NCBI RefSeq assembly: GCF_002161085.1
Contig: NZ_NFLU01000001.1
Location: 124,001 to 188,000 of the forward strand
From: Flavonifractor sp. An112
GTDB lineage: Bacteria > Bacillota > Clostridia > Oscillospirales > Oscillospiraceae
Length of the DNA stretch: 64,000 bases
Reading direction: 5' to 3'
The position numbers were made by a program, and so were the translations under genes. Positions 1-64,000 of the stretch are shown piece by piece (position 1 is the first letter of the stretch; the number at the start of each line of letters is the position of its first letter). The notes below the pieces were generated by a model. It was not told the DNA's origin. It made no database searches and worked only from the letters and a program-made list of their open reading frames with translations.

Positions 1-1
1 T

Positions 2-52
2 CCCCTGGATTACGGCGCGGTGCTGAGCTTGTTGCAGCTGGCGCAGGGGTAA
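2..52 (+). CDS. C-terminal tail of a gene cut by the window edge
   Basis: The first 52 bases keep one frame open to a TAA stop and encode a short helical tail ending in LSLLQLAQG. This resembles the last helix of PucR-type regulators, such as the one that ends at 14346 (tail LAFLQLIQ). The match is too short to be sure. Only the last 16 codons are visible, so the assignment is a guess from the tail. Confidence 0.3.
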   Translation, partial: PLDYGAVLSLLQLAQG

Positions 53-53
53 G

Positions 54-91
54 CTGTTGCAATTCGGAAATGTTCATTGCCGCTGTGCAAC
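54..91. promoter_or_regulatory. Possible activator-binding half-sites (UAS) for the sigma-54 promoter at 153
   Basis: TGTTGCA (54-60) and TGCAACA (about 85-91) form an inverted pair 60-100 bp upstream of the -24/-12 element. The same GTTGC/GCAAC half-sites recur upstream of the other three sigma-54 promoters nearby. That is the expected place for enhancer sites of the activator encoded at 1678-3249. The binding protein is inferred. Confidence 0.45.
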
Positions 92-152
92 AGGTAAGTA
101 CCTTTCCTCCCGCTCAGCAGCCGTTTTCGGCCCTATTTTTCGGTATTTGTGT

Positions 153-168
153 TGGCATCAGGATTGCT
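153..168 (+). promoter_or_regulatory. Sigma-54 (-24/-12) promoter of the MFS gene
   Basis: TGGCATCAGGATTGCT has the invariant GG (154-155) and GC (166-167) exactly ten bases apart, matching the TGGCAC-N5-TTGC consensus closely. It lies about 120 bp before the transporter start codon, which leaves a leader of roughly 110 nt. Confidence 0.75.
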
Positions 169-288
169 TTTATTCTGTTTCGCTAAATCAAGTGCGGAGA
201 GAGGAGGCACGTCTTGCAGCCGGAGCAAACCCGGCACAGCGCAGCCAACATCCACATCCTACAGCGAAAATGAGGAGTGAGTAAAACT

Positions 289-1587
289 ATGAGTAAAAAG
301 AATCCCCAGATCGCCAGTGAAAACATGAAGATGAATTTCTCCAAAGGTTGGGGCATCATTCTCTATCAGGCCCTGATGTTCTTCTTCCTGATCGGCTTTT
401 CCATTGACGGTCTGAACATCGTGGCCCCGGCCTTTTCCGAGGCCACCGGCGTGGACTACCCCAGCGTACTGAGCATGGCTACCGTGGCCGGTATGATCGG
501 CGTGGTGGTCTACATCTTCATTGCCCGTATCAACGTGAAGGTGGGAGCCCGTCTGCTGTCCGGCGTGTGCCTCATCGGCGCCGGCGCCTCCTACATCTTC
601 CTGGGCAACAGCAAGACCCTGGTCACCTACTGCATCGCCCTGACCCTGGTTACCTGCTTCATCAACGGCGCCGCCTACATCGCCGGCAACACCCTGATTG
701 CCCAGTGGTTCCCCAAGAAGAAGGGCTTGGCCAACGGCTTCACCACCATGGGCCACAACTGCGGCTCCGCCTTCTATGTGCCTCTGATCTCCTTCGCCAT
801 CGGCACCTTCGGCTTTGCCAGCGGCATGAGCTATGTGGCCATCGGCGCCATCGTGCTGGGCATCATCGGCCTGATTTTCGTCCGCAACACCCCCCAGGAG
901 TGCGGAATGTACCCCGACAACGTTACCAAGGAAGTGTATGAGCGGGAGTATTTCCAGGGCAACAGCGAGGACAACGGCGGCTGGACCGCGGGCAAGCTGC
1001 TCAAGACCCGTGAGCTGTGGCTGTGCGCCCTCATCATCGGCATCAACCAGCTGGTCACCACCGGCGTCATGAGCCAGCTGGTGGTCCGCAACACCAGCCT
1101 GGGCTTCTCCCAGGAGTCTGCCGTGGGCCTGATGACCGTGTGCGCCATCATCGGCGTGTGCGGCTCCTACCTCTTCGGCGCCATTGACCAGAAGTTCGGC
1201 GTCAAGAAGGCCATTATCCTCTTCCTGATCTGGTACTGCATCGCCCTGGCCGTCAACTGCACCGACACCACCATCGGCGTGTATGTGTCCGTGGCCATGA
1301 TCGGCATCGCCGTGGGCGCCGCCGCCAACTTTATCGTATCCCTGCCCGCTTCCGTGTTCGGCCGTCACGGCTTCACCATGGTGAACTCCGTGTTCTTCCC
1401 CCTGATGCAGATCGTGCTGATGACCAACTACCTGGTCAACGCCTTCGCGCTGAAGGTCACCGGCAGCCTGCGGGGCGCCTACATCTTCTACATCGGCCTG
1501 CTGGTGGTCAACATGATCCTCACCGCCGTGATCAACCCCACCAAGTACAACAAGGACGTGGCTACCGAGCAGGAGCTGCTGAAGTAA
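289..1587 (+). CDS. MFS transporter, oxalate/formate antiporter (OFA)-like
   Basis: This 432-residue integral membrane protein has about twelve hydrophobic helices and the usual length of the major facilitator superfamily. The cytoplasmic loop with the run PKKKGLANG after helix 4 and the motif RNTPQECGMYPDN in the central loop are typical of OFA-like carriers of organic anions. The ATG at 289 is chosen because a GAGGAG site lies 12 bases upstream; the GTG at 277 overlaps that site. It stands alone behind a sigma-54 promoter and ends at a strong terminator, so it probably imports the substrate used by the neighbouring sigma-54-controlled enzymes. The substrate itself cannot be read from the sequence. 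A second related carrier lies at 9090-10439. Confidence 0.85.
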   Translation: MSKKNPQIASENMKMNFSKGWGIILYQALMFFFLIGFSIDGLNIVAPAFSEATGVDYPSVLSMATVAGMIGVVVYIFIARINVKVGARLLSGVCLIGAGASYIFLGNSKTLVTYCIALTLVTCFINGAAYIAGNTLIAQWFPKKKGLANGFTTMGHNCGSAFYVPLISFAIGTFGFASGMSYVAIGAIVLGIIGLIFVRNTPQECGMYPDNVTKEVYEREYFQGNSEDNGGWTAGKLLKTRELWLCALIIGINQLVTTGVMSQLVVRNTSLGFSQESAVGLMTVCAIIGVCGSYLFGAIDQKFGVKKAIILFLIWYCIALAVNCTDTTIGVYVSVAMIGIAVGAAANFIVSLPASVFGRHGFTMVNSVFFPLMQIVLMTNYLVNAFALKVTGSLRGAYIFYIGLLVVNMILTAVINPTKYNKDVATEQELLK

Positions 1588-1626
1588 GCTGATTCCATTC
1601 CCTTTCTATTCCATTTATATCCCTCT

Positions 1627-1670
1627 AAGCAGCAAGGCCCGCCGGAAGATTCCGGCGGGCCTTGCTGCTT
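1627..1670. terminator. Bidirectional intrinsic terminator
   Basis: A perfect 20-bp stem (1627-1646 with 1651-1670) and an AGAT loop separate the convergent MFS and activator genes. T-rich flanks on both sides suit termination in both directions. Confidence 0.85.
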
Positions 1671-1677
1671 ATTTGAA

Positions 1678-3249
1678 TCAGCTTCTGCGGTTTTCGTAGT
1701 CAATTTCGTACTGCTTGATCTTACGGCAGATGGTGGAGGCGTTGATGTTCAGCTTGCGGCTGGCATCCCGCAGGTTAGAGGAGCCTTTCAGCACCTGCTC
1801 CAGAAGGCGCTTTTCAAAGTCCGCCACCGCCGTATTGAAGTCCACGCCCTCAGCAGGCAGCTCAGGGACGGGCTCCGGCTGGGGTGTCTCTGCCTTGGGG
1901 GCGGCGGGCTGTGGCTCGGGGACCTCCTCCGGCACGTTCAGCAGGCCGCGGAGCACGTCGTCCTCAATCCGGCCAATGCCGGAGCTGCACAGGATCAGGT
2001 ACTCCATCACATTTTCCAACTCCCGGATGTTGCCCGGCCAGGAATAGCGCTTCATATAGTCGATCTGCCACTGAGTCAGGCTGAAGGTGCGGTCGTACTT
2101 CTTGGTAAAGCGATCAATGAAGTACTCGCACAGGTCCTCAAAGTCCTCGGTGCGCTGCCGCAGGGCGGGCACCGCAATGGGGATCACGTTAAGCCGGTAG
2201 TAGAGGTCCTGCCGGAAGGTGCCCTCCGACACCTTTTTCTTCAAATCCGCGTTGGTCAGGGCCAGAAAACGGATGTCCAGCTTGATGGGCCGGGTGCCGC
2301 CAATGCGGGTGATTTCCTGGGACTGGATGGCCCGCAGCAGCTTTACCTGCAGGTCCATGGGCATATCCCCGATCTCATCCAGCATCAGGGTGCCGTGATT
2401 GGCGTACTCAAAGAGGCCCACCTTGCCCTTGGCGTTGGCGCCGGTAAAGGCCCCCTTCTCATAGCCGAACAGCTCGGACTCCAGCAGGTGGCCCGGGATG
2501 GAGGCGCAGTTGATCTTTACATAAGGCTTGTCCCGGCGGAGGCTGCGGCGGTAGATCTCGTCGGCCACCACCTCTTTGCCCACCCCCGACTCTCCGGTGA
2601 CGAGCACCGAGGCGTCAGTGGGGGCGATCCGGTCCAGCAGGGTATCAATTTGTTTCAGGGAGCCGTATTTTCCTACCATGCTGCCCGACAGGTGCTTGTC
2701 TGAATCCTTGCTGATGGTTCTGGGGTGGATGGCGTTGACCTCTTTGACAAAGGCCTCGAAATCCTCCTGCAGGGAACTGAGGCTCATAATGGGCCGACTG
2801 CAGGCCACTACCTGCCGCAGGCTGCCGTCCGGCTTAAAAATGGGGGTTCCCATCACATAGCCCACCAGGGGCTCCCCGGTTTTATAGGTAGTAGACAGGC
2901 GGAAGGCGCTCTTTTTGTTCTCCAGCACGCTGGTCACCGCCCCACCGGTAAAGAGCTTGTCCTCCCCGATCAGGGCATGAATATCCCGGTTCAGGACCTC
3001 CTCCTCGGTGATCCCCGTATTGCGGGTATAGGCAGGATTGATGTAGAGGACCGTCCCATCGGCATCCGTGATCATGATGCTGTCATCCAGCCCGTCCACT
3101 ACCTCTTTAAAGTCAATGCCCCGGTCATGGAAGGCCTGCAGGCGGTGATCGATCTCCTCCAGCTTGGCCACCAGCTCCGGGCGGTCACTCTCATCCATCA
3201 CAAGCCTCAGCAGCTTTCTTACTTCTCTTATGGCGGAATATTGGTTCAT
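1678..3249 (-). CDS. Sigma-54-dependent activator with PAS domain
   Basis: A 523-residue enhancer-binding protein. Residues about 45-155 form a PAS sensor. Residues about 185-420 form the AAA+ domain, with Walker A GESGVGKE (219-226), the sigma-54-contacting loop GAFTGA (266-271) and Walker B LMLDEIGD (288-295). A proline-rich linker leads to a Fis-type helix-turn-helix at about 480-520 (LRDASRKLNINASTICRKIK). The start at 3249 is set by GGAGGAGCGC directly before ATG. The PAS domain suggests that a small molecule or redox signal is sensed in the cytoplasm. Four -24/-12 promoters lie within 4 kb on both sides, so this protein very probably activates the transporter, nitroreductase, dehydrogenase and DUF362 operons. 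No sigma-54 promoter was seen for the gene itself. Confidence 0.93.
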   Translation of the reverse strand: MNQYSAIREVRKLLRLVMDESDRPELVAKLEEIDHRLQAFHDRGIDFKEVVDGLDDSIMITDADGTVLYINPAYTRNTGITEEEVLNRDIHALIGEDKLFTGGAVTSVLENKKSAFRLSTTYKTGEPLVGYVMGTPIFKPDGSLRQVVACSRPIMSLSSLQEDFEAFVKEVNAIHPRTISKDSDKHLSGSMVGKYGSLKQIDTLLDRIAPTDASVLVTGESGVGKEVVADEIYRRSLRRDKPYVKINCASIPGHLLESELFGYEKGAFTGANAKGKVGLFEYANHGTLMLDEIGDMPMDLQVKLLRAIQSQEITRIGGTRPIKLDIRFLALTNADLKKKVSEGTFRQDLYYRLNVIPIAVPALRQRTEDFEDLCEYFIDRFTKKYDRTFSLTQWQIDYMKRYSWPGNIRELENVMEYLILCSSGIGRIEDDVLRGLLNVPEEVPEPQPAAPKAETPQPEPVPELPAEGVDFNTAVADFEKRLLEQVLKGSSNLRDASRKLNINASTICRKIKQYEIDYENRRS

Positions 3250-3321
3250 CGCGCTCCTCCTCACCGTTTCTGTCGGGCATTGTACCGGCACGCAAGTGCC
3301 GCAAAGGGAAATCCATTTTGT

Positions 3322-4188
3322 TCAAAAGGTCAGTTCCTTGATCTGGGCAATGCCCTCCCGCTGGACGCCCCGGGCATAGGGATACTCCGGATAGCCGAAC
3401 CCCAGAATCAGGCTGTAATACCGGTCCTGGGGAATTTGCAGCAGCTTTTCCACCTCCGGCATATGGGACAGGGCCCCCACCGGGTAGGACATAATGATGG
3501 ACCCCAGGCCGTGGGAGGCGCAGATCAGGTCAAACCAGGCCGCGGCCAGCACCGGGTCGGTCTGCCACTGGCCTCTGCCCCGCTGGGAGTGGATCACCAG
3601 AATATGGGGCGCGTTGACAAAGAACATATCGCCCGGATTGCGGCCCGGCTCCCACTCCAGCTGCTTCTCCCAGTCGCTTTTGGTGAAGGAACCGGGATAG
3701 ATCCCCTGCTCCGCCAGCCGGAAGGCCTCCTCCCGCACCAGCTTGCGCAGCTTGTCCATCTCCGCCTTCCGGTACACCACGTTGAAGCCCAGGGTCTGCA
3801 AGTTGCTGCCGGTAGGGACATTCTCCAGCAGCCGGAGCATCTGATCGATCTCCTCTCTGGGTACCTCCCGGTCCTGATAGCGGCGGCAGGCCCGCCGGTT
3901 ACGCATCAGAGCCTCCAGCTGGCGGGCGTTAGCCCCCTCTTCCGGCAGCAGGGAGTCCTTGGGGTCCTTGTCAAAGATAGAAATGGCGCCGGTGGGACAT
4001 ACCGCCAGACAGTGCTGGCAGCGGTAGCAGCCGTCCCAGCCCACAATGCCGTCCGCCTCCGCCTTCATCTTTGGGACCCCCTGTTCATCAAAGTACAGGA
4101 TCACCGAAGAACAAGATGCAACGCACCTGCCACAGTGGATACATTGATCCGGGTTTGCCTTGAAATGAAAGCTCCTCACCAGCTCCAC
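3322..4188 (-). CDS. Ferredoxin-nitroreductase fusion protein
   Basis: The N-terminus carries two [4Fe-4S] ferredoxin motifs (C16, C19, C22, C26 and C54, C57, C60, C64, the latter followed by proline). From about residue 90 to 289 comes an FMN-binding nitroreductase-like domain (RRACRRYQDREV near its start; SHGLGSIIMSYP later). Such fusions pass electrons from iron-sulfur clusters to FMN to reduce an unknown substrate in the cytoplasm. The open frame starts with GTG at 4188, but AAGGAG lies immediately before it, so the GTG at 4179, about ten bases from that site, is at least as likely. The gene is transcribed away from the dehydrogenase gene, and a sigma-54 promoter at 4277-4292 points at it. 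Confidence 0.85.
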   Translation of the reverse strand: MELVRSFHFKANPDQCIHCGRCVASCSSVILYFDEQGVPKMKAEADGIVGWDGCYRCQHCLAVCPTGAISIFDKDPKDSLLPEEGANARQLEALMRNRRACRRYQDREVPREEIDQMLRLLENVPTGSNLQTLGFNVVYRKAEMDKLRKLVREEAFRLAEQGIYPGSFTKSDWEKQLEWEPGRNPGDMFFVNAPHILVIHSQRGRGQWQTDPVLAAAWFDLICASHGLGSIIMSYPVGALSHMPEVEKLLQIPQDRYYSLILGFGYPEYPYARGVQREGIAQIKELTF

Positions 4189-4276
4189 GCTCCTTGTCTT
4201 TCCATTTGAGTAATCTCTATTATAGCCTGCCTGTCAACTCGATGTCTAATGGGCGCAGGCCTAACAAAAGGAATTA

Positions 4277-4292
4277 AGCAAATTGGATGCCA
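4277..4292 (-). promoter_or_regulatory. Sigma-54 (-24/-12) promoter of the ferredoxin-nitroreductase gene
   Basis: On the minus strand the sequence is TGGCATCCAATTTGCT, with GG and GC ten bases apart, about 90 bp before the start codon. It is back to back with the plus-strand promoter at 4440, and the two share the half-sites between them. Confidence 0.75.
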
Positions 4293-4318
4293 GCTTTATC
4301 CATATGCTGCCGGCCCAA

Positions 4319-4391
4319 TGTTGCCCCTGTCCATTGCATTTTTGCAACTCGTTGCTGCTTCGCCCTCCACCCTCTGTTGCCATTTCGCAAC
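4319..4391. promoter_or_regulatory. Cluster of GTTGC/GCAAC half-sites between divergent sigma-54 promoters
   Basis: TGTTGC (4319-4324), TGCAAC (4343-4348), GTTGC (4351-4355) and the tight inverted pair GTTGC-N6-GCAAC (4376-4391) lie between the two divergent -24/-12 elements. Their position and symmetry suit enhancer sites of a Fis-type activator. The protein that binds them is inferred to be the product of 1678-3249. Confidence 0.5.
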
Positions 4392-4439
4392 GTTCCCCGA
4401 TCATCCAGGAAAACAGAGCTGTTTTTCCCCTGAAATTTT

Positions 4440-4455
4440 TGGCATGGGATTTGCT
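4440..4455 (+). promoter_or_regulatory. Sigma-54 (-24/-12) promoter of the dehydrogenase gene
   Basis: TGGCATGGGATTTGCT has GG (4441-4442) and GC (4453-4454) at the required ten-base spacing, about 75 bp upstream of the ATG at 4530. Confidence 0.78.
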
Positions 4456-4529
4456 CTATTCACAGGCAAGCACAATGTTGTCCGCGACAACCCAGCTGAC
4501 AAAGATCAAAAAGAAAAGAGGAATCAACC

Positions 4530-5435
4530 ATGGGCAAAATCAAAGCAGTGTTTGTTGGCACCGGCATGATCGGAGCCGGTCTGGCTGCCAATGCCATGCT
4601 GAACGGCTACGAGACCGTCCTCTATGATGTGGTCCCCCAGGAAAAGATGCGGGAGAGCATCAGCCACATTCTGGACATTCTGGTGGATGCGGGGGCCGCC
4701 ACCAGGGCCCAGGCCGACCAGGCTCTGGCCGACTGCCAGTTCTCCAACAACCTGGAGGAGGCGGTCAAGGGGGCTCACTTCGTGCAGGAGTGCATCCCCG
4801 AGCGGCTGGAGCTGAAAAAATCCACCTATGCCGCCATCCAGAAGGTGACCGGCCCCGACGCCGTCATTTGCAGCTCCACCTCCAAGCTCTTCCCCACCAA
4901 GCTGCAGGAGGACGCCCTCTATCCCCAGTCCATCCTGGTGGGCCACCCCTACAATCCCTCCTATCTGCTCCCCCTCATTGAACTGTGCGGCGGCGAGCAG
5001 ACCTCCCCGGAGGCCATCCAGCGGGCCAAGGAGATCTACACCGGCATGGGCAAGGTGGCGGTGGTCTGCAAGAAGGAGATCTACGGCTTCATCGTCAACC
5101 GCCTGTCCTGGGCCGCGCTGGAGGCCGCCAAAGAGTGCGTGCGCGACGGCGTCTGCTCCGTGGAGGATATGGACAAGGCCATCATGTTCGGCCCCGGTAT
5201 GCGTATGGCGGTGACCGGCCAGCTGCTCACCATCAGCCTGGGTGTGGACGGCGGTTTCCGGGCCATCGCCGAGAAATACGGCGAGGAGCCCACCCCCTGG
5301 AATGAGGTGTACGCCCAGGGCGTGGACGAGGAGATCGCCAATCGGGACCCCGCCATGGGCAACACGGTGGACGGCGTGTGCAAGTTCCGGGATCACGCCT
5401 TTGCGGAGCTGCTGAAGCTGCACAAGCTGCTCTGA
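4530..5435 (+). CDS. 3-Hydroxyacyl-CoA dehydrogenase family enzyme (carnitine/gulonate dehydrogenase-like)
   Basis: This 301-residue NAD-dependent dehydrogenase starts with a Rossmann motif GTGMIGAG (10-17). It has the family's catalytic histidine in GHPYNPSYLLPL (about 137-148) and an all-alpha C-terminal domain. The HPYNPSYLLPL wording is closer to L-carnitine and L-gulonate 3-dehydrogenases (lambda-crystallin group) than to fatty-acid beta-oxidation enzymes, so a hydroxy acid or quaternary amine may be oxidised rather than an acyl-CoA. GAGGAA lies upstream of the ATG. The gene has its own sigma-54 promoter, and the DUF362 gene behind it has another, so the two are co-regulated but not necessarily one transcript. 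Confidence 0.85.
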   Translation: MGKIKAVFVGTGMIGAGLAANAMLNGYETVLYDVVPQEKMRESISHILDILVDAGAATRAQADQALADCQFSNNLEEAVKGAHFVQECIPERLELKKSTYAAIQKVTGPDAVICSSTSKLFPTKLQEDALYPQSILVGHPYNPSYLLPLIELCGGEQTSPEAIQRAKEIYTGMGKVAVVCKKEIYGFIVNRLSWAALEAAKECVRDGVCSVEDMDKAIMFGPGMRMAVTGQLLTISLGVDGGFRAIAEKYGEEPTPWNEVYAQGVDEEIANRDPAMGNTVDGVCKFRDHAFAELLKLHKLL

Positions 5436-5453
5436 TCCCGCCCCAATCCGCCG

Positions 5454-5502
5454 GTTGTTTCATTTTTGCAACAGAGCATCTTGTTTGTATCAGTTGCGCA
5501 AC
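5454..5502. promoter_or_regulatory. GTTGC/GCAAC half-sites upstream of the DUF362 operon
   Basis: GTTGT (5454-5458) with TGCAACA (5467-5473), and the perfect palindrome GTTGCGCAAC (5493-5502), lie 50-100 bp before the -24 element. They match the sites near the other sigma-54 promoters. Confidence 0.48.
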
Positions 5503-5553
5503 AAAATTCCCCCGTTATTTCCCAAAAATCAGGCCGTTTACCCCAAAAATACT

Positions 5554-5569
5554 TGGCATTTGATTTGCA
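5554..5569 (+). promoter_or_regulatory. Sigma-54 (-24/-12) promoter of the DUF362 operon
   Basis: TGGCATTTGATTTGCA has GG (5555-5556) and GC (5567-5568) ten bases apart, about 50 bp before the start codon at 5622. It is the fourth such element in 5.5 kb. Confidence 0.78.
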
Positions 5570-5621
5570 GTTATCATGGGTGTAATGAATGACACACCAA
5601 ATTCTGAAGGGAGAACTGAGT

Positions 5622-6908
5622 ATGTCTGACAAAAAAGCGCTGGTCGCTCTGGCCAAGGAGGCCAGCATCCAGGAGAGCGTCACCAAGGTCTTTGACCTGA
5701 TGGGCGGCGTCACCAACATGATCAAGCCCGGCACCACCGTAATGCTCAAGCCCAACGCCGGTCACGCCTCCCCCGCCGACACCTCCGTGTGTACCAACCC
5801 CGAGGTGGTTCGTGCCGTCATCCGTGAGGTCAAGAAGGCCAATCCCAAGAGCATTGTCATCGCCGAGGCCGCCGCCATCGGCTGCGATACCATGGAGTGC
5901 TATGAGGTCTCCGGCATCGCCGACGTGGCCCGGGAGGAGGGCGTGGAGCTCTACGACATCAAGGCCGACAAGGACCTGATCAACGTGGCTGTCCGGGGCT
6001 ACCGCTCCAACCTGCACCACGTCAAGCTGCCCCGCCGTCTGCTGGAGGCCGACCACCTGATCAACCTGCCCATCCTCAAGGCCCATGCCAGTATGGTATT
6101 CTCCTGCGCCCTGAAGAACATCAAGGGCGTGGTGCAGGACGCCGTTCACCTGCAGATGCACCAGCAGAACCTGACCATGGCCATGATGGACGTGTGGAGC
6201 ATCTGTCGGGCCGATATCAACATCGTGGACGCCATCCGTCCCGCCAGCGGCTACTCCCCCCACACCCCGGTGCCCATTGAGGTGGGCTGCATCCTGGGTT
6301 CCACCGACCCCGTGGCCGTGGACCTGATCGCCTGTGACCTGGTAGGCATCGACGCCGAGGCAGTGGACTACTTCCGGGTGGCCGCCGAGACCGGCCTGGG
6401 CATCACCGAGCGGGAGGACATCGACGTGGTGGGTGCCTCCGTCAAGGACTGCTACAAGAAGATGTGGGTTCCCTACATCGGCGACATGAGCACCCGCTGG
6501 CCCGAGTACAAGGTGCTGTGCGACGGCGCCTGCTCCAGCTGCCAGGCCCTGCTGGCCATCAACATGGAGACGCTGAAGGCCATCGGCGACTATGAGCGCC
6601 GCTCCGATTTCGTGGTGGTGGCCGGCGGCAAGAACCAGATCCCTGCCGACGTGGACGACAAGAAGCTGGTGCTCCACGGCAACTGCACCCGCAAGTACCT
6701 GAAGGATCACCCCAACGCCATCCACATCGAGGGCTGCCCCCCCTCCGAGCCGCTGCTCTATATGTCCATCAGCAACGGTGAGCTGGTCCACGGCAAGGGC
6801 GGCCAGATGAGCGAGTACATCCGTCCCCGTATGGCCGCCGACCAGCCGGTGTGGCGTAAGTATGTGGAGGAGCAGGCCAAGAAATTCTACGGCAGTCAGG
6901 AAGGTTGA
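5622..6908 (+). CDS. DUF362 domain protein
   Basis: A 428-residue cytoplasmic protein of the DUF362 family. The N-terminal half shows the family pattern: TVMLKPNAG near residue 40, VVRAVIREVKKANPKSIVIAEA, then DHLINLPILKAH and KNIKGVV near 150-170. Some DUF362 proteins carry ferredoxin motifs; here only a CSSC-type pair near residue 305 is visible. The family's biochemical role is not settled. The ATG at 5622 is preferred because AAGGGAG precedes it; the ATG at 5589 has no good site. It heads an operon with the small gene at 6911 and the cyclase-like gene at 7229. Confidence 0.75.
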   Translation: MSDKKALVALAKEASIQESVTKVFDLMGGVTNMIKPGTTVMLKPNAGHASPADTSVCTNPEVVRAVIREVKKANPKSIVIAEAAAIGCDTMECYEVSGIADVAREEGVELYDIKADKDLINVAVRGYRSNLHHVKLPRRLLEADHLINLPILKAHASMVFSCALKNIKGVVQDAVHLQMHQQNLTMAMMDVWSICRADINIVDAIRPASGYSPHTPVPIEVGCILGSTDPVAVDLIACDLVGIDAEAVDYFRVAAETGLGITEREDIDVVGASVKDCYKKMWVPYIGDMSTRWPEYKVLCDGACSSCQALLAINMETLKAIGDYERRSDFVVVAGGKNQIPADVDDKKLVLHGNCTRKYLKDHPNAIHIEGCPPSEPLLYMSISNGELVHGKGGQMSEYIRPRMAADQPVWRKYVEEQAKKFYGSQEG

Positions 6909-6910
6909 CC

Positions 6911-7183
6911 ATGGCGTTTCAATATGTGGACTATCCCCAGGAGATGAAGGATCTGCTCAACCGCATTTTCAGCGACGCTTTTATGCAGACCCACACCCGC
7001 TTCCAGTCCTTTGAGGGATTCCGTTACTCCAGCGCGGTGTTCGTCAACTGGAATTCCGACCAGCTCATCTATAATGAGGCTCTGCTGGACCGCTTTGTGC
7101 AGGAGAGCACCCAGTTCTCCTCCTGGGAGGAGATGGTGCGCACCGCCGCCGACCAGTGCTTTCAGCCCGCCGCCTGTTCCTGA
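6911..7183 (+). CDS. Small protein of unknown function in the DUF362 operon
   Basis: A 90-residue, aromatic-rich soluble protein with no motif I recognise. Its ATG lies 2 bases after the stop codon of the DUF362 gene, with GGAAGG overlapping the end of that gene, so it is translated with it. Its place between two enzymes of a co-regulated set suggests a subunit or accessory role, which is inference only. Confidence 0.6.
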   Translation: MAFQYVDYPQEMKDLLNRIFSDAFMQTHTRFQSFEGFRYSSAVFVNWNSDQLIYNEALLDRFVQESTQFSSWEEMVRTAADQCFQPAACS

Positions 7184-7228
7184 ATTTAAAGATTCCAAAT
7201 CCATTCTAAACGAAAAGGAGTTATTATT

Positions 7229-8047
7229 ATGAGCAAGACCGTTCTTGTAGACCTGTCTCATCCCTTTGGCCGGGGCAATCCCCTGTGGCCGTCCAACGGC
7301 GATTTCCATATCGACCGCGTGCAGCATATGCCCATGCACTACCGCCTGCTGCAGACCTTTAACGACTTCCATATGCACAACTCCACCCACGCCGACTCCC
7401 CCTCCCACGTGATTCCCGAGGGCGCTTTCACCCATGAGCTGCCCCTGGAGAACTACTATGGCCCCGCTGTCTGCCTGGACATTCCCAAGAAGCACTGGGA
7501 GCTCATCACCGTGGAGGATATTGAGAAGGCCGCTGCCAAGGTGGAGGGCGGCATTCAGGAGGGCGACTGGGTCCTTATTTGCACCGGCATGAACAAGCGC
7601 TGGGGCGAGAATGACGACTACTTCATGTATTCCCCCGGTATGTCCATCGAGGGCGCCCACTGGCTGGTGGATCACAAGGTCAAGGGCGTGGGCTTTGACC
7701 TGCAGGCTCTGGACCACATCCTGTACACCTACGCCGCTCAGCACGGCCCCGGGCCCTACGTCCCCCGCATCGTAGACGAGTACAAGAAGGAGTTCGGCCA
7801 TGAGCCTCTGGAGGACTTCCCTGAGTGGGAGCCCGTCCACACCATCCTGCTGAGCAACAACGTCATGGGCATTGAGAACCTGGGCGGCGACATTGAGAAG
7901 GTCAAGGGTCAGCGCTTCACCTTCTGTGCCTTCCCCCTGCGCTGGTACATGGGCGACGGCACCATTGTCCGGGCCGTGGCCATGATCGACGAGGACAAGA
8001 TCAACAAGGACGTGCCCGACCGCGTCTACAAGTACGGCGTGTATTGA
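7229..8047 (+). CDS. Cyclase family / kynurenine-formamidase-like metal hydrolase
   Basis: A 272-residue protein with the metal-binding signature of the family, here HNSTHADSPSH (about residues 49-59), where HxGTHxDxPxH is usual. The metal-ligand histidines and aspartate are kept and the glycine is serine. Relatives hydrolyse N-formylkynurenine, isatin or cyclic acyl substrates. AAAGGAG precedes the ATG, and the gene closes the sigma-54-controlled operon at a strong terminator. With the dehydrogenase and the DUF362 protein it probably degrades one imported compound, whose identity is unknown. Confidence 0.82.
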   Translation: MSKTVLVDLSHPFGRGNPLWPSNGDFHIDRVQHMPMHYRLLQTFNDFHMHNSTHADSPSHVIPEGAFTHELPLENYYGPAVCLDIPKKHWELITVEDIEKAAAKVEGGIQEGDWVLICTGMNKRWGENDDYFMYSPGMSIEGAHWLVDHKVKGVGFDLQALDHILYTYAAQHGPGPYVPRIVDEYKKEFGHEPLEDFPEWEPVHTILLSNNVMGIENLGGDIEKVKGQRFTFCAFPLRWYMGDGTIVRAVAMIDEDKINKDVPDRVYKYGVY

Positions 8048-8060
8048 TCCATATCCATAA

Positions 8061-8096
8061 AAAAGAGATGACAGGCTTTGGCCTGTCATCTCTTTT
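8061..8096. terminator. Bidirectional intrinsic terminator
   Basis: A 16-bp perfect stem (8061-8076 with 8081-8096), a TTTG loop and A/T runs on both flanks lie between convergent genes. Confidence 0.88.
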
Positions 8097-8097
8097 T

Positions 8098-9066
8098 TTA
8101 ATCTTCCGTGTTCTCCACAGGTCCCTCCGGCTCACAGATCCGCCGGACAAAGCGCTCCAGGATGGTTACCGCCCACTGGGCAGCCTGCTGGAAGGCGGGA
8201 TCATGCTTCTCCCGCACATCCGAGGGCAGCGCCTCATAGCAGGGCCGGTTGGCCCAGTCCTCCAGAAAGCCGTGGTGGGTCTGGTTCAGCACGCGGTATT
8301 CCGTGTCCACCCCTGCCTCCTGCAGCATCCGGACATAGTGCTCTCCCTCCTGCCGTAGGGCATCCCGCTCGGCCAGCAGCACCAGGGCGGGGCAGAGCCC
8401 TCTCAGCTGCTCCAGCGTGGCGCAGACCGGCGAGACGTGGGGGTCCGTCCGCTGGGCCTGGGTGCAGTACAGCGCGGCAAAGGCCTCCATGACCTCCTGG
8501 TCCATATCCGCCGCAAAGTGGGGCTTCTCACTGGGCTGATGCACGCTGTCCAGGTAGGGATAACACAGGATCTGCCCCCGCAGGGAGAACTCCCCCCGTT
8601 CCTTGGCCAGCATGGCGCACACCGTAGCCAGATTGGCGCCGGCACTGTATCCCATCACGATCATCTGTTTCGGATCAATGGAATACCGGTCCGGGTGTTG
8701 GGCTAACCAGCGGACCACTTCATATACATCTTCCACGGCGGCAGGGTAGGGATATTCCGGCGCCAGCCGGTAGCCCACCCCCACCACGGTCATATCCAGT
8801 TCCTGAGCCAGCAGCTCGCAAAAGCCGTCGCACTTCTCCCCGTCTCCCAGCACAAAGCCGCCGCCGTGCAGTTCAAAGATCACGGGCCGGTTTTTGGACC
8901 GGGCCGGATGGACCCACACGGGGATCTCCCTGCCAGCGCATGGTACGGAAAAGGGCAGCCCTGTGATGGGCTGCCCCAATACCGCTTCCCGCTGGGAACT
9001 GCGGAGGGAGGGCAAAAGCTTTACAAAACTGCGCAGAAACGGGTCTTGATATCGCATCTGTTTCAT
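8098..9066 (-). CDS. Alpha/beta hydrolase, hormone-sensitive-lipase (HSL) family esterase
   Basis: A 322-residue esterase with the HSL oxyanion motif HGGGF (67-71), nucleophile S141 in GYSAG, acid D235 in AERDALR and catalytic H265 in THHGF. The full triad is present, so it should be active on short acyl or aryl esters. No signal peptide is seen. The MFS gene at 9090-10439 ends 23 bases upstream in the same direction, so the two are probably co-transcribed and may import and hydrolyse the same class of compound. Confidence 0.87.
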   Translation of the reverse strand: MKQMRYQDPFLRSFVKLLPSLRSSQREAVLGQPITGLPFSVPCAGREIPVWVHPARSKNRPVIFELHGGGFVLGDGEKCDGFCELLAQELDMTVVGVGYRLAPEYPYPAAVEDVYEVVRWLAQHPDRYSIDPKQMIVMGYSAGANLATVCAMLAKERGEFSLRGQILCYPYLDSVHQPSEKPHFAADMDQEVMEAFAALYCTQAQRTDPHVSPVCATLEQLRGLCPALVLLAERDALRQEGEHYVRMLQEAGVDTEYRVLNQTHHGFLEDWANRPCYEALPSDVREKHDPAFQQAAQWAVTILERFVRRICEPEGPVENTED

Positions 9067-9089
9067 CTGTACGCTTTCGCTCCGTTTTC

Positions 9090-10439
9090 TTATTTTGCGC
9101 TGTGGCTCTTGGCCTTCTCCAGCAGTTCCTGCTCGATGGCGGCGTCGTCAGACTCCTTCTTGTCGTCGATCCGGGAGATCACGAAGGCGCCGATGAGGCA
9201 GAGCACCACAAACACGCCGTAACCGGCAAACCAGTTGTTGCCGCCGCCCAGACTCTTGCCCAGCACCAGGATGGCAAAGCCGCAGCTCTGGATGATGGTG
9301 GCCAGAGGAGTGCACACCCGGTTGGCGGACATGAACTCATAGCGGCCGAACTTGGAGATGACCATGCTGGGCATCAGGTTGGGGATGCCACCGGCGGTGA
9401 AGCACAGGCAGGCGGTGAGCACGGTACACATAATGACAGGCATCTGGTGCAGGAACATCATGCCGATAAGGAACACCACATAGGCCAGGTTGTAGAACAC
9501 GCCAGCCCGCTTGGTGCCGATGTTGGTGTCCAGCCAGCCCCAGCAGAAGCTGCCGATCAGACCCACCAGGGTGCAGCCGGACAGGATGGCCACCGGCCCG
9601 AAGGGATCGGCGAAATAGCCGGTGCTCATCATACGCACGATGATCTGGCTCATGACGCCGGCGGTGGTGGCCCAGGGGATGCCGAAGCCGATGACGATCA
9701 TCCACACGCTCTTGTTCTTCAGCAGGTCTACAATGGAATACTTGGTCTTGAAGTAGCGAGTCAGGTCCTCCCGGGTGTCCTGATGGGCCCGGTTCTCCGG
9801 ACAGATGTTGTCAGGATAGCAGCCCTTCTCCTCAGGGGTATTGGTCATAAAGATCAGGGTGACAAAGCCCAGCACCAGCAGCACCACAGCCAGGGCGTTA
9901 CAGAAGCCAGTCCAGCCCCAGCTGCCGGCGAAGCACCAGGTCACGAAGGGCACCAGGATCATGCTGGTCAGGGGCAGGCCCATGGTGGTCCAGCCCATAA
10001 CCACGCCCTTCAGGGTGGGGAACCAGGAGCCCACAAAGCCGTGGTGGACGGCAAAGGCCAGACAGGTGCCGAAGATCTGCACGAAAAACAGGCCGATAGT
10101 ATAGTTGGTGAAGTTGGTGATACGGCCGAAGCAGAACACCGCGATAGCCATGCCGAAGCAGGAGGCCACGGCCACCAACTTGGTGCCCTTTTTCAGCACC
10201 AGGGTGGTGAAGAGCAGGCCCAACAGGCAGCAGATGATGCCGATGGGGGTCAGCATATCGCTGGTGATCTCGGTACCGCTGACCTGAGACAGGTAGGCGG
10301 CCAGGCTGGCGCCGTAACCGTTGATGCCGTCCACCGCAAAGGCGGAGTACATCATCTGGTAGACGATACAGATCAGGACCAGAAACCATCCCCAGCCGCC
10401 GAAGTTGACGGCAGAGGAAACCTTATGTTTGTTTTTCAT
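9090..10439 (-). CDS. MFS transporter, OFA-like
   Basis: A 449-residue membrane protein with about twelve helices. It has the same central motif as the first carrier (NTPEEKGCYPDN), so the two are paralogues of the OFA-type group. The ATG at 10439 follows AGAGGAA by six bases and is preferred over the upstream start at 10460. It is followed directly by the esterase. No sigma-54 promoter was found in front of it, so its control probably differs from the first cluster. Confidence 0.85.
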   Translation of the reverse strand: MKNKHKVSSAVNFGGWGWFLVLICIVYQMMYSAFAVDGINGYGASLAAYLSQVSGTEITSDMLTPIGIICCLLGLLFTTLVLKKGTKLVAVASCFGMAIAVFCFGRITNFTNYTIGLFFVQIFGTCLAFAVHHGFVGSWFPTLKGVVMGWTTMGLPLTSMILVPFVTWCFAGSWGWTGFCNALAVVLLVLGFVTLIFMTNTPEEKGCYPDNICPENRAHQDTREDLTRYFKTKYSIVDLLKNKSVWMIVIGFGIPWATTAGVMSQIIVRMMSTGYFADPFGPVAILSGCTLVGLIGSFCWGWLDTNIGTKRAGVFYNLAYVVFLIGMMFLHQMPVIMCTVLTACLCFTAGGIPNLMPSMVISKFGRYEFMSANRVCTPLATIIQSCGFAILVLGKSLGGGNNWFAGYGVFVVLCLIGAFVISRIDDKKESDDAAIEQELLEKAKSHSAK

Positions 10440-10549
10440 ATTCCATTCCTCTTTTCTCATTGAATCAAGGCATCATATCCGGCGCCGAAATGGGTCATGG
10501 GGTTCAAAAGCGCCGCTGCCTGCGCTGATTCTGTTACACGGAACTTACC

Positions 10550-10817
10550 TCAGGGTTCAAAAGAAAAGCCGGACCACACCGGTACGCCGGTGTATTCCTT
10601 GGGGGCCTCGGCGCCGGTCAGGTAGCGGATGGCACCGCTGGCCAGGGCCTCCATCTCAAAGTCGCCGCCGTAGACAATGAAGGGAGCCACCCAACCGGCG
10701 TACTCCTTGACCTTGTCCACAAAGCGCTTGCTGTTGGACACGCCGCCGGTCATGACCACCGCGTCCACCTTGCCCTGGAGCACACAGGCATAGCTGCCGA
10801 TGTTCTTGGCCAGCTGA
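10550..10817 (-). pseudogene. 3' fragment of a butyrate kinase gene
   Basis: The last 89 codons match the C-terminus of butyrate/acetate-type kinases: YQLAKNIGSYA, GKVDAVVMTGG, then FEMEALASGAIRYL and KEYT near the end. The first three quarters of a normal gene of about 355 codons are absent. Directly upstream, in a different frame, lies the CocE-like gene, joined at about 10815-10822. Either a deletion fused the two genes or the assembly did. Confidence 0.75.
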
Positions 10818-12370
10818 TAGCGATGTCCACAGGCACGATCTCGCCCTTGGACAGCTTCAGCTCCCGCTTCTGGGCCAGCACGGGGCAGAACTTGGTGGAC
10901 AGCTTCTCGTCCAGCTCACGGCGGGACACACGCATCTTGCCCCAGGCACCGGGGTGGGGCTCGTTCAGAGTGAACCAGGGAATCCAGCGGCCGGAGGCGT
11001 CTGCCTTCTGAATGTTGACAAACAGGTCCATGTCGTCGTGGCCGTCGGCCTCCACATACAGGCGCAGGTACATATAGCCAGTCAGCTCGGTATCCTCGTC
11101 AAAGGCCATGTCGAACTCCACCTTGCCGGTGTTGCCGTCGTAGGAAATCTGGCTCTCGGTCTCCACAGGGGTGGTCTGGAGGCTGGTGTCGGCGGCGTTG
11201 AGGTAGAGCTTCTTGTACTGGGTGCGCTCCAGGGGGAAGCTGGTCTCGGGACGGCGGTCGGCATGGTCCAGGTCAAAGGCGTCCATCACGTCCACACGCA
11301 CCTTGGGGGTCATCTCCCAGCCGTTGTGGATGTCCTTCAGATAGCGGTCATAGAAGCGCTTCAGATCCTCCAGATTCTCGGGGGTGTAGGTGTCGGGCCA
11401 CTCAAAGTCCCGGTGGATGCGCAGCCACTTGCGGCGGCTCTTGCACCGGCGCCAGGCGTTGATGGAGCCGGGCAGGTGGAAGTGGCTCCAGCCGGCGGTC
11501 TGATAGACGGGGATCTTCACGCTGGCCCAGTCGGCGATCTTGTCCTGCCAGTAGGCGTTCATGAAGGGGTACTTGCGGGCCATGGCCACCTGGTCGTCCA
11601 CGCCGCCGGTACCGGTGACCTGAGCGGCAATGAACTCATTGAAGCTCAGGGCGGGGATGCCGCCCTCGTAGAGGCTCTCACGGAACAGGTCGGTGGTACA
11701 CTCCCAGGGAGCGATGCAGGCCAGGTGGGGGGGCTGCATGGCGGCGATGCCCCACTGGTGCATAGCAACGCCGGAGTTGCCGGACATACCTACCTTGCCG
11801 TTGCACCAGTGCTGCACGGCCAGCCACTCCACGAAGTCGTAGCCGTCCTCCCGGTCCTGGTGAGTAAACATATGTACGTCGCCCTCAGAGTGGCCGGCCC
11901 CCCGCACGTCCACGTTGGCCACCGCGTAGCCCTGGTAGCACCAGTACATGGGGTCGGGGCTCTCGAACTTGGCCATCTTGGAGACGGTGTGAGGGGGGCA
12001 CGCCCATGATCTGCCACTCGCTCATGCCGTCGCCGGGGCGCTTGCCGAACCAGCTCCAGGACACGATGGCGGGATAGGTGCGGCTCTCATCCTTGGGACG
12101 GAAGATATCGCAGTAGATCGTCGCGCCGTCCCGCATCTTCACTGGAACGTCCTGCTCGCACAGGATGCCGGGGGCGGCCTCATAGACACGCTGGTTGAAG
12201 GCAGGGCAGAAGCCCTGACCCATCCGGGCCATGGGGTCGTCGCTGGTGGCCAGGTCGATCTCTTCCTGATTGGCCACCGGCTTGCGGGCCACCCGGTAGA
12301 TGGCCTCCAGCTCCTCGCCGCCGAACACTTCCTTCTTGACTACATATTCACCCTTGGGACACTCTGCCAT
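10818..12370 (-). pseudogene. CocE/NonD-family hydrolase, frameshifted and truncated
   Basis: The protein sequence is that of an X-Pro dipeptidyl-peptidase/cocaine-esterase-like hydrolase. It has an N-terminal strand region, YAVANVDVRGAGHSEG, the nucleophile motif GMSGNSG and a jelly-roll C-terminal domain reaching VPVDIAI. Two lesions are visible. At 11993-11998 a run of six G, where five would keep frame, shifts the reading frame after about 125 codons. At 10818 the C-terminal end is replaced by butyrate-kinase sequence. GAGGAG lies 8 bases before the ATG at 12370. The enzyme would hydrolyse esters or amides in the cytoplasm. The acyl carrier gene lies upstream in the same direction. Confidence 0.75.
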
Positions 12371-12393
12371 GGTATTCAGCTCCTCTCGCTTTT

Positions 12394-12650
12394 TTAGCCG
12401 TTCTCGACCAGATCGTACACGTACTCAATGGCCTCGCCGATGGTCTTCTTCCGGCGGAAGGTCATGTAGGGGATCTCCACGTCAAACTCGTCCTCCAGGA
12501 AGGTGGTAATCTGGGAGTAATGGACGGATTTCGCGTTCAGATCCTCCACAAAACGCAGGTCCTCGGTGAGCTCTTCGGGCTTTTTCCCAAACAGGGGCGC
12601 TGCCGCTGGATCAGCTTGGCCTTTACTTCTTCACGCACAGATGCAGACAT
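12394..12650 (-). pseudogene. Acyl carrier protein-like gene with a 1-base frameshift
   Basis: From the ATG at 12650 one frame gives an acyl-carrier-like N-terminus (VREEVKAKLI). From about 12590 a second frame continues LFGKKPEELTEDLRFVEDL, then AKSVHYSQITTFLEDEF, ending in YVYDLVENG at 12394. Together they form one roughly 85-residue carrier-protein fold, with S in NAKSVHY at the place of the phosphopantetheine serine. The total length is not a multiple of three, so one base is missing near 12590. A carrier protein beside a CocE-like hydrolase suggests acyl transfer chemistry. Confidence 0.6.
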
Positions 12651-12826
12651 TTTTATACCCTTCATTGTTAATTTTGAATAGATTCAGCAACTTTCCTTGC
12701 TTTCATGTGGTGTATTGTACTATAATAAAAAGCGATTCAAAATGTGCTGGAGTGTAAACTGACCCGGTAAAATGCGCGGCGCATTTGTGCTTCAGCACAA
12801 TGGAACCAGGATGGAGGGAAGTATGC

Positions 12827-14346
12827 TTGGAACTGTTTCGTCTGCTGGAGGAGTCGAAATTTGAAGACGTAGTCTGGCTGCGTTCCATTGACCGTCACGC
12901 GGAGATCGATACCTTTTTGCCTCCGATCATAACGACGCGCCGGAGATCGGGGTTCTCTATGTGGGGCCGTTGGAACATCTGCCTTCCCCCCGATTCGGTA
13001 TCAGTTATCTGTGCACCGGCCCCATGCCGGATGATAGTCAGCTGCCCGCCTGGGAGGGGGTCAATCTGGTTTGGACCTCCAGTCCCCCCGACTATGTGAT
13101 CCGGCGGGTCAGCGAAAGCTTGGCCCAGCAGTACCGCTATCAGTCCGCCTGCGGAGAGCTGGTAGGCGCCTTATCCACCGGCCGGGGCCTTCAGCACCTG
13201 CTGGACTGCGCCTACCGGGTACTGGGCAACCCGCTGATCGTAGTAGACACAAGCTATAAGATCCTGGCCATCAATGCCGACCTGGCCCTTCAGCGGGCCG
13301 ACTTGGCTCGTCAGAAGGATATCGGTTATATGCTGGATGCCAACATTCAGGCCATGAAACGGGTCAAACTATACGAGCACGCCCGGCAATTCCACTATCC
13401 CTACTACCGGAAGGATCCGGAGGCTGCTCACGGCTGGATTACCGCCCTGGTGTACTCCGACGGCATCGAAGTAGCCCAGATCGGCGTGATGGACTGCAAC
13501 CGGCCGTTTCACCGCTACGACTTTGAACTGGTCCATTTCCTCTGCCGGCTGGTGGCACTGGATATGCAGAAAAATGATTTTTACGGCACCAACGTCAATT
13601 TACAGCACAGCGTGCTGCTGGGCGACCTGCTCAACGGCGATGTAACTGACGGAGAGACCGCCACCGTCCGCAGCGCCCAGCTGGGCTGGGTGCTGAGCAA
13701 CAGTATGTATATCATCACGGTGTTCGATCAGCACTTCGGCGTTTTTGATCGAAAAGCCAGACTGGTATCGGAAGCGCTCCATTCCCTGCTGCCTAACAGC
13801 CGCTGGGTCATTTATGACAATAAAATCGTCTATTTCGTTACCTATCCCGCCGATAGCTACGCGGAGGAAGCCTTAAATGACGGATTGTTGGAATATCTGT
13901 CCAAAAACAAGCTCTCTGCCGCCATCAGCGGCCGTTTTCAGACGTTGCTGGAACTCCGTCAGGCCTACCAGCAAAGCCTGGCCGCCTTCGAACTGGGCTG
14001 CCGGGTCAATCCCGGCCAGACGGTCTACTGCTATCGGGACTACCTGCCCTATCATATCGGAGAGCTACTGTCACGCCATGCCCCCCTGCGCTCCTTCTGC
14101 CATCCCGCTGTGCTCCGCCTGGCGGAGTACGATCATGCCAACCAGACCCAGTACCTGGCTACCCTGTCCAGTTATCTGAAATATGCTGAGACCCCCCACA
14201 AAGCGGCAGATGAGTTGTTTATCCATAAGAACACCCTGTTTTACCGCATCCGGCAAATCAAGGAGCGCTTCGGCCTGCATCTGGAGGACGGCAGCGAGCG
14301 GATGCGGATCCAGCTGACGCTGGCCTTTTTGCAGCTGATCCAATAA
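12827..14346 (+). CDS. PucR-type transcriptional regulator, apparent 5' frameshift
   Basis: From 12961 an intact frame of 461 codons encodes a PucR/CdaR-like regulator: a central sensor region and a C-terminal PucR helix-turn-helix (HKAADELFIHKNTLFYRIRQ, about 50 residues from the end). Upstream, another frame starting at TTG 12827, behind AGGGA, encodes LELFRLLEESKFEDVVWLRS and fits as the natural N-terminus. The two join if one base is restored near 12909. The gene is divergent from the acyl-carrier/hydrolase genes and probably regulates them in response to their substrate. If the indel is real, translation would have to begin near 12916-12961. Confidence 0.72.
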
Positions 14347-14355
14347 ATGCAAAAA

Positions 14356-14380
14356 GGAGGCGGTCCAATGGACCGCCTCC
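14356..14380 (-). terminator. Intrinsic terminator of the AEC transporter gene
   Basis: An 11-bp stem with AAT loop is followed on the minus strand by five T. It lies between convergent genes and also ends just after the PucR gene. Confidence 0.75.
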
Positions 14381-14400
14381 CTGAAATGTGTTACACTGTG

Positions 14401-15330
14401 TTAAAAGCCGCTGATGGTCTTGGCAATGACCGCAAATACCGGCAGAGTGATGATAGACAGCAGGGTGGAAAGGGTAATAACCTGCACGCCGGGCACCGTG
14501 TCCCGCCCAAACTGCTGGGCGAAGATGCTGGTGGTACCGGCCACCGGCGTGGCGGCCAGAAGCACCAGGGCACAGTAGAGTCCGGCAGGCAGTCCAAAGG
14601 GCAGCAGGACCAGCGCCGTCAGCCCGGGCACCAGGATCAGCTTAAGGAAGGACGCCAGATAGAGCACCGGCTGCCGGAAGGCGCCCCCCAGGTCAGCTGC
14701 GGCCAGCTGCGCGCCAATGACGATCATGGCCAGCGGCGTGTTCAGGTCGCCCAGGAACGAGATGGTAGAGGACACTGCGTCGGGGAAACGAAATCCGCCG
14801 AAAAAGATTACCAGGCTCACCGCCAGGCCGATCACACCCGGGTTGATGATGGCCTTTTTGATAGAAAAGGCCTGTTTGCCTCCCATGATGACCACACCCA
14901 GCGTCCAGGTGGTCAGGTTGAAGGCCGCAAGGGAGAGGGCGCCATACACCAGTGCCTCGCTGCCCAGGATGGATTCCACCAGAGGGACTCCCATAAAGCC
15001 TACATTGCCGTACACCATGGCAAAGCGCAGGCTGTCCCTGGTATCCGCCGGACATTTCCGGAAGAAAAGCATGGATACCGCCAGGTAGACCAGATAGCAG
15101 GCCACAGCGATCACCGCGCCCACGCACAGCTGCTGCACCAGCTCCGGCGTCCGCTCCACCTGGAAACACTCGATCATGACGCAGGGACATACGATGTACA
15201 GCAGCAAAAACGACATCTGGCTCAGTCCTGCGGAGGAGAGTTTTTTCATCTTTCCCAGGCCAAATCCCACTGCCATCATCAAAAACAGCGTGGCCACCTG
15301 CCCGGTTACCGTCAGTAAATTGTTCAGCAC
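14401..15330 (-). CDS. AEC family transporter (auxin efflux carrier-like)
   Basis: A 309-residue protein with about ten membrane helices and the internal two-fold pattern of AEC carriers, including FAMVYGNVGFMGVP in helix 4 and LAATPVAGTTSIFA near the end. Bacterial members carry malonate, malate or other organic acids. GTG at 15330 is preceded by GGGAGG. The gene is divergent from a LysR regulator at 15456, a common arrangement in which the regulator controls the carrier. Confidence 0.87.
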   Translation of the reverse strand: MLNNLLTVTGQVATLFLMMAVGFGLGKMKKLSSAGLSQMSFLLLYIVCPCVMIECFQVERTPELVQQLCVGAVIAVACYLVYLAVSMLFFRKCPADTRDSLRFAMVYGNVGFMGVPLVESILGSEALVYGALSLAAFNLTTWTLGVVIMGGKQAFSIKKAIINPGVIGLAVSLVIFFGGFRFPDAVSSTISFLGDLNTPLAMIVIGAQLAAADLGGAFRQPVLYLASFLKLILVPGLTALVLLPFGLPAGLYCALVLLAATPVAGTTSIFAQQFGRDTVPGVQVITLSTLLSIITLPVFAVIAKTISGF

Positions 15331-15455
15331 CGTGATTCCTCCCTAATTTTGTCTATGGTACCTGCATTAAAGCACAGTTCCCGCCCAAAGAGAAATCATG
15401 ATTGCAGATAAGCCCATTCCAAATTGAGATAGAGGCATACAGGAGAGAGCGCTCT

Positions 15456-16358
15456 ATGGATGATAAATTATTAAAAACCTTTCTGGCGGTAGCCGATCAC
15501 TGCTCCTTCACCGCCGCGGCAAAGGAGCTTTATCTGGCCCAAAGCGCCGTCAGCAAGCACATCCACCAGCTGGAAAAAGAGCTGCAAGTCCATCTGTTTG
15601 TGCGGGACACCCGTATGGTCCGGCTGACAGACGCCGGGACCCGCTTCTACCGGGAGGCCACTGATCTGCTGGAGCGGATGGAAAATGCCGCCGCCGCCCT
15701 CCGGCAGGACGCCGCGCCGCTGCCGGACAAGCTGCACTTTGGTGCATTCAGCGCCCTGTCCACCGAGATCACGGACCTGCTCCGTCGGTTTTGCCAGGAC
15801 TTTCCCCAGATTTCCGTCACTCTGGACTGGTTTGAATTCGGCACGCTGGTCCCCACCCTTGTCCATGGGAAGCTGGACGGCGCCTTCACCGTCAGCTTTG
15901 AGCTGCTGGATCAGCCCCGTCTGGCCTCTCAAAAGCTGGAGGACGGCGCCCTGTTCGTGCTGGTAGGAAAGCAAAGTCCCCTGGCTGGCCTGACCACCCT
16001 CCGGCTGGCCGATCTGGCGGGGGCCACCTACTACACCATGCGGCCCGACGTCAGCCCCAACGGTTATGCCAGCATTCTGAACTACTTTCTGGAGCACCAC
16101 TTCCGCCCGTCAGAGACCCGCAGGCTGACCAGCCACGAGTCCGTGCTGCTTCAACTCCAGATCGACCCCAACGGCTACGGCTTGATGAGCGATTTTCAGT
16201 TCCGGCAGCATCCCGGCGTGGTCTTTATCCCACTGGAACAGGAAGAGCAGCCCTCCAGCCATCTGTTTGATCTGGTGGCCGCCTGGGACCGCCAGCTGGT
16301 CACCCCCGCCCTATCCTCCTTTCTCAACTGGCTGGCCAACTATGCCCCACCCGGCTGA
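15456..16358 (+). CDS. LysR family transcriptional regulator
   Basis: A 300-residue regulator with an N-terminal winged helix-turn-helix (residues 1-60; FTAAAKELYLAQSAVSKHIHQ) and a C-terminal periplasmic-binding-like effector domain from about 90. The ATG at 15456 is preceded by AGGAGAGAG and matches the usual N-terminus of the family. It faces the AEC transporter gene across 125 bp, so it probably activates that gene when a carboxylate is bound. Confidence 0.9.
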   Translation: MDDKLLKTFLAVADHCSFTAAAKELYLAQSAVSKHIHQLEKELQVHLFVRDTRMVRLTDAGTRFYREATDLLERMENAAAALRQDAAPLPDKLHFGAFSALSTEITDLLRRFCQDFPQISVTLDWFEFGTLVPTLVHGKLDGAFTVSFELLDQPRLASQKLEDGALFVLVGKQSPLAGLTTLRLADLAGATYYTMRPDVSPNGYASILNYFLEHHFRPSETRRLTSHESVLLQLQIDPNGYGLMSDFQFRQHPGVVFIPLEQEEQPSSHLFDLVAAWDRQLVTPALSSFLNWLANYAPPG

Positions 16359-16390
16359 TCTCACACCATTCCGTTCAACCGCATGATAAT

Positions 16391-16428
16391 AAAAGCCACC
16401 TGCGCCCTTTGGTGCGCAGGTGGCTTTT
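16391..16428. terminator. Bidirectional intrinsic terminator
   Basis: A 15-bp perfect stem (16391-16405 with 16414-16428) followed by T on the plus strand and preceded by A. It lies between the convergent LysR and TIR-STAND genes. Confidence 0.87.
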
Positions 16429-16434
16429 TGCAGT

Positions 16435-18909
16435 TTAAGTATCCGCCCCGAAAAAATCCATTTTCTGCTTTACCGACTCAATCCTGTCTGAATCCTTTCC
16501 AAACAGTTTTTCTACCATGGAAATAACCGCCATATAAGCGTTGGAGGCCTCGCCATAGCGCCCCTGCGCGGCATACAGGTCGCCAAGCATCTCCTGATTC
16601 TCAATGGTATCCGCCGCAAGGGCTCCCCGCATACGCTGATTGATCTCCAGGGCCCGTACAAGTTTATCTTCCGCCTGTGTCCACTGAACCCGCGCATCCT
16701 CTCCGCGCCCATCTGCCTCCGCTTCCAGGCCCAGGTGATAATGAGATACGCCCTGATCATACAGCGAATAAGCAAGTCCTGACGGGTTTCGCTCTGATAG
16801 TGTCCGCTCATGCAGCAGGGTACATTCCAGCGCCTTCTGATAGTTCCCCTGTCTCTGGTACATCCGACCCATTTCCATATAGGTTTCGCCCACCCGCTCC
16901 TGAGCCAGTGCCAGGTCATACTGCTCATTTTTCATGAGCATATCCCGCTTCTCTCCCCGCTCCAGGGCTGCAATGTTGCGCTGGCGAATGGCAAGGGCCT
17001 GTTGAAAATAGGTCTGCGCCTTGTCAAAGTCCTGGTCGTACTCCCAGGTATAGCAGCGGGCCACCTTTTCATAAGCCATAGCCAGATCCTCATTTTCCGG
17101 CATACCGCTGCGGAGCATTAGCTCCAGTCCCAGTCGGTACCAGGGGATGGATTCCTTATTGCGGCGGCTGTTGAAGTAGCATCCTCCCAGGTTTTTCGCT
17201 GCGTAGCCGGTCATGGGGTTGTCCTCTCCCAGCTGTTTGCGGCAGGCATTATAAAAACGATGGGCATTTTCAATGGATGCATCAAAACGCCCGACCTGCC
17301 ATAGAAAGCCGGAGATCGGCTCAAAGGCATCGATTGCCCGGGTATCCGGCTCCGGAAAATAATCCGCCAGAGCCAGCACACTGTCGGTAACCGCCAGATT
17401 TTCCTGATAGGGCCGCAGCCAGGCAGTGAACAGGAACCGGGACATATTGTCCAGGAATTTGCCGCACTGATCCACATCAGGCCTCAAAACCGCATGGACC
17501 ACCTCGATTACCAGAGGATGCAGAGAGATCCGTCTTTCTGCCCCTTTCAGCACCCAGCTCTTGCGGATCAGCTGATTGATGGGCTCAAAGGAAGGCAGAT
17601 CCATCCACTCCCGAAAACGGACCGCAGGCACACCGCTGTGCCCCATCAGAGACAGGCAGCGCAGGATCTGCTTCTCCTCGTCACTCAGGTTACTGGTATT
17701 AAACACTGAGCAGATATGCCCAAAAGCGGTATTTACAGACTGTCGGCCGGATACGGTCTCCGCCAGTCCGCTTTGCATATCTCCCTGCTCCAACAGTGCC
17801 AACATCTCGTCCGCACTGAGAAAGCTGGCGCTCATCTGCTTGGCAATCAGTTCCACCGTATAAGTGTGGCAGGCAATCCTGTCAAAAATCTTCTTCAGGC
17901 TGTCCTTGTCGCCCTCTTCCACACACTCGCCATAGTTTTTCTGGAAAATGTCCAGCAGCACATCAAAATCCTGCATGGCCTCCACCCGGAGCGCCGGATA
18001 TCCCGGATGGGCATTGCGGGTGGTAAAGATCACATGGTAGCTGCCCTCCAGGAATTTGTCCAGGTCCGGGTCCCCATCCACATCAAAATTATCTACGATC
18101 AGCAAGGTTTTCTCACTGGTAATGCTCTGCAGCACCCGCAGCTTCCGCAGGAAAAAGGCCCGCTCATCTTCTGTGGGCTTCTGCGGCTCCAGATTCTCAA
18201 TGGAGACCGCCTCTTCGTCGCAAACCAAGCGCTGGAGGCTGCCCTGATAGCTGACAAACAGCGTCTGCTCGTATTCCTTTTGGAATCTTAACGCATATTG
18301 CTTTGCCAGTTCGCTCTTCCCGATACCGCCGATCCCCTCCAGAAAGATGCAACGTTTCCCCTGAGCAAGGTGAGCGTGAATCTGCTCCAAAAGTGTCTCT
18401 CTGCCCTCAAATACATCTCTGGCCTGGGGCATACGGGCCAGCAGTCGATATTGACGGATGGGGCTTTGCGTCTGCTGTGTACGCTCTCCCTTTTTCTTGC
18501 CCAGCAGCATCTCCAGGCGCTCCACCAGCTCATCGATGCGCTTATACATGGGCGGCGTCATAGCATCGATCCAGTGCAACCGGCCCAGATAATACTGGGC
18601 CTCCTCACCGATCTCATCATCGGCTACATGGAATGGGATAATCTTTACTTCTTCATTCCGGGTAAGTCTGCGGCTCACCATGTCGATTTCGTTCAGCACA
18701 TGAACAGACTCCGATGCCTGACGATTCAGGATCAGGAGAAAAATTGCGCACTGATTGATCGCTTTTACAATGCTGGAGGCATACGCGCCCTCTGTATTTC
18801 TGGGCGCATACCAGCAGCGAACGCCGTCGGCCTCCAATTTATTGACAATACCTTCCACAATATGCAAGGAGGACGCGGTATGATGGCTGACAAATACATC
18901 AATTTCCAT
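16435..18909 (-). CDS. TIR-STAND NTPase-TPR protein (NLR-like, probable anti-phage)
   Basis: An 824-residue cytoplasmic protein with three parts. Residues 1-135 form a TIR domain (starts EIDVFVSHH), with a glutamate at 74 in SVHVLNEI at the place of the catalytic residue of NAD-cleaving TIR domains. Residues about 165-480 form a STAND/NB-ARC-like ATPase: FEGRETLLEQI, P-loop GIGGIGKSE (192-200), Walker B LLIVDNFD (269-276), VIFTTRN, and an MHD-like HPLVIEV. From about 540 to 810 come tetratricopeptide-like repeats (for example YFQQALAIRQ, ALECTLLHERTL, KLVRALEINQ). The plan is that of plant NLR receptors and bacterial STAND defence proteins: the repeats sense, the ATPase oligomerises and the TIR depletes NAD. 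It is transcribed alone with its own terminator. A regulatory rather than defensive role is possible. Confidence 0.85.
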   Translation of the reverse strand: MEIDVFVSHHTASSLHIVEGIVNKLEADGVRCWYAPRNTEGAYASSIVKAINQCAIFLLILNRQASESVHVLNEIDMVSRRLTRNEEVKIIPFHVADDEIGEEAQYYLGRLHWIDAMTPPMYKRIDELVERLEMLLGKKKGERTQQTQSPIRQYRLLARMPQARDVFEGRETLLEQIHAHLAQGKRCIFLEGIGGIGKSELAKQYALRFQKEYEQTLFVSYQGSLQRLVCDEEAVSIENLEPQKPTEDERAFFLRKLRVLQSITSEKTLLIVDNFDVDGDPDLDKFLEGSYHVIFTTRNAHPGYPALRVEAMQDFDVLLDIFQKNYGECVEEGDKDSLKKIFDRIACHTYTVELIAKQMSASFLSADEMLALLEQGDMQSGLAETVSGRQSVNTAFGHICSVFNTSNLSDEEKQILRCLSLMGHSGVPAVRFREWMDLPSFEPINQLIRKSWVLKGAERRISLHPLVIEVVHAVLRPDVDQCGKFLDNMSRFLFTAWLRPYQENLAVTDSVLALADYFPEPDTRAIDAFEPISGFLWQVGRFDASIENAHRFYNACRKQLGEDNPMTGYAAKNLGGCYFNSRRNKESIPWYRLGLELMLRSGMPENEDLAMAYEKVARCYTWEYDQDFDKAQTYFQQALAIRQRNIAALERGEKRDMLMKNEQYDLALAQERVGETYMEMGRMYQRQGNYQKALECTLLHERTLSERNPSGLAYSLYDQGVSHYHLGLEAEADGRGEDARVQWTQAEDKLVRALEINQRMRGALAADTIENQEMLGDLYAAQGRYGEASNAYMAVISMVEKLFGKDSDRIESVKQKMDFFGADT

Positions 18910-19100
18910 GAATGCTCACTTCTCCTTCCCATTTGGTTGCCGCTCCCGACCCAATATGCAGCAAATGATTCTCGCCACAAGGCCTTCCGATATTTTACAG
19001 ATTGTCAATTATTATACTACACCTTTGTCCTTTCTACAACTATCCCCTTTCTTCGCACAGCAAGAAAACTCTGCGAAATCCCATTGCGGAGTTCAAATAA

Positions 19101-19135
19101 AAGCGGGGCGGAAGTCAAAAACTTCCGCCCCGCTT
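19101..19135 (-). terminator. Intrinsic terminator after the SLH gene remnant
   Basis: A 15-bp stem with a 5-base loop is followed by T-rich sequence on the minus strand, 30 bp after the stop of the SLH gene. Confidence 0.82.
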
Positions 19136-19164
19136 TCGGAGGAGAAACGCCTATTGGCAGATGC

Positions 19165-19966
19165 TTATTTCTCGTTTTCCGCAAATCGCATAAGGATGGT
19201 TGCAATCTCAGCCCGGGTAGCAGTACCGGTGGGGTCAAGCTTACCGCCGTCCTTGCCGGTGAGCAGACCGGAACCAACCGCCCACTCCATAGCCTCAGCG
19301 GCCCAGGAGGAGGTACCGGTGCTGTCAGCGAAGGTGGTCAGGTCGCCCTTGTCAGACACATCGTAGCCCTTGCTCTCAGCGTAGCGGTACAGGATGGTAG
19401 CCAGCTGTTCGCGGGTCACGGTGTCGTTGGGAGCAAAGACGGTGTCGCTGTAGCCCTTGACAATGCCCTTGGAGGCGGCCCAGTTCACAGCGTCGGTGTA
19501 CCCACACACCGTTCTCCACATCGGTGAAGGGCAGGGTGGCGTCGGTCTCAGGCTGACCCTCCAGCCGCCACAGGATGGTGACGACCATGGCCCGGTTGGT
19601 GGTCATGAGGGGAGCAAAGGTGGTGGTGGAGGTGCCGTCCATCAGCTTATTGTCATAGACGTACTTCACCGCCTCATAGAACCAGTCGCCGGACTTCACA
19701 TCAGTGAAGGGCAGGCCGGTCTCCACGGGGGTATCGTCCTTAGTGAAGGAGGCCTTCACGGTGACATTGCTTCTGGGCATTCTGAAGGTATACTTGCTGT
19801 CGCCCTTGTCAGTCACGGCAACGGCGTTCCCCTTGGCATCGGTAACGGTAACACCATCGGCCTTGTAGCCCTCGTCGGGAGTCAATGTTACAGTGACTGT
19901 CAACCCGGCAGAAGGACGGCTGTTGGACACCTTCACAGTACCGTTGGAAGATTCCTCGACTGTCAC
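19165..19966 (-). pseudogene. SLH-domain surface protein, 5'-truncated and frameshifted
   Basis: The sequence encodes a bacterial repeat domain (VTVTLTPDEGYKADGVTVTD) followed by three S-layer-homology domains (LPFTDVKSGDWFYEAVKYVY; WAASKGIVKGYSD; SWAAEAMEWAVGSGLLTG). SLH domains hold proteins on cell-wall polymers. There is no signal peptide or start: the frame opens within another gene's end at about 19970. A GGG (19501-19503 on the plus strand as CCC) where GG would keep frame shifts the reading between the first and second SLH domains. It is a 3' remnant of a larger surface protein, joined to foreign DNA. Confidence 0.78.
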
Positions 19967-19977
19967 ATTATAGCGGG

Positions 19978-20502
19978 TTACAATACTCCGTATGGTGTGA
20001 TGACTCCATTGCCCTCATCAATGAGGAGCAGGGCAGTTTCATAGCCGTCAAGGGCGTCCAGCTCCTCTTTGCTGGCGCAGCCGCCATTCAGCACCATGTA
20101 ATGATCTCTGCCGACCTGCTCTAAATCAGAAAAATCTGTGATGACCGTGACCTGCTGGCAGGAAAATGTCAAGTTGATCAGGTCGGTCATGTCGGAATAG
20201 TCGTAGCTGACCGCCGCCCCCTGGAACTGAGCACCCTCCTGTGCATAACAGAAGCTGTCCAGCCGCTTGGCCAGATAGTCCAGCTCGTCGATATTTACAG
20301 GTTTTCCCTCCAGTCGCTTCAGGATGGGGTACTCACCAAGGATCTCGTCCATTTGGCAGTCCCTCGCCAGGGGATCTCCCATGTCCATCGCATTCAGCGC
20401 CTCCATGATTCCGTCATACTGGTTGTGCGGGATTGGGAGGGGAACGGTAAACTGTCCGTACTCGGGATGCTTCGGATTTGATAACACAGCATTCATTCTC
20501 AT
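19978..20502 (-). CDS. Mobile-element-associated protein, probably truncated
   Basis: A 174-residue soluble acidic protein. Wording such as VLSNPKHPEYGQFTVPLPIP, DELDYLAKRLDSF and INLTFSCQQVTVITDFSDL belongs to a family I associate with integrative conjugative elements of gut Clostridia, sometimes labelled antirestriction (ArdA-like). I cannot confirm that name. GGAGG lies 6 bases before the ATG. The protein ends in ITPYGVL exactly where SLH-gene sequence begins, so its own last codons were probably lost at that junction. It is the second gene of a pair with 20525-21182. Confidence 0.55.
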   Translation of the reverse strand: MRMNAVLSNPKHPEYGQFTVPLPIPHNQYDGIMEALNAMDMGDPLARDCQMDEILGEYPILKRLEGKPVNIDELDYLAKRLDSFCYAQEGAQFQGAAVSYDYSDMTDLINLTFSCQQVTVITDFSDLEQVGRDHYMVLNGGCASKEELDALDGYETALLLIDEGNGVITPYGVL

Positions 20503-20524
20503 CGTATTCCTCCAATGCCGAGCC

Positions 20525-21182
20525 CTACATCTCCATCTGAGGGCTATAATCCTGTCTGTGTTCCAATTGGGTGTCCAGGTCAGGGACAGAGAACTCGATT
20601 TTGATTCTGGCTTCTTGAATGGCTCTTATCTGTTTGTCATTCAAATTTGGGTCTTCTGCCAACAGATGATCCGTTGCACGATAAATCTCTGTCAACTCCT
20701 CATTGGAGAAGAGACTGGCTTTGGGGATCAGACCAGAGCGGACAGCGAAGTCCCGTTTGGCTCCTGCAAAATCATCCTCATAATAGTGCCCATGGCTGAC
20801 GCCGACCCTTTCATAATCCCAGATCCATGTAACGAACTCATAGCCCCGGCCGGTGCCTCGCTCTCTGCCCGCCAGCACAGCCCCGCCGAAATCCGCAAGC
20901 AGATGAAACTTATTGTCAAGACCACGAGCACGGAGCAGGGGGGTCCATAGCCTCCACATATTCAAATACTCTGTCGGCTGCAATGGCGACCCTGTGATAC
21001 AGCTCGTTGGCCTCTGGATTCTTGCTCCCGGACGGAAGCATAAATACTTCGTTCCCAGGAGAAACAGAAAGGACAGGCTGTCCATGGAGAAAAATCTCCA
21101 GCCGCCTGTCCTCTTTGCTAAGGGATTCAATTTGCTCCTTTCCGAGACACCGGGATAGTTCCTCAAAAAATTTACTCCCCAC
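20525..21182 (-). pseudogene. Mobile-element hypothetical gene, frameshifted in a G run
   Basis: GTG at 21182 follows GGAGG by six bases. About 80 codons run to AAADRVFEYVEAMDP. A run of six G at 20938-20943, where five would keep frame, then shifts reading, and the second frame continues LLRARGLDNKFHLLADFGG, RGYEFVTWIWDYER and HGHYYEDDFAGAKRDFAVRSG to 20525. I recognise this as a conserved conjugative-element hypothetical but know no function. The gene is followed after 22 bases by 19978-20502 and probably formed an operon with it. Confidence 0.6.
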
Positions 21183-21221
21183 TGTAAACCTCCAATCTTG
21201 TTACTTCATTGAAAATAAAAA

Positions 21222-21248
21222 AAGCCCGTGCATTTTTTGCACGGGCTT
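21222..21248 (-). terminator. Intrinsic terminator (minus strand)
   Basis: An 11-bp stem (21222-21232 with 21238-21248), a T5 loop and a T-rich tail on the minus strand. Confidence 0.7.
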
Positions 21249-21296
21249 AGGAACACATCTTTTAACTGAGTGTTCGTCCTCATATTCTTCTTGGAT

Positions 21297-21340
21297 AAAA
21301 CAATAACTCACACAGCATTGACTGTGTGAGTTATTGTTTT
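21297..21340 (-). terminator. Terminator beyond the tRNA-Ala 3' fragment
   Basis: A perfect 19-bp stem (21297-21315 with 21322-21340) and a 6-base loop directly abut the tRNA fragment. It was probably the original terminator of tRNA-Ala(GGC) before island 1 entered. Confidence 0.8.
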
Positions 21341-21386
21341 GGTGGAGATAAGCGGGATCGAACCGCTGACCTCTTGAATGCCATTC
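21339..21386 (-). repeat. att repeat: 3' end of tRNA-Ala(GGC), distal end of island 1
   Basis: The 48 bases are identical to 27809-27856, the 3' part of the complete tRNA-Ala(GGC) from the anticodon arm to CCA, in the same orientation. Tyrosine integrases that use tRNA 3' ends leave just this pattern: an intact gene at one border and a 3' copy at the other. The island lies between. Confidence 0.88.
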
Positions 21387-21408
21387 TCTCCCCCACCCAC
21401 TTTTCCAG

Positions 21409-21436
21409 AAAAACGGGCCGGAAACGGCCCGTTTTT
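21409..21436. terminator. Terminator-like hairpin inside the island border
   Basis: An 11-bp stem (21409-21419 with 21426-21436) ends in T5. No gene is clearly associated with it. Confidence 0.55.
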
Positions 21437-21613
21437 CCTAGTTTTTTACCCCCTTTCAGGGAGGCAGTTTGGGGCAATTCCACTCGGATTCCACTTTTTT
21501 CGAGAACTTTTCAGGGGTGAGAATGGCAGGCAATTTTCCCCCACCTCCGGGGTCGGGACGGCGCGTAGAGCCTTGATGCACAAGGTCCTGCGCGCCGAAT
21601 GGTGTAAAAAATT

Positions 21614-21825
21614 GTGGGAAAATCCGGGTAAAGCTGCATCCCGCCAGTAGAGCGTGGCTGTCAGACGCCTATGTCCATCCAGCGTGGGAAAATCCGGGTA
21701 TTGTGCAAACCGATATTTATGGAAATATATGTAATATTATTAGCCCGAATTGCGGGAAAATCCGGGTAATTGGAAGTTCCCTGTTTACAGGATTCTCCCC
21801 TCGCCATGTGCGGAAAATCCTGTAA
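21614..21825. repeat. Four spaced copies of GGGAAAATCCGGGTA
   Basis: GTGGGAAAATCCGGGTA occurs at 21614-21630 and 21684-21700, with GCGGGAAAATCCGGGTA at 21752-21767 and a weaker copy (CGGAAAATCCTGTAA) at 21811-21825. All are in one orientation, 70, 68 and about 58 bases apart. They begin 230 bp inside the att border, the place of integrase arm-type or excision-factor sites. They may also be iterons. Otherwise the stretch 21437-22050 holds nothing I can identify. Confidence 0.6.
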
Positions 21826-22050
21826 TAGTTTGCGTGTGCTCGTCATGGCTTTCTGGAATGTCAAAAAAGCATCGCTCAAATATACAACTATACAACCAAT
21901 TTGGTGGATGAAATGAGCGATGCGCGATCTCAATTGCTGCCGTCTGAATTCTGGCCAGAGGATAAATTGTCCCAATTGTTGGACATATCTGCTATTACAC
22001 TACAAATAGGCGGTACACCCATCCTGTATTGCAGAAAGGAGCGCATTCTA

Positions 22051-22218
22051 ATGTGTGGATTTTGGGAAGACCTTTTTGATTTTAACGGCGACGGCACGGT
22101 CGACGCAGGAGAAGAGTTTCTGGCTATGGTCATGATGGAAGAAGGATATCGTGAACTACAGCAAGACACTGATGACCCCTGGAAGGATTCCGAGACCAGA
22201 ATAAATTCGGATTGGTGA
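22051..22218 (+). CDS. Small EF-hand-like protein
   Basis: A 55-residue protein starting MCGFWEDLFDFNGDG. The stretch DFNGDGTVDAGEE is a full calcium-binding EF-hand/dockerin loop (D, N, D at positions 1, 3, 5 and E at 12). AAGGAG lies ten bases before the ATG. Small proteins with the same LFDFNGDG start are common in gut Clostridia, and their role is unknown to me. A terminator follows at 22256. Confidence 0.55.
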   Translation: MCGFWEDLFDFNGDGTVDAGEEFLAMVMMEEGYRELQQDTDDPWKDSETRINSDW

Positions 22219-22255
22219 TTCTGATGGTTTCCAAGCTCAATGCACGCGAATATCT

Positions 22256-22298
22256 TATCGGAGCCCTTTGCGATAGCAAAGAGCTCCGATATTTTGTC
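22256..22298 (+). terminator. Intrinsic terminator after the EF-hand gene
   Basis: A long stem (arms 22256-22270 and 22277-22291, one internal mismatch) followed by TTTT. Confidence 0.7.
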
Positions 22299-22299
22299 G

Positions 22300-22495
22300 T
22301 TGATGGGAAACATTTGGCCACGTTCTCGCAGAAGCGCATGAGCATGGTCGCAACCTGCGCGCGAGGCACCGTGCTGGTGAGATTCAGCATGGTGGCCATC
22401 ACGCCTGTGATGAGGCCTACAGCTTTGGCTCTGGCCACGGCATTCTTGGCGTAAATGCTGACGTTGTTGATATCGCTGTAGACGCTCGAAGGCAT
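22300..22495 (-). pseudogene. SLH-domain remnant
   Basis: About 65 codons on the minus strand read YSDINNVSIYAKNAVARAKA, VGLITG and RAQVATMLMRFCENV, the end of a decayed S-layer-homology domain. No start, signal peptide or other domains are present. It lies inside island 1 and may mark an earlier rearrangement. Confidence 0.55.
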
Positions 22496-22582
22496 TGTCT
22501 GAGAATCAAAAAAATCTTTGGGAGTGCTTACTTACAAGCCCGCACATAGTTATTGTTTTAGAATTTAAATTCTCAATTTCTA

Positions 22583-22591
22583 TGTTATAAT
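22583..22591 (+). promoter_or_regulatory. Extended -10 promoter of the XRE gene
   Basis: TG-T-TATAAT (22583-22591) lies 47 bp before the start codon at 22638, in a very AT-rich stretch. No convincing -35 is seen, which is usual for extended -10 promoters. Confidence 0.55.
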
Positions 22592-22637
22592 AAAGCAGTA
22601 GTTTTATAGGTTCACCGTAATAATAAGGAGTGTAACG

Positions 22638-22844
22638 ATGGCTGTTAGATATGACAAGCTATGGTATATCTTGAAGGAACGGAATATGTTGAAAACTGAT
22701 TTAATAAGAGAGGCAAAAATTACAACAAACGCAATGGCTAGACTTGGAAAAAATGAGGATGTTCGAATAGAAGTTCTGGCAAAGATATGTAAGACACTAG
22801 ACTGTACATTGGACGATATTGTGGATATAAACCCCAAAGAATAA
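22638..22844 (+). CDS. Small XRE-type helix-turn-helix regulator
   Basis: A 68-residue Cro/CI-like DNA-binding protein whose whole length is the HTH domain (LIREAKITTNAMARLGKNED, then LAKICKTLDCTLDDIVDI). AAGGAG lies 8 bases before ATG. It is the first gene of the island's cargo in the direction of the CARF operon and may repress it. A 285-bp gap without a gene separates them. Confidence 0.85.
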   Translation: MAVRYDKLWYILKERNMLKTDLIREAKITTNAMARLGKNEDVRIEVLAKICKTLDCTLDDIVDINPKE

Positions 22845-23129
22845 ATGTCAAGTTTTGCGGTTTGCCTCGCTATATAGAAATAGATCTGATAAAGAGGATA
22901 CTTTTTATTGAGGCATAATTACTGCACGGAAGTTCAGCAATATTTCATAATGGTGGTTTCCTTGATGATTCGACGAAATACGTAAGAGCCGAACATAACA
23001 GTGCATCTATTCGAGCCAAGACAAGGTTGCCGTTTGTATCTAATGAATAGAAAAGAAGTATGAGCAGACCAACGAGCAAAACAGATAACTCGAATATAAA
23101 AACGGAAATTAGCTTAAGGGGAAATAACG

Positions 23130-23747
23130 ATGAAGAAAACCGTTCTTTGTAATATTCCAATGAAAGAAAAGGTTGATTTTTCTGTATACACAAGTGACGA
23201 CCAGTCTCTTCCGGTTTCTGGGAAGGCCGTCCGCTATCCAATCAATTCCTTCTTAGCTGAAACAATACGCCCGGATGATGAGATAAAAGTCATTCTCTTA
23301 GTTAAAAAAGATCAGTATGGTCATTATGAGAAAAACACAGAAGACTTCTGTGCCGAACTCAATAGTGTTAATGCTTCTATTGGGGCAACACTCGATATAA
23401 ATATTATCGATACTGAATTTGAAGAGACAAAAGCAACTCATGAGTATTTGCTGGGTCAGATTGTTGATTGCCTTGATACTGGGACCCACATTCTCGCAGA
23501 CACAACCTATGGCCCCAAAGATCTTCTGGTTGTACTATTTACAGCCTTACACTTTGCTGAAAACTTTCTCGATTGCTCCATAGATAGCATCGTTTATGGC
23601 CAAGCAAGTTTTGTTGATGGCCAAGCCGTTAATACGAAGATATGCGACATGGTTCCATTGTATTGTCTTAGCACCATCACTAATACGCTTCATTGTTCAA
23701 CACCAGATAAAGCAAAGAAAATGCTGAAAGCACTTCTGTCATTGTAA
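23130..23747 (+). CDS. CARF-like ligand-sensor protein (Csx/TM1812-type fold)
   Basis: A 205-residue protein. Its second half has the layout of CRISPR-associated Rossmann-fold (CARF) sensors: a strand ending in the polar signature ILADTTYGPKD (121-131, the D-x-T-x-G-p-R/K motif), a long helix, SIDSIVYGQASF and a final helix after MVPLYCLSTITNTL. The N-terminal half is another alpha/beta unit. No nuclease, HTH or membrane part follows, so it would act as a sensor or ligase-like subunit, not as an effector. CARF folds usually bind cyclic oligonucleotides; that ligand is inferred. No CRISPR array or cas gene lies in the window. The next gene starts 13 bases later, in one operon. Confidence 0.62.
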   Translation: MKKTVLCNIPMKEKVDFSVYTSDDQSLPVSGKAVRYPINSFLAETIRPDDEIKVILLVKKDQYGHYEKNTEDFCAELNSVNASIGATLDINIIDTEFEETKATHEYLLGQIVDCLDTGTHILADTTYGPKDLLVVLFTALHFAENFLDCSIDSIVYGQASFVDGQAVNTKICDMVPLYCLSTITNTLHCSTPDKAKKMLKALLSL

Positions 23748-23760
23748 TACGGGTGGCACA

Positions 23761-24639
23761 ATGCAATACGATAAGAAAAAATATGAACGACAGATAAAGG
23801 AATCACGTCTGTTTGAGTTAGATAGGGAAACACAATATACAGCTTTCAAGCGTGAAGCCTACAAAATGGTGGAGTATCTGTACTGTTATTTGTTAGCTGT
23901 AAACAAACAGAAATATGAAGAATACGGATGTGAAATTACCAAGATTGCAACTCTTTGTATAAATAACTTTAGAAGAGATAAGGGCGATTTTCTTCATTAC
24001 TTCAATGCAGCCTGGAAGCTTGAATATCAACATATTATGGGTAATCAGACACATATAGAAAGATTTCATGGTTTAAAAGTCACCGAGGAAGAGAAGCGTG
24101 CAGTAAGTAAATATATACGCTTGGCAACAAATATAGACGCGGGGATATCGGATGAAACACTGTATCTAAAATTAGCTGCAGCAATGGAGATTCCGGTAGA
24201 AAAAGTACGTAAACTTGCGCAGATGGCCATTGTGCAGATATCAAGTGACACATATGTAAATGAGGCTGGAGAGATAAGAATTATTTGGGATCAATTGGCT
24301 GGCAACATATCTGCTGAAGCTTCAATTTATGAGAAAGAAACTATAAAAGAAATCCTTTTCGCTATCAATCAGGTATTTCAAGGATTACAACAAAGGCAAA
24401 AACCAATAATTTCAGATATGATTACGATTAAGCTTTGTGACCAGCTTTCTGAAACGCAAAGCAGCCAATACTCATTTGTCAGTAAAGAGATTATGGATGC
24501 TTGGACAACAACAGGTGTTCTTCCTACACAAAGAGAAATCGCAAAGAAATATGGCCGAGATGAAGCAAGCATTAGTCGTTCAGTAAAGGATTTTTTGAAC
24601 AAGCTAAGAAAAGAGGTTCGTTTGGATGGGATTAAATAG
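23761..24639 (+). CDS. Sigma-factor-like DNA-binding protein
   Basis: A 292-residue protein with two parts like sigma-70 family regions 2 and 4. Near residues 70-95, RRDKGDFLHYFNAAWKLEYQ resembles region 2. Near the end, LPTQREIAKKYGRDEASISR is a clear helix-turn-helix followed by a basic tail. The middle is helical and unlike housekeeping sigma factors. Its place between the CARF gene and the kinase-phosphatase genes suggests it is the transcription output of the signalling operon, perhaps regulated by phosphorylation. It overlaps the next gene by 14 bases. Confidence 0.6.
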   Translation: MQYDKKKYERQIKESRLFELDRETQYTAFKREAYKMVEYLYCYLLAVNKQKYEEYGCEITKIATLCINNFRRDKGDFLHYFNAAWKLEYQHIMGNQTHIERFHGLKVTEEEKRAVSKYIRLATNIDAGISDETLYLKLAAAMEIPVEKVRKLAQMAIVQISSDTYVNEAGEIRIIWDQLAGNISAEASIYEKETIKEILFAINQVFQGLQQRQKPIISDMITIKLCDQLSETQSSQYSFVSKEIMDAWTTTGVLPTQREIAKKYGRDEASISRSVKDFLNKLRKEVRLDGIK

Positions 24640-25321
24640 TTATGTCGCAAGAGAGCCACGTCCCTTGCCAATTTTTGTACTGGCAGATACTTCTGGTAGC
24701 ATGCGAGGTGAAAAAATCAACGAGCTCAACCTTGCTCTTCGAGAGATGCTTAATGCGTTGAACGCAGCAGATGATATTAGAGGAAAATTTCAATTATCTG
24801 TTATTACTTTCGGCGGGGATGTAAAAGTACTTCAGCCCCTGGCAGATATAGATGGCCTGGTTTTAACAGAGCTTGGCGCTACGGGAAATACCCCTATGGG
24901 TCAGGCGTTCGATGTAGTCTGTGAAATGATAGAGGATAGAAATGTTGTCAGTTCTCGTGCATATACACCGACAATTGTGCTGATCAGTGATGGTTTACCT
25001 ACAGATTGCACTGAGGAAATGTATCGTAGGAAGAACTATTTTGATTGGGCGCCATTGGTTGCTCTTCATAAGGGCGAGAGATCTTCAAAGTGCCAGCGCA
25101 TGGCGTTGGGCATTGGCGAGGATGCCGATGTTGAGATGCTGAAAAGCTTCATTGATAATCCAGAGATGCCGGTAATCAAAACACAAGATGCATCCGGAAT
25201 AGCTAAGTTTTTTAAATGGGTTACCATGTCAACAGTAGCAAGAATGACAAGTATGAATCCAAATGAGATTAGTGTTATGGCCCCTATGTTTGATATTGAC
25301 GATGAGGATATTGTCATATGA
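24626..25321 (+). CDS. von Willebrand factor A protein, TerY-like
   Basis: A 231-residue vWA domain with an intact MIDAS metal site: DTSGS (21-25), a threonine in GATGNTPMG near 92 and an aspartate in LISDGLPTD near 128. This is the TerY type found beside PP2C phosphatases and kinases in TerY-P triads. It overlaps its neighbours (14 bases with the sigma-like gene, 4 bases as ATGA with the phosphatase), so the proteins are made together. vWA domains of this kind act as metal-dependent protein-binding scaffolds. Confidence 0.85.
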   Translation: MGLNSYVAREPRPLPIFVLADTSGSMRGEKINELNLALREMLNALNAADDIRGKFQLSVITFGGDVKVLQPLADIDGLVLTELGATGNTPMGQAFDVVCEMIEDRNVVSSRAYTPTIVLISDGLPTDCTEEMYRRKNYFDWAPLVALHKGERSSKCQRMALGIGEDADVEMLKSFIDNPEMPVIKTQDASGIAKFFKWVTMSTVARMTSMNPNEISVMAPMFDIDDEDIVI

Positions 25322-26055
25322 TTTCCAAAGAAGAACAGCACGGAGATCTGTATGCTGTTGTGATTACCGACACCGGAATATCCCATCGATTATCCAATAC
25401 TCCCAATCAGGATGCTGTTCTTTACGCTTTTATGGAAGATGACTTTGTGTTAGCGGTTTCTGATGGTGTTGGATCATGCCCGAAAGCCGCTCTTGGGTCA
25501 AAAATGGCTGTGAGAGCCGCTGTAAAAGTATTTGAACAAATAAGGCAAAATCGATGTCAGAAGCACGAGCTTCCCCAACGGCTGATTGCTGAATGGACAA
25601 GCCTTTTGAATGGAGAAAAGCTGGACGATTGCTGTGCAACGCTTAAGATTGCAATGAAGTTATATGATCGAATGGTTCTTGTTTCCCTTGGAGATGGGGT
25701 GTTGGTTATGACTTCAAATGGTCTAAAGGTAAAAGCTCCTTCGGATGAGATGCCATTTGCTAATCAAACGAGATGTTTAAGTTCGTTTGTGAGTTCGAAA
25801 GAGATATGGATTGAAGAAGTCCATTTAGATTTGCATATTTCTTATGTAGTGTTTATGTGTACTGATGGTATCGCAAATGGACTACGGGACGGCAGTGAAT
25901 ATGAACTAGTCAGAGAAATTGAAGAGAACACGCCTACTGAAAAGCTAAAAGATGAATTGGAACTACTAACAATTGACATTTCTGATTTTAGCTTGGATGA
26001 CAGAACGTTAGGGGTGGTTAAGTGTGAGTGTAAGAATGCAGGACCTGAGCGGTGA
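25318..26055 (+). CDS. PP2C-type protein phosphatase
   Basis: A 245-residue metal-dependent Ser/Thr phosphatase with SNTPNQDAVLY (the N-Q-D metal motif, about 26-36), VLAVSDGVGS (about 44-53), a central SLGDGVLV and a C-terminal CTDGIANGL and DDRTLGVV. All main metal-binding aspartates are visible, so it should be active. It overlaps the kinase gene by 32 bases. It probably removes phosphates placed by the kinase encoded next, on the vWA, sigma-like or other partner. Confidence 0.87.
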   Translation: MISKEEQHGDLYAVVITDTGISHRLSNTPNQDAVLYAFMEDDFVLAVSDGVGSCPKAALGSKMAVRAAVKVFEQIRQNRCQKHELPQRLIAEWTSLLNGEKLDDCCATLKIAMKLYDRMVLVSLGDGVLVMTSNGLKVKAPSDEMPFANQTRCLSSFVSSKEIWIEEVHLDLHISYVVFMCTDGIANGLRDGSEYELVREIEENTPTEKLKDELELLTIDISDFSLDDRTLGVVKCECKNAGPER

Positions 26056-27442
26056 GATAATAACTTCTGTAGAAGGGACAAAATACAAATTAGGTGAACT
26101 TGCCGGTTATGGTGCTCAGGGCGTTGTTTATCAGGCAGAGAACAGCAGTAAGATGATTAAGCTCTACTATCCAACAGGATCGGATATTGTTGACTCGGAG
26201 ATTCTCGAACGATTGAGCTTTATTAAAAACGTAAAGGTTCCACCTAATTTTGTGGCAATACATGAACTAATAGAGGCACCATATGTTGGATATGTAATGG
26301 ATCGTGTTGTTGATCACCGTCCTCTCAATACGTACCTAATTCCTGACAAAAATCTTTCCTTCGCTGAATGGTATAACCAAGGTTTCGGCTTGCGAGAAAG
26401 AATATTTTTAGGCTATCTTATAGCCAAGGCTTTTGGAGCTCTTGAAAGAAGCAACCTATCATATTGCGATATTTCCGGTAATAACATTTTAGTTAAAATC
26501 GGCAAGGGCGCCTCAATAAAGATGATCGATGTTGATAACATCTATGTTGCAGGTAAAGGCAATGCAGCCGTGTTGGGAACTCCACGATACATTGCGCCAG
26601 AGGTAATCAGTCGCCAGAAGAATCCCGACGTTTTATCAGATAACTATTCGTTAGCAGTTATTCTTTTCGAATTGCTTCGTGTAGGTCACCCTTATATCAG
26701 CGATGAGGTCCTCGATGGTTCACCAGAGGATGAAGAAGCTGCATTGGCCGGAAAAGTTACTTATGTAACCGATGAGAATTCTACCAATATGCTCCCTGCA
26801 GATATTGTCCTGACTGTAAAGCTAAAAGAACTATTCCGCAAATGCTTTGTCGATGGTAAAAGAAATCGCATGGCAAGACCATCTGCCCAGGAATTCGAAT
26901 TTGCACTACTCGAAGCTAGCAACAAGGTGATCAAGTGTCCTTCCTGTGGTGCATGGCACTATCCGCGCAAAGCCAATCGTGTTTATAGTGGATGTCCTTG
27001 GTGTGATGCACCTTCAAAGCCAAAAGCCAGATTAAACTTTTATGACGTTCTTTCCGAGGGCAGTGATTACAGAAAAGGTACGCCCCTGGATGGCAGCACA
27101 AAAGGTAAGCTTGTAAATTCGTATATTCTCAGAGAAGGCAAAAATCAGATAAAAAGTCTTTATGTATTACGAGCTGATGATCCATCAAAGGCTATCAGAG
27201 CAGCGGACAACTACCTGACAATTGCCAAGGACTCAAAAGGATATTGGGCCTACAATGAGTTCTCAAAAAATAACATTGTAGTTAAAAAATACCAGACCGG
27301 AGAATATCATAGGATCGGCATCAAAAAAGCGATTCTGCTCGATAACGGCGATGCCATTTATTTTGAAATGAATGTAACAATTGAGGTTGGTGGAAAACAG
27401 TACTCCTTTATTCGAATGGCAAGATTTATGGAGGAAACGTAG
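26024..27442 (+). CDS. Ser/Thr protein kinase with zinc ribbon (TerY-P kinase)
   Basis: A 472-residue protein. Residues about 20-290 form a kinase: glycine-rich loop AGYGAQGVVYQ, a lysine at about 46, catalytic loop YCDISGNNILV with D149 and N154 (HRD changed to YCD), metal-binding D in IDVDN (DFG changed) and an APE-like IAPEV. A zinc ribbon follows (CPSCG ... CPWC, about 305-327), then a C-terminal beta-rich domain of about 140 residues. Kinase plus C-terminal zinc ribbon next to PP2C and vWA is the hallmark of TerY-P triads. Translation may start at GTG 26024 or ATG 26036, both inside the phosphatase gene. Confidence 0.85.
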   Translation: MSVRMQDLSGEIITSVEGTKYKLGELAGYGAQGVVYQAENSSKMIKLYYPTGSDIVDSEILERLSFIKNVKVPPNFVAIHELIEAPYVGYVMDRVVDHRPLNTYLIPDKNLSFAEWYNQGFGLRERIFLGYLIAKAFGALERSNLSYCDISGNNILVKIGKGASIKMIDVDNIYVAGKGNAAVLGTPRYIAPEVISRQKNPDVLSDNYSLAVILFELLRVGHPYISDEVLDGSPEDEEAALAGKVTYVTDENSTNMLPADIVLTVKLKELFRKCFVDGKRNRMARPSAQEFEFALLEASNKVIKCPSCGAWHYPRKANRVYSGCPWCDAPSKPKARLNFYDVLSEGSDYRKGTPLDGSTKGKLVNSYILREGKNQIKSLYVLRADDPSKAIRAADNYLTIAKDSKGYWAYNEFSKNNIVVKKYQTGEYHRIGIKKAILLDNGDAIYFEMNVTIEVGGKQYSFIRMARFMEET

Positions 27443-27761
27443 TGAAGATATCAGAAATCTATTCAGCTATGGGGCTGAAAATAAAACTGAATTATGAGGA
27501 TACATCTGCCAACTTCCAGGAAGGCAACTTGATACGTATCGAGGCCTCCCACGAAATCAGGACCTTTCTTGTGAGCCAGTATGGCGAAGGCGTATCTAAT
27601 TGTAAAACTGTGCTGTGCAAGGCAAGTCCTAACACTGCAGATTATTTGGCAGACCTCTTTGAGGGTGAACATGAGGACGCATACAGATGTATGTTTCTGA
27701 TCGTTGGTATAGAACCCGGGAGTCTGGAAGTACAGGCATATACATTCAGATTGGGAAATAA
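27442..27761 (+). CDS. Unknown last gene of the CARF-kinase operon, end uncertain
   Basis: GTG at 27442 overlaps the kinase stop codon by one base (TAGTG), so it is translationally coupled. About 105 codons encode an unrecognised soluble alpha/beta protein (KISEIYSAMGLKIKLNYED; DAYRCMFLIVGIEPG). In the given sequence the frame has no stop before the island's terminator and continues through it and the antisense of tRNA-Ala to 28086. One more G at 27753-27755 would give a stop TAA at 27759-27761, just before the terminator. I take that as the natural end. The alternative is truncation at the att site. Confidence 0.55.
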
Positions 27762-27796
27762 AAAAAGACTTGAAACCGAAGTTTCAAGTCTTTTTT
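27761..27796. terminator. Bidirectional terminator at the island 1 border
   Basis: A 16-bp perfect stem (27761-27776 with 27781-27796), a CGAA tetraloop and A/T runs. It ends the island operon on the plus strand and the tRNA-Ala transcript on the minus strand. Confidence 0.9.
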
Positions 27797-27809
27797 CACT
27801 CTCTCGAGT

Positions 27810-27885
<76 letters not shown>

Positions 27886-28017
27886 AAATGTGTTTGTTCA
27901 CCGACGGAACAGGTTGTATTTTACCAGCTCTGCTCTCTGTTGTCAAGCCCTTTTTCAATCTTTTTTACTTTAGGCAAAATACATACCAACACCCAGTGCC
28001 AAACACTTTTCTATCTA

Positions 28018-28674
28018 TCAATGGCGCATCAAGAAGAATGCAATCAGCAATGGCCCACAGGCAACAGCCGCCGTGTACAAGCTTAAAAAGCTGCTGCACC
28101 ATGCACCCAGCGCCGCACCAACAATAAAAAACAGAATGATTCCACCATACTGTGCAGCCCGCAAAAGATGATCCTTCTCCCCGGTACGGATAAACTGATA
28201 TAGCCGCTCCGTACCGCTGCGCAGATTTCCGGTACACATGGTAGTCGCAAATGCATTGCCGCGGACCTTCCGGAAACTCTCTACCTGTATGGCGCATACA
28301 AATGAGACCATAATATTGGCCAGTGCATTCAACCGCTGCGGAAGAAACGCCACCAGCGCCAACAGAATCATTTCCAAACAAACCGTGACTTGCCGCCAAT
28401 GAATGACACGCGCTTCCTTCATCCGTTCCTTGATGCACTCAGCGGCGATCACACCAGCTGCAAATGCCAGGATGGGCAGCAAATAATGTAGCACACCGCT
28501 CCAGTCCCCTTTCACTGCCCGCACACCTAACAAAACAATGTTACCTGTCTGTGCATTGGCAAATACGCCGTCCCTCATCAAATAGGTATAGGCATCCAGC
28601 AGGCCACCTGCTACCGCCAACAGCGCACCGATCCGAAATCGTTCCGATGTCTGCAACCCCTTGGCCGTCTCCAT
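28018..28674 (-). CDS. YoaK (DUF1275) family membrane protein
   Basis: A roughly 218-residue protein with six membrane helices and the family's pattern GGLLDAYTYL (early), ANAQTGNIVLLG and ESFRKVRGNAFATTMCTGNLRS. YoaK-like proteins are small-molecule carriers of unknown substrate. Two ATG codons compete: 28680, three bases after GGAGG, and 28674, nine bases after it. I prefer 28674. It is core genome, bordering the tRNA. Confidence 0.87.
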   Translation of the reverse strand: METAKGLQTSERFRIGALLAVAGGLLDAYTYLMRDGVFANAQTGNIVLLGVRAVKGDWSGVLHYLLPILAFAAGVIAAECIKERMKEARVIHWRQVTVCLEMILLALVAFLPQRLNALANIMVSFVCAIQVESFRKVRGNAFATTMCTGNLRSGTERLYQFIRTGEKDHLLRAAQYGGIILFFIVGAALGAWCSSFLSLYTAAVACGPLLIAFFLMRH

Positions 28675-28712
28675 GTTCATGTTCCTCCGCTTTCGGGTTC
28701 ATTGCTTTTAAT

Positions 28713-28744
28713 GGGAAATGGCCGCCCACAGGCGGCCATTTCCC
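28713..28744. terminator. Hairpin between ybaB and the yoaK-like gene
   Basis: A 14-bp perfect stem (28713-28726 with 28731-28744) with CACA loop, without a clear T run on either side. It probably ends the dnaX-ybaB transcript. Confidence 0.6.
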
Positions 28745-28753
28745 GTTTCAAAT

Positions 28754-29101
28754 TCAGAAGGGCAGGTTCAGGCCGCCGGTCAGCTGCTGCATGGAAGAGG
28801 CAGAGTCGTTCTCCGCCGCACGCAGCGCCTCATTCACGGCTGCCACAATCATATCCTGCAGCATCTCCACATCCTCAGGATCTACCGCATCGGGGTCAAT
28901 AGTAACACTCTCCAGCACGCGCTTGCCGGTCACAGTGGCGCTGACCGCACCACCGCCGGCTGCCGCAGTGTAGGTCTTGGTCTCCAGCTCCTGCTGCATC
29001 TTCATCATATCCTGCTGCATCTTCTGGACCTGCTTCATCATGTTCATGTTCATGCCGCCGCCCATGCCGCCAAATCCGCGGCTGTTAAATCCCTTTGCCA
29101 T
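28754..29101 (-). CDS. ybaB: YbaB/EbfC nucleoid-associated protein
   Basis: A 115-residue protein with a glycine/methionine-rich start, MMKQVQKMQQDMMKMQQELE, and the family core TVTGKRVLESVTIDPDAVD followed by EMLQDMIVAAVNEAL. It binds DNA as a dimer. The ATG at 29101 follows AAGGAG by nine bases. Its place directly after dnaX is the standard order in Firmicutes. Confidence 0.93.
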   Translation of the reverse strand: MAKGFNSRGFGGMGGGMNMNMMKQVQKMQQDMMKMQQELETKTYTAAAGGGAVSATVTGKRVLESVTIDPDAVDPEDVEMLQDMIVAAVNEALRAAENDSASSMQQLTGGLNLPF

Positions 29102-29115
29102 AGGTCGCAACTCCT

Positions 29116-30831
29116 TTATTCTTCAATAATAATGTTGTCAAACTGCTGGCCCATTGCCAACAGATCATCCAGATTATCATGCTCGGCTGGCTGTTGTGCC
29201 GCCGGAGCTGTTTTTGGCGGTGCACCCACCTTTACAGTACACCGTACAGCCCGGCCGGTCTGCACAGCAGCCAGCTTTTCCAACGCTTCCAGCACTGCAG
29301 AAGTGCCCACCATGTTTTTGGTAAAATCCGTATCCACCCACAGCGTTAACACGCTGTCTTCCAGCAGGCCCTGTACTGCGGACGGATTGCTGAGAAACGG
29401 ATAGACTGCCGGGAACTTTCCCCGAAGCCCAGCCACCAGCCCTGGCCACAAATCACCAGACGGCGCCGCCATAACCGGGGTATCGGCAGGCTTCTTCTCC
29501 ATCTGAGAAACAGGCGCCGGGGCAGGCTCCGATTCTGCTTGATAAGCGATACGCTCCCCGGGTTCCTCTGGCAGCGGGGGGCGCTCCTCTTCCCAGGGCG
29601 GGGTATCCTTCTGCCCGCTCCGGCTATCCGGCACCTTTTTCTGCGGTACAGGCGGTACCGCACAGGCGGTAGGTATCCCACCTGCCAGTAGTTCCTCTAC
29701 TCTGGACAGACGGGCATTGATTCCCGCCATACTCTCATCCAGCACCGGATCACAGAGACGGATCAGACAGAGCTCAGCATCTGTGCGGCGGTTGCCGCTG
29801 CGGGACAGGTCGGCAATGGTAGACTGGAGCACACCCAGCATCTGGGCCAGCCGGGGCGTTTGAAACAGATTGGACAGCCGCCGCATGGTATTCTCATCGT
29901 AGCCACCAGTCAGCAGTGCTGCTCCACCCTTGGGGGCCGTCTTTCGTACCAGAAGATCCCTTGTCAGGGCAGACAGCTCACCCAGCAGGCTCCCTACTTC
30001 CTTGCCGGCACCATACAGTCTAGCCAGGGTCTCCAGGGCGGCAGCGGTATCACCGGCTCCGATCTGCTCCATCAGGCGGGCTGTCTCCAGGTTCCCAGCT
30101 AACCCTAAGGCGTCCAGCACCTCCTGAACACCGATAGGGCCGTCCGGTATCGCACACTGGTCTAGCAGGGACAGGGCGTCACGCAGTCCACCGTCCGCCA
30201 GCCGGGCCAGTAATTCCGCGCCCTCTCCTCTCAGCTCCAGACCCTCTTGGCGCGCCACATAGGCCAGCCGGGCAGCGATATCGCCGGGCAGAATGCGCTT
30301 GAAGGAGAACTGCTGACAGCGGGACTTGATGGTAGCCGGCACTTTATGCAGCTCCGTAGTGGCCAAAATAAACATCAGATGGGCAGGAGGCTCTTCCAGG
30401 ATCTTCAGCAACGCATTGAATGCCGCGGTAGAGAGCATATGGACCTCGTCCACAATGTACACCCGTTTCCGCACCGCCGCTGGAGTATATACCGCCTCAT
30501 CCCTCAGGGCACGAACCTGGTCCACGCCGTTGTTGGAGGCCGCATCCAGCTCCAACACATCCAAAATAGAGCCATTCTCAATGCCCAAACAGGACGGGCA
30601 CTGGTTGCAGGGATTCCCGTTGACCGGGTGCTCACAGTTGACCGCCCGGGACAGGATTTTGGCGCAGGTAGTCTTGCCTGTGCCTCTGGTACCTGTAAAC
30701 AAATAGGCGTGAGAGAGTCGTCCGGTCTCCACCTGCCGCTTCAACGTATCGGTGATATGGGCCTGACCCACCACGTCGTCAAAGGTACGGGGCCGCCATT
30801 TTCGGTATAAAGCCTGATACACGCCGGTCAC
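29116..30831 (-). CDS. dnaX: DNA polymerase III subunit gamma/tau
   Basis: A clamp-loader ATPase of about 570 residues with YRKWRPRTFDDVVGQ at the start, Walker A GTRGTGKT (47-54), a zinc module of four cysteines (66, 75, 78, 81), Walker B VYIVDEVHML, the SRC box and a proline-rich tail. GTG at 30831 opens the frame. The GTG at 30822, behind GAGGTG, matches the usual MYQALYRKWRP start better. It is followed by ybaB and preceded by the SRP RNA gene. Confidence 0.95.
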   Translation of the reverse strand: MTGVYQALYRKWRPRTFDDVVGQAHITDTLKRQVETGRLSHAYLFTGTRGTGKTTCAKILSRAVNCEHPVNGNPCNQCPSCLGIENGSILDVLELDAASNNGVDQVRALRDEAVYTPAAVRKRVYIVDEVHMLSTAAFNALLKILEEPPAHLMFILATTELHKVPATIKSRCQQFSFKRILPGDIAARLAYVARQEGLELRGEGAELLARLADGGLRDALSLLDQCAIPDGPIGVQEVLDALGLAGNLETARLMEQIGAGDTAAALETLARLYGAGKEVGSLLGELSALTRDLLVRKTAPKGGAALLTGGYDENTMRRLSNLFQTPRLAQMLGVLQSTIADLSRSGNRRTDAELCLIRLCDPVLDESMAGINARLSRVEELLAGGIPTACAVPPVPQKKVPDSRSGQKDTPPWEEERPPLPEEPGERIAYQAESEPAPAPVSQMEKKPADTPVMAAPSGDLWPGLVAGLRGKFPAVYPFLSNPSAVQGLLEDSVLTLWVDTDFTKNMVGTSAVLEALEKLAAVQTGRAVRCTVKVGAPPKTAPAAQQPAEHDNLDDLLAMGQQFDNIIIEE

Positions 30832-30851
30832 CTCGTCATAAAAGTGAAAAA

Positions 30852-30892
30852 GAGGGGCGGAGGATGCGGAAAGCCGCGTCGCTTCGCCCCTC
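30852..30892 (-). terminator. Terminator of the SRP RNA
   Basis: Nested stem (outer 30852-30859 with 30885-30892) with five T on the minus strand, between SRP RNA and dnaX. Confidence 0.8.
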
Positions 30893-30910
30893 CTTGTACA
30901 TCCGGTTCAT

Positions 30911-31189
30911 GGCAAGACCGCACACCGACCTTTGGAATCAGCGCTATGCCCGTTACCCTGGCAGCCGGCTCAGGAGCGGGAACCCCGCGGCACAGATCGC
31001 GGTCCGCTTAGTGCTGCTCGGTTCCCCGCCTGACACGGTTCACGGGGCGACCTTGCGCGGGACCGATCCATCATCACTACTTACCGGGGTCAGACGACAC
31101 AACGCAGATCCGGGGGCCGGGATTCATCCCTGCTGTAGCGGGTTGCAGGTACAGGGCACCGCTAACTCCCCGACTAGTGCGGCCTTGCC
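30911..31189 (-). ncRNA. ffs: Signal recognition particle RNA, large Gram-positive form
   Basis: On the minus strand the 5' arm GGCAAGGCCGCAC pairs with the 3' arm GTGCGGTCTTGCC, closing an RNA of about 279 nt. The apical helix 8 signature is present (GTCAGGCGGGGAACC followed by GAGCAGCACTAAG), as is an Alu-like 5' domain (TAGTCGGGGAGTTAGCGG). It scaffolds Ffh for membrane-protein targeting. Mature ends may differ by some bases. Location upstream of dnaX is typical. Confidence 0.92.
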
Positions 31190-31235
31190 TTGGACCGGAC
31201 GCATCAGCGCCGTCCGCTGGAAGGCTGTATTTGAT

Positions 31236-31264
31236 ATCATACATCATTTCCGACCATTTATCAA
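31236..31264 (-). promoter_or_regulatory. Sigma-70 type promoter of the SRP RNA
   Basis: TTGATA (-35, 31264-31259) and TATGAT (-10, 31241-31236) are 17 bases apart, placing the start near 31229, about 40 nt before the paired 5' end. Confidence 0.75.
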
Positions 31265-31294
31265 TATCACTTTTTAGTTTTTTTCAAAAACCTC

Positions 31295-31322
31295 TTTACA
31301 ACCGGTTTAATTATGCTATAAT
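31295..31322 (+). promoter_or_regulatory. Sigma-70 type promoter of tRNA-Ala(CGC)
   Basis: TTTACA (31295-31300), a 16-base spacer and TATAAT (31317-31322) preceded by TG form a strong promoter. It is divergent from the SRP promoter and reads through the tRNA remnant into the intact tRNA. Confidence 0.75.
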
Positions 31323-31356
31323 ACTGGAGTGTTGAGTAAATACACTTTAATAATAT

Positions 31357-31408
31357 GGGCCTATAGCTCAGCTGGGAGCGCAAGCTGTCCGCTGCACAGG
31401 CCCCACCA
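31357..31408 (+). pseudogene. Truncated tRNA-like sequence upstream of tRNA-Ala(CGC)
   Basis: The first 20 bases repeat the start of the tRNA at 31422. The sequence then departs and ends after 52 nt in AGGCCC-CACCA, whose AGGCCC pairs with the GGGCCT at its 5' end. It keeps an acceptor stem, a D arm and CCA but lacks a T arm and a normal anticodon arm. It is a deletion remnant or a minimal tRNA-like RNA, transcribed with the intact tRNA. Confidence 0.6.
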
Positions 31409-31421
31409 AACAACTTAATAT

Positions 31422-31497
31422 GGGCCTATAGCTCAGCTGGGAGAGCGTACGGTTCGCATCCGTAAGGTCGTCGGTTCGATCCCGATTAGGTCCACCA
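31422..31497 (+). tRNA. tRNA-Ala (anticodon CGC)
   Basis: A 76-nt cloverleaf with encoded CCA. The acceptor GGGCCTA/TAGGTCC has the alanine G3-U70 pair, and the anticodon loop TTCGCAT gives CGC. Its 3' part from 31439 is the left att repeat of island 2. Confidence 0.93.
31439..31497 (+). repeat. att repeat: 3' part of tRNA-Ala(CGC), left end of island 2
   Basis: These 59 bases recur at 48862-48920 with a single mismatch (A at 31488 against G at 48911). The intact tRNA lies at this border and only its 3' part at the other, as expected for integration at a tRNA 3' end. Confidence 0.88.
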
Positions 31498-31530
31498 AAA
31501 GAAGCACCTGCAAATGCAGGTGCTTCTTTT
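31497..31530 (+). terminator. Terminator after tRNA-Ala(CGC)
   Basis: A stem of up to 16 bp (31497-31512 with 31515-31530) with a 2-base loop and T run, supplied by the island. Confidence 0.82.
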
Positions 31531-31651
31531 TGCTTTTGCCGTAAGGATGTGGCCACGATGTCAAAAATCGAATACCGAAAAGCAAGGTACTTCCCGCCGT
31601 GTTCTTCGTTTTTTGCTGAGACAATTAAAATCAATGTGGTTTTATCGAATG

Positions 31652-32284
31652 TTAGAACGAAAGCATTGCTTTGCCAAATTCTCTAAGCAAGTTGCTCTCA
31701 TACAGCTTATTGAAATTGCAAAAATCATATTTGACTAATCTTCGATAGTAAGCATAGTCTGTTTTTTGATTTTCATACGCAAACCCGTCCACAAGCGTTT
31801 GAATTTTAGAGAACATGATATTGATTTCTTTCGCAAAAGAAATCAATGCGCCAGCGGTTATGCGCAACATCTTTTCCTCTCCCGGGTCCTCTATTTTGTA
31901 ATTTATCTCAAATAAGATAGCGCTGCCGCTTCCGGAAGATGAAACAGTTGCTCCATGCATTCTGTGTTCCAGCTTGTTCCGAATAGTTTTTACTGTGATA
32001 AGAAAATCATAATGATTTTTCAAAAGCTGCTGATAATCATCATTCAAAAAAGGTATCTCATTTGAAAATTCCAACAGTCCGTCGCGGCTGCTTATTTTAT
32101 AAACGCCGGCGCTGCGCACATAAGGAACTAACCTTGGAATCAGCTGAATGACAGACTCGACGTGCTTTTCATACTGCTCGCAATTGTCCAAAACATCCAC
32201 ACCGCACAGAACTAAAATGTTTTGGTTGAGTTCGTACAAGGCCTCAAAATAGCGGTATAGCGCATTTGCAATTTGAATCGTCAT
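31652..32284 (-). CDS. HEPN-like protein of unknown function
   Basis: A 210-residue, mainly helical protein. Within VKTIRNKLEHRMHG it has R-x4-H (R, then H in RNKLEH), the signature of HEPN ribonucleases, in the right kind of helix. GAGGTGG precedes the ATG. It is the first gene inside the left border of island 2, a usual place for defence or toxin cargo. No antitoxin-like partner is adjacent; the small gene at 32502-32672 is the nearest. The HEPN call rests on the motif and helix content only. Confidence 0.5.
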   Translation of the reverse strand: MTIQIANALYRYFEALYELNQNILVLCGVDVLDNCEQYEKHVESVIQLIPRLVPYVRSAGVYKISSRDGLLEFSNEIPFLNDDYQQLLKNHYDFLITVKTIRNKLEHRMHGATVSSSGSGSAILFEINYKIEDPGEEKMLRITAGALISFAKEINIMFSKIQTLVDGFAYENQKTDYAYYRRLVKYDFCNFNKLYESNLLREFGKAMLSF

Positions 32285-32454
32285 TGAACCACCTCACTTC
32301 AATCGCTCACACAGCCGTTGCTCTGTTTTTTGAATAAGTAAAAGTTCAGCCCCATTCAATCCACGCTATTGCCACTTGAATTATAACAATTCAAGTGTAT
32401 CATTTTGCAACGGAACATTCAATGCGTTGTTAAATGCAGCCATTAAACTGCAAC

Positions 32455-32490
32455 AGCCCACGGGGGATACCTTGTTATCCCCCGTGGGCT
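32455..32490. terminator. Strong hairpin after the 56-residue gene
   Basis: A 15-bp perfect stem (32455-32469 with 32476-32490) without a long T run, 12 bases past the stop codon at 32502 on the minus strand. Confidence 0.6.
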
Positions 32491-32501
32491 ATTGTCAGTT
32501 G

Positions 32502-32672
32502 TTATTTTATGCGGTTTCCGTGTTTATCCAGAATACCGGCTTCATACTCCTTCCGAATCGCTTTCGCGAATGTACGAGCCAACCGTTCCAATTGCGCTTT
32601 GCTGGGTTTGTATTCCTTTGGAAACGGCTCCGGGTAGGTGACCCGCACCACAGGTGTTTCGTTGAGATCCAT
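32502..32672 (-). CDS. Small protein of 56 residues, unknown
   Basis: Minus-strand frame MDLNETPVVRVTYPEPF ... RKEYEAGILDKHGNRIK. AGGAGG lies nine bases before the ATG, and a strong hairpin follows. The protein is charged and probably helical in its second half (SKAQLERLARTFAKAIRKEY). Upstream are three palindromic TTAGAT/ATCTAA operators, which suggests regulated expression. No family is recognised. Confidence 0.6.
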   Translation of the reverse strand: MDLNETPVVRVTYPEPFPKEYKPSKAQLERLARTFAKAIRKEYEAGILDKHGNRIK

Positions 32673-32741
32673 TCTGGTTTACCTCCTATCCAATTTTGAG
32701 CTTGGTTTTAACTATTCATTTCACCTGTGTGTCTAAACATA

Positions 32742-32799
32742 TTAGATTTTAATCTAAGCAGGTAAGATAATTATCTAAATATGTTAGATTTTCGTCTAA
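32742..32799. promoter_or_regulatory. Three palindromic operators (TTAGAT-type)
   Basis: TTAGATTTTAATCTAA (32742-32757), AAGATAATTATCT (about 32764-32776) and TTAGATTTTCGTCTAA (32784-32799) lie 70-130 bp before the 56-residue gene, spaced about two helical turns apart. They look like dimer-binding sites of one repressor, not identified. Confidence 0.55.
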
Positions 32800-32856
32800 C
32801 TTTTGCCGTGTTTTCTGCACAAATTGCGCTCTTAAAACGGGCCATATCACAGCCAG

Positions 32857-33068
32857 ACCCCGTAATAAACACGGGGTTTTACGCATTTTTTCGGCATTGA
32901 ATACGAGAATTCCAAACTATTATTGAATATTACGGGGAAGTTTCCGAAGATTACGGGGTTTTCAGAACTATTACGGGGTTTTCGAAATTCTGACCCCGTG
33001 TTTATTACGGGGTATATGATTTTGAAACGGAGCATTATGGAGAATTTTCGAGGATTACGGGGTTTACG
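32857..33068. repeat. Array of ATTACGGGG repeats with 21-bp inverted ends
   Basis: ATTACGGGG occurs at 32929, 32950, 32970, 33004 and 33054 (three of them continue as GGTTT). The 21 bases at 32857-32877 are the exact reverse complement of 32993-33013, and both carry CCCCGTGTTTATTACGGGG-like sequence. The stretch 32700-33140 has no gene. Iterons, integrase/excisionase arm sites or a control region are all possible. Confidence 0.65.
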
Positions 33069-33144
33069 CATACAGTCCGCAATCCTTAAATATTTCCGAG
33101 TAAGGATTCTATCGTCTTATTTTCATTGCTGCATAGATACACGC

Positions 33145-33174
33145 CGCCCCCCTTTCCCTACGGGAGAGGGGGGC
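33145..33174 (+). terminator. GC-rich intrinsic terminator
   Basis: CGCCCCCC pairs with GGGGGGCG around an inner CCC/GGG stem, followed by TTTCGTTTT. Confidence 0.7.
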
Positions 33175-33279
33175 GTTTCGTTTTGTCCGCATCTTCGTTC
33201 CCGGCAAATGAAATTTTGATGGCATCGATTTCTACTATACTAATATCGTAATCTATTGATGATGAAAGGAGGTGAAAAC

Positions 33280-33633
33280 ATGGTCCTGTTTGCAATAATC
33301 TGCTTTTTGCTGGCGTTCGTGGTACGTATGAGACCCGTCGCACGGTTAAGAGCAACAGGGCTATACGTCCGCAGTAACATCGCGGACAGTGGTCGAGCGA
33401 ATATCAAAGTCGCATCCAACGCGGAAAGCGGGGGCGGCCGATATTTGCAAGCCACACCAACAAAGGACAGAAGGTGCGAAAACAGAGCATCGGTACACGG
33501 CGCGCGTACCAAAGGGCCGGACGGCGCTTGGTATGCCACTGTGAGATCTCCTCCAGAGAGAGGAGGTCTCAGCGCCGTGGTATCGCACGATGAGCCGCTT
33601 TCCGCATCGATGGAGGTTATATTTTGGAGATAA
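33280..33633 (+). CDS. Doubtful small membrane ORF, or part of a structured RNA
   Basis: An excellent ribosome site (AAGGAGGTG) lies five bases before ATG 33280, and the first 20 residues form a membrane segment (LFAIICFLLAFVV). The following 97 residues are basic and of low protein-like quality (GGGRYLQATPTKDRRCE, RSPPERGGLSAVV). I have the impression that similar sequence is annotated on either strand in many gut Clostridia, which would suggest conservation at the RNA level. From 33634 to 33968 there is no gene, only hairpin-rich sequence. Confidence 0.35.
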   Translation: MVLFAIICFLLAFVVRMRPVARLRATGLYVRSNIADSGRANIKVASNAESGGGRYLQATPTKDRRCENRASVHGARTKGPDGAWYATVRSPPERGGLSAVVSHDEPLSASMEVIFWR

Positions 33634-33968
33634 ACCAAAATATAACCGACCATCGCAATAATTTTGAAAATTTCCTCTATATGAGTCGTTGGGCCATGCC
33701 CGTCGCTCGTGCGACACCTCATATAGCGGATGCTATACGCATCCGAAAAAGTTCCAAAAACCTTTGAAAATCACTTTCTGTCTTGGCGGTGCTGCCCCGC
33801 GGGTTAGTCACTCCCCTCCACTCCTATTTAGGGTGGGGTCAAAAAAAGGATGTTGAGAAAAACAGCAGTGCTATCAGTTGAACGAAACGGCGGGTCGAAA
33901 TCCCCGGCGCCGGAGGGCTCGAAATCATGGGGAGAAGTGCGCCCATCAGACAGAAAGGAGTTTTCTAT

Positions 33969-34907
33969 ATGGGAAGAAAAGAAGGCGGGAGCCTCTTTCA
34001 TCAGATGATAAACGTGCCGGATGTGTTTACCTACAGCCATCGAACTGACAAGGATGGCAACGCCATGGCGGTCAGCGACCAGACCAGAAAGGATTATCAA
34101 AACTGGCTCCATAAGTCAGCGGACTATTTCAAAGGCCTGGGCATTCGCCGGCTCTCTGACATCGACAAGGAGAAAATACAGGCGTACGCCGATTATCTGA
34201 AAGCGAACGGCAAGACGGCGTCCACCATTCACAGCTATCTGACGCCGCTCTGCAAGGCGACGGGCGTGGAACTGGCGGAAATCGAAAAGCCCATACGCCA
34301 CGCCAGCGAGTTCAGCCGCAGCAGCGGAATCGGCAAGGCCGATGGAGGCCGTCCCGCCGAACTGAACGCCATGATTGGGCTTCGGGTGGACGAGCTGCGC
34401 CAACTGCGGGGCAGCGACATCAAAGAGCGGAACGGCAACACCAGTGTCATCGTCCGCCAGGGCAAGGGGGGAAAATATCAGGAGCAGAAGGTTCTGCCGG
34501 AGGATGTGGCGGCCGTTCGGAAGTTCTTCGACGGTTCCGAGCGGAAGGTCTTTCGGATGAACGAATTTGTCCACGGCTTTGACTATCACGGGCAGCGCCG
34601 CGAACACGCATACAAAATGCTGGTATACTATACAGAGCGCCTGAAGACAGAGCCGGGATATCGGAAAGCGCTCTACAAAGAGCTGGCGGACCAGTGGCAC
34701 CGCAACAACAAGAAGCATCGGGACAAGCTGGAACCCCTCTCTTACTTCGATAAGCCCTACATCTTGCGCGGCAAGAATCGTGCGCTGGCCATCGCCCAGG
34801 GCAAGCCCGTCGTGCTGGACCGTCTGGCCCTGCGGGCGGTGAGTATTCTGCATCTTGCTCACTGGCGGGACAAGGTGACGGTGCAGAGCTACTATTTCAG
34901 CCGTTAA
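33969..34907 (+). CDS. Tyrosine site-specific recombinase (island 2 integrase candidate)
   Basis: A 312-residue recombinase with a core-binding domain (about 35-110, LSDIDKEKIQAYADYLKANG) and a catalytic domain: R139 in GLRVDEL, a hairpin lysine near 166-169, H207-G-Q-R210, H298 in HLAHWRDKVT and the nucleophile tyrosine at 308 or 309 (SYYFSR). All catalytic residues are present. The ATG at 33969 follows AAGGAG by eight bases. As the only tyrosine recombinase inside the tRNA-flanked island, it is the likely integrase, although it sits 2.5 kb from the border and not against it. Confidence 0.8.
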   Translation: MGRKEGGSLFHQMINVPDVFTYSHRTDKDGNAMAVSDQTRKDYQNWLHKSADYFKGLGIRRLSDIDKEKIQAYADYLKANGKTASTIHSYLTPLCKATGVELAEIEKPIRHASEFSRSSGIGKADGGRPAELNAMIGLRVDELRQLRGSDIKERNGNTSVIVRQGKGGKYQEQKVLPEDVAAVRKFFDGSERKVFRMNEFVHGFDYHGQRREHAYKMLVYYTERLKTEPGYRKALYKELADQWHRNNKKHRDKLEPLSYFDKPYILRGKNRALAIAQGKPVVLDRLALRAVSILHLAHWRDKVTVQSYYFSR

Positions 34908-34912
34908 AAAAA

Positions 34913-34941
34913 GTCGTCCCGCCGCAAACAGGCAGGACGAC
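34913..34941. terminator. Terminator between recombinase and RHH gene
   Basis: GTCGTCC pairs with GGACGAC, extended to 11 bp with one mismatch. It is preceded by A7 and lies between convergent genes. Confidence 0.65.
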
Positions 34942-34945
34942 AATA

Positions 34946-35149
34946 TCATTCCTCTTCTTTTGTATCGCGCTTATCCCGTTCCATGGTTTCGGAGATTGCC
35001 CGACGAACAAAGGTATTCAGGGATTCATTTTGGGATGCTGCGTGTGCTGCAATCACATCCTTTTCTCCCTGCGGGACGCGAATCTGCAGATTATCAAATT
35101 TTTGATGATACTTTTTGCTCGCCCGCAGTTGAGCCTCTGTTTGTGCCAC
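34946..35149 (-). CDS. Ribbon-helix-helix (Arc-like) small DNA-binding protein
   Basis: A 67-residue protein with the strand FDNLQIRVPQGEKDVIAAHA and helix SLNTFVRRAISETM of RHH/Arc repressors or antitoxins. GTG at 35149 is the start. No toxin gene follows. Two identical inverted palindromes at 35221-35299, just upstream, are good candidates for its own operators. The element probably uses it to control its mobility genes. Confidence 0.8.
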   Translation of the reverse strand: MAQTEAQLRASKKYHQKFDNLQIRVPQGEKDVIAAHAASQNESLNTFVRRAISETMERDKRDTKEEE

Positions 35150-35220
35150 AGCTGCACCCCCTCATTCCTGTCATTTTCCGCTATATAAAGTATACTTGCT
35201 GCGGAGAATTCTGCCAAGAT

Positions 35221-35299
35221 ATATGTGTATGCACATATCCAACAAATCAACTGCGAAATATTTGTCGATATTGCACTCTTGATATGTGCATACACATAT
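35221..35299. promoter_or_regulatory. Pair of 18-bp ATATGTG/CACATAT palindromes
   Basis: ATATGTGTATGCACATAT (35221-35238) and its reverse complement (35282-35299) lie 61 bases apart upstream of the RHH gene. Symmetric spacing suggests cooperative repressor binding. The stretch 35150-35495 contains no gene. Confidence 0.6.
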
Positions 35300-35495
35300 A
35301 TTATACTGTACTCAGAAAACAAAACCGTACGGCAGCATAAGGGAGCGCCAACTCCCTTATGCCTGCGCAGGTGATTAGGCCACCTACACAACGGATGACT
35401 CCGCACCGCAGGGATAGTATACCCTTTTTTGCCGCGCATGGCAAGAAGGACTACCCTTGCGGCAGGAGAAAATCCAATGCTCCGGAATCCTCCGA

Positions 35496-35530
35496 GTACC
35501 GTGTAGGCACACGCCTGCACGGTACTTTTT
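35496..35530 (+). terminator. Terminator or attenuator before the two-gene operon
   Basis: A 13-bp stem (35496-35508 with 35513-35525, one G-U) followed by T5, 32 bp upstream of the ATG at 35563. It either ends an unannotated leader RNA or attenuates the operon. Confidence 0.65.
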
Positions 35531-35562
35531 GTTTTCCAACAAATTAAAGGAGGAATTCCCCT

Positions 35563-36462
35563 ATGAAAAACGAATCAGTAAACCCCATCGCCGTCGCGCA
35601 GAATCTGGTGACGGCACAGAATCCCGAGGAATTGCAGGAAGCCATGAAGGCGATTCACTGTAACTGTCTGACCCAGCCTGTGGATACGATTCGGGAACTC
35701 GCCAAGCATCTGGAAGCGGTCACCAAGGCTACTCTCATGGACCGTGTGCGCGAGGAAGTGAAGAACGGCAGCTGCGCTGAGAATGTTTCTGTCGCGCTGG
35801 AGGATGCGGAAAATCTGGTCAATCCCGCTCTCCCTGCTCCCATTTTCAGCGCCAAGGCTCGTCAGCTGGCGCTGGATGTGAAGTATCTGTCCTCTCTGGG
35901 CGACTACTGCAATCAGCGGGTACAGCTGCTGGACGAGATTCAGCATCTCACCGGCGAGGAAGCTGAGGCCATTTCCGGTCGTCTGGCAGAGCGTCTCGGT
36001 GATTTGCTCATCTTCGAGGTACTGGTGGACAACACCGATGGCGACAAGGTGCTGGCCCGTCAGGTTCGTCTATGGCAGATGCTCCATATGGCCCGTGAGG
36101 AGGGTCAGATGCAGTTGGCGCCCTATTTCCTGGCGCTGGATGAAGACGGCAATGTACAGTCGCTGCTGCCTTGCTGCATCCCTATTGGAGCCCCTGCCAA
36201 GGTATTTTACAGCTGTGCCGGCATTCTCAAGGCGCTGGCCTATCAGCAGGATGTGTGGGAGTACAACGCCCTGGTGAACGCCCTGCATGAGAAGGTGCAG
36301 ACGGAGGTGCTGCAGCGCATCAGCCGGGGCAGGGACGATGAGAACACTCGACTGCTGGCAGAACTCTTTGCTCTGCTTCGTGTGGTCGTGAGCAGCCACA
36401 GCCCAGCCGTCTGGGATTATCCCCGTTTCGAGGAAATCAAAAAGAAGCTGGAGGGTAACTGA
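35563..36462 (+). CDS. Unknown protein, first gene of a two-gene operon
   Basis: A 299-residue soluble, mostly helical acidic protein without a motif I recognise (VAQNLVTAQNPEELQEAMKA near the start; DKVLARQVRLWQMLHMAREE in the middle). AAAGGAGG precedes the ATG by nine bases. Codon use is GC-rich like the host core, unlike the AT-rich restriction specificity gene. It lies one base upstream of the next gene, so both are made together. The location in a defence-rich island makes an accessory defence role possible, without direct evidence. Confidence 0.8.
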   Translation: MKNESVNPIAVAQNLVTAQNPEELQEAMKAIHCNCLTQPVDTIRELAKHLEAVTKATLMDRVREEVKNGSCAENVSVALEDAENLVNPALPAPIFSAKARQLALDVKYLSSLGDYCNQRVQLLDEIQHLTGEEAEAISGRLAERLGDLLIFEVLVDNTDGDKVLARQVRLWQMLHMAREEGQMQLAPYFLALDEDGNVQSLLPCCIPIGAPAKVFYSCAGILKALAYQQDVWEYNALVNALHEKVQTEVLQRISRGRDDENTRLLAELFALLRVVVSSHSPAVWDYPRFEEIKKKLEGN

Positions 36463-36463
36463 T

Positions 36464-37282
36464 ATGGATTTGATGAACTACTCCACTTTGCGTACCCTTT
36501 CCCGTATTCTGACCGCCGCCCCGCAAGGGCGGCAGGTCGGAGCGGTGCTGGACAAGGTACATAGCTGGCAGACGACGACGCCTCACACGAACTCAATGCT
36601 GATTCCCACCCTTCGGTATGAGGTCTATGAATCACTGAAAGCAGATACGGCGGCGTTGGAACTGCGCTATATGGTATCCCCCGCCCTTCATGCGGCGCTG
36701 CACGCCGCTGAGGTGCTGGACGAACTGCGGGAGGGCACCGGATGTTATCAGCCCACCTGGGATGAGGAGCCGCTTCAGATGCTGCCCGAGGAGACCCGGG
36801 AGCGTTGGCTGGACACCTTCGAGCGCGATGAGGACGCCGAGGATTTGGTCATGGAGACGCTGGCTGTTCTCATGGCACAGACGCACAATTATCCGCTTTC
36901 TCTGGAACTGACGCAGTATCTGGTGACATATACGCTGGCGGTGGAACTGAGTAAGGTGCAGCATGAGGCCCATCCCCGCAAGGAGACGGTACGCTGCATC
37001 AAGCTGGCAAAGTATCTAACGCCCTGGGAGCGTCCTCACACCATTGACTACATCTGCCACAAGGACGGGGAGGTCTTCCTGTTGGACGGCGAGATCGACA
37101 AGGGCACCTGCGAGGACTATCTGGACGCCATCCATCAGGCGGAGAAGTCTGTGGCCCACGACGATTTGAAGCGGTATCTCAAGGACCGCACTGCCCAACC
37201 GTGTTTCGACTTCGAACTGGAAAAAGCGGTGCATAGCTGGCTGGGCGACGAATACAAGCGCCGGGGCGTGCCAGTAGAGTAA
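36464..37282 (+). CDS. Unknown protein, second gene of the operon
   Basis: A 272-residue acidic soluble protein, unrecognised. Tryptophan-rich stretches (HSWQTTTPHTN, ERPHTIDYICHKDGEVFLL) and no membrane segment are seen. It starts one base after the previous stop codon and is followed by a strong terminator. The pair is probably a functional unit. Confidence 0.8.
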   Translation: MDLMNYSTLRTLSRILTAAPQGRQVGAVLDKVHSWQTTTPHTNSMLIPTLRYEVYESLKADTAALELRYMVSPALHAALHAAEVLDELREGTGCYQPTWDEEPLQMLPEETRERWLDTFERDEDAEDLVMETLAVLMAQTHNYPLSLELTQYLVTYTLAVELSKVQHEAHPRKETVRCIKLAKYLTPWERPHTIDYICHKDGEVFLLDGEIDKGTCEDYLDAIHQAEKSVAHDDLKRYLKDRTAQPCFDFELEKAVHSWLGDEYKRRGVPVE

Positions 37283-37293
37283 GTAGAACCGTT

Positions 37294-37327
37294 TGGGTGT
37301 TCCGCAAACCGCCTTGCGGAACACCCA
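37294..37327 (+). terminator. Intrinsic terminator of the two-gene operon
   Basis: A 14-bp perfect stem (37294-37307 with 37314-37327) followed by TTTTG. Confidence 0.85.
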
Positions 37328-37555
37328 TTTTGCTGCCTGACACCGTTTGAAATTTTCTGGTGGTGCATTTCTGCCATAATGATAGGTGAGGAGAGTTTTC
37401 TCCATCACAAGAAGCCGCAGCGACTTACACCGAAAAAAGAAGCTGAAATACAACGAACAACCCTTTCCGATTTTTGTTATATCTATCATTCAAAAAGTTA
37501 CCAACTTATTTTGAACATTTGAAAATTGACCTTTCCTGCGGCGGAAAGGAAGATT

Positions 37556-37747
37556 ATGCATTACCAGCAGAAAGACATTTTAGGCTGTCATGTGCAGCTG
37601 GAATTTCCTGCACAGACGCCGGTGGACGTGCATACCCAGCTCAGCACGATTTTGACGGAGCTTGCCTTGGCGCAGGCGGAGAAAGGAGGTGAGACCCATG
37701 AAACGGGTGATATGTCTGTACCGGGTATCAACCATGAAGCAGGTTGA
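37556..37747 (+). CDS. Small recombinase-associated protein
   Basis: A 63-residue frame (MHYQQKDILGCHVQLEFP ...) with AAGGAAG before the ATG. It overlaps the first 50 bases of the serine recombinase gene and contains that gene's AAAGGAGGTG site, an arrangement for coupled translation. The function is unknown. Confidence 0.5.
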   Translation: MHYQQKDILGCHVQLEFPAQTPVDVHTQLSTILTELALAQAEKGGETHETGDMSVPGINHEAG

Positions 37748-39263
37748 AGATAACGACCTTCCCATGCAGCGGGAGGCGTGTCGGGCCTTTGCGGCTCAAC
37801 ATCCGGACTGGAAGATTATTGACGAGAAGTATGAAAAAGGCGTTTCCGGCTTTAAGATTCGGGGTAAGGACCGGGACGCCGTGGCAGAGCTGCTGGTAGA
37901 GGCGGAGGGCGGAGCCTTTGATGTGCTCCTGGTCTACATGATGGACCGCTTGGGGCGCATTGCGGATGATACGCCGGTTATCGCCAAAACCATTGCTTCC
38001 TGTGGCGTGGAAATCTGGAGCGTCATGGAAGGACAGCAGCATTTCGATACCCAAAGCGACCATCTGATGAACTACATCCGCAGCTGGGCGGCAGAGTGCG
38101 AGAGCGTCAAAACCTCCATGCGGACCAAAACCCGCTTGGCACAAATTGTTCTGGAGGGACGTTTCCGGGGCGGGAAGGCTCCCTATGGCTACCGTCTGGA
38201 AAAGCAGGGGCGCAAAAATGCCCGCGGACATGAGGTCTATGAGATCCTCGTGAACGAAGAGGAGGCACCTGTGGTAGCGCATATCTTTGCGCTGTCGGCA
38301 CTCAATGGGTACGGCAGCCGGAAAATTGCCACTGCGCTGACGGAGGAAGGTTATCGGAACCGGAATGGAAAACCGTTTCATCCTTCCACCATTCAGAATA
38401 TGCTGAAGAATGTGCTCTACACCGGCGTACTCCGTAGCGTAGAGTCCCTGTCAGAAGTCTTTCCCCATCTGCAAATCATTCCGGAAATGGTGTTTAACCA
38501 TGTGCAGGCACAGATTCAGCAGCATCGCAGCGACTACGAGGGCTCCCGACTCTCGCCGGTGACTCGGAACGGACAGGCGCTGCTCTCCGGCAATATCTTC
38601 TGCGGAACCTGCGGAGGGCGGCTCATCTCCACCACGGTACGCAGCACACACCATCCGAAAAAGGGCGTCAATCCCCGGGTACCTATCTACCGCTGTTACA
38701 ATCGCATTCAGCATAAAGAGCTGTGCGACGGGCAGAGTACATACCGGGCTGATAAGGTAGATGCGGTGGTGGAGGCGGCAGTTTGTGAGGTTCTGGACCG
38801 CATCCGTGTCATCGACCAGAAGGACTATCTGAAAAAGCGCCGCCAACAGGAGCTGAACGCCGCCCGCATCAAGCTGCGTCAGCTGGAGAGTTCGTATAAT
38901 AGGGCGGTGGAGGAGCGTAAACAGCTGAGCAGTCATATGGTGGATGTGCTGGAAGGCAAAAGCCCTTTTACCGCCGAAGATTTGAAGGAGCGGATGGACG
39001 AAGCCAAGGCAATGGCGAAGGAATTTGCGCAGCAGATGGAAGCACAGAAGGCTCTGTTGCGGGAGACCCAGCTGCGACAGGAGGCGGTCGAGGAGCATTT
39101 CCAGCAGCTCAAGGGCTACGCCCAGGTCTATCAGAACGCTACCATGGAAGAAAAGCGCCGTATTGTTTCAGCGCTCGTCGAGCGCGTGACCGTCTCTCGG
39201 GGGTATGAGATTCACATTCAGTTCCGTGTGGGTCTGGATGTGCTAAACAGTCTGGATAACTAA
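37698..39263 (+). CDS. Large serine recombinase
   Basis: A 521-residue recombinase. The catalytic resolvase domain has S11 in YRVS and DRLGR near 85. A recombinase domain with YGYR and NGYGSRKIATAL follows, then a zinc ribbon (CGTCGGRL ... C ... C) near 310-345 and a long coiled coil from about 400 to 480. The ATG at 37698 follows AAGGAGGTGAGACCC. It is of the Tn4451/TndX type. It may belong to a smaller element nested in island 2, or move the island itself. Confidence 0.9.
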   Translation: MKRVICLYRVSTMKQVEDNDLPMQREACRAFAAQHPDWKIIDEKYEKGVSGFKIRGKDRDAVAELLVEAEGGAFDVLLVYMMDRLGRIADDTPVIAKTIASCGVEIWSVMEGQQHFDTQSDHLMNYIRSWAAECESVKTSMRTKTRLAQIVLEGRFRGGKAPYGYRLEKQGRKNARGHEVYEILVNEEEAPVVAHIFALSALNGYGSRKIATALTEEGYRNRNGKPFHPSTIQNMLKNVLYTGVLRSVESLSEVFPHLQIIPEMVFNHVQAQIQQHRSDYEGSRLSPVTRNGQALLSGNIFCGTCGGRLISTTVRSTHHPKKGVNPRVPIYRCYNRIQHKELCDGQSTYRADKVDAVVEAAVCEVLDRIRVIDQKDYLKKRRQQELNAARIKLRQLESSYNRAVEERKQLSSHMVDVLEGKSPFTAEDLKERMDEAKAMAKEFAQQMEAQKALLRETQLRQEAVEEHFQQLKGYAQVYQNATMEEKRRIVSALVERVTVSRGYEIHIQFRVGLDVLNSLDN

Positions 39264-39268
39264 ACGAC

Positions 39269-39301
39269 AAGCCGCCGGTGCGTTGCATCGGCGGCTTTTT
39301 T
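39269..39301 (+). terminator. Intrinsic terminator after the serine recombinase
   Basis: A 12-bp stem (39269-39280 with 39286-39297) with a run of T. It lies between convergent genes. Confidence 0.83.
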
Positions 39302-39305
39302 GCAT

Positions 39306-39548
39306 TTATTTGATTTCCTGCTCCAGAGCATCAAACTCCGGCGTGGAGAAAAATTCCCCCAATGTGATTTCCAGGCCATCACACAATTTTTTGATGGTGA
39401 CGGTACCCGGATTCTGACTTTCGCCGTTCAGAATGCTTTTGACCGTGGCCTGGGGTACAGCGGCAAGATTGCTCAAACCGTTCGGCGTCAGACCGCGTTC
39501 CTCGCACAGTTGTTTAATTCGGAATACAATCGCTTCCCGTGTATCCAT
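39306..39548 (-). CDS. XRE-family repressor
   Basis: An 80-residue protein, nearly all helix-turn-helix (IKQLCEERGLTPNGLSNLAA, VPQATVKSILNG, IKKLCDGLEITLGEFF). It is divergent from the SLOG-fold gene at 39679, and palindromes between them are probably its operators. Such regulators typically silence the neighbour and themselves. Confidence 0.87.
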   Translation of the reverse strand: MDTREAIVFRIKQLCEERGLTPNGLSNLAAVPQATVKSILNGESQNPGTVTIKKLCDGLEITLGEFFSTPEFDALEQEIK

Positions 39549-39558
39549 CGCCTTCTCC

Positions 39559-39664
39559 TTAGTGACATATCGTCTTTTCCATATGATATGTCATCCCGGA
39601 TTGGCATATTAGTGATGTTTCACTAACTCGAAAATTTGTGGTAATATAGTGATACATCACTAAT
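39559..39664. promoter_or_regulatory. Operator palindromes between the XRE and SLOG genes
   Basis: TTAGTGATGTTTCACTAA (39609-39626) and AGTGATACATCACT (39649-39662) share TTAGTGAT/ATCACTAA half-sites. TGACATAT and ATATGTCA (39563-39592) make another inverted pair. Both transcription directions would be covered. Confidence 0.6.
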
Positions 39665-39678
39665 TTGGAGGTAGTACG

Positions 39679-40134
39679 ATGGGAACGGAAAAGACATGTT
39701 GTGTCACGGGGCACCGTGATATTCCGGAGGAAAAAATGGACAGAATTCAGAAATTGCTGCGTCAAGAGATTCTGGCAGCTATTGAGGACGGCTATACCCA
39801 TTTTATCAGCGGTTTTGCTACCGGAGCCGATTTACTCTTTGCGGACATTATAGCGGAGCTGAAGGAGATCTACCCCATCACCCTGGAAGCTGCTATCCCC
39901 TACCCCGGACGCATGAAAACACCGGATGAAACCTTTCAAAGGCTCATCCAGTGCTGCGATACGGTGAAGATTCATTCTGATTCGTATTTCAAAGGCTGCT
40001 ATATGCGCCGCAACCGTTATATGGTGGACCAATCTCAGCGGGTGGTTGCCGTCTACGACGGCCGCCTCACCGGCGGCACCGCCGCCACGGTGCGGTATGC
40101 CAAGGGAAAAGATGTACGGGTTGTGTGGAGATAG
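39679..40134 (+). CDS. SLOG-fold protein (DUF1273/YpsA-like)
   Basis: A 151-residue Rossmann-like protein with VTGHRDIPEEK near the start, FISGFATGADLLFADI (about 34-49) and VVAVYDGRLTGGTAATVRYA near the end. This is the SLOG pattern for binding nucleotides or nucleotide-derived signals. The standalone DUF1273 form is found in mobile elements and chromosomes. Its function here is unknown. It precedes the restriction-modification operon by 110 bp and may be read together with it. Confidence 0.8.
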   Translation: MGTEKTCCVTGHRDIPEEKMDRIQKLLRQEILAAIEDGYTHFISGFATGADLLFADIIAELKEIYPITLEAAIPYPGRMKTPDETFQRLIQCCDTVKIHSDSYFKGCYMRRNRYMVDQSQRVVAVYDGRLTGGTAATVRYAKGKDVRVVWR

Positions 40135-40244
40135 CTGCCACTTTGCAACTCATTCTTGCGGGAAGCGCTTGGATACGATAAAATGGAATATCATAGAAAA
40201 TGCCCGGAGATTCTGTTGAAAACCGGGCGGCAGGAGGAACACAC

Positions 40245-41834
40245 ATGGTCACAGGCACCATTAAAAATAAAGTGGATAAAATCTGGACGGACATCTGGGC
40301 CGGTGGCATCACCAACCCTTTGACAGTCATTGAGCAACTGACCTATCTCATGTTCATCCGCTCTCTGGATGAAAAAGAGCTGGAGACCGAGGAATTTGAG
40401 AACCTGAGCGGCGAGAAGCTGGACAAGATTTTTCCCCAGTCCGCTGTGGGCCAGTCCATGCGCTGGAGCAAGTTCAAAAACGACGACCCCCGGGCGATTT
40501 ACGACGTGATTTCCCAGCGGGTCTTCCCTGCCATCAAGAACATGAAGCACGGCCATCTGCCGGACTTCAACCAGCAGGGCGAACTGGTGGAAATCGAGAA
40601 CGAGGCGGACGGCAGCGAGGGCAACACCGCCTTTGCCCGCTATATGAGCGACGCCATGTTCCTTATCCCCACGCCCCAGGTACTGCAAAAAATCATCACC
40701 GGCCTGGACGACCTCTATGAGCACGACCTGACGGGGCTGGATATGCAGGGCGATTTGTATGAGTATATGCTGAGCAAGCTGTCCACCGCAGGCCAGAACG
40801 GCCAGTTCCGCACACCAAAGCACATCCGGGAGATGATGGTGGAGCTGCTGCGTCCCACGCCGGAGGACATTATCTGCGACCCGGCCTGCGGCACGGCGGG
40901 CTTTCTGGTTTCGGCGGCGGAGTATGTTCGGAGCCACTATGAAAACACCATGACCAGCGAGCAGTGGGAGCATTTTGCAGGCCCCATGTTCACCGGCTTT
41001 GACACCGACCGGACCATGCTGCGCATTTCCGCCATGAATCTGATGCTCCACTCCATCAGCCGCCCGGAGATCGACTACAAGGACAGCGTGTCCAAGCAGA
41101 ACGAGATTCGGGACAAGTTTACCATGTGCCTGGCAAATCCCCCCTTCAAGGGCACGGTGGACGCCGAGAGCATCAGCGATAATCTGAAAGCCGTCACCAA
41201 CACGAAAAAGACCGAGCTGCTGTTTCTGGCTCTCTTCCTGCGGATGCTGAAAAAGGGCGGTCAGTGCGCCTGTATCGTGCCGGACGGAGTGCTGTTCGGC
41301 TCCTCCAAGGCCCACAAGGCCATTCGGAAGGAGCTGGTGGAGAACCATCAGCTCCGGGCGGTCATCTCCATGCCCTCTGGCGTGTTCAAGCCCTACGCCG
41401 GGGTGTCCACGGCGGTGCTGGTGTTCACCAAGACCGGCGCAGGCGGCACGGAAAATGTGTGGTTCTACGACATGAAGGCCGACGGCTTCTCTCTGGACGA
41501 CAAGCGCAGTGAGATTGCGGACAACGACATTCCCGATATCATCGGGCGGTTCCACAATTTGGATAAGGAGGCAGACCGGCAGCGCACGGAGCAGAGCTTC
41601 TTTGTGCCGAAGCAGGAGATTGCGGACAACGACTATGACCTCTCCATCAATAAGTACAAGAAGGTGGAGTATGTGCCGGTGGAGTATCCCTCTACGCAGG
41701 AAATTATGAAGGATATTGTCGCCACGGAGTCAGAGATTCAGAAGGGCATCAAATTGCTGTGGTCCGATTTGGAAGGAACACCTTGGTCTGAACTCGAAGG
41801 AAAGACCTGGGCGGAGCTGGAGGGGATGCTGTAA
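40245..41834 (+). CDS. hsdM: Type I restriction-modification methyltransferase subunit
   Basis: A 529-residue N6-adenine methyltransferase with an N-terminal helical domain (WTDIWAGGITNPLTVIEQ), the SAM-binding motif DPACGTAGFLV (about 211-221) and the catalytic NPPF (about 297-300). AGGAGG lies before ATG 40245. The stop overlaps the ATG of hsdS (TAATG). It forms the modification core with HsdS and works in restriction with HsdR. Confidence 0.95.
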   Translation: MVTGTIKNKVDKIWTDIWAGGITNPLTVIEQLTYLMFIRSLDEKELETEEFENLSGEKLDKIFPQSAVGQSMRWSKFKNDDPRAIYDVISQRVFPAIKNMKHGHLPDFNQQGELVEIENEADGSEGNTAFARYMSDAMFLIPTPQVLQKIITGLDDLYEHDLTGLDMQGDLYEYMLSKLSTAGQNGQFRTPKHIREMMVELLRPTPEDIICDPACGTAGFLVSAAEYVRSHYENTMTSEQWEHFAGPMFTGFDTDRTMLRISAMNLMLHSISRPEIDYKDSVSKQNEIRDKFTMCLANPPFKGTVDAESISDNLKAVTNTKKTELLFLALFLRMLKKGGQCACIVPDGVLFGSSKAHKAIRKELVENHQLRAVISMPSGVFKPYAGVSTAVLVFTKTGAGGTENVWFYDMKADGFSLDDKRSEIADNDIPDIIGRFHNLDKEADRQRTEQSFFVPKQEIADNDYDLSINKYKKVEYVPVEYPSTQEIMKDIVATESEIQKGIKLLWSDLEGTPWSELEGKTWAELEGML

Positions 41835-43012
41835 TGGTAAGACTGGGGGATATTTGTATACAGATTACAGACGGAAGCCATAATCCACCTACCGGTGTTG
41901 GAGAAAGCAAATACTTAATGCTAAGCTCAAAAAATATTGATGATGATTGCATCACGCTAAACGACCCACGGTATTTATCCAAAGACGCTTTTGATACAGA
42001 AAACAAACGAACAAATATTGAAGCAAACGATTTGCTTATGACTATTGTAGGTACAATCGGTCGTGTGGCTATTGTGCCTAACAGATTGACTAATATCTGT
42101 GTTCAACGTAGCGTAGCAGTTCTTAAACCAAAATCAGATATTGTCTATAATCGATTTCTCATGTATTACTTGCAAAATATGCGCCCACATCTTGAACAAG
42201 AATCCAGAGGTGTAGCGCAGAAAGGCATATACTTAAAACAAATCGGAAACTTAGCAATATCTCTCCCTCCCCTTGATGAGCAACGCAAAATTGCGGCTGT
42301 GCTGGACAAGGTCAGCGACCTGATTGCCAAACGCCGCCAGCAGCTGGATAAGCTGGACGAGTTGGTCAAAGCGCGTTTTGTGGAGATGTTTGGGGACCCG
42401 GTAGTAAATCCTTATAGATTTCCGATGGTTAAATTGGGGTCTGTATTAACTGTCGAACCACAAAATGGACTCTATAAACCGCAATCTGATTATGTAGTTG
42501 ATGGAAGCGGAATCCCCATTCTGAGGATAGACGGTTTTTATAATGGTAAAGTAACAGATTTCCAGAAACTTAAACGGCTACTGTGTTCTGATGAAGAGAT
42601 ACAGAAATTTTTGCTGCACGAAAATGATATTGTGATAAATCGTGTAAACAGTATAGAATATTTGGGGAAATGTGGATTAATACAGGGGTTGCTTGAAGAA
42701 ACGGTATATGAATCCAATATGATGCGGCTACATATCGACGAAAGCAAATTCAATGTATACTATATAGTTTATCTGCTATGCTCCCAATTTATCTACAATC
42801 AAATTCTTGGTAAGGCAAAGAAGTCTGTTAATCAAGCCAGTATAAACCAAAAAGATGTGCAAGGTCTTATGGTATATATACCAGCGCTGACATTACAAAA
42901 CCAATTTGCCGCACTTGTCGAGCAAACAGAAAAAACAAAAGCTACCGTCAGCCGCAGCCTGGAAAAGCTGGAAACGCTGAAAAAGGCGCTGATGCAGAAG
43001 TATTTTGGGTAA
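41834..43012 (+). CDS. hsdS: Type I restriction-modification specificity subunit
   Basis: A 392-residue protein with two target-recognition domains (about 1-140 and 195-345), each followed by a conserved coiled-coil spacer (PPLDEQRKIAAVLDKVSDLI at about 150; LQNQFAALVEQTEKTKATV near the end). The recognition domains are AT-rich while the spacers are GC-rich, a sign that the domains were swapped in by recombination. It decides the DNA target, which cannot be predicted from the sequence alone. Confidence 0.94.
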   Translation: MVRLGDICIQITDGSHNPPTGVGESKYLMLSSKNIDDDCITLNDPRYLSKDAFDTENKRTNIEANDLLMTIVGTIGRVAIVPNRLTNICVQRSVAVLKPKSDIVYNRFLMYYLQNMRPHLEQESRGVAQKGIYLKQIGNLAISLPPLDEQRKIAAVLDKVSDLIAKRRQQLDKLDELVKARFVEMFGDPVVNPYRFPMVKLGSVLTVEPQNGLYKPQSDYVVDGSGIPILRIDGFYNGKVTDFQKLKRLLCSDEEIQKFLLHENDIVINRVNSIEYLGKCGLIQGLLEETVYESNMMRLHIDESKFNVYYIVYLLCSQFIYNQILGKAKKSVNQASINQKDVQGLMVYIPALTLQNQFAALVEQTEKTKATVSRSLEKLETLKKALMQKYFG

Positions 43013-43021
43013 GGTGACACG

Positions 43022-44002
43022 ATGATAAGCGAATTAGATATATTAGTGAACAATCTAGGCTTTGAATCCTGCAATGAGCTTTATAAGAAGTTCATGCCTC
43101 CGATTTTTGCAGGAGAGGTAATTTATCATTATACATCATCTTCTGCTTTGCAATCCATTTTAAACGGTGTCCCTGATAAACTGATATTGTGGGCAAGCCG
43201 TTTTGACTGTTTAAATGATAAAACAGAAGGAATATTCGCTAGAAAAGTTTTTGTGGAAATTTGCAATGAAATGTATCAAAAAGGTGAGATAAACGAGGAG
43301 TTATATTCTATTTTAGTGAATACCCCACCTACTAAAACCACAATATTTTATCATGTGGGAGATAGAGGAAAAACCACAAGAATAAATAGCGAGCAATTTT
43401 TGGCATCATTATCGCTAGATGGGGATTCTTTGGCAATGTGGAAATATTACGCTAAGGGAAACCTATATGATGGGCGTAACATTGAACTTGCGACCAATAA
43501 AATTGAAAAGTCGTTAGAAGCGCAATTTATAGGTAAAGAAGTCGCCTTTAAAATATATCCTGTGGTATACAGAAAAGAAAAACAAAAAGAACTGATTACA
43601 GGTTTTATAAGCATTATAAAAGAGTCCAGAAAGTACAATCAGGATGACAAATTAGTGCGGGCGCTTGTTTCAGCCCAATTAGCGCAGTGGGCGTTGGTTT
43701 TTAAGAGTCAGCATTTTTCTCATGAGGAAGAAGTTCGGATTATCATAGATGTAGGAAGAAAAACAAATAATGGTGTTCTGCAAGAATCTCCTATACCAAT
43801 CAAATATCGGGACAGTAATGGATATATTATCCCATTTATTGAATTGAGTTTAAGTAAGAATTCTCTAAAAAGTGTGACTCTAGCACCAATGGGATGTGAA
43901 AAAGATATAAAAGATATGCAAAAAACTGTTTTAGAGGATATGCTATGTCGGTATGGGTATGGGGCTAAAGGAGACTATTCAGAGATTGATTTGCGGTACT
44001 AA
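43022..44002 (+). CDS. DUF2971 protein inserted between hsdS and hsdR
   Basis: A 326-residue AT-rich gene whose product has the DUF2971 start pattern (EVIYHYTSSSALQSIL, LILWASRFDCLNDKTEG) and EEVRIIIDVG later. DUF2971 proteins occur in defence islands; their activity is not known to me. The spacing of nine bases after hsdS and 23 before hsdR keeps the operon intact. It is probably a passenger with an accessory defence role. Confidence 0.75.
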   Translation: MISELDILVNNLGFESCNELYKKFMPPIFAGEVIYHYTSSSALQSILNGVPDKLILWASRFDCLNDKTEGIFARKVFVEICNEMYQKGEINEELYSILVNTPPTKTTIFYHVGDRGKTTRINSEQFLASLSLDGDSLAMWKYYAKGNLYDGRNIELATNKIEKSLEAQFIGKEVAFKIYPVVYRKEKQKELITGFISIIKESRKYNQDDKLVRALVSAQLAQWALVFKSQHFSHEEEVRIIIDVGRKTNNGVLQESPIPIKYRDSNGYIIPFIELSLSKNSLKSVTLAPMGCEKDIKDMQKTVLEDMLCRYGYGAKGDYSEIDLRY

Positions 44003-44025
44003 ATTGTCTTAGGCGGTGACCAATT

Positions 44026-47000
44026 ATGCCTAACTTCTCATTTTTGACTGAAAGAACTGAATACGCCCTCTTTGCACCGGCGTGTGTGGAGGCGGAGAAG
44101 ATTTTTGCCTCCGCCCCGGCCCTGTGCGCCGTGGGCTGCCGCAAGGCGCTGGAGCTGGCGGTGAAGTGGGTCTACGCTGCCGACATCACCATGAAGCTGC
44201 CCTACAAGGACAATCTCCAGTCCCTCATCCACGAGCCCACCTTCCGCTTTGCCGTGGACTCCAACACCTGGGGCAAGTTTCCCTTTATCATCAAGCTGGG
44301 CAATCTGGCGGTACATACGGAGCGCAGCGTGCAGAAGAGCGACGCCCTGGCGGCGCTCCGGGGCCTCTTTGAGTTCGTGGAGTGGATCGACTACTGCTAC
44401 GGCAGCGACTATCAGGAACGCAGGTTTGACCCCTCCCTCATTCCCTCTGGACAGGTGGAAGTGGACGCCGCCAAGGTCAAGGAGCAGGAGAGCCTGCTGG
44501 ACGAAAAAGAGGCTCAAATCGAGGCGCTGCGCAAGCAAATCGAAGAGATGGCCGCCCAGTACACGGCAGCCAAGGAGCAGCACCAGCAGGCGCGCACCTT
44601 CCAGCCGGAGGAACTCTCGGAGTTCAAGACCCGGAAAATCTACATCGATGTGGACATGAAGCAGATGGGCTGGAAGTTCGACGGCCCCGACGCCGACGTG
44701 CGGGAGGAGTACGAGGTGGAGGGCATGGCCGGCGTGCCCGGTCAGCCCGGCTACTGTGACTATGTCCTCTTCGGCAAAGACGGTCTGCCCCTGGCGGTGG
44801 TGGAGGCCAAGCGGTCGAGCAAGGACCCCAACATCGGGCGTAAGCAGGCGGTTTTATACGCCGACTGCCTGGAGCAGAAGTTTGGCCGCCGCCCCATGAT
44901 GTTCACCACCAACGGCTTTGAGACCTATTTCTGGGACGACCAGAGCGGCCCTCAGCGGAAGGTCAGCGGTATTTTTAGCAAGGACGATTTGCAGAAGCTG
45001 ATGAACCGCCGGGAGGAACGGCAGAACCTGGACGACATCCCCATCGACGACAAAATCACCGACCGCTACTATCAGAAGGAGGCCATCCGGGCCGTCTGCG
45101 GCCAGGTACAGAAGGGCTTCCGAAAGCATCTGCTGGTCATGGCCACGGGCACCGGTAAGACCCGGACGGCTTCCAGTCTGACGGATGTGCTGAGCCGGGG
45201 CAAATGGGTCACCAATATTCTGTTTCTGGCCGACCGCACCGCTTTGGTGAAGCAGGCCAAGGACGATTTCAAAAACTATTTGCCGGATATGTCCCTGTGC
45301 AATCTCTGCTCCAACAAGGACGACCGAAACGCCCGCATTGTGTTTTCCACCTATCCCACGATTCTCAACGCCATCGACGACACAAAATCCAAGGACGGGC
45401 GGCAGCTCTTTACCCCAGCTCACTTTGACCTCATTATTATCGACGAGAGCCACCGGAGTATTTTCAAGAAGTACCGGGCAATTTTTGAGTATTTTGACGC
45501 CCTGATGGTGGGTCTCACTGCCACGCCCAAGACGGATGTGGACCGCAACACCTACGACTTCTTTGAGATGGAGCACGGCGTGCCCACCTATGCCTACGAC
45601 TACGAGACGGCGGTCCATCAGGACCATGTGCTGGTTCCCTACTACAACTACGAGGTCAAGACCAAGTTTCTGGACGAGGGCATCACCTACGACGACCTGT
45701 CCGAGGAGGACAAGGAGCGCTATGAGGACGATTTCATCGAGGACGGCGTGATGCCGGAGTTCATCCCCTCGGCGGCACTGAACAAATTTGTATTCAATGA
45801 GCTGACGGTGGACACCGTGCTCCAGGATCTCATGGAGCGGGGCATCCAGGTGGCCGGCGGCGACCGGCTGGGCAAGACCATCATCTTCGCCCAGAACAAG
45901 CGCCACGCGGAGTTCATTCTGGAGCGGTTCAACAAGCTCTATCCTCAGTACCACGGGACATTTGCCCAGCGGGTCATCTGCGACGACGCCTATGCCCAGA
46001 CCATTATCGACGACTTCAAGCAGGCGGAGAAGGAGCCTCACATCGCCGTATCCGTGGACATGATGGATACGGGCATCGATGTGCCGGAGTGTGTCAATCT
46101 GGTATTTTTCAAGAAGGTGCGCTCCAAGGCAAAGTTCTGGCAGATGATTGGCCGGGGCACCCGGCTGTGCAAAGGACTTGCCTGCATCGACCAGATTGAC
46201 GGGGAATATACGGACAAGCGCCGCTTTTTGATTTTTGACTACTGCGGTAACTTTGAGTATTTCCGGGAGCACAAAGAGGGCTATGAAACCCGGGAGACGA
46301 AAACTCTATCGGAAAACATCTTCGGCAAGCAGGTAAAAATCGCTATGGCCCTCCAGGAGAGCGCCTTTGCCGGGGAGGACTATCAGGCTTGGCGAAGTGA
46401 GTTGGTATCTGCCTGCCATGGACAGGTTGCCGAGCTTCAGCCGGAACTGATTTCCGTGAAACTGCGGATGCAGTATGTGGAAAAGTTTAAGAAGCCGGAG
46501 GCATTCACTCTCATCAGTGAGAGCGACAAGGGAGAACTGCTGGAGCATATCGCGCCCCTGGTTCGACTGAACGACACCGATGAGTTTGCCAAGCGCTTCG
46601 ACAATTTCATGTATGGACTGATTCTCTCCAGCATTGAACAGCTGCCGGCGTTCCGCTATGCCCAAAAGCAACTGCGGGACACCGCCGCCCTTCTGGAGCG
46701 TAAGGTCAGCATCCCTCAGGTGAAAGACAAACTGGATGTGATTCGGGAGGTTCAGACTGACGCCTTCTGGGAAGCGGGTGACATTCTGCTTTTTGAGCGG
46801 GCGCGGAAAGAGCTGCGGGATCTCATCAAGTTCTTGGACGACGGCGGCGGCGAACAGAAGCGCATCATCACCAAACTCACCGACCCGGTCATTGACCGGC
46901 AGGAGGGTTCTCCACTGGATGCCGCCTATGACTTTGAGGACTACCGGGCCAAGGTCAACCGCTATGTGAATGAGCACGGGAATACGCTGGCCATCTACAA

Positions 47001-47400
47001 GCTGACCCACAATATTCCGCTGTCTATGGGCGACTATCAGGAATTGGAGCGGGTACTTACCAGCGAACTGGGCAATAAAGAGGACTATACCCGGGAGTTT
47101 GGCGATACACCCTTTGGACTTTTGGTGCGGAAAATCGCCAAGCTGGACCACGGCGCAGCCATGCAGGCCTTTTCCACATTTATCAACGACCAGTCTCTCA
47201 ATCAGCAGCAGATTGCCTTCTTACACAAGGTTATCAATCATATTGAGCTCAATGGTTACATGGAAAGCGTAGCGGTATTGACCAAACCACCTTTCGACAA
47301 GCCCATCAGCTTTTTGAAGCTGTTTGATGCCAAGACCCGGGATTCCATCGTGGAGGCTATCAATCAGGTGCGGGAGAACGCCGTGGAAGTGACGGCGTAG
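44026..47400 (+). CDS. hsdR: Type I restriction endonuclease subunit
   Basis: A 1124-residue subunit of the EcoEI-like type. It has an N-terminal DUF4145-like helical domain (about 15-115), a short coiled coil (about 145-190), a PD-(D/E)xK nuclease (D near 246 in YCDYVLFG, then VVEAKR near 260), a superfamily 2 translocase with MATGTGKTRTA (about 371) and DESHRS (about 472), helicase motif VI MIGRGTRLCKG near 705, and a C-terminal helical domain. All parts are intact, so the complex should cut unmodified DNA. The ATG at 44026 follows the weak site GGCGGTGACC. Confidence 0.95.
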   Translation: MPNFSFLTERTEYALFAPACVEAEKIFASAPALCAVGCRKALELAVKWVYAADITMKLPYKDNLQSLIHEPTFRFAVDSNTWGKFPFIIKLGNLAVHTERSVQKSDALAALRGLFEFVEWIDYCYGSDYQERRFDPSLIPSGQVEVDAAKVKEQESLLDEKEAQIEALRKQIEEMAAQYTAAKEQHQQARTFQPEELSEFKTRKIYIDVDMKQMGWKFDGPDADVREEYEVEGMAGVPGQPGYCDYVLFGKDGLPLAVVEAKRSSKDPNIGRKQAVLYADCLEQKFGRRPMMFTTNGFETYFWDDQSGPQRKVSGIFSKDDLQKLMNRREERQNLDDIPIDDKITDRYYQKEAIRAVCGQVQKGFRKHLLVMATGTGKTRTASSLTDVLSRGKWVTNILFLADRTALVKQAKDDFKNYLPDMSLCNLCSNKDDRNARIVFSTYPTILNAIDDTKSKDGRQLFTPAHFDLIIIDESHRSIFKKYRAIFEYFDALMVGLTATPKTDVDRNTYDFFEMEHGVPTYAYDYETAVHQDHVLVPYYNYEVKTKFLDEGITYDDLSEEDKERYEDDFIEDGVMPEFIPSAALNKFVFNELTVDTVLQDLMERGIQVAGGDRLGKTIIFAQNKRHAEFILERFNKLYPQYHGTFAQRVICDDAYAQTIIDDFKQAEKEPHIAVSVDMMDTGIDVPECVNLVFFKKVRSKAKFWQMIGRGTRLCKGLACIDQIDGEYTDKRRFLIFDYCGNFEYFREHKEGYETRETKTLSENIFGKQVKIAMALQESAFAGEDYQAWRSELVSACHGQVAELQPELISVKLRMQYVEKFKKPEAFTLISESDKGELLEHIAPLVRLNDTDEFAKRFDNFMYGLILSSIEQLPAFRYAQKQLRDTAALLERKVSIPQVKDKLDVIREVQTDAFWEAGDILLFERARKELRDLIKFLDDGGGEQKRIITKLTDPVIDRQEGSPLDAAYDFEDYRAKVNRYVNEHGNTLAIYKLTHNIPLSMGDYQELERVLTSELGNKEDYTREFGDTPFGLLVRKIAKLDHGAAMQAFSTFINDQSLNQQQIAFLHKVINHIELNGYMESVAVLTKPPFDKPISFLKLFDAKTRDSIVEAINQVRENAVEVTA

Positions 47401-47440
47401 TTTCTATTGGGGAGAGCTTTGGGGGAATGGAGGAAACACT

Positions 47441-47917
47441 GTGAATTCAAATATAGATGCTTTTGAAATGTTCCGTACCGGCTGCGAATTTTCTGATTGT
47501 GCAGATTTTTGTCTAAAGGAGGCATCTACTCCACACCCCAAGTTTCTCTCTTATGCATCGCCAGCTGTGGTCAATGCAGCTTTCGCTTGTGAGGTTTTTC
47601 TGAAGCTGCTACTTTATTGGAATGGAATAGAGGGAAAAAAGATACACGAACTGAACGACCTATTTGAGAAGCTGCCTAATAATATGCAGATAGGTCTTAA
47701 AAACAGCGTTATTTCACGTTACGGGAGATGGAATGATGTATGGGGGTTTGACTGCTTGGATAATGTGACAGATGCATTTGTTATCTGGAGATATAGCTAT
47801 GAACATGATTGGGGCAAAAGTACACAGATGCATGTCGATTTAGGGTTCCTCATTGCATTTAGGGACGCCTTAAAAGAACTGTGTTGCCAATCATTTGGTT
47901 GGGTAGAGAACCCATAA
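47441..47917 (+). CDS. HEPN-like protein
   Basis: A 158-residue helical protein. AFACEVFLKLLLYWNG and KIHELNDLFEKLP are typical of HEPN/AbiV-like folds, and WRYSYEHDW contains R-x4-H. GTG at 47441 follows GGAGGAAACACT. It stands between the restriction operon and a cyclase-like gene and may pair with the latter as an RNase effector. That pairing is inference. Confidence 0.6.
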   Translation: MNSNIDAFEMFRTGCEFSDCADFCLKEASTPHPKFLSYASPAVVNAAFACEVFLKLLLYWNGIEGKKIHELNDLFEKLPNNMQIGLKNSVISRYGRWNDVWGFDCLDNVTDAFVIWRYSYEHDWGKSTQMHVDLGFLIAFRDALKELCCQSFGWVENP

Positions 47918-48000
47918 GATGACAAATCGTACAGATAAGATTGGCGGCATACACTGTATTCTTAAAAAATATAGAAATATCCGGGGAGAAGATACAAACA

Positions 48001-48800
48001 TGGACTATACACAAGGATATGTTGCTTTTATTGATATCTTGGGGTTCAGCAACTTTATTTTGGATGACCAAAACGCTGAGAAGGTTAAAGATATATTTGA
48101 ATTTGTTGGAAAATTTCAGCATTTATTCAACACGTCACCTGAATTGAATACAAAAATTGCTTTCTTTTCAGACAGTATTGTGCTGACTACAGATGATAAA
48201 GAAAAAAGCCTTACTATGCTGTTCCTGGCTGTTTGTATAGTTGAAACACACTTAAGAGATAGAATAAATCTCTATTTTAGAGGCGGTTTAACAAAAGGTC
48301 TGTATTATCATGAGGGCTCCATAGCATTTGGTCCTGCAATTGTTAAGGCATACCAATTGGAGTGCCAGGCAAAGTATAGCAGGATTATTCTCGATGAAAA
48401 TATAGTGGCTGAATTGAACATCGCTTCTCATCCAATCATAAAAGACCTGGATGGATGTTACTGTTTTAATCCATACAGTATGGCATTGTTTGATGAAGCT
48501 ACAAGCAAAGACAGCAAGACTAAAGAGAAAATTTTTGCAAGAATGAGAAAAGAACATGAACTGCTTTGCGACGCAATACATAGAAATTTGCACACAAGAG
48601 TCGCGGATAAATATCTTTGGAGAATTCATCCATATAACAAGGCTTGCGATGAAATCTTAGCTGTTTTGCAGGAACTGAACTTAGAAAGTAACGAAAGTGA
48701 TGTTGCCATGATTCAATCTCTCAAAATTGTGGTAAGTGATTTTGAAGAAGCAAACTCTGATATAACACGCCTTATTTCTTCAGTATCCGAAATGACTTGA
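48001..48800 (+). CDS. Class III nucleotidyl-cyclase-like protein (Pycsar-like candidate)
   Basis: A 266-residue protein starting at ATG 48001, behind GGGGAGAAG. It shows the layout of class III cyclases: AFIDILGFSNF with D12, FFSDSIVL with D58 as the second metal ligand, then RGGLTKGLYYHEGSIAFGPA and a helix AYQLECQAKYSRIILDE, which matches the GIhtG...GpavnxAyrLe...Ak core. The C-terminal 90 residues are unassigned. Defence cyclases of the Pycsar type have this single-domain form beside an effector gene. Here the neighbour is a HEPN-like protein. It is the last gene before the right att site. Confidence 0.58.
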
Positions 48801-48861
48801 TGCGATTTAAAAAGTAAAATGTCTGTTTTTTTGCCCTCAGGGCCTGTCATACGCATAGTTC

Positions 48862-48920
48862 GGGAGAGCGTACGGTTCGCATCCGTAAGGTCGTCGGTTC
48901 GATCCCGATTGGGTCCACCA
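48862..48920 (+). repeat. att repeat: right end of island 2
   Basis: A 59-base copy of the tRNA-Ala(CGC) 3' part (one mismatch to 31439-31497), from the end of the D arm to CCA, without the 5' part of the tRNA. Confidence 0.88.
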
Positions 48921-48951
48921 AAGACAGGCTTGTTCGCGCAAGCCTGTCTTT
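48920..48951. terminator. Terminator beyond the right att site
   Basis: A 13-bp stem (48920-48932 with 48939-48951) and T run, directly after the tRNA 3' copy. It was probably the original tRNA-Ala(CGC) terminator. It also ends the serine recombinase gene on the other strand. Confidence 0.8.
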
Positions 48952-48952
48952 T

Positions 48953-50575
48953 TTATGCCGTGATATATACCAAAGGCTGCTCACTTGTTCCCTGATCCTG
49001 GCACTCTGTTGCCATTGTGCGGAACTCCTCAAAGGAAACATTAAATTCAATCTCCAGTGTGTAATCTCGATAGACATAAACAGATTTGATAAACTGGGAA
49101 ATAATCATCTTCTTGGCAGCAAAATTACAGTTGTCATAGAGGTCAGCCCAGGTCTTTATCTTCTCATACTCTTTCCGCTCTACATCAGCGTTCGCAAGAT
49201 GAATGTCCAGTTCTTCCCTCGCTGCCTTTACCGCGGCCTCAAGCTCTGTTATCTCGGCCTTCGCTTTGCTGACAAGTTCGTTCAGAAACTCCATATCAAA
49301 CTTGCTCTGCCCGCGAATGACCTTGATTCCTTCATTTTGGTAATCAACCAGTTCTCTTTGCTTTTCTGCTAACTGCACCGTTGCCAGATGGTGTCTTGCT
49401 TTTGCCAATTCGATGGCTTTCCGGTTCTGTTTCGCAACAATATCTTCCCCGGACGCGGCACTGATTTTAGAAAGTTGATAGCGCACGATCCGGTCTATAA
49501 TCCCATCCAATTTCTTTACTCCATAGCCTGACTGTCCATCACATTCTCCCGGATGACGGACATTATAGTGACACTGATACCTGGCGCGAACATCATGGTA
49601 AATACTTCCGTCCTTTCGCACCCGGTTCCTGCCTCCAGTGGTTAAGGTCAGCCGATTTTTACAATGGCCGCAAAAAATATTCCCTACCAGGAGAGATTGT
49701 CCTTTTAGGTTCAATGGAGTTTCTGCATGGTGTGTCGTTCTGTCAGACATGATTTTCTGTGCCCGGTCAAAAGTTTCCTGGTCGATGATCTGTAATTCTG
49801 GAATAAAAGCCGATTGTGCATCCCCATTCCGTATTACTCCCGTATAGATAGGATTCTTGATGATACGGTTGATGGAGGTATTCGGAAAGTTCTTTCCGTT
49901 AGGCTTGCGGATTTTCTTTTCTTCCAGATACCTGGAAAGACGCTGGGCACCATATCCCTCGTTCACATACTTGTGAAAAATCAGTTGAATGATTTTCGCG
50001 GCGTCTTCGTCTACCGCCAAATCAAAGACTTCTTTGTTCCGCTTATTGGTACGGCCTCGCTTATCCAGGCGATAGCCATACGCAATAGAGCCGCCCGTAT
50101 AAAAGCCGCTCTCTGTGAGCTGCTCCAGCCGGGTCTTGGTGCGTACAGAAGTCTTGATACTCTCACCCGACGCTTGCCAGTAGCGTATGTAGTTCAACAG
50201 CTTATCTACATGATTGTCAAACCGCTGCTGTCCCTCTGTTGCACTCCAAACTTCAATTCCATTTCGCACAAACCACTCAACAATGAACGGAGTTTCATCA
50301 TCCTTGCGGCCCAGGCGGTCAAACATATAGACCAAAAGAATATCAAACTTTCCCTCTACCGCGTCACGCTGAAGCTCCTGGATGGCGTCTCTTTCTTTTG
50401 CAGATTTCTTAAAACCGGAAACGCCTTTCTCGTATACTTCCTTTTCAAGTTTCCAATTAGGATGTTCTGCAATAAAAGCCCGACAAAATTCTCTCTGCAT
50501 AGGGATGTCGTTTTTCTCAACCTGTCCTACCGTAGATACACGATAAAGGCAATCAACTCGCACTACATTTTCCAT
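48953..50575 (-). CDS. Large serine recombinase
   Basis: A 540-residue recombinase with S14 in YRVS, FDRLGR near 87, a recombinase domain (GSIAYGYRLDKRG), a zinc ribbon (CGHCKNRLTL ... C ... C) and a coiled coil near 410-480. ATG 50575 follows GAGGTG by seven bases. Its stop lies within two bases of the terminator at the right end of island 2, so the module was inserted next to the tRNA scar or shares that border. It is similar in plan to the recombinase at 37698 but clearly not a copy. Confidence 0.9.
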   Translation of the reverse strand: MENVVRVDCLYRVSTVGQVEKNDIPMQREFCRAFIAEHPNWKLEKEVYEKGVSGFKKSAKERDAIQELQRDAVEGKFDILLVYMFDRLGRKDDETPFIVEWFVRNGIEVWSATEGQQRFDNHVDKLLNYIRYWQASGESIKTSVRTKTRLEQLTESGFYTGGSIAYGYRLDKRGRTNKRNKEVFDLAVDEDAAKIIQLIFHKYVNEGYGAQRLSRYLEEKKIRKPNGKNFPNTSINRIIKNPIYTGVIRNGDAQSAFIPELQIIDQETFDRAQKIMSDRTTHHAETPLNLKGQSLLVGNIFCGHCKNRLTLTTGGRNRVRKDGSIYHDVRARYQCHYNVRHPGECDGQSGYGVKKLDGIIDRIVRYQLSKISAASGEDIVAKQNRKAIELAKARHHLATVQLAEKQRELVDYQNEGIKVIRGQSKFDMEFLNELVSKAKAEITELEAAVKAAREELDIHLANADVERKEYEKIKTWADLYDNCNFAAKKMIISQFIKSVYVYRDYTLEIEFNVSFEEFRTMATECQDQGTSEQPLVYITA

Positions 50576-50678
50576 AACATACACCTCATTCGCTATGGGA
50601 ACAGTGTATGTATCCTTGTTTTCTCTATTTCTCTATCTATTTGTCAAGGTACACTTCACACTATTATTATAGCATTTT

Positions 50679-50855
50679 TTAGTAATTTTTGCAATAAATA
50701 GAGCGTTTTTTGTCAAGAAAGTTCTGATTTACAAGGGTGCCTTTTACTTTTTCCATCACACCGGGGACAGGCTTTTCTGCATATCGCATAATTACAGTGC
50801 AGCCATTAATCGTGATTACTTCACTCGGAAATTGTTTTGTCTCCAAAGGTTTCAT
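50679..50855 (-). CDS. Small protein upstream of the serine recombinase
   Basis: A 58-residue frame (MKPLETKQFPSEVITINGC ...) with GGGAGAAG before the ATG. It precedes the recombinase in the same direction by about 100 bp. Short proteins with this MKPLETK start accompany transposon recombinases in Clostridia, as far as I recall. The function is unknown, and the last residues look atypical. Confidence 0.5.
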   Translation of the reverse strand: MKPLETKQFPSEVITINGCTVIMRYAEKPVPGVMEKVKGTLVNQNFLDKKRSIYCKNY

Positions 50856-50875
50856 ATTCTTCTCCCATCTTTTGC

Positions 50876-50890
50876 GTCTCACGGTGAGAC
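50876..50890. promoter_or_regulatory. Perfect GTCTCAC/GTGAGAC palindrome
   Basis: A 7-bp inverted repeat with one central base, just upstream of the small gene's ribosome site, looks like an operator. The following stretch to 51247 shows no gene or other structure I can name. Confidence 0.45.
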
Positions 50891-51247
50891 GTAAAAAGCC
50901 ATATCATTCGGAGTGTCCATTGATAGGTGCAAGTAAGGATAGACAAGCCAGCGGCGGGTGGCAACCGCTCCATAGGCTATAAACCTCCCCCCATTCCCGT
51001 GGGCGGGGCGTCCTACGCTGTGACGCATAGCCGACGCAAGTAGCATGATCCCGTATTTGTGTCATGGCCTGCGGCTTTGCCAAACCGTGTTACGCTGCTG
51101 GTGTGGATCGCTCCTTTCTGCCGGAGCTGTCACCTCCTTTCCCGGCAGAAGATCCCTGCGCACCCAGCGTTTGGCTCAACAGAATACGGCAAGTACTGGC
51201 TCGTCCTATTCAGTTGTCAGAAAGATCGAAGGAATAAAACTCGTCCT

Positions 51248-51760
51248 TCACTTACCGCCGTTTTTGGTCCCGTTCTGCACCCACCTTTCCAAAAATTTTT
51301 TTAGAATTTTTTTGGCTGCCAATATTCTCTTGGATATATTCTGGTGTTTGACCTTCTCTTGCGCCGCAATTTCCTTTATGGTCAGTCCCTCCACACAGTA
51401 GAGCCAAAGACGGCGGCGTTGAGGCGCAGTCAGGCAGGCGTCCAGGCCCTCGGCCAACAGGCGGCATAGGCGGGCCCGCTCCTCCTGGTCGTATTGATCC
51501 ATGACCTCCGTTTCGGCAGAGAGCACCGCAAAGGATAGTTCAGCCAGTCCTTCCAGCGAAATTGTCCGGTTACTGTGCCGGTGATCCGCTTTCTCAATCG
51601 CGTGGTAGTTTTCATCGGACCAGCGTTTCCATTTTTCAAACTCCTCCGCACTGGAGAAGTCGGCACGGGTCAGGCGGATATGTATTCCGGTGGCGCTTTT
51701 GCATACGATGGCGTCCGGGTCCTTCTTATTCAGAGCATAGTCACTATTGCGATCAAACAT
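51248..51760 (-). CDS. Sigma-70 region 4-like mobile-element regulator
   Basis: A 170-residue protein whose C-terminal half is a sigma region 4 helix-turn-helix (LTAPQRRRLWLYCVEGLTIK, EIAAQEKVKHQNISKRI) followed by a basic tail. Region 2 is not evident. ATG 51760 follows AAAGGAGG. Such proteins are carried by many Clostridia conjugative elements and transposons. Confidence 0.78.
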   Translation of the reverse strand: MFDRNSDYALNKKDPDAIVCKSATGIHIRLTRADFSSAEEFEKWKRWSDENYHAIEKADHRHSNRTISLEGLAELSFAVLSAETEVMDQYDQEERARLCRLLAEGLDACLTAPQRRRLWLYCVEGLTIKEIAAQEKVKHQNISKRILAAKKILKKFLERWVQNGTKNGGK

Positions 51761-51990
51761 ATTGGCTCCTCCTTTAATTTTCGTTGATTCGTGGATGGTC
51801 AACGAAAATCGGGAGGAGAGCGGCAGGAATATCTTTTTCCGCCAAAATGCAAATTTTTTTCTAAGTTTTCAATGGTTTTTCCGGGCCGGGATAGGACAGG
51901 GCAAAAATCACATCCATACCTCGACACTTCGCCCCAATATCTTCCAGATTTTTTGAGGGATACTCGGATAACTTGTCGAGAAAAAAATGA

Positions 51991-52024
51991 GGCGCAGACA
52001 ACCAGTTGGTTGTCTGCGCCTTTT
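51991..52024. terminator. Perfect palindromic terminator
   Basis: A 14-bp stem with a 2-base loop (51991-52020), preceded by A7 and followed by T4. It marks the end of the mobile region before the cobalamin operon. Confidence 0.78.
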
Positions 52025-52164
52025 CAGCGGCTGGGCTTATTTGATTTGGTGGCGAATGAGCTCTCACATATAAATCAAAAGGGACGACTTCCCATCTTTA
52101 TCACCCGGTCCCGCTTTTAGCTATTTTACTAGCTCGCTATGCTTTCTGATCTATGTACATGGCA

Positions 52165-54804
52165 TTACGATATCAAACCATACTTGACTTTTATCCGATC
52201 CAGCTTTTCCAGCATCGGCTCGGCACCGAACCATAGAAACAGCCAGGTGGCCATGGCGTGGATGCAGTCAAAGGGCATTCCTACGACATAACTGCTCAGC
52301 AGAATGCCGCCTGTCAGTTCCCGGTTTGCCGTCAGAGCCGAAGCCGGATTCATGATACCACCGTAAATCAGAATCGCGCAGAGAGCACCAAAGACACACA
52401 ATGCACCCCGGGTTCTCATCAAAAGTCCTTTGCGGAACAGGATACCGGCGAGAAAGCCGATGATACCCATGGAAAACATCTGCCATGGTGCCAGGGGGCC
52501 TTGCCCGAACATGACGTTGGAAGCCAGCATCGTCATGGCTCCCACCAAAAAGCCGGTTTCCCCTCCAAAGGCCACGCCTGCGATGATGGTCACCGCCATC
52601 ACCGGCTTGAACTGGGGCAGCATGAAAAAGAATGCCCGGCCCGCCACGCCAATGGCGCACAGCACCGCGATGATGACCAGCTCCCGTGCCTGTGGCTTCC
52701 GGCCTTCAAAGACCAGGAAAAAGGGGAGCATGGTCTCCAGCAGGATCAGGAGGGAGATAAAATAATACTTCTTCCCGCCCAGATAGGTGATCCCCACAAA
52801 GAGCGTCACCGGAATGAGCAGCAAGATCAGAACCGTTGCCACCAGTGTGCGTTTGGCCAGCTTCCGCTGTTCCTTTGGTGGCTGCCTCAGATAGTCTGGC
52901 CGGTGGCTGCGGCGTGTAATACACACGGCAAACACGATCAAGGAAATGCAAAAAACCAGGTATAATAGCAGTTGCTCTCCCGCCAGGGAAGTCAATCCAT
53001 CGGTAGTGACCAGCGCGGTTAAATCTGTTACGCCCATAAAAGAACAAAACAGAATCAGCGCAATCCCGGCCGACAATGCGGCCAGCAGCTTGCGCCACCA
53101 GGGTAGTTTTTTTGGTTTTTCCGGCGGACTTCCTTCTTCCGGCTCCGGCAGGGGCGGGATATCATCCGGCAGCTTCGGTACGGGCGGCAGATGACCACCG
53201 CACAGGGTAATTACATCCTCCGGCGTCACAGCTTCAGGCTCCAGCTCCCGCGCCATACGGTTGGCAGAGGTAGTATAAAAGCTGTTGCCGGAAAAGAAAG
53301 CCCGGGGCGTACCCTCTGCCACGGTACTGCCGTCAAAAAACAGAGCGCAGCGATGGGCATAGAGGGCACAGAATCCGATATCATGACTGACCATCAGGAT
53401 CGTAACGCCCCGCCGCAAAAGCACCTGCAGAATCTCCGCAAGCACCTGTTTGAACTCCGCATCCAGCCCCTTTGTGGGTTCATCCATCAGCAAAATGTCA
53501 GGGTTCAGCAGTAAGACCTTGGCCAAAGCCGCCCGCTGCTGCTCGCCGCCGGACAGGTCGTAGGGGTGACGATCCAACAGCCCTTCCAGCCGGCACAGGG
53601 CTACCACATGGGCAATCCGCTCCGCCTGTTCGGCTTTTCTGCCGCCCAGAATCTCTGCCAAATCCTCCCGAACCGTTTTCTTTACAAAGAGGGCCTGGGG
53701 ATTTTGGGGCAAAACACCGATTGTGCCCCGGCAGCTTACCGTGCCCCGATAGGGCTTCAAAAGCCCGGCCAGCAGCTTTAGAGACGTGGATTTACCTGCG
53801 CCGTTTCCGCCCAGAAGGGCGTAGAACTCCCCTTTTTTCAGGGTAAGGCTCAATCCTCGCACCACATCCGGGCTGTCTTTCTCATACTTGAACCACAGCT
53901 CCGATGCCTCCAGTACAGGATCTTCCGGATATACCCGTGACGGTTCCGGCGGTATTGGATGCAGCGGATGCTTTGCTCCATAGTCTGTCAGCCACTCCCG
54001 GCCTTCCCGAACAGTAACGGGGCATAAACCGTTCTGCTCCACTGCCGCCCACACCCGCATAGCGGTAGGCATGGCCAGGAACATGGTATGCCCGCTCGTC
54101 CGCAGGGCTGCGCCCACCTCCTCAGGTGTGCCGCTGCACAGCAGCCGCCCTTCCTCCATGACGGCCACCCTGGTGGCCAGGGGAAACGCATCTTCCAGAC
54201 GATGCTCGGTCAGAATGATGGTTGTACCCAGCTCCCGGTTGATCCGCCCAAGGGTGGCCAGAAAATCCGACGCTGCGATGGGATCCAGCTGGGAGGTGGG
54301 CTCGTCCAGAATCAGTACCGAGGGCTGCATGGCCATGACGGAGGCCAGATTGAGCAGCTGCTTCTGTCCGCCGGACAGCTCGGTCACATTTTTGTAGAAC
54401 CAGTTTTCGATGCCGAAGAAGGCCGCCATCTCTGCCACCCGCTGGCGGATCACCGGCGTTTCATAGCCCAGGCTCTCCAGCCCAAAGGCCAGCTCATGCC
54501 AGACCTTGTCAGTGACGATCTGGTTGTCGGGACTCTGCTGGACAAAGCCGATTCGCTCCGTCTGCTGCCGCTGATCCATGGAGTCCAGCGGCTGTCCTTC
54601 AAAGAGAATGGTGCCGCTCCGGCTTCCGTGAGGCGCAAGAACTGTTTTCAGCTGCCGCAGCAGCGTGGACTTTCCGCAGCCGGAGGGGCCGCAAAGTACC
54701 AGAAATTCTCCCCGCCGGACAGTCAGGTTCATATCATGAAGGATGTCTTTGGATTGTTCTGGATAGGAAAAGAAAAGATTTCTAATTACAAAGGTGTCTG
54801 TCAT
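52165..54804 (-). CDS. Fused ECF transporter protein: two ABC ATPases plus S-component-like membrane domain
   Basis: An 879-residue protein. Residues about 1-225 form the first ECF ATPase (GPSGCGKST, LSGGQKQLL, LILDEPTSQLD). Residues about 300-510 form the second (GGNGAGKST, LSGGEQQRAA, ILLMDEPTKGLD). A charged linker follows. The last 300 residues hold about ten membrane helices, the final six with S-component features (FKPVMAVTIIAGVAFGGETG, WQMFSMGIIGFLAGILF). With EcfT (55781-56686) it makes a complete energy-coupling-factor importer. Context (riboswitches, transcobalamin-like proteins) points to cobalamin or a corrinoid. It overlaps the upstream gene by 4 bases. Confidence 0.85.
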   Translation of the reverse strand: MTDTFVIRNLFFSYPEQSKDILHDMNLTVRRGEFLVLCGPSGCGKSTLLRQLKTVLAPHGSRSGTILFEGQPLDSMDQRQQTERIGFVQQSPDNQIVTDKVWHELAFGLESLGYETPVIRQRVAEMAAFFGIENWFYKNVTELSGGQKQLLNLASVMAMQPSVLILDEPTSQLDPIAASDFLATLGRINRELGTTIILTEHRLEDAFPLATRVAVMEEGRLLCSGTPEEVGAALRTSGHTMFLAMPTAMRVWAAVEQNGLCPVTVREGREWLTDYGAKHPLHPIPPEPSRVYPEDPVLEASELWFKYEKDSPDVVRGLSLTLKKGEFYALLGGNGAGKSTSLKLLAGLLKPYRGTVSCRGTIGVLPQNPQALFVKKTVREDLAEILGGRKAEQAERIAHVVALCRLEGLLDRHPYDLSGGEQQRAALAKVLLLNPDILLMDEPTKGLDAEFKQVLAEILQVLLRRGVTILMVSHDIGFCALYAHRCALFFDGSTVAEGTPRAFFSGNSFYTTSANRMARELEPEAVTPEDVITLCGGHLPPVPKLPDDIPPLPEPEEGSPPEKPKKLPWWRKLLAALSAGIALILFCSFMGVTDLTALVTTDGLTSLAGEQLLLYLVFCISLIVFAVCITRRSHRPDYLRQPPKEQRKLAKRTLVATVLILLLIPVTLFVGITYLGGKKYYFISLLILLETMLPFFLVFEGRKPQARELVIIAVLCAIGVAGRAFFFMLPQFKPVMAVTIIAGVAFGGETGFLVGAMTMLASNVMFGQGPLAPWQMFSMGIIGFLAGILFRKGLLMRTRGALCVFGALCAILIYGGIMNPASALTANRELTGGILLSSYVVGMPFDCIHAMATWLFLWFGAEPMLEKLDRIKVKYGLIS

Positions 54805-55784
54805 GGGGCGTTCTCTCTCTTTCGCAGCAGAGCCTGCTGGCTTGCGATAGCCCTTGTCCGCTCCGCTCTGGTACGGGAGGTCAATTCGTGGGTCAACCAG
54901 GCCGGTTCAATTCGCGCAAGAATGGGCAATATGGCAGAGTCTGTCCACGGGCGGTGCTGATCGATTTGCAGGACATGGGCATAATTGACGGAAAAGCGTT
55001 GACCAAATTCCTCCGGCCATTCTTCCGGCAATCGGCCCGTATGGCTTTGGACATAGGGGCCGCTGAGGGATTGATGAAAATGAATGCCGCGGATCATAGC
55101 GCTGAGACTGCCGTGTCGATCCAGCATAGCGCCGATGTAGGCTGCGCCCTCTGCCTGGTTGCGCAGGCCGGTACAACAGTTCATCAGATGGCCCGTGTCC
55201 AGCAGGATACCCTTGTTGTCATAGCGGATGCCGTCCAGCAGCCGTTCGGTCTGTCTGGGGTCGGTGAAGGTAAAGCCCGGCCACCACTGGTTCTCCACCA
55301 GAAAGGCAAACGGCCACGCCTTCCCTTGCAGGAGTTCGTTGATCAGCTCCAGGGCAGCGGTGATGACCTGATCGTTGCTGTGAGAAAACCGATAGGTAAA
55401 GCACTCCTCCATGGAGACGTCTGAAACATGGAACACCACATATTCGGCGCCCAGGCGTTTTGCACGTTCCAGGTCGTCACGGTACTGCCGCAGCAGCGTC
55501 TCCCGGCCCAGTCCGCCGTACACAGCGGAGGCTTGTTCCAAAGTGCCGTATTTCTCCTTCAACGCCGGCCAGTTACCGTTCCAGAGATCCACCCAGTCAT
55601 GGAAAAAGATCAGGTGGTAGCCCTGTACCAGCCCGGCAGGGAGTGCTTCCGGGATGGGTTCCCCACCCCATATGGCCTCAATGCCGTCACAGCCCAGGGC
55701 GTGCACCTCCTGCTGCAGGTCCGTCCAGTCCCGGTATTCCCGCAGCGTATCAGAATAGAGCGGCAGGCTCATACTTTGAATCAT
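54801..55784 (-). CDS. TIM-barrel protein, xylose-isomerase/AP-endonuclease-2-like
   Basis: A 327-residue protein of the sugar-phosphate isomerase/epimerase-like fold: FHVSDVSMEECF, FLVENQWWPGFTF, KGILLDTGHLMNC and IRGIHFHQSL carry the metal-ligand E, D, H and H of the barrel. It overlaps its neighbours by 4 bases on both sides, so it belongs to the importer operon. A role in corrinoid handling is inferred from position; the reaction is unknown. Confidence 0.75.
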   Translation of the reverse strand: MIQSMSLPLYSDTLREYRDWTDLQQEVHALGCDGIEAIWGGEPIPEALPAGLVQGYHLIFFHDWVDLWNGNWPALKEKYGTLEQASAVYGGLGRETLLRQYRDDLERAKRLGAEYVVFHVSDVSMEECFTYRFSHSNDQVITAALELINELLQGKAWPFAFLVENQWWPGFTFTDPRQTERLLDGIRYDNKGILLDTGHLMNCCTGLRNQAEGAAYIGAMLDRHGSLSAMIRGIHFHQSLSGPYVQSHTGRLPEEWPEEFGQRFSVNYAHVLQIDQHRPWTDSAILPILARIEPAWLTHELTSRTRAERTRAIASQQALLRKRENAP

Positions 55785-56686
55785 GTTGCAGTCTCCTTAC
55801 TATGCAGCCCAGCCCACACCCGGTCTGCATGGACGTTGATTGCCACCGGCGTCAGGCACAACCCTGCCCAGCAAAGCAGAAGGCAGACGGTCACAGGCGT
55901 CAGCGGCGCGCCTTTTATGGTTGGATAATACCGCCAGAAAAGGCCGCCTGTCAATGCGCTCCAGCCGAGAACACCCCCGCAGAAGCAGAGCCACAGCAGG
56001 ATCATCTTGTCCCGCTCATCAAAGCGGTAAATGGAAAATGCCGTTCTGCCCGGCAGCCCATAGCCCCGGCTCTTCATGCTGTCCGCCGTCTCAATGGCAT
56101 TTTCCAGCGCCCAGGTAACCATAATGGAGAAGATTGTCACGGCGTTTCGGATCCGCCGCAGGAGGCTGCCATCGGAGACGTCCCGCCCCACACAGCGCTG
56201 GGCCTCGCTGACCACATGAAGCTGCGCCTTGAACTTGGGCACAAAGCGCAGCGTCATGGACAGCACCAGGGACAGGGCCGGGATCACTCTGCCGAACAGA
56301 TACACGAACTTGTCGGAGGTCATCACGGCGGTATAACAGGAAAACCAGGAGATCACGGCGGCCAGCATGGCGGCGGCGGAAACGCCGTAGAGAATGCTCT
56401 CCAGCGTCAGGGGGTTACCCGTGGGCAGATAGGTCAGGATTGTAATGCCCTGGTGATTGAAGGCGGGATTGATTATCAGTGTCAGGAGCATCATGGGCAG
56501 GAGAAACGCCAGGGAAAACCGCACCGCCCGCTGCCCGTTGAGATATACCGCATAGACCAGGCTACCGGCCAGAGAAAGCCCCAAAATGGCAGGGTGTAAG
56601 CAGAACATGGTCACCAGCAGAACCAACAGGAAATACAAAAAATTGATGATTGGGTGACAGCTGGAAAAGGTATCTCTATTTCGCAA
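55781..56686 (-). CDS. ECF transporter transmembrane (T) component
   Basis: A 301-residue membrane protein of the EcfT/CbiQ family with about six to seven helices and the cytoplasmic coupling motif SMKSRGYG near residue 210 that contacts the ATPases. The start codon is TTG at 56686, seven bases after AAAGGAG. It couples the ATPase pair to the substrate-binding S domain. Confidence 0.87.
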   Translation of the reverse strand: MRNRDTFSSCHPIINFLYFLLVLLVTMFCLHPAILGLSLAGSLVYAVYLNGQRAVRFSLAFLLPMMLLTLIINPAFNHQGITILTYLPTGNPLTLESILYGVSAAAMLAAVISWFSCYTAVMTSDKFVYLFGRVIPALSLVLSMTLRFVPKFKAQLHVVSEAQRCVGRDVSDGSLLRRIRNAVTIFSIMVTWALENAIETADSMKSRGYGLPGRTAFSIYRFDERDKMILLWLCFCGGVLGWSALTGGLFWRYYPTIKGAPLTPVTVCLLLCWAGLCLTPVAINVHADRVWAGLHSKETAT

Positions 56687-56702
56687 GGAATTCTCCTTTC
56701 CG

Positions 56703-57554
56703 TTACGTTACCGGCCTGCCGACATCAGCTCCATAATCGCAGGTATAGACCCACTCTACGATATCGCCGTCCTGCAATTGATAGCGGCTGCATCCGTAGT
56801 TGGGGAACCAGTCGTTGACACTGTACATCCAGCCGGACAGCTCGCCCACATCGAATTCGTAGAGGTTGTGGATGCCTTCGATATAGGCGGAGTTATACAT
56901 AGGCGTATCCTCAAACTCCATATGGATCTTCTGCTGCTTGCAGGTGCGCTGGAGTACGTTGAAGACGCTCTCTCCTTCATAGAAGGTGACGGTCATGGGT
57001 TCCAAGATCCATCCGTCCTCCGGAACCAGCTCTTTCTTTTCCGGATCGCAGAGATCCAGATTATCCAGAATGGTCGCGCAGGAGATGGAAATGGTGCAGC
57101 TGTACGCTGTTGTGCCGATAGTCACATCCTGAGGCTCCACCGGCAGTGGTTTGCCTTCCGGCACCGGATCAGTCAGATACTGATCCTTTCCCGTCTCCGG
57201 GTTAATGGCCATCTCCGGCTGTTCGGATGGCCGGGGCTGTTGAGAAGCGGTCGGCGCAGGAGTCTGCTCCGGCGTGGCATTTGGCGGCTCTTCCGTTGCA
57301 TCGGGTGTATCGGGTTCCGGTGTATGTTCCACAGGCGTCTCTTCAGGTTCCGGAACTGCCGGGGGCCCCTTCGTCTGGGCCGGTTCCGGCGTATCGTGCA
57401 GATCACCTTCCAGCGCAGGCTGGGACGCCTCGTTTGCCGGGACAGTCCAACCCCGTGCGCCGGGAGCATTACCCCCATACCAGAACGCGCCGGCCAGCAC
57501 TGCCGCGATCAGAACCGGTATGAGTACCTTCCATTTATGCTGTTTCCACCACAT
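56703..57554 (-). CDS. Membrane-anchored DUF4430 (transcobalamin C-terminal-like) protein
   Basis: A 283-residue protein with an N-terminal membrane anchor (VLIPVLIAAVLAGAFWYGG), a long proline/glutamate/threonine-rich spacer (about 45-135) and a C-terminal DUF4430 domain (CTISISCATIL, SVFNVLQRTC, GELSGWMYSVNDWFPNYG, DGDIVEWVYTCDYG). The same domain forms the C-terminal part of animal intrinsic factor and transcobalamin. It is probably an extracellular corrinoid-binding lipoprotein-like partner of the importer. Confidence 0.82.
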   Translation of the reverse strand: MWWKQHKWKVLIPVLIAAVLAGAFWYGGNAPGARGWTVPANEASQPALEGDLHDTPEPAQTKGPPAVPEPEETPVEHTPEPDTPDATEEPPNATPEQTPAPTASQQPRPSEQPEMAINPETGKDQYLTDPVPEGKPLPVEPQDVTIGTTAYSCTISISCATILDNLDLCDPEKKELVPEDGWILEPMTVTFYEGESVFNVLQRTCKQQKIHMEFEDTPMYNSAYIEGIHNLYEFDVGELSGWMYSVNDWFPNYGCSRYQLQDGDIVEWVYTCDYGADVGRPVT

Positions 57555-57566
57555 GACGGATTCTCC

Positions 57567-59201
57567 TTACAGCAGTTTGGCGCTGTCCAGCATACGATAC
57601 AGCATTTCGGCGATCTCACAGCGCAGGATCGCACGGGCAGGCTCCACATTCAGGTCGCTCTGGTTGAGGATGTCCTCGCCATAACAGAACGCAACGCCCT
57701 CCTGAGCCCACTGGGCAATGGTCACATAGTCGGTAAACTGTGCCAGAACATTGAGGATCTCGTAGTTTTCCAGCTCCGTATCCATACCGCAGAGCTTGGC
57801 GGCACGGGCTACCATGACGGCGGCTTCCTGCCGGGTAATGGTGCCGTCGGGATTAAAGCGCCCATTGCCTGCTCCGGTAATGATGCCGTAGGAATAGGCA
57901 GTCCCCACATAACCGGAGTACCACGCGTTGGAGGACACATCGGTAAAGGCGTTGGTAGCCTTGGGCATCAGCCCCAGAGCCCGCACAACGATGGCGGCAA
58001 ACTCCGCACGGGTCATGGTGGCATTAGGGTCAAAGCGGTTGCCGCCCTTGCCGTTGATGATGCCCCGGGAAGCCAGCGCCTCGATGGCCTTCTGGTTGGC
58101 GTGACCGGCCACATCGGCAAAGGAGACACTGCCGCTGACGGGTACCAGCTTGACGTCGGCGTGCTTGCCGGGCAGGCCAATGGTTTCCTTCGTTACGCCA
58201 GTCACATGAATGGTCACGTCATCCATGTGGTAGAGCGTGCTTTTTCCAGCAGCGGCGCGCTGGGCTGCGACCAAGCCGTAGAGGCCCTGCTCACTGGCCA
58301 TCTGGCTGTCGCCGTTTCCGGCAGAGGTATGTAGGAAGCTGCCGTTGTCCTGCCGGTAGCTGAGCAGGTTCTCCAGCAAGGTATGGCCATTTTTTACAAA
58401 GCGGGCATCATTCAGATCAATGCCCAGGGCGCACAGGCCCACGATAACCTGTACCACGCTTTCGGAGCTGCTGGTATTATGGCTGGCATAGCCGCCGTTG
58501 CTCTCCTGGGCTGCGCTCAGGTAATCCAGCGCCCGGTCAATAGCCGCCTTGACCTCGGGCTGGGACTGATAGCCGGCCAGAGCCTGGAGGGCCATGCCGG
58601 TGATGTCGGGGTCGCTCTGACCGGCACCGCCCTTGTCGGTCAGGTTCCAGCCACCGTCGTTAAGCTGCCGGGCAAGGATCTCGTCCACATACATCTGCCG
58701 TGTGGCCTGGGTTTTGGCGTTCTGGTTCCGGGGCATATCATAATTTCCTGCGTCCAGCGCGATCAGCGCCCAAATCGGGCCGTTGATGCCCTGCCAAATG
58801 GTCTTGTCAAAGTCTCCCAGAGGGGTGAGCAGGTTATAGCCTGCCACATCGGAGGGATCGGCGCCGATGGCGGTGAGGGCCACGATCAGGCGGGAATATT
58901 CGGTGTACTTCTTGTCGTGGAGGTTACCTTTGTGTTCCTCCACATAGTCCTCCACCGTGGCGTAATAATCATCCCAGTATTTCTGGGGTACGTCGTAGCC
59001 GGAACGGGCCAGGCCGATGACAGCCCATTCGCCGCCCACGGATCCCACCCGAGGTTCACGAACGGTGTTGAGCATATACTTTGCGCTGCCCTGCACTGCG
59101 GCGGTCAGATCCGTCTCCGCTGCAAATGCGGGGACACTCAGGCTGAGCAGTAGCATAAAAGCCAGGAGAAAGCCTGTTCCGCGTTTGAAAACCGTTTTCA
59201 T
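57567..59201 (-). CDS. Secreted alpha/alpha-toroid protein with SLH domains
   Basis: A 544-residue protein with a signal peptide (LLAFMLLLSLSVPAFAAE), a toroid of prenyltransferase/squalene-oxidase-like repeats (about 35-330; QLNDGGWNL, AAQESNGGYAS, YRQDNGSFL) and three SLH domains (about 360-540). The toroid is the fold of the N-terminal half of intrinsic factor and transcobalamin. With DUF4430 proteins beside it, it probably helps capture cobalamin on the cell wall. Confidence 0.83.
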   Translation of the reverse strand: MKTVFKRGTGFLLAFMLLLSLSVPAFAAETDLTAAVQGSAKYMLNTVREPRVGSVGGEWAVIGLARSGYDVPQKYWDDYYATVEDYVEEHKGNLHDKKYTEYSRLIVALTAIGADPSDVAGYNLLTPLGDFDKTIWQGINGPIWALIALDAGNYDMPRNQNAKTQATRQMYVDEILARQLNDGGWNLTDKGGAGQSDPDITGMALQALAGYQSQPEVKAAIDRALDYLSAAQESNGGYASHNTSSSESVVQVIVGLCALGIDLNDARFVKNGHTLLENLLSYRQDNGSFLHTSAGNGDSQMASEQGLYGLVAAQRAAAGKSTLYHMDDVTIHVTGVTKETIGLPGKHADVKLVPVSGSVSFADVAGHANQKAIEALASRGIINGKGGNRFDPNATMTRAEFAAIVVRALGLMPKATNAFTDVSSNAWYSGYVGTAYSYGIITGAGNGRFNPDGTITRQEAAVMVARAAKLCGMDTELENYEILNVLAQFTDYVTIAQWAQEGVAFCYGEDILNQSDLNVEPARAILRCEIAEMLYRMLDSAKLL

Positions 59202-59250
59202 AGGAACTCCTTTCCGTGCCGGGGCGTCTTGCGCCCCGGCACGCCGTTTG

Positions 59251-60383
59251 TTATTTCGTCAATTCTGTGAAGCGCATGAGGATGGTCGCCACTTCGGCAC
59301 GGGTGGCCGTACCGGTGGGGTCAATGACATTGGCGGTTTTGCCGGAAATCAGTCCGGCACCCACCGCCCACGCCATGGCATCGGAAGCCCAGGCGGCGAT
59401 CTGATCGCCGTCAGCGAATTTGCTCAGGTCGCCTTTGGCGCTGGTGTCCAATTTGCTGTACTTGGCGTAGCGGTAAAGCATGGTAGCCAACTCTTCGCGG
59501 GTAATCGCCTGCGTGGGTGCAAACTTACCATCGCCGACGCCGCTGACGATACCGTTGGCGCTGGCCCAGGCCACGGCAGAGGTATACCAGGTATCCGGTG
59601 CCACGTCCATAAATGTTTTACCTTCACCCGTTGCAGCAGGCTCGCCGGACAGACGATACAGGATGGTGGCCAGCATGGCCCGGTTCAGGTACTCGTCAGG
59701 AGCAAAAGTAGTGTCGCTGGTGCCGTTCATCAGACCGTTTCCATAGACATAAGTAATGGCTTCAGCGGCCCAGTGGCCGGACAGATCGGTGAAGGGCATG
59801 GTCTTCTGTGTGGTTACCACAAAGGTGCTCAGATGGGTGATCTTCACCTGCATACTCAGTTTCCCGTTTTGCTTGATGCAGGTTCCGGAAACGGTTTCTT
59901 TGGAGCCGTCGGCACTGAGCGCGATCACCTTGTAAGTCTCGCCGGAAACAAAGGCGGAGCCAGTCACCGGAATGGTGACGGTCAAGGATTTTCCGTCAAA
60001 GGTGGTGAGCTCCTTTTTGCCGGAGGTAATGGTCACTTCCACTACCATCGCGTCTTCCAGCTGGGAAGCGCTTACCTGCTCCTTGACATCCTCAGGCTTC
60101 TTGGCTTCCACTGTGATCGTCACGGTGCTGCCGCCGGCCTGCCGGGCAATGGCGTCCAGAGCGGCGTTGGGAATGGACACGCTGCCCACACCGGTCTGCA
60201 CTTCCAGGGCCGCGTCGGTGTTCTTGACCACGTCCTTCAGGGACTGGGTGGAAACTTCCGTCATCACCTTTTTGGCCTCGCCGGTGACCTGAGGCGCAAT
60301 AACAATGGCGCTGCTGCCCTCGGTCTTGGCCGTAGCGATACCATGCCAAACACCAGCAGCAGGCTCAATACTCGCTTCTTCAT
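59251..60383 (-). CDS. SLH surface protein behind cobalamin riboswitch, 5' frameshift
   Basis: ATG 60383, behind GGAGGAAAT, starts a signal peptide (KKRVLSLLLVFGMVS). The frame of the mature protein continues one base off from about 60337 (ATAKTEGSSAIVIAPQ). Restoring one G in TCGCT gives a proper cleavage region VSATA. The mature part has a beta-rich domain of about 190 residues (VEVTITSGKKELTTFDGKSL) and three SLH domains (MPFTDLSGHWAAEAITYVYG and two more). It is the first gene after the riboswitch at 60508-60710, hence probably a cobalamin-regulated surface component. Confidence 0.72.
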
Positions 60384-60507
60384 ATTTCCTCCGTCTCTCC
60401 TTTCGAGTGTTGCTCTGCCAGGGCATAAAAAATGCCGTGACAGATCCCGATGATCGCCACAGCCGTGTTCCCATGGTCGGGTCGCTCTTTGACGGCCCTT
60501 TGCATTT

Positions 60508-60710
60508 CTTGTAGGTCTTCTGACTTGCGCTTCAGTGGAGTTTCCCCACAACATCGGATCTGCCTTCCCAGGTTTCCCCAGTGACTGACTTTCGTCAACG
60601 ATCCGGCGTCTCAGCGCTTACAGCGGCGGTTACCGTTCGGGACTTGCACCCGATTCCCTTGTTCATCCCTCCCTCTGCTTCCGCCGAGACAGGGCCACAA
60701 CAAATGCCCT
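60508..60710 (-). promoter_or_regulatory. Cobalamin riboswitch (large form)
   Basis: On the minus strand the conserved cores appear in order: GGGTGCAAGTCCC, ACGGTAACCGCCGCTGTAAG, GTCACTGGGGAAACCTGGGA and the final AAGTCAGAAGACCTACAAG. The aptamer spans about 200 nt and ends 125 bases before ATG 60383. It should lower expression of the SLH, toroid, DUF4430 and ECF genes downstream when cobalamin is plentiful. Confidence 0.93.
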
Positions 60711-60719
60711 ATTTACTTG

Positions 60720-61298
60720 TCAGTTATCCTTCCTCGCCTCCTGCCATTTCTCAAAATACTCTGCGGCGGCAATTACGTTCTCCCACGAACGGAATCGCTC
60801 ACAGAGGATCTTCGCCTGCGGTACATCACGTTTGCGCGGCGGGTATCCAAGGCGGCATCTGCGGCGAGTCACATCCTCCAGAGCACCGCAGATCTCCGGC
60901 TCCTCCGCCAGCATCTGTGTCCAATCCGGCATATTCAAATCCGGTGTTGGTAATCGCCGCATCCCGGCTGCCCGCAGTGCACCCGGCCAGGTACCAAACC
61001 GCGCTTTCAGATAGATGCGATACAGAGAAAAGACTTCATCTTGTGTGGGCGCACGTCCCAGGCGTGACGCCGCATTGTGCAGAACAGCCAGCAAATCCTC
61101 GTCGGAATAGCTGGCATAGACCGCCCTGCCAAGCCCACTGGACAGCGTAAGAGATGTATAAGGGTGCTTTTCGCCGTTGTCTGCGTACTCTGGTGGAGCT
61201 TGCTGTGCCCATTTCTGTATCAAATTGCGATATTGTTCTGCCTCTTGCGGCGTAAGCCTGGCTGGGCGAGCCTGTCTTCGCTTGCTGACGGTCTTCAC
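60720..61298 (-). CDS. Protein with homing-endonuclease-associated repeats
   Basis: A 192-residue basic protein. Two helical repeats, LLAVLHNAASRLGRAPTQDE with FGTWPGALRAAGM, and LGYPPRKRDVPQ with FRSWENVIAAAEYF, match the small DNA-binding repeat often found beside HNH or homing nucleases. No nuclease residues are seen. A cobalamin riboswitch and terminator precede it, so it may be a cobalamin-controlled regulator of the locus. Confidence 0.65.
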   Translation of the reverse strand: MKTVSKRRQARPARLTPQEAEQYRNLIQKWAQQAPPEYADNGEKHPYTSLTLSSGLGRAVYASYSDEDLLAVLHNAASRLGRAPTQDEVFSLYRIYLKARFGTWPGALRAAGMRRLPTPDLNMPDWTQMLAEEPEICGALEDVTRRRCRLGYPPRKRDVPQAKILCERFRSWENVIAAAEYFEKWQEARKDN

Positions 61299-61342
61299 TC
61301 CCTTCCGGTTTCGGGATCTGCTGCCGGTTCAGAAAACAAAAA

Positions 61343-61368
61343 GCCGGCAGACAATGGTGTCTGCCGGC
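61343..61368 (-). terminator. Terminator, expression platform of the second riboswitch
   Basis: An 11-bp stem (61343-61353 with 61358-61368) and ATGG loop with T5 on the minus strand, between the aptamer and the gene start at 61298. Confidence 0.82.
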
Positions 61369-61504
61369 AAAAAGCAGATATCCATTGCCGATCCCTGCAA
61401 ATCGAGCGTTTGCACATCAAAAATGCACAAAAACCCTGGCCATCCCCATACATGGGCATGGCTGCAAAAATCGGCAATGGATACCACCTTGATCAATTAC
61501 CATG

Positions 61505-61615
61505 GAGCAGGCTGACGATCCTGGCTTATGGCCGGAGCCAAATACAGTAGAGGTAAGACTGCGCCGGATTCTCACCGGCTTGTCAGTTGGCATATGTCAA
61601 GCATATGACCTGCTC
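61505..61615 (-). promoter_or_regulatory. Second, compact cobalamin riboswitch
   Basis: The minus strand has a closing stem GAGCAGG (61615-61609) with CCTGCTC (61511-61505), the core AAGCCGGTGAGAATCCGGCG, CTCTACTGTA and a final AAGCCAGGATCG. The order fits a short cobalamin aptamer of about 110 nt. The kissing loop and the very end are less canonical than in the first riboswitch. Confidence 0.75.
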
Positions 61616-61623
61616 GCGAAAAT

Positions 61624-61652
61624 ATTCTATCCGCTTTTTATGACGTTGTCAA
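61624..61652 (-). promoter_or_regulatory. Promoter of the second riboswitch transcript
   Basis: TTGACA (61652-61647), 17 bases, TAGAAT (61629-61624) on the minus strand. The start near 61617 coincides with the first paired base of the aptamer. Confidence 0.8.
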
Positions 61653-61757
61653 GGGAATCCGAAGACAAGGATACCTATGGCAGCCCTTGTCTTCAACTGC
61701 CGACTTTTGCCGGGCTGGTTCTTTGGGTCAAACTTGCTGTTTCCTCAGGATCGGACT

Positions 61758-61794
61758 TCCGGGATCCACAGCTGGGGATGCTGTGGATCCCGGA
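61758..61794 (-). terminator. Hairpin after the partial SLH-DUF4430 gene
   Basis: A 15-bp perfect stem (61758-61772 with 61780-61794) with a 7-base loop but no T run, 40 bp past the stop codon. Confidence 0.6.
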
Positions 61795-61832
61795 GATCCT
61801 TGAGAGGGAAGTATGCTTCAACGAGGAGGCAG

Positions 61833-64000
61833 TTACTTTGCCAGTTCCTCGCCAAAACGCATCAGAATCATGGCCACTTCGGCCCGAGTAGCGGTGCCTT
61901 GCGGCACAATAGTGGTTGCGGTACGCCCGGTGATCAGCCCCTCCGCGTATGCCCAGCGCAGAGCCTCAACTGCCCAGTCGCTGGCGTTCCCGGCGTCAGT
62001 GAATGCCGAGAGATCACCAGCTGCGGCTGTATCATGCTTCATAAACTTGGCGTAACGGTAAAGCATAACGACCAGCTGCTCCCTGGTGATACTGTCAGTG
62101 CCACCGAACAGACCATTTCCGTAACCTGTGACGATGCCGTTCCCATTGGCCCAGGCTACGGCGTTAGTATACCAGGTATCCGGCGCCACATCGGTGAAGG
62201 CCGGGGCTTTACCGTCTCCGGCGGGCGAGCCCGCCAGGCGGTACAGCACGGCAGCCAGCATGGCGCGGCTCATCTCCACGTCAGGGGAGAAGGTTGTTGT
62301 ACTGGTGCCGTTGAACAGGCCGTTTTTATAGACGTACTGAACCGCCTCAAAATACCAGGCATCCTTATCCACATCCGTGAAAGGCAGACCGGCATCCAGA
62401 GCCGCGAAAGCCGCCTCAGCCTCTGTCAGTACGTTGTAGTTGCGAACCAGCTTCTTCTGGGTGTCGGTCAAGGCATCATATGCTTTCCGGGCCGCTTTGA
62501 TCTTATCGCCGCTGTCCTTGGTAACAGTTCCGATGGCGTTGATGAGTTTTTCCACCGCCTGGGCCGCTTTCTGGTTATCGTCATAGCCGTGAGTTCCGGG
62601 AACTGTATGGTAGTCACCGGTATAGAAGAAGGTGATTTTATCGCCGTCGCTCAGGTAATACTGGTTCAGCGTTATCTCCGGCAGTGTACCGTTGACACGG
62701 TACATCCAACCACTGCCTTCGCCATGCTCCAGTTCGGAAAGGGTAACGCCGTTGGAATCCGTCACAGCGCTGACATAGGAGCCGCTGCCCTCATAGCGAT
62801 ATCCCGCCTCACGCAAGGCCGCCTGCAGCGCATCCCACGCCGTCCAGTCCTGACTACCGCTGCCGGTAAAGGTGTATGCGCTTAAATCAGCAAAGTTTTC
62901 GAAGCCGCCGCCGCTGACAGAAACCGTAGCCTGAATCTGTTCCGGCTGGGGATTCGGATTCTCTCCGCCCTTGGTTCCCTTTACTGTTACTGTCACAGAA
63001 ACCGGGCGTTTATAGAACTGTTCAAACTGCGCGTAAGCCGGATTGCTGCCAAATTTCTCCCAGTATTTCCCGTATGCGCTGTGGGTCAGGACACTGTCCA
63101 GCGTAACCTTTGTGTCGTACTCCGGGCGGGTGACCAGGAGATTTTCGCAGGCGATGACGGTGGGACGGCTGGAGCGATACTCCCGCCACGGCTGGGCGTT
63201 CATCGGGTCGTAACCCGGCAGATCATCCACTTCCGCTCCGCCGAAGGTCAGGTTGATCGCGCCGTAGATATACTGCGGCTGCCCCTGGTCGCCCTTTAAA
63301 ACTTCCGCAAACGGTTCCAGATTCTCTGTCACCTGGGTCTTATCCGTATTCTTGCCGCGGATGCCGTTCCAGTAGGCGTTCTCCGTACAGACGCTGTCCA
63401 TGAACGCCGCAGCGGAGTTGATTTCATCCTCTGTCAACGGCTGCACGGTCAGGGAAAACGTCTTCTCTCCCAGCAGGGCATTGTTGCGGCGATCCAGAAT
63501 TCGCACTGTATAAGACACATCCACGGCCGGGCTGCCGGGCAGCGGGCGGTAGACCACAGCGTGATAGCCGCTGAATTCCAGCACATCGGTGTTGCTGCTG
63601 GTCATGGACACTTTCTGATTATAGCGATCCGGCAGAATACCGGCAGACTCCAGCTGGCCGGGTGTGGGCATTTGCAGATCTGCGGTAACCTGGATGGGAG
63701 TCACAGGCTTCTCTTTGTCCACAAAGTCCCGCAGCAGGGAGGGATACTTCTCCAGAGCCTCATTGATCTGAGCGGACTGATCCACATCATTGGGTGCTAC
63801 CGTAATAACGAATTTTCGAATGGCAGCGTACCAGTCCTGCACAGCGCCTTCAGCAGTTGCCTCCTGAATCATGTAGTCATCCAGGCGGTTGAACCGGGCC
63901 GTGGCGATCAGCGGGAAGGTAAACGGATCGCCACCGAACGGCGGGCGGTTAAGCGTAGCGGTGTAGGATCCATCCGGATTTGTCTGCACCGTCAGCGCAT
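61833..64000 (-). CDS. Large secreted DUF4430-SLH protein, cut by the window edge
   Basis: The frame is open to the end of the window, so the N-terminus (signal peptide and possibly more domains) is missing. The visible 722 codons hold beta-sandwich-like domains (about 1-370), a DUF4430 domain (DWTAWDALQAALREAGYRY, GSGWMYRVNGTLPEI, DGDKITFFYTGDY; about 395-475), a helical spacer (about 480-545) and three SLH domains (LPFTDVDKDAWYFEAVQYVY; WANGNGIVTGYG; WAVEALRWAYAEGLITG). It is probably a wall-bound cobalamin-binding protein of the same system. Confidence 0.83.
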   Translation of the reverse strand, partial: ALTVQTNPDGSYTATLNRPPFGGDPFTFPLIATARFNRLDDYMIQEATAEGAVQDWYAAIRKFVITVAPNDVDQSAQINEALEKYPSLLRDFVDKEKPVTPIQVTADLQMPTPGQLESAGILPDRYNQKVSMTSSNTDVLEFSGYHAVVYRPLPGSPAVDVSYTVRILDRRNNALLGEKTFSLTVQPLTEDEINSAAAFMDSVCTENAYWNGIRGKNTDKTQVTENLEPFAEVLKGDQGQPQYIYGAINLTFGGAEVDDLPGYDPMNAQPWREYRSSRPTVIACENLLVTRPEYDTKVTLDSVLTHSAYGKYWEKFGSNPAYAQFEQFYKRPVSVTVTVKGTKGGENPNPQPEQIQATVSVSGGGFENFADLSAYTFTGSGSQDWTAWDALQAALREAGYRYEGSGSYVSAVTDSNGVTLSELEHGEGSGWMYRVNGTLPEITLNQYYLSDGDKITFFYTGDYHTVPGTHGYDDNQKAAQAVEKLINAIGTVTKDSGDKIKAARKAYDALTDTQKKLVRNYNVLTEAEAAFAALDAGLPFTDVDKDAWYFEAVQYVYKNGLFNGTSTTTFSPDVEMSRAMLAAVLYRLAGSPAGDGKAPAFTDVAPDTWYTNAVAWANGNGIVTGYGNGLFGGTDSITREQLVVMLYRYAKFMKHDTAAAGDLSAFTDAGNASDWAVEALRWAYAEGLITGRTATTIVPQGTATRAEVAMILMRFGEELAK

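Follow-up and report, generated by a model that had tools for sequence, protein, structure and literature searches.

The locus examined here raises the question of whether a bacterial receptor that joins a TIR domain, an NTPase and TPR repeats in one gene works alone by destroying NAD, or whether it may pass a signal to a second protein. The window (the whole stretch of 64,000 nucleotides that was analysed) carries one such gene, which an earlier note, made from the sequence alone, had singled out; its surroundings, its relatives and the genes adjoining those relatives were analysed, together with the occurrence of a second family of proteins carrying a RyR domain.

Gene architecture and conserved motifs

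The gene is a single intact open reading frame with an ATG start and no internal stop codon (Table 1). In Pfam the TIR_2 match exceeded the curated cut-off, as did TPR_12 (E 6.3e-23), and several TPR families were matched. NB-ARC (E 2.4e-4; 20.9 bits against a cut-off of 23.5) and AAA_16 (E 2.6e-5) fell below their cut-offs, so that the protein lies outside the NB-ARC (AP-ATPase) clade as defined by a Pfam NB-ARC match above cut-off. The NTPase and TPR parts together resembled FxSxx_TPR at 85.5 bits against an NCBIfam cut-off of 300, which leaves the protein outside the FxSxx-COOH TPR proteins (FxsT). A DNA-binding domain was not found among the listed Pfam matches of the TIR-NLR protein, and its best PADLOC match of any kind had an E value of 0.006.

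Table 1. Positions of the TIR-NLR gene, its domains and motifs, and the flanking transcription and translation signals in the window.
Feature	Position	Strand	Basis
TIR-NB-ARC-TPR gene, 824 aa	16435-18909	-	ORF, Pfam, orthologs
TIR domain, residues 5-118	18556-18897	-	Pfam TIR_2 E 9.4e-13; profile matches to solved TIRs, NADases first
E74 codon, predicted catalytic glutamate	18688-18690	-	invariant in 20/20 rows
NB-ARC/STAND NTPase core, residues 169-299	18013-18405	-	sub-threshold Pfam NB-ARC and AAA_16; RPP1 fold match
P-loop GIGGIGKS, residues 192-199	18313-18336	-	sequence and ortholog alignment
H464 in HPLV motif	17518-17520	-	nearly invariant, ortholog alignment
Helical TPR region, about residues 479-816, presumed sensor	16462-17475	-	Pfam TPR stretches; model helices; TPR structure matches
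Ribosome site AAGGAG	18922-18927	-	read from sequence
Hairpin with U-rich tail, after SLH gene, upstream of TIR gene	19100-19136	-	RNA fold z -7.3
Hairpin with U-rich tail, after TIR gene	16391-16428	-	RNA fold z -6.6

The predicted catalytic glutamate sits in the motif LNEID; each of the 25 TIR rows of a first alignment (read by eye) has it, as does every row of the second (Table 1). In an alignment of 11 ortholog rows, including two fragments cut by contig ends, residues G192 and G194-S199 of the P-loop were invariant. The HPLV motif at H464 is presumably MHD-like. Both the glutamate and the P-loop were thus intact at the positions given in the earlier note and conserved in the alignments, and the order of TIR, NB-ARC-like NTPase and TPR that it had described was borne out by Pfam and by the motifs. 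Its observation of an intact TIR-NTPase-TPR gene is confirmed, and its interpretation as a whole is partly supported. By domain order the protein is a single-gene TIR-STAND-TPR (TIR-NLR) protein, with an NTPase that is below the Pfam cut-off, has an intact P-loop and matches the fold of RPP1. In its conserved glutamate the TIR resembles the NADase TIRs, and homology together with E74 supports the prediction of a NAD-consuming TIR.

Predicted fold

Structure prediction had been proposed as a check, and the AlphaFold model of the TIR-NLR protein reached a mean pLDDT of 77.6 and a pTM of 0.50. The top Foldseek match was the plant TIR-NLR RPP1 (E 3.5e-8; TM-score 0.23, rmsd 22.7 over the whole chain), the low TM-score being expected if the placement of the domains differs. 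The TIR domain was aligned with the RUN1 TIR at Z 16.9 and rmsd 2.5 over 137 residues (VIA-align), the TPR region matched MalT domain III at Z 18.8, and Avs5 structures stood at ranks 34 and 47 of the Foldseek list. The resemblance to plant NLRs that had been claimed therefore holds at the level of the fold, the plant-like order in itself being nothing new.

A profile of 20 TIRs searched against solved structures matched NADase TIRs first, with Cat1 on top (E 3.1e-12), and also TIR-STING, SPARTA TIR-APAZ, Roq1 and SARM1/tir-1 chains; in the Cat1, TIR-STING and SPARTA alignments the E74 column was paired with Glu. The same profile matched more weakly scaffold TIRs such as TLR2 and MyD88, which are not known as enzymes, and this counts against the NADase reading. 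The PDB chain 9m0n (824 aa, named tetratricopeptide repeat protein) was matched over its N-terminal TIR and was not among the listed matches for the full-length query.

Distribution and selection

When one genome of each species was scanned, 10 loci with relatives (53-80% identity) were obtained from 23 pattern matches; eight of the relatives were near full length and the other two were cut by contig ends. The orthologs came from Oscillospiraceae, Lachnospiraceae and unplaced Clostridia, several of them from animal gut samples. In the order sample, 27 of 394 genomes gave a match at E 1e-10, and a full-length relative above 50% was found only in the window's own genome and in G089. Two of 20 genus genomes gave a match, namely the window's own and G401 (35%, residues 2-504), the ortholog itself being confined to the former; at E 1e-60, matches were obtained in 4 of 391 genomes of the class sample and 5 of 300 of the family sample. 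Such a rare and patchy occurrence across the samples indicates that the gene is accessory.

Omega was 0.07-0.09 against L002 and L003 and 0.13 against L004, with dS saturated. Against L002 and L003, the two nearest pairs, dN was 0.05-0.06 in the TIR and 0.15 in the TPR region, a 2.6-3.1-fold difference. These values strongly indicate that the protein is kept by purifying selection, with the TIR most constrained, and together with the identity of the relatives they make the intact architecture more than a matter of chance. The possibility that the gene is a relic or pseudogene was ruled out by this strong purifying selection. The TPR region is not fast-evolving, unlike many arms-race sensors, and this counts against an immune reading.

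A phage-borne origin was unsupported, the phage records giving three partial matches, all below 33% identity; viral contigs yielded no confirmed relative in a single-protein scan and one confirmed TIR-only relative (32%) in a profile scan. A plasmid-borne origin was likewise rejected, none of the 15 records with partial matches covering 80%. No near DNA match to positions 16000-20000 of the window was found in E. coli.

Local surroundings

The terminator-like hairpins on both sides of the gene (Table 1), neither of which was listed by the pattern scan, suggest that it is transcribed alone and probably forms its own transcription unit; a promoter scan gave 5 matches against 2.2 expected. The immediate neighbours are a LysR-like regulator (by eye), which is present in one of 20 same-genus genomes, and fragments of an SLH surface gene. 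Among the adjacent genes there was no ThsA (SIR2-SLOG or TM-macro) of the kind that adjoins the TIR gene in Thoeris.

Decayed surface-protein and mobile-element genes had been named as neighbours. The former stand, since the SLH surface gene beside the TIR gene is broken across two frames (19165-19966), and the latter are unproven, positions 19978-21166 having given no match in Pfam, PADLOC or PHROGs. A gene related to it (38%) adjoins the TIR-NLR gene of the ortholog L003. Two tRNA-associated stretches are bounded by repeats. The first (21339-27885) lies within a 48-bp exact repeat of the 3' end of tRNA-Ala(ggc), is low in GC and contains CARF, sigma-like, VWA, PP2C and protein kinase genes, which make it a candidate conflict island. 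The second, a possible island at about 31.4-48.9 kb, lies between two copies of a 61-bp repeat (98%) of tRNA-Ala(cgc), at 31439-31499 and 48862-48922. These positions rule out the TIR gene as part of a tRNA island and agree with its earlier placement outside both. In a same-genus comparison for an empty site (4 genomes, 5 stretches), DNA similarity began at the tRNA and extended rightwards; the only other similarity was that of the tRNA fragment and of one SLH stretch in G071 (67%).

RyR-domain genes adjoining TIR-NLR genes

Neighbours of six orthologs were scanned with Pfam. Eight of the ten were ordinary metabolic, transport or RNA-modification genes, so that the loci are not defence islands, and two, the genes upstream of the L006 and L007 orthologs, carried a RyR domain. 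All flanks were then searched with the L007 protein and subsequently with a profile built from the first RyR genes found by that query, the own-genome gene included; L082 is the L002 contig and was counted once. A RyR-domain gene (PF02026-like) directly adjoined the TIR-NLR gene on the same strand in six of 22 genomes (7 of 25 gene copies), upstream in L002, L006, L007, L081 (two) and L083 and downstream in L087. No adjacent RyR gene was seen in the other 16, among them L084, where the contig starts about 0.2 kb upstream of the TIR-NLR gene and adjacency cannot be judged. Further RyR genes were absent from the 410 kb of the 23 stretches, window included, and the window gene itself has no RyR neighbour. 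The description of the gene as stand-alone is correct for the window copy, but the six genomes named hold an adjacent RyR gene and the window's own genome holds an unlinked one (see below). Tandem TIR-NLR paralogs were present in L079, L080 and L081, and in L081 a RyR gene precedes each.

On a 24-row tree, from which the fragment L011 was left out, the adjacency label required at least six gains or losses, and RyR adjacency is therefore not one inherited synteny. In six of the seven adjacent RyR proteins, one or more hydropathic segments at the N-terminus are combined with a large middle region. One of the two L081 proteins (9936-11720), encoded upstream of a TIR-NLR gene, has no hydropathic segment and shows an HD-like motif by eye, with no Pfam match. 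The Pfam RyR family was matched above cut-off by the proteins of L007 and L083 and by one of L081 and just below it by that of L006, and those of L002 and L087 and the other L081 protein were missed. A profile of three partners matched a solved bacterial RyR-like protein as well as the RyR repeat domains of animals (E 1.6e-13). The model of the L007 RyR partner had a mean pLDDT of 42, and among five RyR proteins the sole PADLOC 2.0.0 match was a weak one to pPIWI_RE_Y (E 0.002).

Reverse search and co-occurrence

PF02026 was found in 30 of 388 order genomes, at 31 loci. In eight of these loci a TIR lay beside the RyR domain or was fused to it: next door in L125, L129, L130, L134, L140 and L141, about 0.7 kb off in L147 and fused in L126. 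The fused gene (L126 5799-7820, G029) encodes one protein with TIR_2 (395-498) and RyR (595-667). Same-genus control stretches (5, about 99 kb, 4 genomes) contained neither TIR nor RyR. A search with the L002 partner gave matches in 2 of 295 genomes (G221 and G015). In G221 (L092 5123-9742), the RyR partner homolog is followed by a two-TIR gene with a frame break before its repeats; in G015 the match is close to a contig end, and no TIR was seen near it by eye. In L141, L143, L145, L146, L148 and L151, RyR proteins of about 100 aa are encoded beside large RyR proteins, and the small one might be an off-switch.

For the co-occurrence count, TIRs similar to that of the window at E 1e-10 were listed, and the order samples of 394 and 388 genomes were taken as the same set, as judged by shared handles only. 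RyR was present in 10 of 13 genomes with a TIR-including match and in 20 of 375 others (Fisher p 3.9e-10), and in 7 of 9 against 20 of 375 after removal of the four linked-pair genomes (p 1.3e-7), in a test that treats genomes as independent and ignores phylogeny, the 13 TIR genomes spanning nine families. None of the 14 genomes with an NB-ARC-only match had RyR. Of the three TIR genomes without a RyR match, two (the own genome and G064) hold RyR genes beyond the reach of Pfam. This TIR subfamily thus has a strong genomic association with RyR-domain proteins.

RyR gene of the window's genome

A RyR gene unlinked to the TIR-NLR gene is present in the own genome (G000:C39:21315-23102); its 596-aa product has several hydropathic segments in the N-terminal part. 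The neighbours of this gene appear by eye to be purine-synthesis and other ordinary genes, and no TIR was found by profile in the 16-kb stretch around it. PF02026 finds nothing in this genome though the divergent RyR gene is present, and Pfam therefore misses part of the group. A RyR gene of this type occurred in one of 20 genus genomes, the sole one with a TIR-NLR ortholog. Over most of its length the protein shared 47-48% identity with RyR proteins of G089 and G187, two genomes with unlinked TIR-NLR relatives of their own; it was also 47% identical to the G337 protein and 35-42% identical to the proteins of G080, G245 and G197, genomes in which no such TIR was seen. A RyR partner acting at a distance in the window's genome is plausible from this gene content; counting against it, four of the eight genomes with the own-type RyR protein have no TIR match of the window's subfamily, and G401, of the same genus, carries its TIR-NLR relative without the own-type RyR gene.

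Ligand-residue pattern of the RyR domains

In a 2026 preprint, phage RyR-domain proteins (RyDEP) are reported to bind or cleave 2'/3'cADPR, with H75, W78, H100 and D117 as ligand residues, and no mention of bacterial TIR-RyR pairs was seen in the sections examined (PMC13232231). In the TIR-linked RyR domains, counted without the fused protein, the first H was present in 16/16, W in 16/16 and D in 15/16 (one gap), and the third position was H in 10, T in 4 and N in 2. The correspondence was drawn from residue order and spacing, with no RyDEP alignment, and in L007 the distances from H to W (3) and from H to D (17) equal those of RyDEP, that from W to H being 27 against 22. The pattern H-x-x-W, H, D also occurs in most RyR domains without a TIR link and does not single out the linked ones. 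RyDEP proteins and the bacterial partners have in common a RyR domain with H, W, H and D in like order; the former are phage-borne counter-defence, whereas those found here are bacterial, mostly have hydropathic N-termini and lie beside TIR genes (PMC13232231).

Discussion

The gene is best read as a bacterial TIR-NLR immune switch, in whose family the TIR product is most likely read by a RyR-domain protein, plain NAD depletion being the simpler alternative; we hold this overall reading at about even chances. The TPR superhelix would sense a ligand, probably a phage product, whereupon the NB-ARC-type NTPase would bind ATP and presumably oligomerise. The clustered TIRs would then cleave NAD+ at the predicted catalytic E74, and an ADP-ribose derivative from this cleavage would be read by a RyR-domain protein, mostly membrane-anchored, whose gene is linked in some genomes and, for the window's genome, would be the unlinked one on contig C39. 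We infer in this way both an antiphage role of the window gene and signalling from TIR to RyR. The adjacency counts and the unlinked RyR gene of the own genome imply that the TIR may make a messenger and not only deplete NAD, chemical signalling thus being a possible output of the receptor. The most specific form, in which the NLR senses infection, the TIR makes a messenger of the cyclic ADP-ribose type and a membrane RyR protein reads it, receptor and reader being encoded apart here, is put forward tentatively.

According to Rousset et al. 2022, P4-like satellites encode a single-gene TIR-STAND-TPR 'TIR-NLR' that is antiphage in E. coli, with TPR sensing, NTP-driven oligomerisation and NAD loss proposed for it (PMC9122126). 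As in the window, one gene there encodes an N-terminal TIR, a central STAND NTPase and a C-terminal TPR region (PMC9122126), and the architecture therefore has a known and tested precedent. The likeness is one of architecture and description; the window gene is chromosomal in Clostridia, no phage satellite was seen, and its family is sometimes paired with RyR genes. As proposed for the E. coli protein, the window gene could encode a single-gene abortive-infection NADase whose activation drains NAD+, the co-occurrence with RyR being coincidental or due to other TIR genes. The E. coli system protects alone (PMC9122126), the window gene is probably transcribed alone between terminators, and most of the 22 genomes show no adjacent RyR gene, all of which favours this possibility; the co-occurrence and adjacency counts, the TIR-RyR fusion and the lack of RyR in the NB-ARC-only genomes make it somewhat doubtful.

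The RyR neighbours might instead counteract the TIR signal by binding or destroying it, in the manner of immunity or off-switch proteins, a role that would fit both NADase readings. Several RyR proteins, among them those beside TIR genes in L140 and L141, measure about 100 aa and could serve in counter-defence or immunity, which counts against an effector, and the phage RyR domains described above bind or cleave 2'/3'cADPR; the N-terminal hydropathic segments and large middle region in six of the seven adjacent proteins suit an effector better, and the opposing role is unlikely. A regulator of cell physiology outside immunity, of the MalT or FxsT kind with a TIR added, would agree with the MalT and FxSxx_TPR resemblances, the ordinary neighbours of the orthologs and the conserved TPR region, and is rather improbable given the listed Pfam matches, which include no DNA-binding domain, the intact TIR glutamate under the strongest constraint and the very patchy distribution.

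The reading as a TIR-NLR switch with a RyR reader can be set beside other known systems. The plant TIR-NLRs RPP1, RUN1 and Roq1 also have a TIR followed by NB-ARC; they carry a C-terminal LRR, whereas the window protein is bacterial, has TPR repeats in that place and is about 14-17% identical. For Thoeris with TM-macro ThsA, one report proposes that the TIR product activates a membrane effector through a nucleotide-binding domain, as is suggested here, the difference being that in the present family the TIR is fused to an NLR-type sensor and the candidate receiver is RyR, not macro (PMC11204291). Avs5 and other antiviral STAND proteins share the STAND switch with the window protein, which differs in its N-terminal TIR and NB-ARC-type core (PMC12931631). 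By architecture the window gene is of the bacterial TIR-NLR kind, and through the RyR association it becomes a variant in which a second messenger may act as an intermediate step.

What is new is the association of this TIR-NLR family with RyR genes, the architecture itself being already known. The work of Burroughs et al. 2015 is said to be relevant to the TIR-RyR question, and an earlier prediction there is possible; at the level of titles and abstracts, no TIR-RyR operon was found described in the literature. RyR is not mentioned in PMC9503650.

The association provides a rule for finding TIR-linked systems, namely to seek RyR neighbours. If the proposed signalling is true, it would amount to cADPR-to-ryanodine-receptor signalling in a bacterial form, coupled to NLR sensing of the plant type, and NLR immunity would gain a bacterial two-step form, in which the NLR-TIR makes a messenger and a second protein executes, as in plants. 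If TIR products switch bacterial RyR proteins, a direct action of cADPR-type molecules on ryanodine-receptor domains would become testable in a small soluble domain.
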